From positions 1-44,953 of the forward strand of contig JAIXYV010000055.1 in assembly GCA_027490055.1 (NCBI GenBank): a stretch of 44,953 nucleotides of DNA. The letters are read 5' to 3'. The stretch is from Bacteroidota bacterium (GTDB taxonomy: Bacteria; Bacteroidota; Bacteroidia; NS11-12g; UBA955). This document shows, in pieces, positions 1 through 44,953 of this stretch. Numbering within the stretch: position 1 is the stretch's first letter; every line of letters begins with the position of its first letter. A model generated the notes under the pieces. The model ran no database searches, had not been told where the DNA came from, and saw only the letters and a list, made by a program, of their open reading frames with translations. Both the position numbers and the translations under genes were made by a program.

Positions 1-512
1 ACACATTTATAAGTCTTGTTTTTATTGACAACAGTGACATCTGCCTTATCAAGTGTTTCCTGAGTGATTTCATCTTTTAGAATGATAGCCAGAGGCACCT
101 GTCCTGCCAGTAATGGTTTAGAAGATTCAATAGAAGGGCAGGTAGTAAGCGCAGAGGGTAGAATGGATTTAATGTGGCCTTTAACTTCCAGTTCGAGCGG
201 ACTGCTAAGATGGCTAAAATAAAGAGGTACTTTGATGCTGAAGCGGCCCTTCTGAGAGGTGTAGTAAATCACTGCGATGTTCCATGTAGCGCCTGGTTCT
301 ATTGTTTTGCCCGGACAGAGAATTTCGTAATCTTCGCGTGGTTGGGTGCTCAGTAAATAAATGGTTTTAGCGCCAGAATTGTTAAATGTAAACCAGGCCG
401 TATCGTTGTTAAATTGTTCGATATTGCCATGGTCAAATACCTTGGAACTGGCAGTCAGCTGAGCACTTAAGATAAATGGCAGGCAGAATAGTATAGTTAT
501 CAGTTGACGCAT
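1..512 (-). CDS. Secreted DUF1573-like protein, 3' part cut off by the window edge
   Basis: The minus strand is open from an ATG at 510-512 to the left edge, giving about 170 residues with no stop. Residues 1-18 (MRQLITILFCLPFILSAQ) form a typical signal peptide. Residues about 25-110 (FDHGNIEQFNNDTAWFTFNNSG, then Y..P..TIEPG) match the pattern of DUF1573 or ASPM/Hydin-like beta-sandwich domains of Bacteroidota, which start with a FdfG.i..g motif. After residue 115 a second region (PLLAGQVPLAIILKDEIT) looks like the start of a carboxypeptidase-regulatory-like or OmpA-associated domain. Domain identity is inferred from pattern only. The protein is exported, possibly to the outer membrane, and its function is unknown. 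Confidence 0.72.
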   Translation of the reverse strand, partial: MRQLITILFCLPFILSAQLTASSKVFDHGNIEQFNNDTAWFTFNNSGAKTIYLLSTQPREDYEILCPGKTIEPGATWNIAVIYYTSQKGRFSIKVPLYFSHLSSPLELEVKGHIKSILPSALTTCPSIESSKPLLAGQVPLAIILKDEITQETLDKADVTVVNKNKTYKC

Positions 513-555
513 ATTGTCTATAGAACGAAAATCATACCAAAAGAATTGCAGACAT

Positions 556-879
556 TTATTTTAATAATTCTGCCAGGCGTGATGGATTAGCAGTGCCGTA
601 GTTATAGTAAAAATAGATAATAACTATCGTAAATATCGATGAGGCTATACCGCCTGCCAGGGCCCAGCGTCGACTGATCTGGTGTTTTTTGAGTGCGTTT
701 TCAGAATACGAACTAGGAAAACTTTGATACATTCTCTTATCTTTGTCCGTAAGATACACCGCTACCAGTCCTAAAATGAAGCCAACTAAAAAGGGAGATA
801 ATACAATTGACAGCATTCCAAGTAAGCGTTTGGTGTTGTCAAAAGGCAAAGATTCCTGTGGGATGTCCGGATTTTTCAT
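556..879 (-). CDS. Small two-helix membrane protein, CCC-motif-protein-like
   Basis: Encodes 107 residues from the ATG at 877-879; a TTG 12 bases upstream is less likely. Two hydrophobic segments are visible, residues about 22-44 (GMLSIVLSPFLVGFILGLVA) and about 76-97 (ALAGGIASSIFTIVIIYFYY). Between them lies a charged loop with DKDKRMYQSFPSSYSE. This layout, including the K.k.Y...P..Y loop, resembles the short 'CCC motif membrane protein' family of Bacteroidota, but the cysteine motif is missing here. It probably sits in the inner membrane; no function is known. It is divergent from the DnaJ-domain gene, with about 67 bases between them. Confidence 0.7.
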   Translation of the reverse strand: MKNPDIPQESLPFDNTKRLLGMLSIVLSPFLVGFILGLVAVYLTDKDKRMYQSFPSSYSENALKKHQISRRWALAGGIASSIFTIVIIYFYYNYGTANPSRLAELLK

Positions 880-946
880 ATCGGCGTGCAATAGTTGGTA
901 AAATTAAGGGTTATATAGGATTACCACCAAATTACAGAAAAATAAT

Positions 947-1831
947 TTGATCGAACACAACTACTATCAGTTAATGGAAATAGAGCTTTACGCTGATATC
1001 TCGCTCGTTAAGAGAAGGTATCGCGAACTGGCTTTGTTGTATCATCCAGATAAAAATCCCAATAATAAAGTAGCAGAAGAATATTTTAAAGTTCTTACCC
1101 AAGGCTATAACATCTTAAGCGAACCTGATAAGAAATCTGATTACGATGATTTGCTGAGAAATTATTACAACCGGAAAACTCCGCAAACTACAACAAGGGT
1201 TACTAAAGATAAAAATGTTGAGCTTAGAGAGAAGTTAAAAAGGCATGCCGAAAATCAGAGACAAAGAATTATCGACGAGTATGTCCGTGCCGAAAATGTC
1301 TTGTCGCATCAGAAGCGCTATGTTTTATCTATTTTAGTATTCTGTACCGGCATATTAATTTGCTATAATAACTGGTTCCTCAATTTTCTGAATTTTAACA
1401 TCATGTATATTGTGGTGGGGAGCTTCCTGTTTGGATTTGGAGCCTACATGATTGCCAATATTGTATACAAAAGAAGGATCTTTAAAAAGGCCATGTCCAT
1501 TCAAGATATAGGCAGAGAAAGCGGTCCGGTTAGGTTGTTTGTTGTTTTGTTTCTTGTAACACCAGTATTGTTTTTATTGCTCATGCAGGTAACCAAGACC
1601 ATACACCTCAGTTTCTTTTATGAAGTAACGGTGGTAGATAGGGTAGTGGAGTATAATGAAATGGTGACTTATAACTATTTTGTCAATGGCGAAGAAATTT
1701 CCCGTCAGGCAGAAGCCATTCCAGGGTATGACTATACGAGCAAAGTAGGTTTGAGAGTGAAGTATTCTCTAATAAATCCGAATATTTCAGAACTGGTAAC
1801 CACCGGTCAGTTGATCAATGAATCACAATAG
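947..1831 (+). CDS. DnaJ-domain membrane protein
   Basis: 294 residues. Residues about 4-68 are a J domain (NYYQLMEIELYADISLVKRRYRELALLYHPDKN), with the invariant HPD tripeptide near residue 33 that stimulates Hsp70 (DnaK) ATPase. A basic, coiled-coil-like stretch at about 85-118 follows, then hydrophobic segments at about 122-143, 148-170 and 193-214, and a soluble C-terminal domain. There is no Gly/Phe region, zinc finger or CTD, so this is a type III (specialised) J protein anchored in the inner membrane. The start is uncertain: there is no in-frame ATG, and TTG at 947 gives the complete J domain. The last 17 bases overlap the 3' end of the convergent gene. Confidence 0.8.
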   Translation: MIEHNYYQLMEIELYADISLVKRRYRELALLYHPDKNPNNKVAEEYFKVLTQGYNILSEPDKKSDYDDLLRNYYNRKTPQTTTRVTKDKNVELREKLKRHAENQRQRIIDEYVRAENVLSHQKRYVLSILVFCTGILICYNNWFLNFLNFNIMYIVVGSFLFGFGAYMIANIVYKRRIFKKAMSIQDIGRESGPVRLFVVLFLVTPVLFLLLMQVTKTIHLSFFYEVTVVDRVVEYNEMVTYNYFVNGEEISRQAEAIPGYDYTSKVGLRVKYSLINPNISELVTTGQLINESQ

Positions 1832-3011
1832 TGGAATGCCACATCTGTCCGTTCTCTAAAAGTACTTGAAGGGTAAATGTGCCAGATTGATGAATGCTAT
1901 AAATATCTTTAGTATTGTTTACACTTACTGCTTTGCCATTGCTATCGAATGCTTTCACGGAGAGGATAGAACTTTCAGAATGACTGATGGTAAAATTGCC
2001 ATTGTTAGGGTTAGGATAAATTCTTACCGGATTAACCAATAACAAAGACGTATTTAAACCGCGACCGCCTCTGTTGGTAGAACGCAGGATAGTGCCTCCA
2101 TCGCCCACAATTAAGCCATTGTTGTTGTAGAACTCGATTTTATTAAGCGCTGTTGCGGTGCCAGATAGTTGCTGACTGCGATAGTTGAAAATCTGATACG
2201 ATTTAGAAATGATGCCATTTGTTCCGCAGATGAAGCCCGTGTCTGCATCGAAAAAATAGGCGGAATAAATGGTTTTTAATTCGGTTAAAGTAGTGCTTAG
2301 CCAGCTTGCCCCATTGTCGTTTGAGAATAGAAGGATATTTAGATGTTTGCCAACCTGAGCAGTATCAGGCATGCCACCTGTGATTATAATGACTGAGTCG
2401 CCGATTGTTGAAACATTCGTTAAATTGATGATGGTGCCAGAATTAACAGGTAACCATTTTTTCTCAGAAAGCTGTTTTCTGAAGATGAATCCGCTATCGC
2501 CAACGGCCCAGCAATTGCCCGAAGGTGAAATGCTGACACTGTTAAGTTGTTTTCTTACCAGAGGTGTGGTGTCAACGGTCCATGTTTCGCCAGCATCCAC
2601 AGAGCTAATGGCCAGTAAGTCTTTACCGACAGCGATGCCAGCATTGCCATTAAATGTCATGTCGTAGGTATAGGCAGCAGTACGCACATATTTCTGGGTC
2701 CAGGTTTTTCCGCCATTATAGGTTTTTTGTATACGGGCATTTTCGCCACTGACTATGCCAGTGAGAGAGTCGAAAAAGTAAACGGTTCTTAAATTTGATG
2801 GAATGGTTAAGCTCAATTTCTTCCACGATTTTCCGGAATCAGAACTCTGAAGGACCGTGCTACCCTGACCCGCGGCATAAACTTTTCCGGGTACCTGATG
2901 AAGGTCGAATAAGTCGTTGCTGTAATTGGTGTAAATCTTTTTCCATTGAGCAGATAGACTTAACTGTGTAAAGCAAAGTGACAATAACAAGAAGTTTCGA
3001 ACTAAAAACAT
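1815..3011 (-). CDS. T9SS-secreted YCF48/BNR-like repeat protein
   Basis: 398 residues from the ATG at 3009-3011, chosen because it places a signal peptide (MFLVRNFLLLSLCFTQLSLS) at the N terminus; the longer frame begins 14 codons upstream. The body has repeated units of the form V.aaG..gtvl.S.D.G.sW....., as in the YCF48/HCF136 and BNR-like beta-propeller families. The last about 75 residues (VRIYPNPNNGNFTIS ... FTLQVLLENGQ) are a type A T9SS sorting domain, so the protein is expected to be exported across the outer membrane and anchored or released. The plant HCF136 role in photosystem II is not relevant here. The function of the bacterial secreted versions is unknown. Confidence 0.85.
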   Translation of the reverse strand: MFLVRNFLLLSLCFTQLSLSAQWKKIYTNYSNDLFDLHQVPGKVYAAGQGSTVLQSSDSGKSWKKLSLTIPSNLRTVYFFDSLTGIVSGENARIQKTYNGGKTWTQKYVRTAAYTYDMTFNGNAGIAVGKDLLAISSVDAGETWTVDTTPLVRKQLNSVSISPSGNCWAVGDSGFIFRKQLSEKKWLPVNSGTIINLTNVSTIGDSVIIITGGMPDTAQVGKHLNILLFSNDNGASWLSTTLTELKTIYSAYFFDADTGFICGTNGIISKSYQIFNYRSQQLSGTATALNKIEFYNNNGLIVGDGGTILRSTNRGGRGLNTSLLLVNPVRIYPNPNNGNFTISHSESSILSVKAFDSNGKAVSVNNTKDIYSIHQSGTFTLQVLLENGQMWHSTIVIH

Positions 3012-3061
3012 GAGACAAATATAAACAATTTCAATATAGGAATCAGAAAGCAAAGTAATAG

Positions 3062-3503
<442 letters not shown>

Positions 3504-3633
3504 TTGGCGAAAAGTAAGAATTTTTTTATTTTTCTTGAATACTGATTTAAATTATTGTTATTAGTTGTTTTTCTTACTTTTTTCTTGAGAAAATACTTGT
3601 ATTATTGTGCTCCACTCAAATACATAAAAACAG

Positions 3634-4524
3634 ATGAAATTTGGAGCAATCGATATCGGGTCTAACGGGGTTCGCCTCCTTATTTCACGACCACTTCAGG
3701 AAGATAGTCTTAAGCCGGAATGGAAGAAGGTTGAGTTCACCAGATTGCCTATCAGGCTGGGTGATGATGTGTTTGGAACCAAAGAGATTAGTAAAAAGAA
3801 AATGGATCTGTTGCTAAAGGCGATTAAAGCTTTTAGTTTATTACTGGATATTTACAATGTTGATTTTTTCAGGGCCTGTGCCACCAGTGCCATGCGCGAT
3901 GCGAAGAATTCTGAGAAAATCATTAAATTGATTAAAAAAGAAACAGGTATTTCTATAGATGTTATAACGGGCAACGCCGAGAGTAAGCTCATTATGAATG
4001 CCTTTTTGCATCTATTGCCAGCTGAAGACACTTTCTTGCACGTGGATGTGGGTGGTGGAAGTACAGAGTTAACCCTTATTCAAAATAACAAAGCGCTTGT
4101 TTCTAAGAGTTTCAATATTGGAACGGTAAGGGCCCGCGAAAAAAAGATAAAAGCCGAAGAGTTTGATAAATTGCATGCCTGGATAAAAGAAAATATTGCC
4201 TGGGTGCCAAAGCTGAAAGGTATTGGTACGGGTGGAAATATTCATAAGTACGGCGAACTGGCGAGCGTGCCACAGGGCGGTTATTTGAAATTGAAAAAAC
4301 TCGAACAACTCACCGAGGATATCGAATCTATTGATTTGCATGAAAGGATTTACCATTTAAAATTGAATCCGGACAGAGCAGAAGTAATCGATGTGGCTGG
4401 CAGAATCTACCTGGATATCTTTAAAAGAACCTCCATTACAGAAATCATGACACCTTATCACGGACTTAAAGACGGGATTATTCAGGATTTGTGGGAGCGC
4501 TACTATTCTAAACAGAAAGATTAA
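3634..4524 (+). CDS. Ppx/GppA-family phosphatase (exopolyphosphatase-like)
   Basis: 296 residues, about the usual length of short Bacteroidota Ppx/GppA proteins. It belongs to the actin-like ATPase fold: phosphate-1 loop at residues 5-15 (AIDIGSNGVRLL), FFRACATSAMRDAKN at about 80-95, phosphate-2 loop DVGGGSTEL near 137-145, and GTGGNIHKYGEL near 198-209. Family members hydrolyse polyphosphate or pppGpp in the cytoplasm; which substrate applies cannot be read from sequence. Long bacterial Ppx proteins carry an extra C-terminal HD domain that is absent here. It is followed by ndk and nadK on the same strand, each with its own promoter-like sequence. Confidence 0.88.
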   Translation: MKFGAIDIGSNGVRLLISRPLQEDSLKPEWKKVEFTRLPIRLGDDVFGTKEISKKKMDLLLKAIKAFSLLLDIYNVDFFRACATSAMRDAKNSEKIIKLIKKETGISIDVITGNAESKLIMNAFLHLLPAEDTFLHVDVGGGSTELTLIQNNKALVSKSFNIGTVRAREKKIKAEEFDKLHAWIKENIAWVPKLKGIGTGGNIHKYGELASVPQGGYLKLKKLEQLTEDIESIDLHERIYHLKLNPDRAEVIDVAGRIYLDIFKRTSITEIMTPYHGLKDGIIQDLWERYYSKQKD

Positions 4525-4540
4525 TTGCTCGTAAATATGA

Positions 4541-4561
4541 CAGTGTTTTGACCAAACACTG
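4541..4561 (+). terminator. Possible terminator hairpin after the Ppx gene
   Basis: Perfect 8-bp stem CAGTGTTT / AAACACTG with a 5-base loop, 17 bases after the stop codon. There is no T-run after it, so it may only stabilise the 3' end. Confidence 0.4.
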
Positions 4562-4592
4562 AAAATACCCTATCAAAATCAGAGAGTTTCTG

Positions 4593-4622
4593 TTGTTCTT
4601 AAGGATAATTTCATTAATTTTG
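4593..4622 (+). promoter_or_regulatory. Promoter of ndk (TTG-N19-TAATTTTG)
   Basis: The -33 TTG (4593-4595) and -7 TAATTTTG (4615-4622) match the Bacteroidota primary-sigma consensus TTG-N19/21-TAnnTTTG. Expected transcription start is about 4627-4629, roughly 20 bases before the ndk ATG. Confidence 0.72.
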
Positions 4623-4647
4623 CACCCGTTTAAAATAAGAAATATCA

Positions 4648-5067
4648 ATGACCACCAACAGAACTTTTACAATGATCAAACCTGATGCGGTAGCGAATGC
4701 ACACACAGGAAAAATTATCGATGATATCCTGAATGCCGGATTTAAAATTGTTTCAATGAAGTACATTCATTTGACACAATCTCAGGCAGAAGGTTTTTAT
4801 GCAGTTCATAGCGAACGCCCATTCTTCAGAGATTTAGTGAACTTCATGATCAGCGGTCCAATCGTTGCTGCTATCCTTGAGAAAGACAATGCTGTAGAAG
4901 ATTTCAGAAAATTAATCGGTGCGACCAATCCAGCTAACGCCGAAGAGGGAACTATCCGTAAGAAATATGCTAAAAGTATCGATGCTAATGCGATTCACGG
5001 TAGCGATAGCGACGAGAATGCTGCGATTGAAGGTAACTACTTCTTCTCTCAGTTCGAGCGTTTCTAA
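4648..5067 (+). CDS. ndk: Nucleoside diphosphate kinase
   Basis: 139 residues, the standard length. Ndk transfers the gamma phosphate of ATP to nucleoside diphosphates through a phosphohistidine. The N terminus [18 protein letters not shown] is the family signature, and the active-site loop [12 protein letters not shown] carries the catalytic histidine at residue 117. The sequence around [17 protein letters not shown] and the R..iGATNPA.A nucleotide-binding segment are intact. It is a cytoplasmic housekeeping enzyme, with its own promoter and a strong terminator, so it is probably monocistronic. Confidence 0.97.
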
Positions 5068-5086
5068 CCGACCAATAATATTGTAC

Positions 5087-5119
5087 AAAAGCTCTGCAGA
5101 TTCTGCAGGGCTTTTTTTT
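5087..5119 (+). terminator. Rho-independent terminator of ndk
   Basis: Stem AAAGCTCTGCAG / CTGCAGGGCTTT, with one T-G wobble and a 3-base loop, followed by a run of eight T. It lies 20 bases after the ndk stop. Confidence 0.9.
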
Positions 5120-5169
5120 GTGTTTGACAGTGAGTAAACTATTGGTTTTTATTTCTTGGCATTATTAGG

Positions 5170-5177
5170 TAAATTTG
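5170..5177 (+). promoter_or_regulatory. Candidate -7 element (TAAATTTG) of nadK
   Basis: TAAATTTG matches TAnnTTTG, 43 bases before the nadK ATG. The nearest upstream TTG triplets give spacings of 11 or 25 bases, so the -33 part is not convincing. Confidence 0.45.
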
Positions 5178-5220
5178 CAATGTGATTCTGGTTGGATCGC
5201 ACCATTAATCTAACAATTCG

Positions 5221-6087
5221 ATGAAAATTGGTTTATACGCCAAGGTAATCAGTACCCCAAAACAACTTAAATTAATTGAAGAAATTATACAGTTCCTTCA
5301 ATTAGAGAAGGTAGAGGTAATGTTGCACCAGCATCTCGCATCCACTATTAACCATCAATACCGATTGCCTGAGTTTGACCGTTTGTGCAGACTTGAACCA
5401 ATCATAGATTTTTTGATATGTATTGGCGGAGACGGAACTATTCTGGATGCGGTTGAGATTACCAGCGATAGTCAGGTGCCTATTATAGGGGTTAATACCG
5501 GTCGATTAGGTTTCCTGGCCAATGTGTCTACTGACGGATTTAAAAATGCCTTCAATGAATTAAAGAATGGATCTTACAGTATAGATAAGCGTTCTCTTTT
5601 GCAATTGGAAAGCAATACAGATTTATTTGGGTTCAATTATGCTTTGAATGATTTTGTTCTGCATAAAAAAGAAACCAGCAGTATGATCATTGTTCACGCA
5701 TTTGTGAATGGCGAGCCACTTAATTCTTATTGGGCTGACGGATTAATTATTGCTACACCTACTGGCTCTTCGGGTTACTCACTCAGTTGTGGTGGTCCGA
5801 TTCTTTTCCCTAAATCGTCTAGCCTGGTGGTGACACCAATTGCCCCACATAATCTTAATGTTCGTCCGATTATCATCCCAGATGATCAGGTATTGAGCTT
5901 CGAAATCGAAGGAAGAAGCAATCAGTTCCTGGCCACGCTTGACAGTCGCTCTGTTACTATTGATCAGACAGTACAAATAGCAATACGCAAAGCCGACTTC
6001 AGTATCAATCTTGTGAGATTTGAAGGTGATACATTCTTAAAAACCCTGCGCAATAAAATGCTATGGGGGATGGACAACCGAAACTAA
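5221..6087 (+). CDS. nadK: NAD kinase
   Basis: 288 residues, usual length. It phosphorylates NAD to NADP in the cytoplasm. Diagnostic motifs are present and in order: GGDGTIL near 68-74 (ATP/NAD binding, catalytic Asp), GVNTGRLGFLA near 87-97, NDF near 142-144, and the glycine-rich TPTGSSGYSLSCGGP near 180-194. The C-terminal region (SRSVTID) closes the beta-sandwich domain. It follows ndk after a terminator and is followed by a long non-coding stretch. Confidence 0.96.
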   Translation: MKIGLYAKVISTPKQLKLIEEIIQFLQLEKVEVMLHQHLASTINHQYRLPEFDRLCRLEPIIDFLICIGGDGTILDAVEITSDSQVPIIGVNTGRLGFLANVSTDGFKNAFNELKNGSYSIDKRSLLQLESNTDLFGFNYALNDFVLHKKETSSMIIVHAFVNGEPLNSYWADGLIIATPTGSSGYSLSCGGPILFPKSSSLVVTPIAPHNLNVRPIIIPDDQVLSFEIEGRSNQFLATLDSRSVTIDQTVQIAIRKADFSINLVRFEGDTFLKTLRNKMLWGMDNRN

Positions 6088-6473
6088 ACATTTATTAATC
6101 GTTTATCAGTCGTTTTTTAGATTCGAGTTCTAAAAACAAGTCTTTTTTTAGCTTTTAAAGAAAAAAAATACATTTTTGGGGGATAAAGAGGTTTTTTGGG
6201 GTAAGGAAATGTCATTTTGCTCCTCTGTAATTCGCTCTTTTTTAGATTGTTGCAATTTATTGGCTTTTTTTAAGCGATTTTCTATCAGTTTTTAGAGCAT
6301 AAGTGTTTTTACTTACTTTTTGCGACTTTTTTTGTTGAAGTTGTAAGTCGGTAAACGTTTAAAAATTTAAACAAAATTCCCGAATTGACGAAATTGGTTT
6401 GTTTTTTTGAGCGAGTTATGCCTCAATAAATCAATATCTTGTATATCAATTATATTGAAAAGTGAAAAAAATC
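6088..6473. other. Non-coding, T-rich gap after nadK
   Basis: Very AT-rich with repeated T-runs. A weak hairpin TTTTTAGA / TCTAAAAA (6114-6136) may end nadK transcription. No open frame of credible composition was seen on either strand. Confidence 0.6.
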
Positions 6474-6505
6474 TTGCATTGTGCGAACCAGGGTACCTAT
6501 ATTTG
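6474..6505 (+). promoter_or_regulatory. Promoter for the 6.6-7.6 kb transcript
   Basis: TTG at 6474-6476 and TATATTTG at 6498-6505, 21 bases apart, match the Bacteroidota consensus. The predicted start near 6510 leaves a leader of about 360 bases before the ATG at 6875, which is long for this phylum. Confidence 0.65.
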
Positions 6506-6589
6506 CCACCAAGGTAACTGAGTATATTTACTTATAGTAAAAAACACTTAGTTTTGAGCAGATGACATACACACACAATACACAAAATA

Positions 6590-6742
6590 ATGACACAACA
6601 ATCAAAAGGCTTAATGGCTACGCCATTTCTGTACGGTTCTAATTCGTCCAGCGCCAGTAAAATCAACTACAGAGAATTTATTTTTTTAACATTGCTGATG
6701 TTCAGCAAGCGCATTCAACGCATTGGGTTTAAACAGAATTAA
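6590..6742 (+). CDS. Possible leader peptide, 50 residues (uncertain)
   Basis: An ATG-started frame (MTQQSKGLMATPFLYGSNS ... RIQRIGFKQN) lies within the leader of the next gene. It has a hydrophobic middle (FIFLTLLMF) and a basic end. No family is recognised. A second start at 6562 opens an overlapping 26-codon frame. Its codon use is not clearly coding. It could be a small membrane peptide, a regulatory leader or chance. Confidence 0.3.
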   Translation: MTQQSKGLMATPFLYGSNSSSASKINYREFIFLTLLMFSKRIQRIGFKQN

Positions 6743-6874
6743 AATTCAGTAGAGACAATTACAAACAATTTTTTTGAAAGCATTCAGCTAGAGCTGACGC
6801 AACATGCTTGTTAAAGAAGCAAATGCTTTCACAAATACATTTACACAAATACAAACGAAAATCACAAACGCACA

Positions 6875-7606
6875 ATGAAAGTTCTACTAAGCGCCGCACT
6901 ATTAATTATTGTAATGCCTTTAAATGCTTATTTCAACCCTAAAATGCGCAACAATTTTGGGGCAAATCATGCAATTCTGCGATTAAATGCAGGGTATTTC
7001 AACAACGTTTATCAACTAAGTAAACCATCAACAGAAGGAGCAAACGCAACGGCTCCGGTAAGTATGATGGACAATATGCGACTAAGCGCAGAGGCCATGG
7101 TGATGTTAAATAACCGCTATGGTTTCAGCGAATCTGTTAGTCGCTCTCGTCCTAAATTCATACATGGCAAAGGTATCTATGATGGTATTGCAAAGACCAC
7201 TTTAGTAAGCGCGGGTTATGCTCACGGTTTAAAATGCCGTGCAGCTTTCCTTTTCTTCGGTCAGGTTAAAGGCTATTTCAGTTTAGGTGCAGCGGCACTG
7301 ATCAATAATGACATGACCTTGCCTGCAGAACAAAGAACGACACTTGTAGGTGCCAGAATGGGCTACAATGTTTACAACAGAAGTTCTGCTTTTCAGTTCG
7401 AAACCTACGCTTTCAAAAACAAAGTTCTGGTAACCGCCATGGCTTATAAGAAGCTGGGCGAAAACATCCTGATTCAGGGTGGTGTTGAACAGAATCAACC
7501 TAAATTCGGTTTGTCAGCCCTCATCGGTTCATGCCGCCTGAGCGCTACAACTCAACTATACAAAAACAATTTACAGTCAGGTGTTAACATGACTGTCAAT
7601 TTCTAA
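6875..7606 (+). CDS. Exported barrel-like protein, unknown family
   Basis: 243 residues. The N terminus MKVLLSAALLIIVMPLNAY is a signal peptide. The rest consists of alternating beta-strand-like segments (AILRLNAGYFNNVYQL, TTLVGARMGYNVYNRSSAFQFETYAF, SCRLSATTQLYKNNL) and the protein ends in ...GVNMTVNF, with a C-terminal phenylalanine typical of outer-membrane beta-barrels. Size and pattern recall PorP/SprF-type proteins of gliding/T9SS loci, but the family signature was not recognised, so function is left open. It is preceded by a long leader and followed by a bidirectional terminator. Confidence 0.75.
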   Translation: MKVLLSAALLIIVMPLNAYFNPKMRNNFGANHAILRLNAGYFNNVYQLSKPSTEGANATAPVSMMDNMRLSAEAMVMLNNRYGFSESVSRSRPKFIHGKGIYDGIAKTTLVSAGYAHGLKCRAAFLFFGQVKGYFSLGAAALINNDMTLPAEQRTTLVGARMGYNVYNRSSAFQFETYAFKNKVLVTAMAYKKLGENILIQGGVEQNQPKFGLSALIGSCRLSATTQLYKNNLQSGVNMTVNF

Positions 7607-7658
7607 GATATCGTGTGTGTGTAAACACTAATAAATCAACAAAAAAAGTGTGAAACTA

Positions 7659-7675
7659 GGTCAACTAAGTTGACC
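7659..7675. repeat. Perfect inverted repeat GGTCAAC-TAA-GTTGACC
   Basis: 7-bp arms with a 3-base centre, just upstream of the terminator. It has the form of a dimeric operator or a small hairpin. Its position at the 3' end of the gene argues against a repressor site for this gene. Confidence 0.5.
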
Positions 7676-7682
7676 AAAAATT

Positions 7683-7725
7683 AATCCTCTGCCGGTTCGT
7701 ATACTCCGGTGGGGGATTTTTTTTT
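7683..7725. terminator. Bidirectional terminator between convergent genes
   Basis: A 13-bp stem (AATCCTCTGCCGG / CCGGTGGGGGATT, with G-T wobbles) is followed by nine T on the plus strand. On the minus strand TTTTT follows the hairpin, so it can serve both the 6.9-kb gene and the umuD operon. Confidence 0.85.
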
Positions 7726-8092
7726 ATTCAATAACAGGTATTTCGCAGAGGTAGGTCATAGTTAGTTGATGGCCTTCCATTTTTAACTCGGCGCCAGGGT
7801 AACATGTATTCACGGTCCGTATGGTTTGGTGTCGACCATTAGCGTACACCACGAAGGAATCGTTTTGGTTTAGTGTAAAGTCAAATTCAAGGTCGAGGCT
7901 CTCATTTTTCATCGGCTTTAGATAGCGGTTGTTGAGTAGAATACCATCAATGCCTGATCCACTTCGCGCAAAGATTGTGTTACTCGTATAGGTGGTTTCT
8001 GTGGGACACATTGGGACAATGGTCTCTAATGTCATAGATGGCTGACAAGCGGCAATACATAGGAGCAAGACTATACCTGTAAGATTTTTCAT
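7724..8092 (-). CDS. Small lipoprotein, last gene of the umuDC operon
   Basis: 122 residues. The signal sequence ends in a lipobox (MKNLTGIVLLLCIAAC), so the mature protein is lipid-anchored at Cys16. No known domain was recognised; three further cysteines (in VPMCPT, NTCYPG and TYLCEI) may form disulfides. The ATG shares one base with the stop codon of the SRAP gene (TAATG), so it is translationally coupled. A lipoprotein in a DNA-damage operon is unusual, and its role is unknown. Confidence 0.78.
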   Translation of the reverse strand: MKNLTGIVLLLCIAACQPSMTLETIVPMCPTETTYTSNTIFARSGSGIDGILLNNRYLKPMKNESLDLEFDFTLNQNDSFVVYANGRHQTIRTVNTCYPGAELKMEGHQLTMTYLCEIPVIE

Positions 8093-8694
8093 TACACTTT
8101 ACTGGCAATAATACTGGTCTCAGGCAATTCACTTAACGCTTCTTGCAGCCAGGCTGTTTCCAGTCCGGGTTGAATAATAAGAGGCATACGGTTTTTGCTG
8201 TTGTGAATTTCAGCCATTAGGCCTTTGGCCTCTGTGGTTAAGATGGCATAGGTATTTAACTCTTCACCGGTTTCTTTGTCTACCCACTTACTCCACAGGC
8301 CACCCAGCGCAAAAGCCTCGCCATAGGGTAAGCCAATTTCATATTTTTGTTTCTTTTTGCCTTCGGGATCCAGCCATTGCCATTCGTAAAAACCATCGAC
8401 AAGTACCAGGCATCTTTGGTGAATGACATTTCTGAAAGAAGGTTTTTCGGTAATGGTTTCAATGCGCGCATTGAGGGTGTTTTTTCGGATGTCTTTGTCT
8501 TTGGCCCAATGTGGTATTAATCCCCAGTTTAATAATTGGATGTGTTCAGGCTGATTATTGGTAATGACAGGTGTCTTTGGAAATTGAAAGCCGTTAAAGA
8601 TAGAGGGTTGGTAGGTCTCTGGTTTGTCGAACCGGGCCCTGAAACGGTGCTCAAGTTCTACGGCTTTTTTGGTTTGTTTAGAATGAAAACACAT
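8092..8694 (-). CDS. SOS response-associated peptidase (SRAP, YedK/HMCES family)
   Basis: 200 residues. SRAP proteins crosslink covalently to abasic sites in single-stranded DNA through Cys2 and shield them. Cys2 is present (MCFHSK), as are the family's other key residues: Asn75 in NTLNARIET, Glu104 in DGFYEW and His164 in AEIHNSKNRMP. These positions correspond closely to C2, N75, E105 and H160 of E. coli YedK. A 3-4-residue insertion separates H164 from RMP. It overlaps umuC by one base (TGATG) and the lipoprotein by one base, forming a coupled operon with the translesion polymerase. Confidence 0.94.
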   Translation of the reverse strand: MCFHSKQTKKAVELEHRFRARFDKPETYQPSIFNGFQFPKTPVITNNQPEHIQLLNWGLIPHWAKDKDIRKNTLNARIETITEKPSFRNVIHQRCLVLVDGFYEWQWLDPEGKKKQKYEIGLPYGEAFALGGLWSKWVDKETGEELNTYAILTTEAKGLMAEIHNSKNRMPLIIQPGLETAWLQEALSELPETSIIASKV

Positions 8695-9953
8695 CAGCTT
8701 TTAACGGTAATAATATCGGATAAGCGGGTGGTGTAACCCGGAGAGAGTTGTTCTTGTTTCATGCGCCAGATTCTGCCGCTGGCCTGTTTCGCTAAGCGCA
8801 GTTTCTGTTGTCCAAACCGGGCGTTCATTTTGTCCATAGCAGCCATCAGTGGAATATGCTTCGGGTTGCGGTTCTCGAATAGTTTTATTTGTTCATGTTT
8901 GTCGGGACTGAGGTCCATGACAATTACCCCAGCTTTTTTGTAATGATAGCCAGGTTTGAAAATTTTCCCCAGAGCATCAAGTGCAAAGCGACTGAGTTCT
9001 ATGGCTGAGTTGGTAGGGAAGGGCAGTTTAATTAATATATTCTTGCTGTATTGAGGAAGGTCGTCTCTATGGCCGTTGGTATGCAGAAACACCATCATGG
9101 TATTGCAGCAATCGTTTTGGCGGCGAAGTTTTTCGGCGCAAGAAACGGCAAAGTTAGAGACGCGTTCTTCGAGCTGGTGTAATTCTGTGAAGTTGCCGTC
9201 AAAAGATCTTGTAGTCGCAATATTCTTTTTATCTTTTACCTCATCTATTTTCAGAGTGGGAATTCCCTGCAGGTCGTGTTTCAAACGCAGTCCCACGATG
9301 CTCATTTGTTTTCTGACATACTCGTCGCTCAACTGGGTAAACTGCAGGGCGTTACTGACACCAATTTTTTTCAATCGTTGAGCGTGTGCGCCTCCAATGC
9401 CCCAAACATCTTCGGCCTTGGTCCATTTAAGGGCTTTGATTCTTTTTTCCTCGCTGTTAATGATATGGGTACTGCCAGTTTCGATCGGGAATTTCTTTGC
9501 AATTCTATTGGCGATTTTCGCCAATGCCTTGGTGGGAGCGATACCAATACTGATGGGAATACCAGTGCATTTTAATATACGTCTTCTGAGGATTTTACCA
9601 AGGTCTGCCAGTTGTGCGTCATTGAAACCCTGAAGGTTCAAAAAGGCTTCATCTATGCTATAGATTTCCATTTCATCGCAGTATTCGCTTAGCAGTTGCA
9701 TGACACGCTGACTCATGTCGCCGTATAGAGCGAAGTTGGCGGAGAAAACTTTTACCTGGTGTTTTTTAAAAAGCTCTTCGTATTCGAAAGCGGGAGCACC
9801 CATTGGAATTCCAAGTGCCTTTGCTTCGTTACTTCGCGCAATAGCGCAGCCATCGTTATTAGAGAGAACCACCACGGGTTGACCATTGAGGTCGGGGCGA
9901 AAGACTCTTTCGCATGAGACATAAAAGTTATTGCAGTCGACCAGGGCAAACAT
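8694..9953 (-). CDS. umuC: Y-family translesion DNA polymerase, UmuC-like
   Basis: 419 residues, matching the about 420 of UmuC. It is the catalytic subunit of DNA polymerase V, copying past lesions with low fidelity. Motifs: [17 protein letters not shown] at the N terminus (first catalytic Asp), [15 protein letters not shown], and [10 protein letters not shown] near residue 100 (catalytic Asp-Glu). Helix-hairpin-helix residues lie around 180-200 ([15 protein letters not shown]). A little-finger domain and a DUF4113-like C-terminal tail with [11 protein letters not shown] follow. Its ATG overlaps the umuD stop (TGATG). Confidence 0.96.
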
Positions 9954-10405
9954 CAGGACATTTTTTTAATGACATGCGTGACGATGCCCCAGATCATGAA
10001 GTCGTTGTCTTCGGTTACTTTGATAGCTTGGTAAGAATCGTTAGCGGGTATTAGCCAGCAAGCGTTTTTTTCGAAGCGAATACGTTTAAGTGTAAATTCG
10101 CCATCGATGTAGCAAACTGCAATTTTATCATCTGCTGCTTCCAGGCTTTTATCGATCACGAGTAAATCCCCGTCGTGAATGCCTGCATCTTTCATTGAGT
10201 CGCCTTTCACTCTGCCATAGAAGGTAGATGAAGGGTGTTTAATAAGGTGACGGTTAAGGTCGATACTCAGATCTATAAAATCGAGGGCCGGCGACGGGAA
10301 TCCTGCACTGATCCCTGCGCTGATATAGGGCAGTTCCAGTTCCGAATCGGTATTGGCCGAGAAGATATCGAGTTGTTCGGAGTGATGCAGGATGATGGCG
10401 TTCAT
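9953..10405 (-). CDS. umuD: UmuD-like S24 self-cleaving peptidase
   Basis: 150 residues from the ATG at 10403-10405. UmuD cleaves its own N terminus under RecA control and then activates UmuC. The cleavage site is visible as Ala34-Gly35 in SAGFPSPA; the catalytic dyad is Ser70 (VKGDSM) and Lys107 (GEFTLKRI), separated by 37 residues exactly as in E. coli S60/K97. The frame stays open upstream to an ATG at 10507 (MCSMSTTPCELCVKKEM), but that extension lies in a repeated block, is not part of normal UmuD proteins, and contains a TAATTTTG promoter element, so the shorter start is preferred. Confidence 0.92.
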
Positions 10406-10411
10406 GCCAGA

Positions 10412-10446
10412 CAAAATTACAATTATTTTTTGGGAAACGGATGCAA
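10412..10446 (-). promoter_or_regulatory. Candidate umuD promoter (TTG-N24-TAATTTTG)
   Basis: On the minus strand TAATTTTG (complement of 10412-10419) lies 6 bases before the preferred umuD ATG, with TTG (10444-10446) 24 bases upstream. The spacing is a little long. If used, the mRNA would be almost leaderless. No obvious LexA operator was recognised. Confidence 0.5.
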
Positions 10447-10600
10447 GGATATCATCCATCTCTTTTTTGACACATAGCTCACACGGGGTAGTAGACATAG
10501 AACACAATAAGATCTTACAACCAACATATTAACGTCAGCCTCGCGCTGCGAGTTGTTTGAGTTGTTGAGGAAGTTTTGATTTTTAACATAAAGAATTTCG
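10443..10600. repeat. umuD-upstream repeat block, copy A
   Basis: About 150 bases match 44631-44790 in the same orientation. The core at 10489-10506 (GTAGTAGACATAGAACAC) is identical in both, and similarity extends through GACACATAG and TTAACATA on either side. In this copy the block is the umuD 5' region. Confidence 0.82.
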
Positions 10601-10648
10601 TTTAGAACGGGATTTGCGGGTGGAGGTATTGTCATCTCGTGATTATCC

Positions 10649-10700
10649 CACCCCCATATTGAACACGGCGTCTTTAGACGCCGTGTTCAATATGGGGGTG
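10649..10700. repeat. 25-bp perfect hairpin (extragenic palindrome)
   Basis: Left arm 10649-10673 (starting CACCCCCATATTGAAC) is perfectly complementary to the right arm 10676-10700, with a 2-base TT centre. It lies between umuD and the XRE gene, about 240 bases from each. A T-rich but interrupted tail follows on the plus strand, so it could terminate weakly. Confidence 0.9.
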
Positions 10701-10853
10701 CTTATCTTTTATTCTTTTTCTACCAATATTAGGTGTCTATCGACACCTTTAGATTCAGTAATGTTTTCGATCCGTTTTGTTGCATATAACACCGAATACG
10801 TTTAGGCTTTGCAACCCGTGGGCAAAAAAATCAATAGGATTTGCACGCTTCTG

Positions 10854-10881
10854 TATAACCGTCGGACCCGCGGTCCACGGT
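10854..10881. repeat. 28-bp GC-rich dispersed repeat, copy 1
   Basis: Identical at 25 of 28 positions to 15783-15810. It contains an imperfect palindrome around GACCCGCGGTCC. A degenerate third version (GGTCGGACC ... GTTCCACG) follows at 10885-10930. It stands out as GC-rich in an AT-rich gap. Confidence 0.78.
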
Positions 10882-10937
10882 AAAGGTCGGACCCCATAGT
10901 TCACGTCACAGGTCTGTCCCGCGTTCCACGAAAAAAC

Positions 10938-11345
10938 TCACAACCAATCGTTGTCGGGCTCGTATTTTTTGAGTTTGTTTTTGAGGATTCTGTTTTCCTC
11001 TTTGAGTGAGCGGATGACATCCAGAAGGGTAGACATATCGTCGTTGTGGTCACTCATGTTTTTAGTAGATATCTGAGAGATGGTAGCAGAACGTTTGTCA
11101 TTGCCCGGTTCACTCTCATTGTTCAGGGTGTTTAATACATCATCAGAATTGAATTCCAACAAAACGGAGCGACTCACATTTAAAATTTCAGCAATTTGGG
11201 TAATGCGTGAAAGGTTGATATCCGCATCACTTCTCTCGATCTTTCCATAGCCGCTAACACTCAGTCCCAGCTGATCTGCCATGTATTCCTGAGTATAGTT
11301 TCTCAGCTCTCTGATTTTTCTGATATTTTCTCTAAGTAATTTCAC
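10938..11345 (-). CDS. XRE-family HTH transcriptional regulator
   Basis: 135 residues with a GTG start at 11343-11345. Residues about 4-62 form an XRE/Cro-type helix-turn-helix (IRKIRELRNYTQEYMADQLGLSVSGYGKIERSDADINLSRITQIAEIL). The C terminus (residues about 105-130, LLDVIRSLKEENRILKNKLKKYE) is a short coiled coil, likely for dimerisation. This HTH-plus-coiled-coil layout is frequent in Bacteroidota. It is divergent from the large adhesin gene, 106 bases away, and could regulate that gene or itself; that is inference from position. Confidence 0.88.
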   Translation of the reverse strand: MKLLRENIRKIRELRNYTQEYMADQLGLSVSGYGKIERSDADINLSRITQIAEILNVSRSVLLEFNSDDVLNTLNNESEPGNDKRSATISQISTKNMSDHNDDMSTLLDVIRSLKEENRILKNKLKKYEPDNDWL

Positions 11346-11406
11346 TTACCCTAAAAGTAACATTTTAGTACAAATTACGGCATATTAGTCTATATAGTCA
11401 AGCACC

Positions 11407-11432
11407 TTGCTCGAATTCTCTCAATAAATTTG
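11407..11432 (+). promoter_or_regulatory. Candidate promoter of the adhesin gene
   Basis: TAAATTTG at 11425-11432 lies 19 bases before the ATG. The only upstream TTG (11407-11409) is 15 bases away, shorter than the usual 19-22. The A-rich stretch before the ATG fits Bacteroidota translation starts. Confidence 0.45.
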
Positions 11433-11451
11433 TAAAAAAATATAATCGCTT

Positions 11452-14400
11452 ATGAAAAGAATCTACCACTTAATCAAGTACAATGTCTCAATTCTGAGGT
11501 ATTTAATGCTGTTTCAAATTATGATAACGGCAGGGCTACTTAAAGCTTTTAACGGAGGAAGTTACACCATTAATCCTGGTCTGCCTGCTTCTTCTGTTAA
11601 CTACTTATCGGTAACAGCATTTGTTAACGATTTAAGAAACCTTACCCGCGGTGACGCAGGACCTGCTAACTATAATGTTGGTGGTGCCGGTGTTCAGGGT
11701 GCCATTACGGTGGACATTGCCACCGGTACTGGTCCGTATAACCAACAAATTAGCATTCCGGCTATTTTGGGTATGAGCGCCACCAGAACTGTTACTATCA
11801 ACGGTAATGGCGCTACATTGAGCTTTACACCAACTTCTACTGCTGCTGGAGCGGTGCTCGACATGAATGGCTCCGACTTCTTTATTATCAATAATTTAAC
11901 AATTGTCAATAACGCTACTTTCGGATATTGTGTTTGGTTAAGAAGTGCTGCCGACTTCAACATCTTTAGAAACTGTAGTTTCAGATGTCCTTCTATGAGT
12001 GGTACTACTACTGGTACTGCTTATGTTTGGATTTCAAACGGTACAACTTCACCATTTAACTATAGTAACGCTGGTAATAATAACCTGTTCGAGAACAATA
12101 ATCTAAGAACTGCAAACAGCAACGGTCCGTATTATGGTATCGTAATGGTGGGACCAACCACTTCGAGTTTAAACAATGCGAATTCTGGTAACAGATTCTT
12201 AAATAATAATATTCAGAACTGGCGCTATTGTGGATTCTTTATTTCTTATTGCTCTAATACAGAGTTCACTGGAAATACGGTTCACAACACCGACTACACA
12301 GTAACCTCTTTTAAATATGGTATCTATCTGAACTATGCGACAGGTGTGTTTAATAGTAACCGCTTATTCAATATCGATGGTTCTGGTGTTACTGGTAATA
12401 GCATATACCCAATCTATTACTATAATTTCAATAATACGACCAGAGGTAGTACATTGATTAATAATAGCGTTCATTGCCGTACTACTGGTTTTAATTACAA
12501 TTATATCTATAACTACGCGACTTTATTTGGTTCTGGTTTAAGTATCGTTAACAATACTTTTGCTCACGTATCTGGTACTACTGTAAATAATAACTCTACA
12601 ACTTATGTGGTATACGGTGGCTACTGGAGTGAGTTCAGAAACAATGTAATTTCATGCGACTTCCAGGGTACTGGTACTAAATACCTTTACTATGATTTTT
12701 CTGGTGCATCGCCTGCTGCATTTACACATAACAACTTCGATTTGAGATCTTCTGGTAATGCTAATATTGGATATGTATCTGGTGGTAACCGCACGTCTAT
12801 GACCGATATGTATCAGGCTGGTTTCAACACGACTAATATCAGTACTGATCCTTTGTATTTAAACGAAAATGCTGCTTCTGATTTACACCCAAGCTCATTG
12901 CCAATGTGTAACAAAGGTGTCAGAGTTACCGGTGTTAATAACGATCAAAGAAATAACGCGAGAAATACTCAGACACCAGATATCGGTGCTGTTGAGTATA
13001 CCGTTGACATCAGAGTAGAAGCCTTGTATTTACCATTGCCGCAAAATGTTTGCGCCGGTTACACCAGTAAACTTCGCGGTAGAATAAGAAATAATTCGGC
13101 CTTTCCATTGACAGGTGTTCAAATTGCTTCCAGATTAAATTTAGGTGGTAAAGCGGTAGTTAGACTTAACTCAACTTTAAATCCGGGTGATACCATGCTG
13201 GTTACTTTCCCTGATGATTTCCTTTTCAGCAGAGCTGGTCTAAATACACTAAGAATGTTCTCTGATTTTCCAGATGATGTTCCCCAAAACGATTCACAAG
13301 CTATTTCCTTTAATGTAACGCCTTCGCCAGGTGGTGGTGCTCTATCTTTCGTGGCGAGCTCTCAGGGTATTTTTGATTATCTAAACAGAGGCTATAGCGT
13401 TAATCCTTATGATGAGCCATTTGTTATGGAAATGACAGCTCCAAGAAAATATGATATGACCGACTTTGGTAGCAAATGGACCAATCAGATCTGGGTTAGT
13501 TCTGAAGCTGGAACCCAATTGCCAGGCAATACTATTATTTATGATCACAATAGCAATGGTCGTATCACCTTTGTAGCACCATCTAATATGCTTGACAGCA
13601 CTGTGATGATTTACATCAAAGTAAATGACTTAGTGACTGGATGCGATACCTTGTTCAAAAGAAAGTTAATTGTTGGGCCAAAAGGTTCTCCAAAATTTGT
13701 TCTGCCTTCTATCCTTTGCGATGGTTCTGAAATCTATTTCGAGAATCTTTCAACTGTATCTTCAGGACAACTTGTATTCCAGTGGGATTTCGGTGATGGT
13801 TCTGCCATCGACGATGCAAACAACCCAGTGCATCAGTTCCCTGCCTTCGGTACTTATACTGTAAAAATGCGCAGTATCACCGCTCCTTATGGCTTCATTA
13901 AAGACACTGTGTTCAATGTAAACATCAACGAAGTGCCTAATGTTAAATTCAAAGTTAGCAATGCTTGTATTGGTACTCCTGTAAGATTTATCAATTTAAC
14001 CAGTATTGGAAATGGTGTCATTCAATATGAATGGAATATGGGTGATGGCAGAGGTTCATCTACTGCTTCTCAACCAACTTATCTATACTCTAATGCAGGT
14101 GGCTACCGTGTGGAACTTAAAGCAACATCTAACGGATGTGTTAGCACTTACCAAAGAAATGCTTACGCTTTACCTAGACCAGTAGCTGGTTTCACAGTCA
14201 ATAAAAATGACTTCTGCGAGAATGAGCCAGTTGAATTCAAGAACGCTTCAACCTTATCATCAGGTACGCTTGGAAGTATCTGGAGTTTCTCTGAAGCAAA
14301 CAGCATTTCAACCGCTAAAAATCCAATTTACGATTTCAGAACTCCAGGCAGCAAACTAGTTCAATTAAAAGCGATTTCTGAATTCGGTTGCTCTGATTCA

Positions 14401-15435
14401 ACCACCAGAACTCTATCAATTAAAGCTGCTCCAGTTGCTGATTTCGGTTCTGATTTTACTTGTAACTTAACCCCGGGAAGATTGCTTAACAGAAGTAATA
14501 TCCCAGCAGGAGAAACCCCAGTTTACACATGGAGTTTGGGCGATGGTGCAGGAAAAAACAACGATGCATCTCCATTAGTAAAATGGCCTTCATCTGGCGA
14601 CAGAAATGTAAGTCTGCAAGTTAGATTAGGTAATGGCTGTACAGATAATGTTACACGTTTAATTACAGTATCAGAAGAGCCAGAAGCGTTCTTCAGAGCA
14701 GAAGATAAATGTGCTAATGATAATGTTGTGTTCGTTAACCAGTCAAAATGGAATCAAGGTGAAATAGCCTACAAATGGGAGTTTGGTGATGGTTTTAGCT
14801 CTGCTTTAGCTAATCCGACTCACGTATACACTAACACTGGAACCAGCTCTTACACGGTGAGTTTGATTGCCAATATCGTTGGTGGTTGTTCTGATACTTT
14901 CGTAAGATTAGTAACCATTAATCCGCTTCCAACCAGCTGTGATTTTGAAATCAAGAGAAACTATACCAATGGTCTGAAGAGTTTTGATTTTGTGCCACAG
15001 GCTTCTAATCAGAAAATAACTTATTCCTGGTTGTTAGGCGATGGTAACAAAGTGATCAGTGAAAACAAAGGTGTAAGTTATGTATACAATCACTTCAAGA
15101 AATATTGTGTAACCATGATTGCTACTAACGAAACTGGTTGCGAGTGCAAGCAAACAAAATGTGTGACTATTAATACTGATATCGATGAGTTAGATGCTGT
15201 TGCTTCAAAACTATCCGTATATCCTAATCCGAGTGCAGGTGTGTTTAATATCATGAACGCTTCTGACATGGCCATCGAGCAGATCCAATTGTTTGATGTT
15301 CACGGAAAATCCCTAACTGTTATGAGTGAAAATCTTGAAACAGTTGACCTGACTTCTTATGCAGACGGTATTTATATGCTGGAACTGACAGTAGGAGGTA
15401 ATAAATATGTAAAACGAGTGAGTGTTATAAAGTAG
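11452..15435 (+). CDS. Large T9SS-secreted beta-helix / PKD adhesin-like protein
   Basis: 1327 residues. After a signal peptide (about 1-33), residues about 60-500 have an Asn-rich repeated pattern (NNLTIVNNA, NLFENNNL, NRFLNNNIQNW) typical of right-handed parallel beta-helices, ending with TPDIGAVEY. Residues about 510-625 look like a CARDB-type domain. Six PKD-like domains follow, with W.fGDG/W.LGDG cores near 776, 859, 941 (degenerate, WSFSEA), 1024, 1106 and 1190. The last about 70 residues (LSVYPNPSAGVFNI ... YADGIYMLELTVGG.KYVKRV) are a type A T9SS sorting domain. It is expected at the cell surface, for attachment or glycan contact; no catalytic residues were recognised. A hairpin separates it from the next small gene. 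Confidence 0.9.
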   Translation: MKRIYHLIKYNVSILRYLMLFQIMITAGLLKAFNGGSYTINPGLPASSVNYLSVTAFVNDLRNLTRGDAGPANYNVGGAGVQGAITVDIATGTGPYNQQISIPAILGMSATRTVTINGNGATLSFTPTSTAAGAVLDMNGSDFFIINNLTIVNNATFGYCVWLRSAADFNIFRNCSFRCPSMSGTTTGTAYVWISNGTTSPFNYSNAGNNNLFENNNLRTANSNGPYYGIVMVGPTTSSLNNANSGNRFLNNNIQNWRYCGFFISYCSNTEFTGNTVHNTDYTVTSFKYGIYLNYATGVFNSNRLFNIDGSGVTGNSIYPIYYYNFNNTTRGSTLINNSVHCRTTGFNYNYIYNYATLFGSGLSIVNNTFAHVSGTTVNNNSTTYVVYGGYWSEFRNNVISCDFQGTGTKYLYYDFSGASPAAFTHNNFDLRSSGNANIGYVSGGNRTSMTDMYQAGFNTTNISTDPLYLNENAASDLHPSSLPMCNKGVRVTGVNNDQRNNARNTQTPDIGAVEYTVDIRVEALYLPLPQNVCAGYTSKLRGRIRNNSAFPLTGVQIASRLNLGGKAVVRLNSTLNPGDTMLVTFPDDFLFSRAGLNTLRMFSDFPDDVPQNDSQAISFNVTPSPGGGALSFVASSQGIFDYLNRGYSVNPYDEPFVMEMTAPRKYDMTDFGSKWTNQIWVSSEAGTQLPGNTIIYDHNSNGRITFVAPSNMLDSTVMIYIKVNDLVTGCDTLFKRKLIVGPKGSPKFVLPSILCDGSEIYFENLSTVSSGQLVFQWDFGDGSAIDDANNPVHQFPAFGTYTVKMRSITAPYGFIKDTVFNVNINEVPNVKFKVSNACIGTPVRFINLTSIGNGVIQYEWNMGDGRGSSTASQPTYLYSNAGGYRVELKATSNGCVSTYQRNAYALPRPVAGFTVNKNDFCENEPVEFKNASTLSSGTLGSIWSFSEANSISTAKNPIYDFRTPGSKLVQLKAISEFGCSDSTTRTLSIKAAPVADFGSDFTCNLTPGRLLNRSNIPAGETPVYTWSLGDGAGKNNDASPLVKWPSSGDRNVSLQVRLGNGCTDNVTRLITVSEEPEAFFRAEDKCANDNVVFVNQSKWNQGEIAYKWEFGDGFSSALANPTHVYTNTGTSSYTVSLIANIVGGCSDTFVRLVTINPLPTSCDFEIKRNYTNGLKSFDFVPQASNQKITYSWLLGDGNKVISENKGVSYVYNHFKKYCVTMIATNETGCECKQTKCVTINTDIDELDAVASKLSVYPNPSAGVFNIMNASDMAIEQIQLFDVHGKSLTVMSENLETVDLTSYADGIYMLELTVGGNKYVKRVSVIK

Positions 15436-15457
15436 ATTTAATCCAAATGTTTTAACC

Positions 15458-15489
15458 GCAGATGTTTCAGAATTTTCTGAAACATCTGC
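15458..15489. terminator. 14-bp perfect hairpin after the adhesin gene
   Basis: Stem GCAGATGTTTCAGA / TCTGAAACATCTGC with a 4-base loop, 22 bases after the stop codon. No T-run follows, so it may be an mRNA-stabilising or partial-termination structure ahead of the next gene at 15514. Confidence 0.6.
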
Positions 15490-15513
15490 TTACGGTAAGG
15501 AAATTTAAAAATT

Positions 15514-15813
15514 ATGAAAAACAACAATGAGTCCCTTCACCTGATTAAAGGTGAGTTTTCCCCTTCAGAAGCAAGAGAAGTTCTTCTGTCGCTATTCGAC
15601 TATAAGATACAGTATCATGAATTGCAGTTATTAAGTATGCGGGAGCGCGGAATGGAAGCCTATGCGCATTCAATTGATCGATTGAAGGAACTAAAAGCTA
15701 GTCGCGATAAAATATTAGCCTTAACTTCCACATATGGAGAATTAGGCGAACAATTAGAATTAGAAGCTGAAGTAGTGTTAAGTATAACCGTAAGACCCGC
15801 TGTCCACGGTTGA
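15514..15813 (+). CDS. Small conserved Bacteroidota protein, function unknown
   Basis: 99 residues. The core (LIKGEFSPSEAREVLLSLFDYKIQYHELQLLSMRERGMEAYAHSIDRLKELK) matches a recurrent family of small Bacteroidota hypotheticals with the pattern G.FtpeEA.evL..L...KI.fH......ER.G......S..RI.eLk. It appears fully helical and cytoplasmic. The last residues (TVRPAVHG) and the stop are encoded inside the 28-bp dispersed repeat at 15783-15810, so the native C terminus may have been altered by that element. Confidence 0.75.
   Translation: MKNNNESLHLIKGEFSPSEAREVLLSLFDYKIQYHELQLLSMRERGMEAYAHSIDRLKELKASRDKILALTSTYGELGEQLELEAEVVLSITVRPAVHG
15783..15810. repeat. 28-bp GC-rich dispersed repeat, copy 2
   Basis: 25 of 28 bases identical to 10854-10881. 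Here the repeat overlaps the 3' end of the small gene 15514-15813 and supplies its last codons. Confidence 0.78.
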
Positions 15814-15863
15814 TGAAAAGGACCCTTGTTTAGTGGAATTTCGGGGTCGATTCTTTGATTTAT

Positions 15864-15908
15864 ATCCCGGTATCCTGTAATTCATGGCAGGGTATCGGGA
15901 TTTTTTTT
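15864..15908 (+). terminator. Rho-independent terminator
   Basis: Stem ATCCCGGTATCCTG / CAGGGTATCGGGAT with a short loop and eight T. It closes the 11.4-15.8 kb plus-strand genes ahead of the convergent kinase operon. Confidence 0.85.
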
Positions 15909-15998
15909 GTGTTATGGTTTGCGTGAATGAGCCCTTCGAGATGCTCAGGGATTATGAATGCAAGGATATAATAGTTGTCGAAGGACGGTTTAAATCCA

Positions 15999-16412
15999 TT
16001 ACGAAGCCTCAGTATTTTGAATCTTTCCTAAAATCTCAATAAGCTTATCTTTAGTAAGAGGTTTGGTTAGATAATCGTTGACATTAGGGTTCGCTTTGGC
16101 GCGTTCCATATCATGGGCAGAAATTGAGGATGAGAACATAAAGAGCTGGATGTTTTTTCTTATTTCTGGCGCTATTTTACTGTATTCATCTAGGAACTCC
16201 CAACCATCCATTACCGGCATGCTGATATCAAGGAAAATAACATCAGGGAAATCGGATTCTTTCAGCATGTTTGCTTTGAAAAATTCCATCGCCTCATGTC
16301 CGTCACCATACTCAGAAATCTCAATACTGCTGTCTTGAGAATTGATGAGTTTTTTGGTTAGGAAAATGAGGATTTTGTCGTCGTCGATGATACAAATTTT
16401 TTTGGTGCTCAT
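15999..16412 (-). CDS. Single-domain response regulator (CheY-like)
   Basis: 137 residues consisting of one receiver domain. The phosphoacceptor is Asp62 in VIFLDISMPVMDGW. The acidic pocket is Asp10-Asp12, the switch serine lies in FMFSSS (94-96), and the conserved lysine is Lys117 in LTKPL. There is no output domain, so it signals by protein interaction or as a phosphorelay step. It begins 6 bases after the stop of the histidine kinase on the same strand, and is the probable cognate partner. The family resembles Rcp1-type receivers paired with light- or PAS-sensing kinases. Confidence 0.93.
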   Translation of the reverse strand: MSTKKICIIDDDKILIFLTKKLINSQDSSIEISEYGDGHEAMEFFKANMLKESDFPDVIFLDISMPVMDGWEFLDEYSKIAPEIRKNIQLFMFSSSISAHDMERAKANPNVNDYLTKPLTKDKLIEILGKIQNTEAS

Positions 16413-16418
16413 ATGCCT

Positions 16419-18413
16419 TTATAGTTGATTGATAAATGTTATTGTGAATGTAGTCCCTTGGTCTGGTTCGCTCTCCACTTCAATGGTGCCGCCCATGGCC
16501 TCTATTTGAGTTTTCGTCATAAACAAACCAAAGCCTTTTGAATTTTGAGTTCTGTGAAAGACTTTGCCGATTTTGAACATATTGTGTCCATGCTTTTTTA
16601 GGTCGATGCCAAGTCCGTTGTCCGATATCTTAAGGATGGTCTTTTTGCCTTTTTTTAGCGTCGTTAGTATAATGCAAGGTTGTCTTTCTGGTGAGCGGTA
16701 TTTGATAGAATTGCTAATCAAATTACTCAAAATACTGTTTAGGTATTTTGAAGGAAAATTGATGGTTTCAATCTGTTCGAATTGGGTAAGAATTTGAATA
16801 TTGTATTTATTCATTTCGATGCTGAAACCCGATGTTATTTTGTCAAGTAGCTCATTTAGATTAATGGTGTCCGACTGTATTTCGAGATCTTGTTTAATTT
16901 GAATAGACTCTACCAATTCATTAAAACTGCCGTGCAGATTGTCAATCACAGGGCTAAGTTTAGAAATAAGTTCTTTTTGCTCTTCATAGTCTTCGCATGA
17001 CTCAATAAAGGTAACCAGCATAGACATGTTGACTAAAGGCGCTCTAAGATTATGTGATACAATGTTACAGAAATCCACTAACTGAGTGTTTTGGAAAGAC
17101 AATTGCTTAACCAGTTCAGCTTGTTTGGTCTCAAGATACTTGCGGTCGGTGATGTCCAGGCCGTATCCAATAAGCATAGTTAACTCATTGTTTTCATCAC
17201 ATACAGGAAAGAATCTGCGGAGTTTGATTTTTTTTGTGCCCTCAACGCCAACAACGGTATCTTCCCATTCAACTTCCTTGCGTGTTTCTCGGGCGATTTC
17301 AAATTTCTCGCGTCTGAATTGAGCCAGTTCTGTGCTTCGGCCAGTGTACTCAAAATATTCGAAATCATCCTTACCCAGAGCAAACTGACGTAGGGCGTCG
17401 TTTTTTATGGCACCGGGATTTAAGAAAAGGTATTTCTGATTTTTGTCAACTACCGCTATGTCAGTAGGGATATTGTTTAACACCGTTTCATAGAAATGCT
17501 TCTGTTTGTTGAGGTTCTCATTAACAGAGTGTTCAATAGTAATGTCCTTAATATAACAATTGAATTGAATTTCATTGTCGATTTTACTCGGTGAAATTCC
17601 CATAGTTATGTAAACAGACTTTCCAAAACGGTTCACCGCTTCTAATTCAAGCGTGTGTTTATTGATTTGGGCCTCGTTAATAAGATTAAGGTTATTAATC
17701 GTATTGATGTAGGCGTTTTTAAGTTTATCTGGTATGATGACATCATGTAAAAACTGACCCGCTACTTCATCTGCATCCCATCCGAAAATTCTTTCAGCGG
17801 CAGGGTTCCAGCGCAATATTTTGCAGTCATGTGTCAAAATCACAATAGCATCTATGGCATTCTCAAAGATATTGTTTGCCAGGTAAGAATTTTTAATGGC
17901 TTGCTCTTCTGCACTTTTAAGTTTATTAATCTTCAGTCTTAGTTTAAGAAGTGTATAAATCTGATTGCCTAAGATCTTTAAGTTCTTTAGCTGCAACTCT
18001 GTTAGCTTGCGCGGCACAAAATCAAGCACGCTCAAAAAACCGATGGTTATTTCTTCGTGAGAAACTATTGGAATGCCAAGGTAAAATCTAAAACCATTCT
18101 CGTGGTTTACCATCACATTGTTGCGATAAGTTGGGTGCTCCAAGCAGTTTTCAATAATCAAAGGCTGTTTTGAGTTTAAGCCAAGTACACAGAAAGAATG
18201 CTCAATGGGGATACTGTCATTTTCGACACCAATTTTTGCTTTTATCCATGCCCTGGTTTCGTCAAGAAAAGTTATTGTAGCCACATGTACTTCGCAAATT
18301 TGCGTAGCCAGGGCTACAATATCATCAAAATCCTGCTCAGGAGGCGTATCCAGAATCTGATACTCTTCCAGCGCTTTAATGCGCTCAAGTTCCTGATGTT
18401 TCGATTGATTCAT
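16419..18413 (-). CDS. GAF/PAS sensor histidine kinase
   Basis: 664 residues from the ATG at 18411-18413; a TTG three codons upstream is possible. Order: GAF domain about 10-165 (LDTPPEQDFDDIVALATQIC ... FRFYLGIPI), a short coiled coil, PAS about 180-295 (ILRWNPAAERIFGW), a second PAS about 305-430 (YLFLNPGAIKND ... YGLDITDRK), then a HisKA-like dimerisation segment with the phosphoacceptor His near 455 (IVSHNLRAPLVN) and a HATPase_c domain (NLISNSIKYR, DNGLGIDL, SKGFGLFMTK). No membrane segment is seen, so it is cytoplasmic. It forms an operon with the downstream response regulator. Its second half is a clear paralogue of the kinase at 23723. Confidence 0.93.
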   Translation of the reverse strand: MNQSKHQELERIKALEEYQILDTPPEQDFDDIVALATQICEVHVATITFLDETRAWIKAKIGVENDSIPIEHSFCVLGLNSKQPLIIENCLEHPTYRNNVMVNHENGFRFYLGIPIVSHEEITIGFLSVLDFVPRKLTELQLKNLKILGNQIYTLLKLRLKINKLKSAEEQAIKNSYLANNIFENAIDAIVILTHDCKILRWNPAAERIFGWDADEVAGQFLHDVIIPDKLKNAYINTINNLNLINEAQINKHTLELEAVNRFGKSVYITMGISPSKIDNEIQFNCYIKDITIEHSVNENLNKQKHFYETVLNNIPTDIAVVDKNQKYLFLNPGAIKNDALRQFALGKDDFEYFEYTGRSTELAQFRREKFEIARETRKEVEWEDTVVGVEGTKKIKLRRFFPVCDENNELTMLIGYGLDITDRKYLETKQAELVKQLSFQNTQLVDFCNIVSHNLRAPLVNMSMLVTFIESCEDYEEQKELISKLSPVIDNLHGSFNELVESIQIKQDLEIQSDTINLNELLDKITSGFSIEMNKYNIQILTQFEQIETINFPSKYLNSILSNLISNSIKYRSPERQPCIILTTLKKGKKTILKISDNGLGIDLKKHGHNMFKIGKVFHRTQNSKGFGLFMTKTQIEAMGGTIEVESEPDQGTTFTITFINQL

Positions 18414-18422
18414 GTATGACAA

Positions 18423-18940
18423 TGGCTATTTCTTTACCGGTATGGGTTGCAAAGTTTTTGATGTCGGTGTGAAAATATTCGTGAGGGTAGCAATTCTCAA
18501 GACTATTTCAAACAGAATTGGTTTTTTGTTTTTAGTGTATTTCATCGTGTAAAAGAGAATACGATATTAAAATAATAATCCCGAATAATTGGGGAAAGCC
18601 TTTGTGGAGTTTATTCCGAATTGTTTAAGGTTTATTTACTTAAGTGTTTGTTTTATAGACTGTTAGTTATAGTTTGGTTTTTTAGATTTTTCTTCAACAT
18701 GCAATTTAATTTCTTGAATAAATATAAATATATATTGAATTTTTCTAAATACTTCTTGTAACATTAACAAAATTATTTAACAAAAAAAAATACTTATTGT
18801 TTCGGGAAAAATACTGCATTAATTCTCAGGGGATTATTTAACAAAAAATATAATTGCAACTACTTTATTGACAGGTGTTTGCTTTAATATTAATATGATT
18901 TTGTGTGATTTTTTAAAATTGTGAAATGACTTACTGTAGT
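18423..18940. other. Non-coding divergent gap
   Basis: About 520 AT-rich bases between the divergent kinase and fusion-protein genes. No credible open frame or strong hairpin is seen. It should hold the kinase promoter, but no TAnnTTTG element was found on the minus strand. Confidence 0.55.
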
Positions 18941-18943
18941 TTT

Positions 18944-18970
18944 TTGTGGTCTGATTATGGCCTAAATTTG
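18944..18970 (+). promoter_or_regulatory. Candidate promoter of the fusion monooxygenase operon
   Basis: TAAATTTG at 18963-18970 with TTG ending at 18946, spaced 16 bases, slightly short. It lies 88 bases before the ATG. Confidence 0.42.
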
Positions 18971-19058
18971 ATTTAAACAAAGGAGTAAATTGTTGTTAAT
19001 CAAGCGCTCATTTAAAATTGATGAATAGCAACAGACATCCCGTTTTTGCACACAATAC

Positions 19059-21035
19059 ATGAAGAAAATACGACTGCTTTATTACACTGATCCGCTCTGT
19101 TCGAGTTGTTGGTTGTCTGAACCTTTTTTAAAACGCTTGCTGAATGAGTACAGCGATTTTATACAATTAGAGGTCAAGATGGGAGGCTTATTGCCATCAT
19201 GGGAAGTTTATAAACCCGCAAATTCCGATATGCCTAAGGAGCGATATCTCTCTGGAATGTGGAACGCATTAGGGAAAAAATATGGCGTATGTATCGACGG
19301 TGATATTTGGTTAAAAAACCCAATTCAATCTTCTATTCCAGCTTGTATCGCCTATTATGCAGCACTCAACCAGGGCGAAGAGGTTGCACTCGATTTTTTA
19401 CACTTATTAAGAGAAAAAGTATTTCTTCAACATAAAGATATTGGTCAGGATCATACCATTATCAGTGCTGCGATTCAGGGTAAACTGGATTTAGAAAAAT
19501 TCGTCGCAGACTTCGCAAGCTGGGATGCTCAGATGGCTTTTAAAAACGACTTAGATGAAATGTCGAAACTAGACATTACTTCTTTTCCTACATTGATTTT
19601 CAGGCACGAAGAAAGTGCACAATCTGTAACATACACTAAGCATATCAGTATGAATGTTAGTGGCGAGGAAATATACAACGAGTGGGTCGAGATTCTTACT
19701 CGTTTATGTGGTGGTCCGCTTCCTAAAAAATCTTCCCGAGTATGCAGTGCGTGTGTACTGAAGCAACATCGCGGACTGACCACAAGCGAGATAGTATCTA
19801 TTAATCAACTGGATTTTGAGCAAGCGCAACAGGAACTTGAAAACGAGTATAGCAGAGGCCTGGTGATTAAAGAGCAGCGACCATTATTTGATTACTGGTC
19901 GATGAATACAACCAATTACGCAATCAATAAAAACGGATTTAAAATAAAAGATGCCACAATTATTGGTGGGGGAGTAGCGGGTCATTTTCTGGCTTTAATG
20001 TTGAAACGAAATAATATTCCCTATAAGCTTTTTGAAAGAACAGATAAGTCTGCTCCGGGTGGATTGGGGTTTTTATTAGTTGAAAATGGATTAGAGGCAT
20101 TGCGATTAATGGGTCTAAAAAATCAGATCCTTAAAAATTCCAACACGCTCAATTTCTTTAAGGCAATTGATACCAAGGGGAATGTTATTTATAAGCGTAT
20201 TTTAGAAGAGTGCGTTGCTATAAGTCGCGATACATTTTTTAAAGTTGTAGGCGAAGAGCTTGATACCGTCCATCATGAGCATGGTAAAGCAGCCGTATCC
20301 ATTATTAAAGCAGAAGATGGACAAACAAATGGTGTATTGCTTGATGATGGTTCTACGATTCAATCGGATGTTTATTTCGCTCTGGATGGCATCAATTCAG
20401 TTGTCAGGCAGCAATTATTTCCGGATAATGTTTTGGAAGAAGTTATGGAAGGCGAACTGGTCTGTATGGTGACGATAAAAGATACCGGCTTGCAGCAAGA
20501 TGAATTTCTAAAGATATTTGATAAGGAGCATGGGAAATTCATGGGATTAATTCCATTGGGGAATGATCATTACATCTGGTTTATTCAATTTAACAGGGCT
20601 AAAGATAGGGGTCTGACCAGAGATCCGGAAGTATTGAAAGCATTTGCTGTTGAAACTGTTAAAGATTATCCTTACAGCATTAGAAAAATAGTAGATGAAA
20701 GTTGTTTTTCGCGTTCTATTTTATGGAATGCCAAGCGGATGTCTGTCTTGCCGTCCTTTCACGATGATAAAGTGGTGTTAGCGGGCGATGCCGCGCATCC
20801 TTTGCTGGCCTTTACCAGTCAGGGTTCTAATTCGGCCTTAGAAGATATTGCCTGTCTGATGTCTTTGCTTTCGCATCAAACCGATGAGCAATCTATTCAA
20901 GAGGTGTTTGCCTCGTATTACAAAGCGCGTAAATCATCCATTGAGTACTATATAAAAGAAGGCGACGAGCTGGTACACGACTTCTTTAATTTCGGAAAAT
21001 CCAGTGAAATCAAAGTGCCAATATCATTACACTAA
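19059..21035 (+). CDS. Fusion: DsbA/SpxH-like thioredoxin domain + FAD-dependent monooxygenase
   Basis: 658 residues. Residues 1-about 215 are a DsbA-fold domain: YYTDPLCSSCWLSEPFLKRL gives a CxxC at Cys14/Cys17, and DITSFPTLIF supplies the cis-Pro loop. The start DPLC..CW.lEP is most like SpxH/YjbH proteins. A linker follows with a second CxxC (VCSACV, about 229-232). Residues about 298-650 are a group A flavin monooxygenase (UbiH/TetX type): Rossmann GxGxxG in IIGGGVAGHFLAL near 302, ER after it, and the FAD-ribityl motif AGDAAHPLLAFTSQG near 574. There is no signal peptide, so it is cytoplasmic. It is followed one base later by the PLP enzyme gene. The substrate is unknown. Confidence 0.87.
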   Translation: MKKIRLLYYTDPLCSSCWLSEPFLKRLLNEYSDFIQLEVKMGGLLPSWEVYKPANSDMPKERYLSGMWNALGKKYGVCIDGDIWLKNPIQSSIPACIAYYAALNQGEEVALDFLHLLREKVFLQHKDIGQDHTIISAAIQGKLDLEKFVADFASWDAQMAFKNDLDEMSKLDITSFPTLIFRHEESAQSVTYTKHISMNVSGEEIYNEWVEILTRLCGGPLPKKSSRVCSACVLKQHRGLTTSEIVSINQLDFEQAQQELENEYSRGLVIKEQRPLFDYWSMNTTNYAINKNGFKIKDATIIGGGVAGHFLALMLKRNNIPYKLFERTDKSAPGGLGFLLVENGLEALRLMGLKNQILKNSNTLNFFKAIDTKGNVIYKRILEECVAISRDTFFKVVGEELDTVHHEHGKAAVSIIKAEDGQTNGVLLDDGSTIQSDVYFALDGINSVVRQQLFPDNVLEEVMEGELVCMVTIKDTGLQQDEFLKIFDKEHGKFMGLIPLGNDHYIWFIQFNRAKDRGLTRDPEVLKAFAVETVKDYPYSIRKIVDESCFSRSILWNAKRMSVLPSFHDDKVVLAGDAAHPLLAFTSQGSNSALEDIACLMSLLSHQTDEQSIQEVFASYYKARKSSIEYYIKEGDELVHDFFNFGKSSEIKVPISLH

Positions 21036-21036
21036 C

Positions 21037-22212
21037 ATGTTTAAAAACGAAGATGTCAATTTCGAAGTCTTGCGCCAAAAAGCCTTTAATTATCGCTGGG
21101 CAGAACAAGCGCATGATGTAATTCCGTTAACGGCGGCAGATCCAGATTTTCCGGTAGCTCCTGAAATAGTTAATGCTATAAGTACATACGCCAAAGATGG
21201 CTATTTTTCTTATGGTCCGCCTCACGGTGCACTTGAATTTAAGAAAGCAATTTCTGACTATTACCACAGGCATTATCAAGCATTTGTTGCATCAGAATTG
21301 GTGCTGCCAGTCAACAGCGCGGCCTATGGTTTATTTGTGGTCATGAAGCATGTTCTTTCTGATAAAGGAGGTAATGTTATAATTCCTGATCCTGTAGATT
21401 TTCTCTTTCGCAAGTCGGTCGAAAATACCGGAGGGGAAGTAAGAACCTGCCCTATTGTAGAAGGTACTGCTGATTTTGATGTTGAAAAACTCGTCAACTT
21501 AATTGACGAGAATACGCGGGCAATTATGATTTGCAATCCGAATAATCCATTAGGTTTGCAAATAACAGTCAGGCATTTAGAAGGCTTGATTCAGTTAGCG
21601 ATAAGTCGCGATCTATATATTATTTCTGATGAGATTTGGGCAGACATTCATTTTGGTCATGCTACCTGTAGTTTGTTTTCAGATGAACTTTCCTTTTACA
21701 GGAAAGCAATAATTGTTTCTGGTCTGTCAAAGAATTACGGCTTGGCGGGCTTGCGAATTGGCTATATTATGATGCGGGATGAATCTATCTATCAATCAGT
21801 ATTTCATTGTTCGGGTCATGCCACCACAGCTTTTGGGTTACAGGGTATAGCTCAGGCTGCAGGAATTGCCGCATTAACAGAATGTGATTATTGGCTGCAG
21901 GTATTCAGGCAGCATTTGAAAGATATGAAGCAATTGAGTACTGAAATGCTTTCACAATCAACGATTTTAAGCTTAACAAATTCCAATGCGACATATTTAC
22001 TTTTTCCTAAAATTATGGATCCAGCTATAAGTTCGTCGACTTATATAGAGCATATAATGAAAGAGGCAAAAGTGGCTTTAGTACCAGGCGGTATTAGCTG
22101 GTTTGAGAAAGCATCAGAGGGTAGAGTGCGCATTTGTTTTGCGACATCGAGAGCGATTTTGCAGGAAGCCTTAACCAGAGTTCTTGCGGCTGAAAGTAAC
22201 TATTTTAAATAG
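21037..22212 (+). CDS. PLP-dependent aminotransferase / C-S lyase (MalY/PatB-like, class I/II)
   Basis: 391 residues from the ATG at 21037, one base after the stop of the fusion gene; the longer frame would overlap that gene. Fold type I PLP enzyme: D.DFPVAPEI at the N terminus, YGPPHGALEFKKAIS, NPNNPLGL (PLP-phenol binding Asn), ISDEIWADIHFG, and the Schiff-base lysine near residue 232 in SGLSKNYGLAGLRIGY, with the C-terminal Arg in GRVRICFA. The DEIWADI and SGLSKNYGLAG motifs are close to MalY/PatB cystathionine beta-lyases, but aminotransferases share them. The tight operon suggests it acts on the same pathway as the monooxygenase. Confidence 0.88.
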   Translation: MFKNEDVNFEVLRQKAFNYRWAEQAHDVIPLTAADPDFPVAPEIVNAISTYAKDGYFSYGPPHGALEFKKAISDYYHRHYQAFVASELVLPVNSAAYGLFVVMKHVLSDKGGNVIIPDPVDFLFRKSVENTGGEVRTCPIVEGTADFDVEKLVNLIDENTRAIMICNPNNPLGLQITVRHLEGLIQLAISRDLYIISDEIWADIHFGHATCSLFSDELSFYRKAIIVSGLSKNYGLAGLRIGYIMMRDESIYQSVFHCSGHATTAFGLQGIAQAAGIAALTECDYWLQVFRQHLKDMKQLSTEMLSQSTILSLTNSNATYLLFPKIMDPAISSSTYIEHIMKEAKVALVPGGISWFEKASEGRVRICFATSRAILQEALTRVLAAESNYFK

Positions 22213-22228
22213 TTATATAGTTGAAATA

Positions 22229-22249
22229 TAGTAATTTATTACTTTTTTT
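22229..22249 (+). terminator. Possible weak terminator
   Basis: Short AT stem AGTAA / TTACT followed by seven T, 17 bases after the stop codon. The stem is weak. Confidence 0.42.
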
Positions 22250-22467
22250 ATCAAAAAAAGTGATAGTCGTAAAATTGTGTTCCGTTTGATGTGTTGTAAA
22301 TGTTTTAATTTTTAAATTTAATGGCTTAGTTATTAGATAAATCTAACATATAAATTAATAAAAAATGGCATAAATAACTCGTTTATTTAAAATTGATAAT
22401 AAAAAAATAGAACATAAAAATCTATATAACAAATAATTATATTAAAAAATGATGATAAATATTCATA
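22250..22467. other. AT-rich non-coding gap
   Basis: Extremely AT-rich between the PLP enzyme and the FIST promoter. No open frame and no strong structure is seen. Confidence 0.5.
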
Positions 22468-22497
22468 TTGAAAATAGTCCTTTAAATAATATATTTG
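22468..22497 (+). promoter_or_regulatory. Promoter of the FIST / kinase operon
   Basis: TTG at 22468-22470 and TATATTTG at 22490-22497 with a 19-base spacer are a full Bacteroidota consensus match, giving a leader of about 86 bases. Confidence 0.72.
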
Positions 22498-22589
22498 TCG
22501 GTAGAGTTTTTGGTAACAAAAGTCTGTGTGTTGATTAAGGACTTTTATCAGGGCATTGGAACTGTTTAAACAAATAACAACATAATCAA

Positions 22590-23726
22590 ATGAGAGTAAA
22601 ACAAAGTCGGTTTAAAGATGAGCATGAAGTCATTCATTTTCTAAGTCATTTTAATGCTTCAGAGTACGACTTGCATATAGTCTTTACGGATATTATTTAT
22701 CCAACAGAGCCAGTGATTAGTGAAATGTTTTCTAAAGCTTTCAAGGATTCAATGGTGATAGGCTGCACAACCGCTGGCGAAATCATTAACAAGCATTCAG
22801 AAGATAAATCATTTTCTATATCGTCTGTTAAATTTGAAAGGACAAAAGTTAAGAAGTTTACCTATTCGCTACAGAATACCTCTGATTCATTTAATGCAGG
22901 CAAGCTGCTTGGTCAGTTATTGCTGTCAGATGATTTGAAACATGTTTTTATTTTATCAGAAGGCATACATGTGAATGGAACTCGCTTAACAGAAGGTTTT
23001 AATTCTGTTTTGCCGCCGGAAGTTAATGTTTCGGGCGGACTGGCGGGCGATAATGGAAAGTTTGAAAAGACTTTAGTGATCGATCAGAACAATCAATTTA
23101 GTTCTGATTGTATTTCAGTTATTGGTTTCTATGGCGATTCTATTAAGTCGAGCACCGGATCTTATGGCGGCTGGGATAGTTTTGGAATTGATCGTGTTGT
23201 AACCAGGAGTAAGGAAAATGTTGTTTATGAAATAGACAATCAACCAGCTTTAGATTTGTATAAATCGTATCTGGGAGATATGTCTGAACAGTTGCCTGGT
23301 TCAGCTTTGTTTTTCCCATTAGAAATGCGCATCGACGAGAAAAGCGACCTATTGGTTCGTACCATTCTGGGAGTGAGTGAAGCCGATAAGAGCATGACTT
23401 TTGCAGGCAATATTCCAGAAGGCGCATCTGTGCGATTAATGAAAACCAATGTGAACAGGGTAATTGACGGAGCAGAAAAGGCTGCTGTTATTGCCAACAA
23501 AGAAAAGTTGGATGCAGAGCTTGTCTTAATGGTTAGTTGCGTTGGCAGAAAACTAGTATTAAAACAGTTGGTGCAAGACGAGATTGAAGCTGTGGTGATG
23601 GAGTTTCCAGATGCCACCAGTTTTACAGGATTTTACTCTTACGGTGAATTATTGAAATCTGGTTTCTCTGATAATTGCGAGCTTCATAATCAAACAATGA
23701 CCATCACCGTATTAAGCGAGAAATGA
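22590..23726 (+). CDS. FIST domain sensory protein
   Basis: 378 residues with no signal peptide. FIST_N spans about 25-215, with the hallmark GCTTAGEI near 58 and SGGLAGDNGKF near 148. FIST_C spans about 225-365 (PALDLYKSYLGDM ... ALFFPLEM ... GVSEADKSMTFAGNIPEGASVRLM ... TGFYSYGEL). FIST domains are predicted small-ligand (amino-acid-like) sensors linked to signalling modules. It overlaps the next kinase gene by 4 bases (ATGA), so the two proteins are made together, and the FIST protein probably delivers the input to that kinase. Confidence 0.92.
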   Translation: MRVKQSRFKDEHEVIHFLSHFNASEYDLHIVFTDIIYPTEPVISEMFSKAFKDSMVIGCTTAGEIINKHSEDKSFSISSVKFERTKVKKFTYSLQNTSDSFNAGKLLGQLLLSDDLKHVFILSEGIHVNGTRLTEGFNSVLPPEVNVSGGLAGDNGKFEKTLVIDQNNQFSSDCISVIGFYGDSIKSSTGSYGGWDSFGIDRVVTRSKENVVYEIDNQPALDLYKSYLGDMSEQLPGSALFFPLEMRIDEKSDLLVRTILGVSEADKSMTFAGNIPEGASVRLMKTNVNRVIDGAEKAAVIANKEKLDAELVLMVSCVGRKLVLKQLVQDEIEAVVMEFPDATSFTGFYSYGELLKSGFSDNCELHNQTMTITVLSEK

Positions 23727-25444
23727 TAAAAGGAAACTTTCATAGACTGCTTAGACGACAAGTTTTAACCCATTTTGGAGAGGGATTTAAAACTTCGCCA
23801 GAGCTGGAGAGTTTTATTGATGCAGTCAATGAAGCCTATAGAGATTTCGACAAGGACCTCGACCACGCAGAAAGAATATTGAAAGAAAGTTCGTCAGAAC
23901 TGTTTCTTAAAAACAAGGAGCTGAATGCCCTTAATAGTTCGATGGCACAGACCATCGCCGATCAAACAGCCGATATACAACGCATTGCCTTCAATCTTCA
24001 AAAAGCAGAACATATTGCTGGCATGGGTAATTTCAGCTGGAATCCTGCCACTGGTGAGTTAGAGCTTTCTGTTCAGTTAAAAGAAATTTGTCGCGAATAC
24101 AATATTGATTACGAGCAAGGGGTGTTTCATGTTATTCAATTATTTGACAATACAGATGACATACGCGACCAGATTTTATATGCCATCAACACAAGAGAAA
24201 AACTCCACATAGAACGCATGAAAATGAAGCACCGCGAAGTGTATCTCATGATGGAAGGTCAGATTGTTGAGAATACTACTAACAGCGGCGATGTACTTTT
24301 CTTCGGCGTTATTCAGGTAGTGACAGAGCGTGTTTTGTCAGAGCGTCAGTATATTGAACAGAAAGATTTTTACGAAAGTATCCTCAATACATTGCCGCCA
24401 GATATTGTGGTGTTGGACAAAGATACCCGTTATCTTTTCGTCAATCCAGGTGCCATTCAGGATGAGTTTGTTCGAAACTATATGATAGGAAAAGATCATA
24501 ACGAGTATTCCAGATTCCGTAAAGTGAGTCCTGAAGTACACGAGTTTCGCATGCGCAATTTCAAAAACATGTTGGAAACCCGACAGGAGGTAGAATGGGA
24601 AGATTCAGTCATAAAGAAAGATGGAAAGCGCGAAGTAAAACTTCGTCGTGTCGTTCCATTAATAACTGAAAACAATGAGATAAAATTTGTAATTTCATAC
24701 GGTATCGATATCACCGATAGAAAAGAGATTGAAGAAAAACAACTCTTGCTTGTGGATCAGTACGCCTATCAGAATGCCAAGCTGATTGATTTTACCAATA
24801 TCGTTTCACATAACTTAAGAGGGCCACTTGTTAATATTGATTTGCTTGTAAAATACATGCAGGCGACGGAAGACATTGAAGAGAAGAACGACCTCATTGA
24901 TAAGCTCGGTCCCATCATAGAAAGTCTCCACGAAGTATTTGACGAACTGGTAGAGTCTATTCAGGTGCAGAATGACACCGAAATGGTTTGGGATAATAAC
25001 GACTTTACAGAGGCAGTGGAACGAATCCTTAAAGGGTTTAATACAGAAATTTTAAATACGGGTGCTGTGTTTTGCGTAGAACACCAGGATGTGCCTACAA
25101 TTAAATTTCCCTCTAAATACTTTAATAGTATCTTGCATAATCTGATTTCAAATGCGATTAAATACCGATCACCTAATCGACCATTACAAGTCACTATCGA
25201 AGCGCATAAAGAGGGCAACAAAGCCATTCTTCGCATACAGGACAATGGTTTGGGTATCGACCTGAATCGCCACAAAGACAATATCTTTAAAATTGGAAAA
25301 GTCTTTCACAGGAATCCATCTGCGAAGGGTTTTGGCTTATTTATGACCAAAGCGCAAATAGAAGCCATGGGTGGCAATATCTGGGTAGAAAGCGAACCAG
25401 ACAAAGGAACAACCTTTAGTGTCGAGTTTGTCGATCAGGATTAA
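23723..25444 (+). CDS. PAS sensor histidine kinase, partner of the FIST protein
   Basis: 573 residues, no membrane segment. The N terminus (LLRRQVLTHFGEGFKTSPELESFIDAVNEAY, about 8-40) and a coiled coil to about 95 (DLDHAERILKESSSELFLKNKEL) are typical of kinases encoded with FIST proteins. A degenerate PAS lies at about 100-205 and a second PAS at about 215-340 (YLFVNPGAIQDE ... YGIDITDRK). The phosphoacceptor His is near 361 (IVSHNLRGPLVN), and the ATPase domain has NLISNAIKYR, DNGLGIDL, AKGFGLFMTK. From the second PAS onward it is closely similar to the kinase at 16419, so the two arose by duplication. No response regulator is adjacent. Confidence 0.93.
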   Translation: MIKGNFHRLLRRQVLTHFGEGFKTSPELESFIDAVNEAYRDFDKDLDHAERILKESSSELFLKNKELNALNSSMAQTIADQTADIQRIAFNLQKAEHIAGMGNFSWNPATGELELSVQLKEICREYNIDYEQGVFHVIQLFDNTDDIRDQILYAINTREKLHIERMKMKHREVYLMMEGQIVENTTNSGDVLFFGVIQVVTERVLSERQYIEQKDFYESILNTLPPDIVVLDKDTRYLFVNPGAIQDEFVRNYMIGKDHNEYSRFRKVSPEVHEFRMRNFKNMLETRQEVEWEDSVIKKDGKREVKLRRVVPLITENNEIKFVISYGIDITDRKEIEEKQLLLVDQYAYQNAKLIDFTNIVSHNLRGPLVNIDLLVKYMQATEDIEEKNDLIDKLGPIIESLHEVFDELVESIQVQNDTEMVWDNNDFTEAVERILKGFNTEILNTGAVFCVEHQDVPTIKFPSKYFNSILHNLISNAIKYRSPNRPLQVTIEAHKEGNKAILRIQDNGLGIDLNRHKDNIFKIGKVFHRNPSAKGFGLFMTKAQIEAMGGNIWVESEPDKGTTFSVEFVDQD

Positions 25445-25480
25445 TAAGGAGAGGCGCCAGTTTTCCTCTCTAAATCCTAA

Positions 25481-25552
25481 ATGATACGCTCAATCTTGTT
25501 TACAGAAGAAGAGATGCTCCAGCTTGAACCATTGTTTTATAAAGAAGATTAA
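25481..25552 (+). CDS. Possible 23-residue ORF (uncertain)
   Basis: MIRSILFTEEEMLQLEPLFYKED lies between the kinase stop and the terminator. The composition is protein-like (amphipathic, acidic) and it would be the last gene of the FIST transcript. It could equally be the tail of a decayed gene. No homologue is recognised. Confidence 0.25.
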   Translation: MIRSILFTEEEMLQLEPLFYKED

Positions 25553-25571
25553 TTAGTCAACTATATTTACT

Positions 25572-25605
25572 AAAAAAGGGATTACGAATGTAATCCCTTT
25601 TTTTT
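25572..25605. terminator. Bidirectional terminator
   Basis: Stem AAAAAAGGGATTAC / GTAATCCCTTTTTT with a 4-base loop, then a T-run on the plus strand and the matching A-run on the other side. It separates the convergent FIST operon and the subtilase gene. Confidence 0.9.
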
Positions 25606-25667
25606 AACAAGTATGACTGCCCGTTTCCGAGCAGTCATGAGAGAATTTCAATACTTAAAAAAATATT

Positions 25668-27068
25668 TTAGAAACCGCTAACATTTAAGCGACCGCCAGT
25701 TACACATTTTCCGTTTAGAGAAGATGTAGCAGTAGCGCTGTTCAAAATAGCAGCTTTGATAGTAGCAGCACTGCTAGAACCATTGATAGAAGCATATAAA
25801 GCAACAGCTCCAGTTACGTGTGGCGTAGCCATTGATGTACCGTTGTATGCACCGTAGGTAGAAGCGTTTTTAGACGTTGGTAAAGTAGACCAGATACTAA
25901 CACCTGGAGCACCGATATCAACTGTGCTTGCACCATACTGAGAGAAAGTAGCTAATGTTCCATTGTTAGCGATAGCAGCAACTGCGATGATATTGCTGGA
26001 CGTGTAACCTGAAGGGTAACTTGTAGTCACATCATTGTCAGTACCATTGTTGCCAGCCGCTGCTACGAATAAGATTTCAGCAGCACCAGATCTGTCGATG
26101 GCATCTTTCAAACCTTGAGAGAATCCACCGCCACCCCAAGAGTTGTTGGTTGCTACAATGTTAAGATTCTTTTTGGTTTTAAGATTGGTTACATAGTCAA
26201 CCGCTTTGATAGCGTTTGCAGTTGTTCCACCGTTAGTGCCTAAGAATTTGCATGTGATCATTTTGATATTCCAGTTAACACCTGCAACACCTTTAGCATT
26301 ACCACCTTTGGCACCGATAGTACCAGCAACGTGTGTGCCGTGGTCGTCAGATGAACCATCATAAGTAGAATTGTTGTTACCAGCGAAGTCCCAACCTCTG
26401 ATATCGTCAACGTAACCGTTGGCGTCATCGTCTTTTCTGTTGCCAGCGATTTCGTTAGCATTCACCCACATGTTGTCAGTTAAATCTTCGTGAGTATTCA
26501 TAACACCTTCATCGATGATAGCGATGTATACATCATTAGAGCCAATTTTGTTAGCAGCCCATGGTGTTACAGCACCGATGCCGTATTGGTTAGATGGTGA
26601 GCCTGAGCTACCATACATACCCCAAAGGTTACCATTGGTGTACTGTGGGTCGTTAGAGGTAGCGCAGTGAGTGTAGATGTAATTTGGTTCTGCGAATTCT
26701 ACTTCTGGCATGTTTTTCAGTTGAGAGATAGCTGAGAAAACTTCCATTGGCATGTTTAACAGATAAATACCTTGCATATCACCAGCATCTTTCATTGCAG
26801 CTGTGTGGATGTGCTCCAGAGCTTTTGCGTTAAAGCGACCCATAACATTGGCTCTGCTTTCTGCATTGACTTCTGGTTTGAATTTTACCAATACTTGATT
26901 GGCAACGAATTTAGCACCTGCAGCACCGTTTGCTACTGCCGGAATTGATAGGTCTTGTGAACCTGTTGCTGGGGTTTCAACCTGCTGCGTTTTGCTGCAG
27001 GAAACCAGCATTGCGCTAGCTACTGTAGCTAATGCAATTGTGCGAATTGTTTTGTTTGCGATATTCAT
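25668..27068 (-). CDS. S8 subtilisin-like serine protease, lipoprotein
   Basis: 466 residues from the ATG at 27066-27068 (MNIANKTIRTIALATVASAMLVSCS), chosen because the longer TTG start overlaps the -7 promoter element. The signal ends in a lipobox (LVSC), so it is a lipoprotein. An inhibitor-I9-like propeptide spans about 50-130 (NQVLVKFKPEVNAESR ... VEFAEPNYI). The catalytic triad is Asp near 184 (AIIDEGVMNTHEDL), His near 242 (DDHGTHVAGT) and Ser near 411 (NGTSMATPHVTGA), with the oxyanion Asn in NNSWGGG. The enzyme ends soon after the catalytic domain, with no sorting domain. Acts in the periplasm or on the outer surface; substrate unknown. Confidence 0.94.
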   Translation of the reverse strand: MNIANKTIRTIALATVASAMLVSCSKTQQVETPATGSQDLSIPAVANGAAGAKFVANQVLVKFKPEVNAESRANVMGRFNAKALEHIHTAAMKDAGDMQGIYLLNMPMEVFSAISQLKNMPEVEFAEPNYIYTHCATSNDPQYTNGNLWGMYGSSGSPSNQYGIGAVTPWAANKIGSNDVYIAIIDEGVMNTHEDLTDNMWVNANEIAGNRKDDDANGYVDDIRGWDFAGNNNSTYDGSSDDHGTHVAGTIGAKGGNAKGVAGVNWNIKMITCKFLGTNGGTTANAIKAVDYVTNLKTKKNLNIVATNNSWGGGGFSQGLKDAIDRSGAAEILFVAAAGNNGTDNDVTTSYPSGYTSSNIIAVAAIANNGTLATFSQYGASTVDIGAPGVSIWSTLPTSKNASTYGAYNGTSMATPHVTGAVALYASINGSSSAATIKAAILNSATATSSLNGKCVTGGRLNVSGF

Positions 27069-27080
27069 GATCATTGCCTG

Positions 27081-27112
27081 CAAATTTATAATAATATTAC
27101 CATTAAGTCAAA
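27081..27112 (-). promoter_or_regulatory. Promoter of the subtilase gene (TTTG-N20-TAAATTTG)
   Basis: On the minus strand, TTTG (complement of 27109-27112) and TAAATTTG (complement of 27081-27088) are 20 bases apart, an excellent consensus match. The -7 box ends 12 bases before the chosen ATG, so the leader would be only a few bases. Confidence 0.75.
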
Positions 27113-27252
27113 GTGTAAAAATAATTATTGTAAAGTCCTGTTATGCAATTATAAGTGATTTTAAAGTGATATATTTATTCAAAATCAATGAGTATTTATA
27201 CTCAGTTTGTAGCTCGCATTTAGGGGCAAAATACCCATTTATCCGACAGGCA

Positions 27253-27747
27253 CTAAGCGTTTTTACCTATCTCATCAAGTATATTGATGTCGATTTTTTT
27301 CATCGAGAACAATGATTGGCGCATTTTAGAGGCGATTTCTGGATTGGGGTGCGATAAGTAGTGCTTGAAATTATGGGGTACCACCTGCCACGAAACACCG
27401 TAACGATCGCTCAGCCAGCCACACATTCGCTCTTGTCCGCCTTCTGTGAGTGAATTCCAGAAATGGTCTATCTCCGTCTGGTTCTCACAGGTAATCACCA
27501 TAGAAATGGCCTCGTTAAAAGTGAACTCCGGTCCGCCATTCAAAGCCAGAAAATTTTGTCTGTCCAATGTGAAACTCACTGACATGGCAGTGCCTTCAGG
27601 CATTTGATGGTGTTCGAAGCCCTCTTTGCCGTATCGTTCAATTGAGAGAATCTCTGAATTCATAAATACGCTGGTGTAAAATCTGACAGCTTCTTCGGCC
27701 TGACGATCGAACCACAAACAATTGCTGATACGTTGAGTTATTGGCAT
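27253..27747 (-). CDS. VOC-family (glyoxalase-fold, PhnB-like) protein
   Basis: 164 residues. The layout ISNCLWFDRQAEEAVRFYTSVF ... GTAMSVSFTLDRQNFLALNGGPEFTFNEAISMVITCENQTEIDHFWNSLTEGGQERMCGWLSDRYGVSWQVVP is the PhnB / '3-demethylubiquinone-9 3-methyltransferase-like' branch of the vicinal oxygen chelate superfamily. Members are dimeric and often metal-dependent, and the specific reaction is usually unknown. It lies upstream of the subtilase on the same strand, but the latter has its own promoter, so co-function is not implied. Confidence 0.9.
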   Translation of the reverse strand: MPITQRISNCLWFDRQAEEAVRFYTSVFMNSEILSIERYGKEGFEHHQMPEGTAMSVSFTLDRQNFLALNGGPEFTFNEAISMVITCENQTEIDHFWNSLTEGGQERMCGWLSDRYGVSWQVVPHNFKHYLSHPNPEIASKMRQSLFSMKKIDINILDEIGKNA

Positions 27748-28088
27748 TGATTTAATTAGATTTCAATTATACAAACAAATTTGTTTAAATATTGCTAAAA
27801 AATAGTTAAACACTGAATTTAGTGTTCTGTTCCGCTGTTTTGTTGAATAAAAGTTAAACGCAATTAATAGTTTTTCAGGCCTTTACTGCTATAGATAAAA
27901 CTAATAATTATCAGGGCGTTTTTCTATATCTTATTCATTGTTTTACAAATTGTTAAAGGTTAAAAATATGCAATTATGTGTTGAAAAAAATTAAATGACT
28001 ATCAGTCATATACATAGAATTAATATTGCGTTAAGGTCTATTTAATGAGGACTAATTTTAATATAATTGTGACTTAATATAAAATATA
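27748..28088. other. AT-rich intergenic gap with 14-bp palindrome
   Basis: Contains the perfect palindrome AAACAAATTTGTTT at 27773-27786, 26 bases upstream of the VOC gene start. Upstream of 28089 the best promoter matches are off by one base: TAATTTTA (28053-28060) and TATAATTG (28062-28069), with a TTG at 28026. No coding frame is seen. Confidence 0.5.
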
Positions 28089-29426
28089 ATGAAAAAAATA
28101 TCTACTCAATTCAACTCTCTGAGAAAACTGGCAGCTTTTTGCTTCGTGGCATGCAGCTCTTCAGTTTTTGCTCAGAACGCGCCAATCGATTTCGAATCAA
28201 CTGGCAAAGGTGCTAACTGGACCTGGACTTCTTTTGAAAACGTTGGTAATGCAGCGCTTGAAATCGTTGCTAACCCTGCTACCACAGGTGCTAACACCTC
28301 TGCAACATGTGCTAAATTCACTACCCTTACCGGTGGTCAGCCTTGGGCTGGTTGCCACAGTGCACACGGTGCAGACATCGGCACTTTCACTCTTTCTGCT
28401 TCTAACGCTATCGTTAAAATCATGGTTTACAAATCTGTAATCAGCGATGTGGGTATCAAATTCGCAACTTCTGCTAACGCTTCTACAGGCGAAATCAAAG
28501 TGGCTAATACAAAAACCAACGAGTGGGAAGAATTAACTTTCGACTTCTCTAGCAAAATTACTGAAACCAACGATCAAATTATCATCTTCCCTGACTTCCA
28601 GGCTAGATCTACTGATAATGTTTGTTACTTCGATAACATCACTTTCTCTGCTACTACCAGTGCTCCAAAAGAGCCAACAGTTGCTGCTCCAACCCCAACT
28701 GCCTTAGCTGCTAACGTTATCTCTTTATTCAGTAACGCTTACACCAACAGAACAGTTGATACCTGGAGAACTGGTTGGTCTCAAGCGACTTTAACTGATA
28801 TGCAGGTTGCCGGTAACGATGTTAAAAAATACTCTTCATTAGATTTCGCAGGTGTTGAAACTGTTGGTGCAAATGTTATCGACGCAACTTCAATGGAACA
28901 TTTCAATATCGATGTATGGACGCCAAATGCGACTACTTTCAAATTGAAATTAGTAGACTTCGGTCCTGATGGTGCTTTCCAAGGTGGTGACGATAAAGAA
29001 CACGAATTGTCTTTCACGCCAACTAAAGAGGCTTGGAATACTTACAAAATCGCTTTATCTGACTTCACTGGTTTAACTACCAGAGCTCACATGGCTCAAT
29101 ATATCTTTGTTGGTAACCCTACTGGTACCAGCATCGTTTATATCGACAACGTATACTTCAGCAAAAATGCTTCTACCTCTGTAAACAGCATCGAAACTGC
29201 TAAAGTATCTGTATACCCTAACCCAGCTAACTCAGTATTCACTGTTTCTTCAGCTAATGCTATCGACAACATCACTGTTGTTAATGCTTTAGGTCAGTCA
29301 GTTTATACGGCTGCTCCTGGTACTAACGGTGTATCTGTTGATGCTTCTGCTTTCGCAAAAGGTATCTACACTGTATTAGTGTCTTCAAACGGTCAGACTA
29401 CTGCTTCTAAAGTAGCTGTAAACTAA
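28089..29426 (+). CDS. T9SS-secreted protein with two carbohydrate-binding-like domains
   Basis: 445 residues. A signal peptide covers residues 1-29 (ends SSVFAQ). A first jelly-roll-like domain spans about 31-190 (IDFESTGKGANWTWTSFEN ... VCYFDNITFS). A Pro/Ala linker is followed by a second domain at about 205-355 (VISLFSNAYTNRTVDTWRTGWSQA ... MEHFNIDVWTPNATTFKLKLVDFG ... IVYIDNVYFS), a module often attached to GH16 beta-glucanases in Bacteroidota. A type A T9SS sorting domain (VSVYPNPANSVFTV ... GIYTVLVSSNGQTTASKVAVN) completes the protein. No catalytic domain is present. It probably binds glycan at the cell surface. Its codons are unusually uniform (AAC, TTC, GCT, GGT preferred), suggesting high expression. 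It is first in the glycan block and is followed by two stem-loops. Confidence 0.87.
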   Translation: MKKISTQFNSLRKLAAFCFVACSSSVFAQNAPIDFESTGKGANWTWTSFENVGNAALEIVANPATTGANTSATCAKFTTLTGGQPWAGCHSAHGADIGTFTLSASNAIVKIMVYKSVISDVGIKFATSANASTGEIKVANTKTNEWEELTFDFSSKITETNDQIIIFPDFQARSTDNVCYFDNITFSATTSAPKEPTVAAPTPTALAANVISLFSNAYTNRTVDTWRTGWSQATLTDMQVAGNDVKKYSSLDFAGVETVGANVIDATSMEHFNIDVWTPNATTFKLKLVDFGPDGAFQGGDDKEHELSFTPTKEAWNTYKIALSDFTGLTTRAHMAQYIFVGNPTGTSIVYIDNVYFSKNASTSVNSIETAKVSVYPNPANSVFTVSSANAIDNITVVNALGQSVYTAAPGTNGVSVDASAFAKGIYTVLVSSNGQTTASKVAVN

Positions 29427-29433
29427 TTTAACT

Positions 29434-29469
29434 AAAGTAAGTGATCAGGGTTTTCTGTCACTTACTTTT
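29434..29469 (+). terminator. Stem-loop 1 after the T9SS glycan-binding gene
   Basis: Perfect 11-bp stem AAAGTAAGTGA / TCACTTACTTT with a 13-base loop and a short T-rich end, 7 bases after the stop codon. Confidence 0.75.
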
Positions 29470-29485
29470 GTTTGAATCATAAATG

Positions 29486-29522
29486 ACATGTGGCCTCGCT
29501 CTGAGGTCACATGTTCTTTTTT
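29486..29522 (+). terminator. Stem-loop 2, ahead of the glycosidase gene
   Basis: 12-bp stem ACATGTGGCCTC / GAGGTCACATGT with one wobble pair and a 5-base loop, followed by TCTTTTTT. It ends only 18 bases before the ATG at 29541, so any promoter for that gene lies upstream of it. Confidence 0.75.
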
Positions 29523-29540
29523 CAGAAAACCCAAACAGCC

Positions 29541-30875
29541 ATGAAAAAAACACTACTTCTATATTGCCTAGCTCTCTCGTTTGGCTTATCCGCTCAAACG
29601 AAAGTTGTACTCACTGATTCAGGTTATACCTTCATCAGAAACGGTCAGCCTTACTATGCCAAAGGTCTCGGTGGCGAGGTTAATTTTGATAAGATGGTAG
29701 AAATCGGCGCCAACTCTCTGCGTACCTGGGGTGTCGAAAATGCACAAGCTATTTTAGACGAAGCCCATAAACGCGGTTTAACCGTTATGCTCGGTATGTG
29801 GCTGCAACACGAAAGACATGGCTTCGACTACGACAATAAAGAAAAAGTAAAAGCGCAACTCGAGTACTTCAAAACAGTAGTCGATCGCTACAAAAATCAT
29901 CCTGCAATTCTGCTTTGGGGCATAGGCAACGAGCTCGATCTTAACTACTCCAATACCAATGTCTGGTATGCCGTGCAAGACATCGCTAAATACATTCATG
30001 AAACCGACCCAATGCATCCAACTTCCACCGTAACGGCTGGATTGGATTCAATGGAGGTTCAGTTAATCAGTGCCCGCTGTCCGGACATCGATGTATACTG
30101 CGTCAATACCTATGGTGATATCGGCAATGTGCCATCTAAAATTGGCAAGTTCGGTTGGAATGGTCCGTATATGATTACAGAGTGGGGACCAAACGGTCAC
30201 TGGGAATCACCGCAAACCAACTGGGGTGTTTCAATTGAACAAAGCAGTACCGAAAAATCTCAATCTTACGCCGAAAGATTTGCAAAATACATTCAACCAA
30301 ATTCTGGTCAATGTATCGGCTCATATGCCTTTTTATGGGGCGCTAAACAAGAGTATACCGAAACCTGGTATGGCTTGTTCTCTAAAGATAATCTGCCAAC
30401 AGAACCAATTGATGCCCTTCAAATGGCCTTCACCGGAAAAGCACCTCTTAATCCTGCGCCCTCTATTCGCCAATGTCTGATCGATGGTAAAAACGCTTTT
30501 CAAAGTGTTACCATCAAAGCCGGCGATTTTTATAAAGCCAATGTGCAGGTCGAATTGCCAGATTCATTGAAAAATGCTAACGCAACTTATATATGGCGCA
30601 TCATGGAAGAAAGTACCGATAAAAAATCTGGTGGTGATGTCGAAGAGGCTGCCACAGAAATAGGAGGCCTTATCAAGGGCAAGTCCAATAAGCCTCTAAT
30701 TTCTTTCCGCGCGCCTGACCGCGAAGGCAACTACCGTTTGTTCGTTACCGTCTTACACAATAATAAGGTGGCCTATGCAAATGTACCTTTTAAAGTAACA
30801 CCGCGTTTGCCTGGTGATAAACCTTCCAGAATGATACAACTTAAAACAGTCGATATGTCTTCTTTTGACAACTAA
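29541..30875 (+). CDS. Secreted TIM-barrel glycoside hydrolase/transglycosylase, GH2/GH72-like
   Basis: 444 residues from the ATG at 29541, chosen because it starts the signal peptide (MKKTLLLYCLALSFGLSAQ). The catalytic barrel spans about 25-310: NGQPYYAKGLGG, GANSLRTWGVENAQAILDEAHKRGLTVMLGMWLQ, LLWGIGNELD with the acid/base Glu131, and MITEWGPNG with the nucleophile Glu214. This clan GH-A pattern is shared by the GH2 C-terminal barrel and GH72/GH17 beta-1,3-glucan transferases; the linkage cannot be fixed by eye. A beta-sandwich-like domain follows (about 330-435, YRLFVTVLHNNKVAYANVPFKV). It is exported to the periplasm or beyond, with no lipobox or sorting domain. It is 4 bases upstream of the first barrel gene. 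Confidence 0.87.
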   Translation: MKKTLLLYCLALSFGLSAQTKVVLTDSGYTFIRNGQPYYAKGLGGEVNFDKMVEIGANSLRTWGVENAQAILDEAHKRGLTVMLGMWLQHERHGFDYDNKEKVKAQLEYFKTVVDRYKNHPAILLWGIGNELDLNYSNTNVWYAVQDIAKYIHETDPMHPTSTVTAGLDSMEVQLISARCPDIDVYCVNTYGDIGNVPSKIGKFGWNGPYMITEWGPNGHWESPQTNWGVSIEQSSTEKSQSYAERFAKYIQPNSGQCIGSYAFLWGAKQEYTETWYGLFSKDNLPTEPIDALQMAFTGKAPLNPAPSIRQCLIDGKNAFQSVTIKAGDFYKANVQVELPDSLKNANATYIWRIMEESTDKKSGGDVEEAATEIGGLIKGKSNKPLISFRAPDREGNYRLFVTVLHNNKVAYANVPFKVTPRLPGDKPSRMIQLKTVDMSSFDN

Positions 30876-30879
30876 CAGT

Positions 30880-32823
30880 ATGACAATAAAAAAATATTTA
30901 TCCGCTATCGTACTGTTGTCTGTTGCTGCTGCAATAAATGCTCAGGAGACTGATACGATGCCTACCAGACGAATTCCGGTTGACCCCTTTGTGGTGCAAC
31001 CTATGCCCTTGCCTGAAAGTAAATCCGCTGAAGTGACTGTAGATCCTTACACCAGTCGTCAGCAAATAAATCCTTCTTTTAATAAACCTGTCGATTTTCT
31101 TGACAATCTGGATATCAGTGGCTACTACCGTTTTATTGCTAATTACAGAGAAATGAAAACGGTTTACTCGCATCTCGAAGCCAATAAAAACAATCTTTTT
31201 GTTGGCGATGATAGTCAGATTCCTCAACTGATGCTGAATCTGAAAGGGTATGCTGGAAGTAATACATTTTTTGGCACCGACTTCTTTATGTGGACGCCAC
31301 TGACTGGTGCTGGTCAGGTTGAAAACGTTAAAGGACTTAACCTGGGTATCAGTTTATACGGGAGCTTCACCACTGCACTCGGTAATTTCACGGTTAGAAC
31401 TGGTGGTATTAACTGGTATGCTATGTCGCCTTTTACTTTTCAAACCAATAAAGGCTACAACCGCTATAGTTTATTCGAACGAAATCCATGGGATCCTCAA
31501 ACCGCTAAAGTAGAGTCGCGTTATTCTGAGTTTTATACTTCTGGAGCAATCAATCAAGACCAGCGTTGGGGTAATCAGGCCTTTCATGGTTTAATTATAG
31601 AAGGGGCTCAGTTGCCTAACAATTTCTCATTCAGCGCGCTGGTTGGTAAAACACAATTCGATGGTGGTATGGCGGCATTGCCAAATACTTCTGCCGGCGG
31701 TCGACTGCAAAAATCTTATAAAGGTGAAAATGGCTGGATTGCGATCAATACCTTTAACAATGAAAGTTTGGTCGATTCTCTAAAATCTGTCAAAGCTGGA
31801 TTTAATATGGTAACTGCCGAATGGAAACATCAGTTTAAACATTTTAAAATTTATTCAGAATTAGGAACAGGTAAGAAATTTGCTAGTGGTTACAATGGCG
31901 ACTGGGGTGAAGCTTTATCAGTAAAAGTAACTGGAGATATTCTTAAAAAATTCTCAACCGAATTCCATCTTTACCGTGTGAGTCCGAACGTGTTTAATAA
32001 CAGTTCTATCTTTATTAACTCTTCTATTCAGCAAACGGTACAGTCTAATAACAGTCAGACTCAACCAGTTTTGATTCCTGTTTCAAGTGCGGTATTGCCG
32101 ATAGGTCAGTTGTCCAATAACCGTCAGGGTATAGAGATTAATTCGCAGATCAATTTTGGTCGCCTAAAGAACTCTGTCGGGTATGCCATCTCTGGAGAAA
32201 TGGAAGCCTTGTCTCCATCGATTACTTACACCCATGCTTTCAATAATCTGGCTTTGTCAAGATTCTGGCGCTGGGATTTTCCAAGTGGTGTTGGTCCGTA
32301 CGCCAATCTCAATAAAATCTATCGCTCGGTGTTCGAGACAGTGCGCATGAGTGAGTTGGATGCCAGCGGTAAACCCTTGTACAAAAAGTATTTCAATACG
32401 ATTGAGCTGAATTCAAAATACAAAACCAAGCTTGGAACCAAAGAGATGTACCTGTTTTATCTGGGTTCGTTTAACTCGGTTCAAAACTTCGCATCACCAG
32501 GTGTTGTATTCGGAGAGAAAGCTTTGTTGAGAGCCTACTACCATCAGGCTGAATCGTATCTGAAACTCAATCCAAATTTAGTGCTTACCACATATGCCAG
32601 TGTCGAGCGCATCTTGGGTAATTACAATACACAAACAGATACAGAGACACGCCGACCAAAGAATCAGACGGGCTATAGTATCGCTACTGGCATCGATCTG
32701 CAAATGGGCAAAGGCGTTGGTTTATATATTCGCGAAAGATGGATGAAATATTTTGATTCCAGTTTCGTCAACGACCGTTACCAGGGTTTCGAAACCACCG
32801 TAGAACTTAAAGCATTTTTTTAA
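30880..32823 (+). CDS. Outer-membrane beta-barrel protein 1 of the glycan block
   Basis: 647 residues from the ATG at 30880, 4 bases after the previous stop; the longer frame starts inside that gene. Signal peptide MTIKKYLSAIVLLSVAAAINAQ. The mature protein is a long series of amphipathic strands with many Tyr/Phe/Trp girdle residues (LDISGYYRFIANYREM, GSFTTALGNFTVRTGGINWYAMSP, GLYIRERWMKYFDSSF) and ends ...TTVELKAFF with a terminal Phe, the barrel-insertion signal. No plug or carboxypeptidase-regulatory domain is present, so it is not SusC/TonB-dependent. The family is not recognised. Position suggests an oligosaccharide porin or a surface assembly partner of the next gene. Confidence 0.8.
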   Translation: MTIKKYLSAIVLLSVAAAINAQETDTMPTRRIPVDPFVVQPMPLPESKSAEVTVDPYTSRQQINPSFNKPVDFLDNLDISGYYRFIANYREMKTVYSHLEANKNNLFVGDDSQIPQLMLNLKGYAGSNTFFGTDFFMWTPLTGAGQVENVKGLNLGISLYGSFTTALGNFTVRTGGINWYAMSPFTFQTNKGYNRYSLFERNPWDPQTAKVESRYSEFYTSGAINQDQRWGNQAFHGLIIEGAQLPNNFSFSALVGKTQFDGGMAALPNTSAGGRLQKSYKGENGWIAINTFNNESLVDSLKSVKAGFNMVTAEWKHQFKHFKIYSELGTGKKFASGYNGDWGEALSVKVTGDILKKFSTEFHLYRVSPNVFNNSSIFINSSIQQTVQSNNSQTQPVLIPVSSAVLPIGQLSNNRQGIEINSQINFGRLKNSVGYAISGEMEALSPSITYTHAFNNLALSRFWRWDFPSGVGPYANLNKIYRSVFETVRMSELDASGKPLYKKYFNTIELNSKYKTKLGTKEMYLFYLGSFNSVQNFASPGVVFGEKALLRAYYHQAESYLKLNPNLVLTTYASVERILGNYNTQTDTETRRPKNQTGYSIATGIDLQMGKGVGLYIRERWMKYFDSSFVNDRYQGFETTVELKAFF

Positions 32824-32869
32824 ACACTTAATCTAAAATCACTTGATACAAACTATATATACCAATAGA

Positions 32870-34588
32870 ATGAAGACATTTATAAGAACAATGACAGTAG
32901 CAGCTTTGCTAATTTCAACTGTTCAGCTTCAGGCTCAGAAAACCAAGAAGGTGCAATTTGTCGGAGGGGCCCGTTCTTTAATGAACGCTAACGGACTTAC
33001 CGTTCAGGATACCACTGCTGATACGACTACTGTTAAAAGAAAAAATGGTGGATACGCACTGCTAGATCTTGGCGTTAATATCCGTCCGAATAAAAATACC
33101 GAGATCATGGGGATGTTCAGGATCCGCAACGAGTATGGCGGTTTCTGGGGTGCCGGCGTTAGCTTCGATGTTCGTCAGTTATGGATCAAAGGTATTATCG
33201 CCAATGCGGTCCGTTATCAGTTAGGCGACATCAATATCAAACAATCTAAGTTTACTTTATACAACCACCACGCCGATCAGATTGATTCGTTGCCATTGAT
33301 TTTTCAGCAGCAAAATGCCATCATTGGATACGATAAGTTTTACATGAACAACAATACCTGGCGCATGCAGGGTGCTCATGCTGATTTCGGATTAAGCTTT
33401 GCAAAAATTATCAAAGAAATTAATATCAGTGGTTTCATGACGCGTTTAAATCCTACTGATTTTGGTAGTATTAACGACCGTTTAATGAATGGCTTGAGTC
33501 TTCAAATTATTCAAAGTAAAAGTTTCTCTGCTCAGTTCAACCGCAGTCGCATTTTCGATTTGAAAGGCACTGTAACAACACCAAATATTTTCTCTAACGC
33601 CGTCAATACCGTAGAACTTTCTTACCATAAAATGTTCAGAAGTAAAATCTATAAACTGAGTGCCGAATTGGGTAACAGTCGCTATACACATTCTGAACTA
33701 CCAGGCTACCCAATTATAAAAGACTATTTCATCAACGCTAATGCGCAGTTCAATATGCCTTTCAAACATTTTACTGCTATGCTGGATTATATGAATGTGG
33801 GGCCTGATTTCAGAAGTTTGGGTGCTCAGTCTAAAGACATCAATTACAATCTGCCAACCGCTATGTACAGTCGCATTGGCAATGCTCAGCAGCTCCGCAC
33901 GGTCGGACTGATGGATGTTATTGCTAACGACAATCTATACAACAGAACCATCTCTACTAATCTGATCAGCGAGAGCCAGATCTATAACAATATTTTACCA
34001 TACGGCTTAGCTACATTTAACCGTCAGGGAGTTTTAGCGAAGGTGATGTATAACAACAAAAAAATAGTACAGTTAACAGCCGAAGTGGATGCTTTAAGTG
34101 AGATTAGAGGTCAGGGTAGCGATGCCTTAAAACAGTTCACACAGATTAAAGCATATGCTGGTTTACCTGTTCATCAGTGGTTGTCGTTAAAAAGAAGATT
34201 GCTGGTGCAACTAGCCTGGCAGTCGCAAGCCACCACCAGAACAGCCACCGCCAGTGTAGAGAATGTCGATTTAAAATCTAATCGTTTAAGCGCAGGCATA
34301 CGCTGGGAATTCTCACCGAATTTCGAGTTGATGGGTGGCTTTGTGTCTCAGACTACTCAAGGTAATGACTTTATGCCAGACAGAAATACCTTCACAGAAG
34401 TGGTGTATTTCAATCAGAGCAATTACGATATTCAACAACAGGTAAGCGCTATCGGCGTGCGTTATAACTTCAGTTCAAGAACTTATATCAGTGCCTTATG
34501 GCAATCATCCTTATTTAAAAACGCCTCTAACAAGGTAGTCGATTATACCATGAACCAGGCAGGAATTATTTATAGTATAGCATTTTAA
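32870..34588 (+). CDS. Outer-membrane beta-barrel protein 2 of the glycan block
   Basis: 572 residues from the ATG at 32870, chosen because it gives the signal peptide (MKTFIRTMTVAALLISTVQLQAQ). The strand-rich body (ALLDLGVNIRPNKNTEIMGMFRIRNEYGGFWGAGVSFDVRQLWIKG ... YISALWQSSLFKNASNKVVDYTMNQAGIIYSIAF) ends in Phe, as in outer-membrane barrels. It has no TonB box or plug. It is similar in build but not obviously in sequence to the preceding barrel, so the two may form a pair. The family is not recognised. The next gene (lipoprotein) starts 3 bases after its stop. Confidence 0.78.
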   Translation: MKTFIRTMTVAALLISTVQLQAQKTKKVQFVGGARSLMNANGLTVQDTTADTTTVKRKNGGYALLDLGVNIRPNKNTEIMGMFRIRNEYGGFWGAGVSFDVRQLWIKGIIANAVRYQLGDINIKQSKFTLYNHHADQIDSLPLIFQQQNAIIGYDKFYMNNNTWRMQGAHADFGLSFAKIIKEINISGFMTRLNPTDFGSINDRLMNGLSLQIIQSKSFSAQFNRSRIFDLKGTVTTPNIFSNAVNTVELSYHKMFRSKIYKLSAELGNSRYTHSELPGYPIIKDYFINANAQFNMPFKHFTAMLDYMNVGPDFRSLGAQSKDINYNLPTAMYSRIGNAQQLRTVGLMDVIANDNLYNRTISTNLISESQIYNNILPYGLATFNRQGVLAKVMYNNKKIVQLTAEVDALSEIRGQGSDALKQFTQIKAYAGLPVHQWLSLKRRLLVQLAWQSQATTRTATASVENVDLKSNRLSAGIRWEFSPNFELMGGFVSQTTQGNDFMPDRNTFTEVVYFNQSNYDIQQQVSAIGVRYNFSSRTYISALWQSSLFKNASNKVVDYTMNQAGIIYSIAF

Positions 34589-34591
34589 CAT

Positions 34592-35596
34592 ATGAAAAAG
34601 ATATTGATCATTGCAGCAGTATTACTGGTAACAGTAGTGGCTTGCAGAAAAGACAAAAACAGCGAGGGTCCTTCAATAGCTGAAATATACGGTCCCTTTA
34701 AGGTTATGACAGCTTTCGCTGCCAGCACCGATACGGTGGATTTTGAAGCGGGTCAGAAAGTAATATTCTCAGCTACTTTTAACAAGGTGGTGAACTGGGA
34801 AATTACAGTGACAGGTTCGACCTCTAAAGCGAAAAAGATTATCACGGGTCAGAGTAGACAAATTAATTCTACAAACGCTTTGTGGAATGGTTCTACCACA
34901 CTTTTCCCAATGTTTAAACAAGAGAATTGCGTCGCTAAATTAAAAATCGAAAACGAAACAGATTCATTCGTCCTGCCAATCAGAATTGCTAAAGTGAAGA
35001 TTGATCAGGGTTTTGTGATTGCTGATTTTGAAACGGGATTAAAAACTTCGTGGACACGTTTTATTCAGAGCGGCGCTAACATGGACTTTAAAGTAAAGAC
35101 CGATGCGCTGGCCCCTCAGGCAGGAGCATACCTGAATATGGCGGGTACGGTAGACTGGGACTATTTAATAGGCTTGGTGGATTTCCCTGCTTCGGCATAT
35201 GGTACGGCTAAAACTTTCCCACTATCATCTAATCCGGATAATGTGTACATGAATTGTTTGATATATGGCGATGCCAGTGTTGCTAACACATCTCTGGTGT
35301 TATTTCAGTTGAAAGAAGATGAGAATGCGGATGGTGTTATAAATGCTAATAGCGATGATGAGTACGATTATGAAATTAAAGTAGATTGGTCGGGCTGGAA
35401 ACTTATCTCTATCAAGTATTCTGATATTGTAACCCTGGTGAACGGTCAGCCCGCTACACCAAAAGGCAACAGACAACACAATCCGGATAAGCTGGGTAAA
35501 ATATCGATGCTGCATCTGGCCAATCCGAACAACGGATTTGCTTCTACTAAAATTGACTACATCGTGTTTACCAATGACAAACCACTTCAGCCTTAA
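34592..35596 (+). CDS. Lipoprotein with carbohydrate-binding-like domain
   Basis: 334 residues. The signal ends with a lipobox (LLVTVVAC, Cys18). Residues about 25-140 look like an Ig/PKD-type beta sandwich (VKVMTAFAASTDTVDFEAGQKVIFSATFNKVVNWEITVTG). Residues about 145-330 form a jelly-roll-like module (VIADFETGLKTSWTRFIQSG ... KIDYIVFTNDKP) like CBM11/galactose-binding folds. A loop DENADGVINANSDDEY near 243-258 has the Asp/Asn spacing of calcium-binding loops. In this location it is a candidate surface glycan-binding protein, the position taken by SusD/SusE-type lipoproteins in ordinary loci. The barrel and both lipoprotein genes are nearly contiguous. Confidence 0.8.
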   Translation: MKKILIIAAVLLVTVVACRKDKNSEGPSIAEIYGPFKVMTAFAASTDTVDFEAGQKVIFSATFNKVVNWEITVTGSTSKAKKIITGQSRQINSTNALWNGSTTLFPMFKQENCVAKLKIENETDSFVLPIRIAKVKIDQGFVIADFETGLKTSWTRFIQSGANMDFKVKTDALAPQAGAYLNMAGTVDWDYLIGLVDFPASAYGTAKTFPLSSNPDNVYMNCLIYGDASVANTSLVLFQLKEDENADGVINANSDDEYDYEIKVDWSGWKLISIKYSDIVTLVNGQPATPKGNRQHNPDKLGKISMLHLANPNNGFASTKIDYIVFTNDKPLQP

Positions 35597-35598
35597 GC

Positions 35599-36240
35599 AT
35601 GTTTAGAATAAGTCTGATATTGATATTGGTGCTGACGGCCTGCACATCTGTCCTACAAGTGCAGGAAAAGGCCTTATACGATGATCCTATCACTGCGGCA
35701 GATACAGTACTTGGTGGTTTTAAAGCCAGCGCCATTTTCAAGGACGATTATGATAAAAGTGTCTGGGTATCGCCTGAAGTGCAATGCGTTCAAATGGCCA
35801 GTGAAAAAGTGGTTTTTAAAGAAGGCAATGCTTCACTTAAAGTGAACTGGGATAAAATTAAAGGCAATTGTAAATGGATAGGGATAGGTTTTGGATGGAA
35901 CAACTGGATGGCGAAAGATATGTCGGATATTGCCGAAGCGTCTGCCGTATCTTTTAGTGTTAAATCAGTGAAAGGCGATTTTAAAAACCTGCCAGTGGCT
36001 TTCGCTTTCGAAGACTATTCAGGCGTGCAATGCTACTACGGTTTCAGACAAGAGATGGCGCCAAATGGGTTTAACGATTCTACATGGACCAGCGTAGTGA
36101 TTCCGCTGGAAAAATTCAATTTCAAATCCAAAGACTTCGATCTGGAAAAAGTCAAACAGTTCATCATTCAGCTGGAAGGCGATGGTGCTGTGTATATTGA
36201 TGATATTAAAATTATAAGCTTCCCAAGAAAAAATGATTAA
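35599..36240 (+). CDS. Lipoprotein with CBM11-like domain
   Basis: 213 residues starting 2 bases after the previous stop. Signal and lipobox MFRISLILILVLTAC. The mature part is a single jelly-roll-like domain (EGNASLKVNWDKIKGNCKWIGIGFGWNNW ... AVSFSVKSVKGDFKNLPVAFAFEDYSG ... VKQFIIQLEGDGAVYIDDIKI), the pattern of CBM11-type or galactose-binding-like modules. Aromatic residues (W, Y) are abundant as expected for a sugar-binding face. No catalytic residues are visible. It overlaps the GH3 gene by 8 bases, so it is translationally coupled to it. Confidence 0.8.
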   Translation: MFRISLILILVLTACTSVLQVQEKALYDDPITAADTVLGGFKASAIFKDDYDKSVWVSPEVQCVQMASEKVVFKEGNASLKVNWDKIKGNCKWIGIGFGWNNWMAKDMSDIAEASAVSFSVKSVKGDFKNLPVAFAFEDYSGVQCYYGFRQEMAPNGFNDSTWTSVVIPLEKFNFKSKDFDLEKVKQFIIQLEGDGAVYIDDIKIISFPRKND

Positions 36241-38470
36241 GCGTTCTGTTTTTATACTCGCTTTTTTTAGCCTCTCTTTGTTGAAGGCACAAAACGGTCC
36301 GGACATCGATTCTCTGATCCGTGTAATGACGATAGAGGAGAAGGCGGGTCAGATGACTCAAATCGACCTGGGTGTAATTGCCAAGGGTGATATCTGTGCG
36401 TTAAAACAACCACAAAGCATAGACGATAAGAAACTCATAAGCGGTATTAAAACCTACCATATCGGTTCGGTTTTAAATGTTGGTTGTGGTAGCGGTACCA
36501 TTGCCCTCGACAGATGGCACGATATTTTAAGACAGTTACATCAATACAACAGCGACTACAGTCGCTTAAAAATACCTGTTATTTATGGTATTGATGCTAT
36601 ACATGGTGTAAACTATACCAAAGGCGCAACATTGTTCCCTCAGCAGATCGGACAGGCTGCAACCTGGAATCCAAAATTAGTCAAGCAAGTTTACCAAGTT
36701 ACAGCTTATGAAACGCGCGCCAGCGGACTACCATGGAACTTTTCTCCGGTGCTGGATCTGGGCAGACAGCCTTTGTGGTCGCGCTTCTTCGAGACTTTCG
36801 GCGAAGATGTTTATTTGGCGAAATCGATGTCACAGACGGCGGTTCAAGGTTTGCAAGGCGACGGTTTAAACAGTCCGTTTAGTGTTGCGGCGTGTATGAA
36901 GCATTTCTTAGGATACAGTATGTCGCTCAGCGGCAAAGATCGCACGCCTGTGTGGATGTCCGATAGAGAATTGAGAGCCTATTTCCTGCCAACATTTCAG
37001 ACAGCTATTCAGCAAGGTGCTGCCACAGTTATGATCAACTCTGGCGAGATCAACGGCACACCAGTTCATGTCAATCACGATATATTAACGAAATTGCTGA
37101 GAGACGAATTGCATTTCAAAGGCGTTGCGGTAACCGATTGGGAAGATGTCTATAAACTGGTGAATGTGCACCATGTGGCGGCCACTAAAAAAGAAGCTGT
37201 TAGATTGTGCATACTGGCAGGTATCGATATGAGTATGACGCCTAATGATTTTGAGTTTACGACGCTTTTGGTTGAACTTATTAAAGAGGGTAGTATTCCT
37301 ATGTCGAGAATAGACTCTTCTGTGAGAAGAATTTTACAACTGAAGAAAGATCTTGGATTGTTTAAGCCCTTCTCAATTTCTAAAAGTCAGTACCCCGATT
37401 TTGGTTCTAAGAAACATGCTGAAGTCTCTTATCAGACAGCCACAGAAAGCATCACTTTATTGAAAAATACCAAGTCGGTTTTGCCAATCACTAAGCGCTC
37501 TGAAACCATCTTAGTTTGCGGTCCTGCCGCCAACAGCATGAACCTGTTAAACGGGGCATGGACACATACCTGGCAGGGAACAGATTCAACCTATCAGACC
37601 CCTGACAAATTAACGATAGTAGAAGCCTTCAAAAAACACACAAAGAATAAAATATTGTATGCGCAGGGCAGTGGTTTGGATAAATTATATGATGTCGATA
37701 ATTGTCTCAGAAAAGCTCAGGAAGCAGATAAGATTGTGATATGTTTAGGCGAAATGCCAAGCACCGAAATTCCGGGGAATATAAAAGATTTGGATTTGCC
37801 TCAGGCGCAGATAGAGCTGGTCAAAAAATTGAAAGCAGTAGGTAAGCCAATAATTTTGGTGTGCACGTTTAACCGTCCGCGTATTATACATGAAATTGTG
37901 CCAATGGCAGATGCAGTAGTATATGCTTATCTGCCGGGCGACGAGGGAGGAAGAGCTATCGCGGATATTATCACAGGCGAAGTTAATCCAAGTGGTAAAC
38001 TGCCATTTACCTATCCAGCAGCCAGCAACGATATCGTGCATTACGACCGCAAACATTCTGAAGATTTAGATACCGATTTTTCTACCAATGCTTATAAGCC
38101 TGAATTTGATTTTGGATTTGGTTTAAGCTATACCACTTTCGAGTACAGCAATCTTCGTGTAAGCAAAGATACGTTTAGCGCCAGTGATGTGTTGATGGTT
38201 TCTGTAGATGTTGAGAATACTGGTAAGAAAGAGGGGATGGAAGTGGTGCAATTGTATTATCAGGATTTGTATGCGTCGATTACGCCATCCGTAAGGCAAC
38301 TATGTGCTTATGATAAAATCTATCTGAAAAAAGGAGAGAAGAAAACGGTAAGTTTTGCAATTAAAGCTGAGGATTTATCTTTCATCAATAAACAATTAGT
38401 TCGCGTTACAGAGCGCGGCGATTTCGAACTGTATATTCAACAACTCAAACACCATGTCTACTATCAATAA
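36233..38470 (+). CDS. GH3 beta-glucosidase, exported
   Basis: 745 residues, usual for periplasmic GH3 enzymes. Signal peptide MIKRSVFILAFFSLSLLKAQ. The N-terminal TIM barrel (about 25-360) includes IPVIYGIDAIHGVNYTKGATLFPQQIG, KHFLGYSMSLSGKDRTP and the nucleophile Asp302 in VAVTDWEDV. The alpha/beta sandwich domain (about 395-620) has ESITLLKNTKSVLPI and YLPGDEGGRAIADIITGEVNPSGKLPFTYP. A C-terminal FnIII-like domain follows (VENTGKKEGMEVVQLYYQD ... FELYI). GH3 enzymes release glucose from beta-glucan oligosaccharides, mostly in the periplasm. It overlaps its neighbours at both ends (8 and 17 bases), so it is firmly within the operon. Confidence 0.94.
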   Translation: MIKRSVFILAFFSLSLLKAQNGPDIDSLIRVMTIEEKAGQMTQIDLGVIAKGDICALKQPQSIDDKKLISGIKTYHIGSVLNVGCGSGTIALDRWHDILRQLHQYNSDYSRLKIPVIYGIDAIHGVNYTKGATLFPQQIGQAATWNPKLVKQVYQVTAYETRASGLPWNFSPVLDLGRQPLWSRFFETFGEDVYLAKSMSQTAVQGLQGDGLNSPFSVAACMKHFLGYSMSLSGKDRTPVWMSDRELRAYFLPTFQTAIQQGAATVMINSGEINGTPVHVNHDILTKLLRDELHFKGVAVTDWEDVYKLVNVHHVAATKKEAVRLCILAGIDMSMTPNDFEFTTLLVELIKEGSIPMSRIDSSVRRILQLKKDLGLFKPFSISKSQYPDFGSKKHAEVSYQTATESITLLKNTKSVLPITKRSETILVCGPAANSMNLLNGAWTHTWQGTDSTYQTPDKLTIVEAFKKHTKNKILYAQGSGLDKLYDVDNCLRKAQEADKIVICLGEMPSTEIPGNIKDLDLPQAQIELVKKLKAVGKPIILVCTFNRPRIIHEIVPMADAVVYAYLPGDEGGRAIADIITGEVNPSGKLPFTYPAASNDIVHYDRKHSEDLDTDFSTNAYKPEFDFGFGLSYTTFEYSNLRVSKDTFSASDVLMVSVDVENTGKKEGMEVVQLYYQDLYASITPSVRQLCAYDKIYLKKGEKKTVSFAIKAEDLSFINKQLVRVTERGDFELYIQQLKHHVYYQ

Positions 38471-39281
38471 ACTCATTGTATTAATCACTTTACTGACGGC
38501 TTGTAAACAGTCGCCACCCCCTGATATCAAAGTACCAGACGAAAAAGGTGATTTGTTCTTTTCGGGATATTACTGGAATTATAAAGACAGACCAACGCCT
38601 GTGGGTCCGGGACCGAACCGCTTTTTGGGTAATGATAAAGGTGCATGGGTTGATAGTTTAGGACGATTGCATTTAAAGATTCAGAAGATTAATAATTTGT
38701 GGTATTGTAGCGAAATCATCAGTGTAAAAGAGTTTGGGTATGGTACTTATATTTTTACCTGCGAATCAGACATCAGTGCCTTTGATGAAAAGACTGTATT
38801 TGGATTGTTTACCTGGGACGATTATTCGTTTCAGAAGCAAGCGAACAGCGAAGTGGATATAGAATTTTCGAAGTGGGGTATACCCAACGATTCTCTAACG
38901 ATTACTTACAGTGTACAGCCTGTGATTTTTAGCAATCCTGTTCCGTATAGCGAGCGCACTCATAAGCCCCTTATCGCGAGCAAGTATGTCAAAAAGCCTG
39001 CTACCTATATGTTCAAATGGACACCAGATTTAGTGACCTGGGAAGGGTATGAAGGGGAGGTATATCCTGGAACGAATAAGACATCGGGCTGGCAGTTTGA
39101 TAAGAACAATATCACACGTCAGAAAATCGAGGGTCCTAATACCTCTGATCCTATAGTAATTCCAGCACCTAGTGATTCTACCAATGTCAGATTTAATTTC
39201 TGGTTATTGAACGGGCAAGCGCCCGCTAATGGCAAAGACCACGAAATAGTGGTTAAGAATTTCAGGTTTATACCGCTTTAA
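38454..39281 (+). CDS. GH16-like lipoprotein beta-glucanase
   Basis: 275 residues. The signal ends in a lipobox (MSTINKLIVLITLLTAC). The catalytic core SEVDIEFSKWG matches the GH16 E-[IV]-D-x-E motif, with nucleophile Glu133 and acid/base Glu137; FGYGTYIFTCES, FGLFTWDD and YMFKWTPDLVTWEGYEG are the neighbouring conserved strands. GH16 enzymes cleave beta-1,3(4)-glucans, agars or carrageenans; the exact substrate is unclear, but the GH3 partner favours a glucan. The domain departs from classical laminarinases in the active-site flank (FSKWG), so linkage specificity may be unusual. Likely anchored to the outer membrane. Last gene of the block. Confidence 0.87.
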   Translation: MSTINKLIVLITLLTACKQSPPPDIKVPDEKGDLFFSGYYWNYKDRPTPVGPGPNRFLGNDKGAWVDSLGRLHLKIQKINNLWYCSEIISVKEFGYGTYIFTCESDISAFDEKTVFGLFTWDDYSFQKQANSEVDIEFSKWGIPNDSLTITYSVQPVIFSNPVPYSERTHKPLIASKYVKKPATYMFKWTPDLVTWEGYEGEVYPGTNKTSGWQFDKNNITRQKIEGPNTSDPIVIPAPSDSTNVRFNFWLLNGQAPANGKDHEIVVKNFRFIPL

Positions 39282-39283
39282 AA

Positions 39284-39313
39284 GCCGATTAGCTTCGTTT
39301 TTTGAAGCTTTAA
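39284..39313 (+). terminator. Possible weak terminator after the glycan block
   Basis: Stem AGCTTC / GAAGCT around a T-rich loop, just after the GH16 stop. There is no T-run after the stem. Confidence 0.35.
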
Positions 39314-39440
39314 TTGGTTAATTATCACTGATGTTCGTCATTATATTTAGGGCATCTTTTATTTAAATTGGTGATGCTTAATCTATTGCATTTAATATTT
39401 TGCTAAAAGTTGAAATAATTACATTAACTTAAAGCGTATA

Positions 39441-39473
39441 TTGTTACTAGTATTGACAAATTTTATAAATTTG
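39441..39473 (+). promoter_or_regulatory. Promoter of the orphan kinase (TTG-N22-TAAATTTG)
   Basis: TTG at 39441-39443 and TAAATTTG at 39466-39473. Predicted start is near 39480, 15 bases before the TTG start codon of the kinase. Confidence 0.65.
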
Positions 39474-39494
39474 AGCAGACTATCAACTTAAACA

Positions 39495-41885
39495 TTGAAC
39501 ACAGATTTTACGCAAATTTCAAATCACCCTAAGCCAGTTGAGGGTGTTTTTTTTCAATTAATGACTTTTCCCGGCGGTCGTAAACGGTTTTTGCGAGTAA
39601 GCAGGGGAGCGGAGCATTTGCTCGGTCATACCGAAGCCGAGTTTATGGGTGATCCCGACAAGTTTTACAATCGCATTTACGAAGAGGATTTAGATTTTTT
39701 TAAAGCAAAGGAATTAGAGTCTCAGACCACGATGGAGATTTTTAATTTCAATTTCCGTTATGTCTTGCCTGACAAAAAAATAATTTGGTTGAATATTAAA
39801 TCCATTCCATTTAAGACAGATGGCGGCGATTATATATGGACTGGTTTGTTCTCGGACATTAACGATTTAAAGCAACAGGAAAGTCATCTAATTAAAATCA
39901 ACCACGAGTTAGTGGTTTTGAATGCCATCAACGATGTCATTTTAAGCTGTAATGAGTCGGGTAAATTATTGTCTGCGGTATGTGAAACATTGATAGCTAA
40001 TGGAGGGTATAAGCTGGCATGGATGGCTAGTATGTCTTCTATTAATGTTCAGGAGTCTAAAATAGAGCCGATAGTATCGGCTGGAGAGATTGACTATATC
40101 AAAGAGGTGTCTGTTTTATTAAGTGATTCGATTCAGGTCAATGGTCCAACTCTATCTGCCTTGTTGAATCAGCAAACTATAGTTACTAATAATATTCAGC
40201 ATTCAGAAACCTTTAAGCCATGGCGCGCTGCTGCAATAAAGCACGGTATACATTCGTGTATTACAATCCCATTTATAGTTAATTCAGAGCCTTATGTGTT
40301 GAATGTCTACGCCGCTCAAGTAGATGCATTTAATGATCACGAAAAAGATATTCTTGAAAGGGTGTGTAGTAATTTAACTCAGGCCTTGGTCAGGATGCAA
40401 GAGGAAGCAAAGAAGAAGGAGTACTATGCATTGCTTCAGGAGCGTGTTAAAGAGTTATCAGTGCTTGCAGAAGTGAGTAATATATTGAGGACAGAGAAGT
40501 CTGTTGAATCATCCTTGAGTCAAATAGCTGTCTCTATAGCTAATGGCATGTTTGTCTCAGAGGACACTTCGGTCGAATTAAATTATAATGGCAATACTTT
40601 TTTTAGCGAAGAGCCATTTCAAATGGATAAATTGTACGATAAAGATATCGAAATACATCACAATGGTCGTCTTAGTCTTGTAGTGTATTCGCAGTCCCCG
40701 GAGTTCAAAAAGTCGGGTTTAGTATATGAAAAAGTACTGGTGTTAAATAGTATCTTAAAGAAGATTCAATTATTCATCGACAATCAGTTGACTTTGTTCC
40801 ATTTAAATTATTCTCAATCCAACCTGCGTTCTGTATTTGAAAATACGGATGTCGGATATTTACTTTTAAATTTAAATGGAGAGATTATCACGTTTAACCG
40901 TCAGGTGTCTCGCGAGCTGTTTAAACTGTTTAAAATAAAAATTACTGAAGGAATGAATTTAGCAGAGGATGTTTTGAAATTCAGAGCAGCTAATTTTATT
41001 TCCCATTTTCTTTCTGCTAAAATTAATCTGAGGAGGTCTGAATATGAATCTTACTATGAGTATAAGGGTAGGTCGAAATACTTTGTGGTTTCAGTTTTTC
41101 CGGTGCTCAGCGATACTAAAGAATGTTTGAGTGTTTGTCTCACTCTGAAAGATGTGACAAAATCAAAATTAGCGGAAATAGAAAGTAAGCAAATTACCAG
41201 TGATTTGATTGTTCGCAACCGCGATCTGGAACAGTTTTCATTCATGATTTCTCATAACCTGAGAGCGCCGGTTGTTAACCTGTCTGGACTGACACAGCAG
41301 TTAAAAGAGCAGCTCCCAGAAGAGGAAAAAGAGTATGTGATTAATAGTATTCTGACTTCAACATCCAGGATAGAAGGGGTTATTGATGATATCAATAAGA
41401 TCCTAATGGTCAATAAAGGTGTAGAGGATAAAAAAACAAGGATAAATGTGGTGCATTTGCTCGACGAATTGCAATCGTATTTTATGGAAGTCAATAAAGG
41501 TCAATCGCCGATATTTCAAGTTGATCTAAATGAAGTCGATCATCTGGACAGTAACAAGGCATACATCGAAAGTGTTTTTTACAATTTGATCAGCAACGCA
41601 GTCAAATTTGCTAAACCACAGTCGCCGGCCACGATTAAGATATGGACTGTCCGCAAAAGGGACAAGGTGATGATCCATTTCAAAGACGACGGCATCGGTA
41701 TCGATTTAGAGAAGCACCAGCACAACGTCTTCAAGCTCTACAACCGTTTCCACAATCACGTCGAGGGTAAGGGCATGGGCTTGTACATGACAAAAACGCA
41801 GATCCGATTGTTGGGCGGCGATATCGAGGTGCATAGCAGTCCGAATAAGGGCACGGAGTTTATTATCACGCTGCCGGTTGATTGA
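39495..41885 (+). CDS. Orphan PAS/GAF sensor histidine kinase
   Basis: 796 residues with a TTG start; an in-frame ATG at 39561 would cut into the first PAS domain. Domains: PAS_3-type about 15-135 (RVSRGAEHLLGHTEAEFMGDPDKFYNRIYEEDLDFF), GAF about 150-300 (ANGGYKLAWMA ... ITIPFIVNSEPYVLNVYA), a second GAF-like or coiled region about 315-430, PAS about 445-555 (SVFENTDVGYLLLNLNGEIITFNRQ), dimerisation segment with His near 587 (MISHNLRAPVVNLSG), and ATPase domain (NLISNAVKFA, DDGIGIDL, GKGMGLYMTKTQ). No membrane helix, so it is cytoplasmic. No response regulator is adjacent. The SHNLRAP box is shared with the other two kinases here, but similarity outside the core is low. Confidence 0.92.
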   Translation: MNTDFTQISNHPKPVEGVFFQLMTFPGGRKRFLRVSRGAEHLLGHTEAEFMGDPDKFYNRIYEEDLDFFKAKELESQTTMEIFNFNFRYVLPDKKIIWLNIKSIPFKTDGGDYIWTGLFSDINDLKQQESHLIKINHELVVLNAINDVILSCNESGKLLSAVCETLIANGGYKLAWMASMSSINVQESKIEPIVSAGEIDYIKEVSVLLSDSIQVNGPTLSALLNQQTIVTNNIQHSETFKPWRAAAIKHGIHSCITIPFIVNSEPYVLNVYAAQVDAFNDHEKDILERVCSNLTQALVRMQEEAKKKEYYALLQERVKELSVLAEVSNILRTEKSVESSLSQIAVSIANGMFVSEDTSVELNYNGNTFFSEEPFQMDKLYDKDIEIHHNGRLSLVVYSQSPEFKKSGLVYEKVLVLNSILKKIQLFIDNQLTLFHLNYSQSNLRSVFENTDVGYLLLNLNGEIITFNRQVSRELFKLFKIKITEGMNLAEDVLKFRAANFISHFLSAKINLRRSEYESYYEYKGRSKYFVVSVFPVLSDTKECLSVCLTLKDVTKSKLAEIESKQITSDLIVRNRDLEQFSFMISHNLRAPVVNLSGLTQQLKEQLPEEEKEYVINSILTSTSRIEGVIDDINKILMVNKGVEDKKTRINVVHLLDELQSYFMEVNKGQSPIFQVDLNEVDHLDSNKAYIESVFYNLISNAVKFAKPQSPATIKIWTVRKRDKVMIHFKDDGIGIDLEKHQHNVFKLYNRFHNHVEGKGMGLYMTKTQIRLLGGDIEVHSSPNKGTEFIITLPVD

Positions 41886-41903
41886 TTTTTAAAATATGTG
41901 GTT

Positions 41904-41924
41904 CCCGGCACTGCTGGCGCCGGG
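41904..41924. repeat. GC-rich stem-loop, family copy 1
   Basis: CCCGGC / GCCGGG arms around a 9-base loop with ACTGCTG. The same shape recurs at 44915-44935. A related loop GCACC-GCT-GGTGC lies at 42004-42016. Confidence 0.6.
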
Positions 41925-42046
41925 CTTGCCCCGTATTGTGCGACGCAGGAGCTCTAATTCTGGGGTTACCCGAAATCCATTCTGCACATAGTATGATTCT
42001 TCAGCACCGCTGGTGCGTGATGATTATTCTTTGGCGTCAGCCTCCC

Positions 42047-42088
42047 TATATCCTATATCCTAAATCCTATATCCTATTTCCTAATTCC
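42047..42088 (+). repeat. Tandem heptamer array, six units of TATATCC type
   Basis: Units read TATATCC, TATATCC, TAAATCC, TATATCC, TATTTCC, TAATTCC without interruption. It ends 12 bases before the tmRNA -7 element, so it occupies the -33 region. Confidence 0.85.
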
Positions 42089-42100
42089 TCCAAATTATCG

Positions 42101-42108
42101 TACTTTTG
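42101..42108 (+). promoter_or_regulatory. -7 element of the tmRNA gene (TACTTTTG)
   Basis: TACTTTTG matches TAnnTTTG, 18 bases before the mature 5' end. There is no TTG at the expected -33 distance; that place is filled by the heptamer array. Confidence 0.62.
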
Positions 42109-42126
42109 CAGTAAGAAACAAACCGA

Positions 42127-42493
42127 GGGGCTGACCGGAATTGACGGGTAGAGCGACTGAGGTGTAAGCAAGTAGAGCTTTGTTTGCTGGCTCTTTAATA
42201 TCAACACTCAAAATCTAAGAGGCGAAAATAACTTCGCAATGGCTGCCTAATCTAGGATTAGACAAATTCCATACACCTACGGTGCCCCTGTCTGAGCCGG
42301 TGCCGATTCGGGTGTTCGACATGCTCAGATATGTTTAAGGGACTGTTGCGACCTAAAGCATTACAAAGCGACATAAGGTTAAGGACTGGGCTTTGGTGAT
42401 CCATTTTTAACCCGACAATAATCACCAATAAACTTGTAGAAAGCGCCATCATTACCTACTCCGGACCAGGGTTCGATTCCCTGCAGCTCCACC
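42127..42493 (+). ncRNA. ssrA: tmRNA (transfer-messenger RNA)
   Basis: About 367 bases. The 5' end GGGGCTG pairs with CAGCTCC at 42484-42490, forming the alanine-tRNA-like acceptor stem, followed by ACC. The T-arm GGTTCGATTCC is at 42470-42480, and GACGGG near the 5' end is in the conserved region. The internal tag frame starts at 42221. tmRNA with SmpB rescues stalled ribosomes and marks the truncated protein for proteolysis. The CCA end is only partly encoded (ACC-C). It is followed by a terminator repeated three times. Confidence 0.96.
42221..42250 (+). other. tmRNA proteolysis tag frame GENNFAMAA
   Basis: GGC GAA AAT AAC TTC GCA ATG GCT GCC TAA reads GENNFAMAA-stop. The GENN start and the A-A end match Bacteroidota tags (which usually end in ALAA); Met replaces Leu in the degron. 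Confidence 0.93.
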
Positions 42494-42504
42494 CTGTAGC
42501 AGAG

Positions 42505-42536
42505 AAAAACCTGAAGACAATATTCAGGTTTTTTTT
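42505..42536 (+). terminator. tmRNA terminator, copy 1
   Basis: Stem AAAAACCTGAA / TTCAGGTTTTT with a 7-base loop and a T-run, 12 bases after the tmRNA end. Confidence 0.9.
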
Positions 42537-42639
42537 ATGTTTTTAGGAAAGGTTTTTCACGCTACAGGGTGAGCCCTGTACCGTGACGAAACGAAGTGTA
42601 GTCTCTGGTACAGGGACACAATATTATTTAATAGCAGAG

Positions 42640-42672
42640 AAAAACCTGAAGACAATATTCAGGTTTTTTTTT
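42640..42672 (+). terminator. tmRNA-type terminator, copy 2
   Basis: Same hairpin as copy 1 with one more T in the tail. No gene lies directly upstream. Confidence 0.8.
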
Positions 42673-42823
42673 ATGTTTTTAGGAAAGGTTTTTCACGCTA
42701 CAGGGTGAGCCCTGTAGTGCTTTGCCCTGCAGCGTAATCAAAATGAAATGGAGATTTCTGCTGCAGGGTGACGAAACGAAGTGTAGTCTCTGGTACAGGG
42801 ACACGATATTTTAAATTGCAGAG

Positions 42824-42855
42824 AAAAACCTGAAGACAAAATTCAGGTTTTTTTT
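42824..42855 (+). terminator. tmRNA-type terminator, copy 3
   Basis: Same hairpin; the loop reads GACAAAA in place of GACAATA. It is followed by the GIY-YIG promoter region. Confidence 0.8.
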
Positions 42856-42916
42856 ATGTTTTTAGGAAAGGTTTTTCACCCTATTGTAAAATAAATACAC
42901 CATAGGGCAGGTGCTA

Positions 42917-42946
42917 TTGTAGTTTAATTTCTATTTGTTAATTTTA
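42917..42946 (+). promoter_or_regulatory. Candidate promoter of the GIY-YIG gene
   Basis: TTG at 42917-42919 and TAATTTTA at 42939-42946, 19 bases apart. The -7 box differs from TAnnTTTG at the last base. It ends 4 bases before the ATG, implying a leaderless mRNA. Confidence 0.45.
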
Positions 42947-42950
42947 ATCT

Positions 42951-43232
42951 ATGAAACTACCATATTGTGTTTATATTTTATTTAGTGAATATGATCATCA
43001 GTTATACATTGGTTATACTTCAGATATTGAAAGAAGGTATGCTGAGCATACATCTGGTAATAGTCGTAGTACAAAATATAGAGGACCCTGGAAGCTGATT
43101 TTTATAGAATATTACTTATTTAAAGAGGATGCGAAAAAAAGAGAAAATTACTTCAAGAGTACAATTGGCAAGAGAGCACTTAAAATACTTTTAGCAGATA
43201 CATTTGAGAAATTAAAATATAAAAATATTTAA
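42951..43232 (+). CDS. Small GIY-YIG nuclease-superfamily protein
   Basis: 93 residues. The single domain carries the family motifs: VYIL at 7-10 and YIG at 19-21 (the GIY/YIG strands), R28-R29 with AEH at 31-33, STKYRGPW at 40-47, and the metal-binding Glu65 in KKRENYFKS. This is the stand-alone URI/UPF0213-like branch, frequent and often multicopy in Bacteroidota. Members are predicted DNA endonucleases, but few have been tested. It sits directly after the palindromic mosaic array downstream of tmRNA, an arrangement that raises the question whether nuclease and repeats are linked. No DNA-binding appendage is present. Confidence 0.92.
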   Translation: MKLPYCVYILFSEYDHQLYIGYTSDIERRYAEHTSGNSRSTKYRGPWKLIFIEYYLFKEDAKKRENYFKSTIGKRALKILLADTFEKLKYKNI

Positions 43233-43308
43233 ACATTTTTCTGGTAAGGCGCCCCCGAAGCAATTGGGAACAATGGCAGTTATTCCCTGCAAATCTCCCA
43301 ATTTTTCT

Positions 43309-43316
43309 TACCTTTG
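43309..43316 (+). promoter_or_regulatory. -7 element (TACCTTTG) of the dehydrogenase gene
   Basis: Matches TAnnTTTG and ends 8 bases before the ATG, implying a near-leaderless mRNA. No -33 TTG was seen. Confidence 0.55.
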
Positions 43317-43324
43317 TCCCTAAT

Positions 43325-44524
43325 ATGACAATCGCTTTCGGTATTCTGCGCGAGGAAAAACAACCTGCTGATAAACGTGTCGCTTTTACGCCGGCTCAAT
43401 GTGCCGAAATTAAAGCGGCTTATCCCAATATTGCTATTTTTATTCAGCCTTCTGATGACAGATGTTTTAGTAATGATCTTTATGAAAAAGTAGGTGTTGT
43501 TGTGCAGGAAGATTTATCACATTGCGATTACCTGTTTGGAATCAAAGAGGTGCCTTATGATAAATTGATAGCGAATAAAAATTACCTGTTCTTTTCGCAT
43601 ACCATCAAAAAGCAAGCGCATAATCAAAAGTTGATGAAAGCGCTTATTCAGCAGCAGGTGCGTTTAATCGACTACGAAACACTGCGCTGGAAGTCGGGCG
43701 ACCGAATATTAGGTTTTGGTCGTTTTGCCGGGGTGGTAGGTGCCTACAATGGGTTGCTGACCTGGGGTAAAAAATTCAAAACCTTCGATTTAAAACCGGC
43801 ACATTTATGTCTCGATTATGCTGAGCTTAAACAGGAACTTAAAAAGATGCAGTTGCCGAATATCAAAATTATTCTGACTGGTAATGGTCGTGTTTCTCTT
43901 GGTGCTCTCGAGCTGCTCAAAGAAGCCGGCATTAAGCAGGTCACCGCCGCTGATATTCTCACCAAAGTGTTTTCAGAACCGGTGTTTGCCGAATTGCTCA
44001 CCGAAAATTTATACGAAAGAATTGATGGTAAGCCTTACGATCGTAGCGATTTTCACCACGATCCAACGCGATACCGCTGTGTGTTCAGATACTACCTGCC
44101 GCAATGCGATATGCTGATTAATGGTATTTACTGGGATGCTAAAATGGATCGTTTGTTTTCTGAAAACGATACCCGCATGCCGACCTTCAAACCTAAGGTG
44201 ATTGCCGACATCAGCTGCGACATCAATGGCAGTGTGCCTATCACCATTAAAGATACCAAAATTTCTGATCCGGTTTTTGGATACGATCCGGTAAGTATGA
44301 AAGAATGTCCGCCCTACCAGGAGCATTCTATCGACATCATGGCGGTAAGTAATTTGCCTGCCGAATTACCGCGCGATGCCAGCGAGGGTTTTGGCGCCAT
44401 GCTCATCGAATATGTTGTGCCAGAATTGCTCAAACCCGAAAGCGCTATCATTGATAACGCCACCATTTGCAGTCACGGTAAATTACGCACAGAGTTTGAG
44501 TACCTGGCGGATTATGCGTATTGA
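43325..44524 (+). CDS. Saccharopine / alanine dehydrogenase-like NAD(P)-dependent oxidoreductase
   Basis: 399 residues. The N-terminal AlaDh/PNT-type domain starts FGILREEKQPADKRVAFTPAQCAEI, then YLFGIKEVPYDKL and NYLFFSHTIKKQAHNQKLMKALIQQQVRLIDYETLRW, a pattern shared with lysine-ketoglutarate reductase/saccharopine dehydrogenase rather than true alanine dehydrogenase. GFGRFAGVVGAYNGL is followed by a Rossmann segment IILTGNGRVSLGALELLKEAG (about 178-198). ISCDINGSVPIT and AVSNLPAELPRDASEGFG lie in the C-terminal part. It is cytoplasmic; the family oxidises amino acids or saccharopine with NAD(P). The specific substrate is not determined. No operon partner is seen. Confidence 0.82.
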   Translation: MTIAFGILREEKQPADKRVAFTPAQCAEIKAAYPNIAIFIQPSDDRCFSNDLYEKVGVVVQEDLSHCDYLFGIKEVPYDKLIANKNYLFFSHTIKKQAHNQKLMKALIQQQVRLIDYETLRWKSGDRILGFGRFAGVVGAYNGLLTWGKKFKTFDLKPAHLCLDYAELKQELKKMQLPNIKIILTGNGRVSLGALELLKEAGIKQVTAADILTKVFSEPVFAELLTENLYERIDGKPYDRSDFHHDPTRYRCVFRYYLPQCDMLINGIYWDAKMDRLFSENDTRMPTFKPKVIADISCDINGSVPITIKDTKISDPVFGYDPVSMKECPPYQEHSIDIMAVSNLPAELPRDASEGFGAMLIEYVVPELLKPESAIIDNATICSHGKLRTEFEYLADYAY

Positions 44525-44630
44525 GGGTGGGGGGCGTGTTGCATTGCTGACGCATGATGCCGGCGCCGCTGTCGCCTGTTGACGCTCCGCTTGGGTTAAA
44601 CACTGACATCATTCAGGCGGGGAAGTCGTC
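44525..44630. other. GC-rich non-coding stretch
   Basis: Contains a degenerate member (44556-44576) of the CCGGCRCCGCTG stem-loop family. No open frame is seen. Confidence 0.45.
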
Positions 44631-44790
44631 GCAAGAACATCGCCTATCTTTTTTTTGACACATAGGCCCACAATGGGTAGTAGACATAGAACACATTAAG
44701 ATCTCGCAATAATTATGTATACGTTAGTCTCGCTCCGCGAGATGTTTGAGGTATTGATGAAGATTTGATCTTTAACATATAGAGCTCTCG
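44631..44790. repeat. umuD-upstream repeat block, decayed copy B
   Basis: About 150 bases align with 10443-10600 in the same orientation, including the identical 18-base core at 44678-44695. The minus-strand frame from the equivalent ATG reads MSTTHCGPMCQKKDR and stops after about 22 codons, so no UmuD follows. It lies 107 bases after the dehydrogenase stop. Confidence 0.8.
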
Positions 44791-44914
44791 TATTCATTCG
44801 ATAACTGATGTATCATTAAAATTTACCGCTACACATGGAATAGACCGTTATGCGCCATTCATACTATGCCCATGGCAGCGGATGCAAATTACACGGCATC
44901 AATGGTGCATATTA

Positions 44915-44935
44915 ACCGGCACCGCTGAGGCCGGT
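44915..44935. repeat. GC-rich stem-loop, family copy 2
   Basis: ACCGGC / GCCGGT arms around a 9-base loop with ACCGCTG, the same architecture as 41904-41924. Confidence 0.6.
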
Positions 44936-44953
44936 CTACCTGGAACCATACGT

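Follow-up and report, generated by a model that had tools for sequence, protein, structure and literature searches.

We consider it quite probable that the gene cluster described here is a locus for the utilisation of beta-1,3-glucan (laminarin-type), of the SusC/SusD-free kind known from chu_1276–chu_1280 of Cytophaga hutchinsonii. It occupies positions 28,089–39,281 of the window, that is, of the whole stretch of DNA analysed (contig JAIXYV010000055.1, positions 1–44,953, of assembly GCA_027490055.1, a Bacteroidota bacterium assigned to NS11-12g; UBA955). Its features are as follows.

28089..29426, plus strand: secreted protein sorted by the T9SS, read as carrying CBM-like beta-sandwich repeats (445 aa; Pfam Por_Secre_tail at residues 375–444, E = 2.8e-12)
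29485–29515, plus strand: terminator-like hairpin, a 14-pair stem then CTTTTTT, separating the T9SS gene from the genes downstream
29541..30875, plus strand: GH158 endo-beta-1,3-glucanase (444 aa; phmmer matches to PDB 9oro, named GH158, E = 1.8e-92, and 6pal, E = 7.1e-73)
30880..32823, plus strand: barrel 1, CHU_1276 homologue and plugless outer-membrane beta-barrel (647 aa; blastp and AF2 model)
32870..34588, plus strand: barrel 2, CHU_1277 homologue and plugless outer-membrane barrel (572 aa; blastp and AF2 model)
34592..35596, plus strand: CBM11-like lipoprotein, CHU_1278 homologue (334 aa; Pfam CBM11 in the C-terminal part, residues 231–322, E = 6.6e-6)
35599..36240, plus strand: CBM30-domain lipoprotein (213 aa; Pfam CBM30, E = 8.6e-8)
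36233..38470, plus strand: GH3 beta-glucosidase (745 aa; Pfam GH3 N domain, E = 1.3e-68, and C domain, E = 2.4e-42)
38454..39281, plus strand: putative divergent GH16-like beta-glucanase lipoprotein (275 aa; E133-V-D-I-E137 motif)

All eight open reading frames are on the plus strand and each translation, read by eye, begins with a signal-peptide-like N-terminus, in agreement with the initial annotation, which had described eight plus-strand genes for exported proteins. Lipoboxes were recognised in the same way on the proteins starting at 34592, 35599 and 38454. From 29541 to 39281 the genes for GH158, the two barrels, the two CBM-like lipoproteins, GH3 and the GH16-like lipoprotein form a single tight run, nearly gap-free as had been claimed for the last seven genes, with intergenic gaps of 4, 46, 3 and 2 bases and then overlaps of 8 and 17 bases. 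The hairpin splits the first gene from this run, so the first gene may be transcribed apart; of the eight-gene locus originally proposed, the seven-gene run stands and the inclusion of the first gene in the same unit is put in doubt. Across the whole region 5 terminator-like sites were found compared with 9.3 expected in shuffles, and only its stem length makes this hairpin stand out among them.

The T9SS gene lies directly upstream of the locus in all five same-genus loci with that side visible (L021–L025), and its product is probably a secreted glucan binder. Beyond Por_Secre_tail the protein has no Pfam match at E ≤ 1, and its CBM-like character is a reading of the translation by eye. The profile for this protein (A8) mixed unlike proteins and was dropped; the 't9cbm' locus labels are therefore loose.

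The protein at 29541..30875, previously recognised as a clan GH-A enzyme, belongs in GH158 based on family similarity and on the presence of the clan GH-A acid/base and nucleophile: N130-E131 and E214 line up with N136-E137 and the E220 region of BuGH158 (NE motif and ITEWG). It is probably periplasmic, because it has a signal peptide without a lipobox. The GH3 assignment also held, with both GH3 domains present and a match to PDB 5jp0 (BoGH3B) at E = 1.2e-179; the best NCBIfam models score below their cut-offs. This protein, which has a signal peptide, is probably periplasmic as well. For the last gene the GH16 claim fared less evenly. An ExDxE motif is present at residues 133–137, with E133, D135 and E137 invariant in 27 family members, whereas family similarity is weak: the family profile reaches Bacillus-type 1,3-1,4-beta-glucanases in the PDB (1mac/1byh) at E = 0.0012, the protein matches an NCBIfam beta-glucanase model at E = 0.0033, far under its cut-off, and there is no Pfam match at E ≤ 1. 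Beta-1,3-glucan is a sugar polymer of algae and fungi, and laminarin is a major algal carbon store; mixed-linkage glucan or fungal beta-1,3-glucan could be the substrate instead of laminarin.

The two lipoproteins, described initially as having jelly-roll-like domains, match Pfam CBM11, just under its cut-off (26.7 bits against 27), and CBM30; neither family profile found a PDB chain at E ≤ 0.1.

The description of both barrels as plugless is borne out. Neither has a Pfam plug or TonB-receptor domain at E ≤ 1, Pfam giving scattered weak matches only, and neither is a SusC in the sense of a barrel with an N-terminal plug. In the AF2 models (barrel 1: pLDDT 81.2, pTM 0.79; barrel 2: 22 strands, pLDDT 90.8, pTM 0.86) the first strand is at residue 75 of barrel 1, after a low-confidence tail, and at residue 28 of barrel 2, which is too early to leave room for a plug domain. 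The comparison with known barrels that the initial annotation had proposed gave generic matches, both with Foldseek (TM-score by query ≤0.42 among the matches listed) and with VIA (barrel 1: AlgE, Z 15.8; barrel 2: Occ, Z 15.7, and AlgE, Z 14.3). The SusC barrel domain (BT1762, residues 211–1016) is among the structural neighbours, in an alignment that begins past the SusC plug. No close known fold stood out, which does not make the fold new. Maltoporin, chitoporin, OprD/Occ and AlgE are likewise plugless outer-membrane barrels, but the barrels here are larger, always paired and accompanied by lipoproteins, and no sequence relation to them was found. A comparison of the two barrel profiles as possible paralogues gave E = 7.8e-4 with a probability of only 24.8%. 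Both barrels have long conserved loops, and a C-terminal F is present in 100 of the 102 barrel 1 family members counted.

Three of the proteins have homologues in the C. hutchinsonii cluster. Barrel 1 matches CHU_1276 (29% over 636 aa, E = 1.1e-61), barrel 2 matches CHU_1277 (32% over 545 aa, E = 1.4e-78) and the CBM11-like lipoprotein matches CHU_1278 (26% over 381 columns, E = 7.6e-28; all blastp). The reference genome was recognised as that of C. hutchinsonii by a 375-aa CHU_1279 carrying all six published residues. According to the published work, chu_1276–chu_1280 is an 'atypical PUL' needed for cellulose use; chu_1276, chu_1277 and chu_1279 are important for this use and the SusC/SusD of the organism are not, and the organisms reported there to carry the cluster are limited to C. 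hutchinsonii, C. aurantiaca and Sporocytophaga myxococcoides. The suggestion that the present locus is an undescribed system is thus not supported. In both clusters SusC/SusD are absent, and co-directional genes encode two barrels, a bimodular lipoprotein of CBM11-like type, a further glycan-binding protein and an endo-glucanase. In contrast to the GH9 of C. hutchinsonii, the locus here has GH158, GH3 and the GH16-like protein, a CBM30 second lipoprotein and a predicted beta-1,3-glucan substrate, and it comes from another lineage. The CBM30 lipoprotein occupies the CHU_1279 position and is not recognisably homologous to CHU_1279 (no blastp match at 1e-3; profile comparison probability 1.6%), nor is there a blastp match to CHU_1280 (GH9), the endo-enzyme being GH158. 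Because no CHU_1279 homologue was recognised, we class the locus as a variant of the chu_1276–chu_1280 type, not as a plain member. In the literature searched, most subscription papers lying outside it, the chu_1276 cluster was not met in a version for any glycan other than cellulose, and no match joined GH158, laminarin and porin.

The enzyme families GH16, GH158 and GH3 are shared with the 1,3GUL of Bacteroides uniformis, which also includes surface glycan-binding proteins and a laminarin-specific GH158. The 1,3GUL differs in having SusC, SusD and a hybrid two-component regulator, none of which adjoins the locus here. A canonical SusC/SusD PUL is likewise a co-directional cluster, whose genes serve to bind one glycan at the surface, hydrolyse it and bring it through the outer membrane, but the present locus is without SusC, SusD, plug and adjacent sensor-regulator.

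The gene order recurs in relatives, as the initial annotation had asked to be examined. Barrels 1 and 2 are adjacent in 18/18 fetched relatives, and barrel 2 is present in 78 of 80 named loci (the best 80 of 171 relatives found), so the arrangement is not due to chance. The conserved core order is GH158, barrel 1, barrel 2, CBM11, CBM30. Barrel 2 occurs in 50 of the 395 genomes of a class draw and barrel 1 in 6 of the 395 genomes of a phylum draw; no relatives were found in plasmid and viral collections. One match, G533 (37 residues, E = 0.005), is likely to be spurious. Genomes carry further barrel copies, up to three per genome, next to GH9 (cellulose), GH18/NagB (chitin), GH97/GH13 (starch), or GH16/GH158; in locus L180 the GH97 gene appears as two frames around masked bases. 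Trees of both barrels group by neighbouring enzyme and match each other. They were built from 52 rows: the window itself, 28 loci with the GH158 label picked by hand, and 23 loci with other labels. Eight loci ending at a contig end or without a visible enzyme were left out. A script had assigned loci L136, L199 and L200 to GH16; they were moved to the GH158 label because of a GH158 gene further out, and L183 stayed 'other'.

The genome itself (3.0 Mb, 96.8% complete) has no SusD (PF07980) match, the Bacteroides ihuae control being positive. The absence of SusC/SusD noted for the locus stands. The three contrary findings named beforehand are absent for this genome: the barrels have no plug, SusD is not detected and the neighbourhood is conserved. 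The barrels and lipoproteins do stand in the place of SusC and SusD, as initially proposed, but strict genome-wide replacement was rejected. SusD is present in 9 of 19 relatives with the locus (by barrel 1) versus 19 of 40 without it (n = 59). A later test of 50 genomes with barrels found SusD in 33 of them, and in one relative (L031) a SusC/SusD pair directly adjoins the locus. Barrel loci and SusD are therefore not mutually exclusive across genomes. In one small order, twin-barrel loci are present and SusD was not detected in 10/10 genomes examined. Searches for SusC/SusD in flanks used one query each at 1e-10, a setting at which distant copies may be missed.

We infer the substrate and the cellular location of each protein as follows. 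Surface lipoproteins (CBM11-like, CBM30 and GH16-like), perhaps with the T9SS-secreted protein, would bind the glucan and nick it; the barrel pair, which has no N-terminal plug, would pass glucan chains or oligosaccharides across the outer membrane; and periplasmic GH158 (endo) and then GH3 (exo) would yield glucose. The role of the barrels as an import path is suggested by the published C. hutchinsonii mutants and by an endo-enzyme without lipobox.

An unlikely alternative, though the most serious, is that the barrels form a surface platform holding enzymes and lipoproteins, with sugar entering by general porins or another TonB receptor; one of the 16 plug-domain receptors of this genome could carry it. 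In the C. hutchinsonii work, cells that have lost CHU_1277 also show less cell-bound beta-glucosidase activity; this would agree with an anchoring role and speaks against barrel transport, and the long conserved loops of both barrels are possible docking sites. Against a platform, the same source reports poor growth of the chu_1276 and chu_1279 mutants when glucose is low, although no surface enzyme is needed for this sugar, and the reference it cites for chu_1276 has a title on glucose uptake. The grouping of barrel copies by neighbouring enzyme is also what would be expected of a substrate-specific path. TonB receptors are 22-strand barrels, the strand number of the barrel 2 model, and SusC barrel domains are among the structural neighbours; TonB-receptor matches for CHU_1276 are also reported in the C. 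hutchinsonii paper. That the barrels are TonB-dependent transporters with a plug hidden or supplied by another protein is still improbable to a high degree, given the lack of a Pfam plug, the early first strands and the SusC alignment starting past its plug. The barrels did not match TonB receptors: the barrel searches gave one match each in this genome with its 16 plug domains, and no barrel match was obtained in 14 long open reading frames of 8 of those plug-domain loci.

The initial annotation had also raised trimming or export of a self-made beta-glucan. AlgE-like export barrels among the structural neighbours and exported hydrolases next to a barrel would fit, but we rejected this reading on flank content and regard it as scarcely credible. 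The flanks of the 80 named loci (best 80 of 171) carry a Nudix-type regulator (33), FucP-like MFS (19), laminarinase-like GH16 (14) and SSS symporter (7). Pfam assignments for 93 of 179 upstream proteins include NrtR/AraR winged helix (20), MFS (11) and SSF (5), with GT2 absent among the 25 families listed; for 84 of 128 downstream proteins they include GH16 (9) and GT2 in only 2. Glucose-catabolic genes also occur in these flanks. In addition, the cellulose, chitin and starch versions adjoin endo-hydrolases and NagB.

The best reading of the twin-barrel loci is as a SusCD-independent family of glycan-uptake loci, which appears adapted to several different polysaccharides. With belief and doubt in about equal measure, we propose that they form a second general class of Bacteroidota polysaccharide utilisation, one that relies on neither SusC/SusD nor a plug. 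In this class a co-evolving barrel pair and a CHU_1278-type lipoprotein would pass chains of such length that a periplasmic endo-hydrolase is required, and beta-1,3-glucan, cellulose, chitin and starch would each be served by a paralogous line of its own.

Reports of such loci have so far been limited to cellulose, in Cytophaga and its close kin, in the literature searched; new are the beta-1,3-glucan version, the wider spread, the multiple copies by enzyme type, the congruent barrel trees and the order without detected SusD. Bacteroidota glycan uptake is usually annotated via SusC/SusD, and PUL catalogues so built would therefore miss twin-barrel loci. If our reading is true, lineages that look poor in PULs, such as this small order, carry other glycan-uptake systems, including for laminarin. 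The puzzling cellulose system of Cytophaga would gain a family with soluble substrates and at least one cultured carrier, Phaeocystidibacter luteus (L123), and the passage of sugar chains through a plugless barrel pair would be easier to probe in such carriers.

The locus follows the layout that the initial annotation gave it, with eight plus-strand genes of which the last seven are almost gapless (intergenic gaps of 4, 46, 3 and 2 bases, then overlaps of 8 and 17). The relevant features are:

28089-39281, plus strand: glycan locus of eight genes
29485-29515: terminator-like hairpin, upstream of the seven-gene run

Because the hairpin precedes the seven-gene run, the first gene (28089), whose product is T9SS-sorted according to Pfam, may be a transcript of its own. 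Elsewhere in the window, 19059-21035 (plus strand) encodes an unusual 658-aa fusion of a DsbA-like thioredoxin domain (9-187) and an FAD-binding monooxygenase domain (299-627), and 22590-25444 (plus strand) encodes a FIST sensor protein followed directly by a PAS histidine kinase. The minus-strand run 7724-10507, which includes a UmuC/ImpB-type DNA polymerase with DUF4113 (8694-9953, minus strand), looks like a mutagenic-repair operon.

The clan GH-A enzyme encoded at 29541 is identified by sequence as GH158, with PDB matches to a chain named GH158 (1.8e-92) and to 6pal (7.1e-73), and its N130-E131 and E214 occupy the catalytic positions. The Bacteroides uniformis GH158 is described as a laminarin-specific endo-beta-1,3-glucanase (acid/base E137, nucleophile E220) co-encoded with GH16, GH3, SusC and SusD (PMC7157763); in contrast, the window locus lacks both SusC and SusD. 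The GH3 assignment is clear from Pfam and a PDB match, as first proposed. The last gene (38454) can be assigned to GH16 only weakly: the GH16 motif is present and invariant across 27 family members, but the similarity of the family profile to GH16 is weak (0.0012) and a Pfam search of the protein gave no match. By our reading, the signal peptides of GH158 and GH3 are plain and the GH16-like protein carries a lipobox. Given its signal peptide without a lipobox, the endo-acting GH158 is probably periplasmic.

The proposal that barrels and lipoproteins stand where SusC/SusD would be expected is borne out for this genome (3.02 Mb in 121 contigs, 96.8% complete, the 44,953-base window being one contig), in which SusD had no matches. 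It encodes 16 plug domains of TonB receptors; the barrel profiles matched only the two window barrel genes, and none of the long ORFs at 8 of the 16 TonB-receptor loci. In the AlphaFold models the first strand begins at residue 28 in barrel 2 (22 strands; pLDDT 90.8, pTM 0.86) and at residue 75, behind a low-confidence tail, in barrel 1 (pLDDT 81.2, pTM 0.79). As modeled, neither barrel has room for a plug, which argues against plugged TonB-dependent barrels, the outcome that would have counted against the initial annotation's proposal. Structural alignment to SusC (BT1762) starts only at BT1762 residue 211, and the other solved-structure matches are generic (ushers, OprD/Occ, AlgE, chitoporin). 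A C-terminal F is conserved in 100 of 102 barrel-1 and 73 of 94 barrel-2 members. SusD is present in 33 of 50 barrel-carrying genomes tested.

A published atypical PUL, chu_1276-1280 of Cytophaga hutchinsonii, encodes two outer-membrane proteins, two binding proteins and one endoglucanase; chu_1276, chu_1277 and chu_1279 are important for cellulose utilization and SusC/SusD are not, mutants of chu_1276 and of chu_1279 show poor growth at low glucose as well, and the species has two SusD genes (PMC12016534). By blastp, barrel 1 matches CHU_1276 (29% over 636 aa, 1.1e-61), barrel 2 CHU_1277 (32% over 545, 1.4e-78) and the CBM11 lipoprotein CHU_1278 (26% over 381, 7.6e-28); direct comparison of the CBM30 lipoprotein with CHU_1279 found no recognizable homology. 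The likeness lies in the barrel pair and the CBM11-like lipoprotein; the enzymes differ. The claim of an undescribed system is not supported, since the type is already published as chu_1276-1280. Going by titles, a cited chu_1276 study reportedly deals with glucose uptake and further cited work with periplasmic endoglucanases. A CHU_1279-like protein was matched in 22 of 390 genomes in a search of one order. One genome, G838, is taken from its sequence to be C. hutchinsonii; its CHU_1279-like protein (375 aa) has W89, F92, F180, Y253, F256 and F343, all as published, and its two SusD genes agree with the paper.

Conservation of the neighborhood, initially in question, is confirmed. Barrel 1 was found in 19 of 59 relatives (this genome counted) and adjoins barrel 2 in 18/18 neighborhoods examined; GH158 is present in 16 of the 18, and the remaining two end at contig edges. 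A named-relative scan gave 171 relatives, of which the best 80 were kept; these are almost entirely Bacteroidota genomes from metagenomes and include one isolate, Phaeocystidibacter luteus. Among the 80, barrel 2 occurs in 78, GH158 in 75, CBM11 in 67, CBM30 in 63, GH3 in 44 and GH16 in 32. The P. luteus locus (L123) runs in the order Nudix regulator, GH158, sodium symporter, barrel 1, barrel 2, CBM11, CBM30, GH16, sugar MFS, laminarinase-like GH16 and GH30. Four genomes of other classes in the phylum also have the barrel pair, all with a CBM11-like gene, and the two such loci read out (L137, L139) include a LacI-type regulator. The neighborhood is catabolic: Pfam scans of 93 of 179 upstream proteins gave NrtR/AraR winged helix (20), MFS (11) and SSF (5), those of 84 of 128 downstream proteins gave T9SS tails (30), GH16 (9) and GT2 (2), and some scanned flank proteins are glucose-catabolic.

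CBM_48 appears in 15 of the 84 downstream flank proteins (L047-L126 flanks), as recurring T9SS-tailed proteins with CBM48-like domains. The twin-barrel locus L036, whose GH158 is 39% identical, lies amid what we read as sulfatase-like genes, hinting at a sulfated glycan. L114, from a record titled Euryarchaeota archaeon, falls among Crocinitomicaceae rows in the tree and is probably a mislabeled bin. In L031 and L037 either decay or an error in assembly has left barrel 1 broken across two or three frames.

In a class draw, 50 of 395 genomes matched the barrel-2 profile (E<=0.01; this genome and one doubtful match included), and in a whole-phylum draw 6 of 395 matched the barrel-1 profile; draws and queries differ, which makes the frequency uncertain. 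Within a single family, seven genomes carry two or three full copies each, with GH16 and GH3 (L172, L173, L175, L176, L178), a CHU_1279-like protein and GH9 (L174, L177, L179, L181), GH18 chitinase and glucosamine-6-phosphate isomerase (Pfam-checked in L182; GH18 checked in L184) or GH97 and GH13 (L180). By blastp, their barrels match those of the window at 1.5e-43 to 1.8e-101 (barrel 1) and 1.1e-55 to 6.0e-75 (barrel 2). SusD was detected in none of the 10 genomes examined from the order to which this family belongs. At L183 the barrel pair is accompanied by two CBM11-like genes but by no recognized hydrolase; it groups with the GH18 copies.

On quick barrel trees (52 rows each, without bootstrap), neighboring-enzyme labels, which partly follow lineage, change 7 times for either barrel (minimum possible 6), against shuffled means of 21.9 (barrel 2) and 22.0 (barrel 1); 0 of 200 shuffles were as low in each case. 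Copies from one genome belong to separate enzyme groups, and the GH9 copies of the multi-copy family cluster with those of Cytophaga. The label for CHU_1279-like proteins without GH9 did not cluster on these trees (34/500 and 500/500 shuffles as low). The two trees have 36 of 49 splits in common, and barrel-1 and barrel-2 distances correlate at 0.83 (reached by 0 of 1000 permutations). The barrels may be ancient paralogues, going by their sequences; profile comparison gave E 7.8e-4 but a probability of only 24.8%. A faint common motif order is also visible (GGINW..SPFT / GDIN..SPFT and NNR.G / ATFNR.G).

Most likely, surface lipoproteins would bind and nick the glucan, the barrel pair would pass its chains, a passage that we infer, and periplasmic GH158 and GH3 would finish degradation. 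The main rival reading is that the barrels serve to hold surface enzymes, and cell-bound beta-glucosidase activity is reported to fall upon CHU_1277 loss (PMC5553014). The window locus is a new form of a PUL type already known but little recognized, and the findings suggest that this twin-barrel type reaches beyond cellulose.
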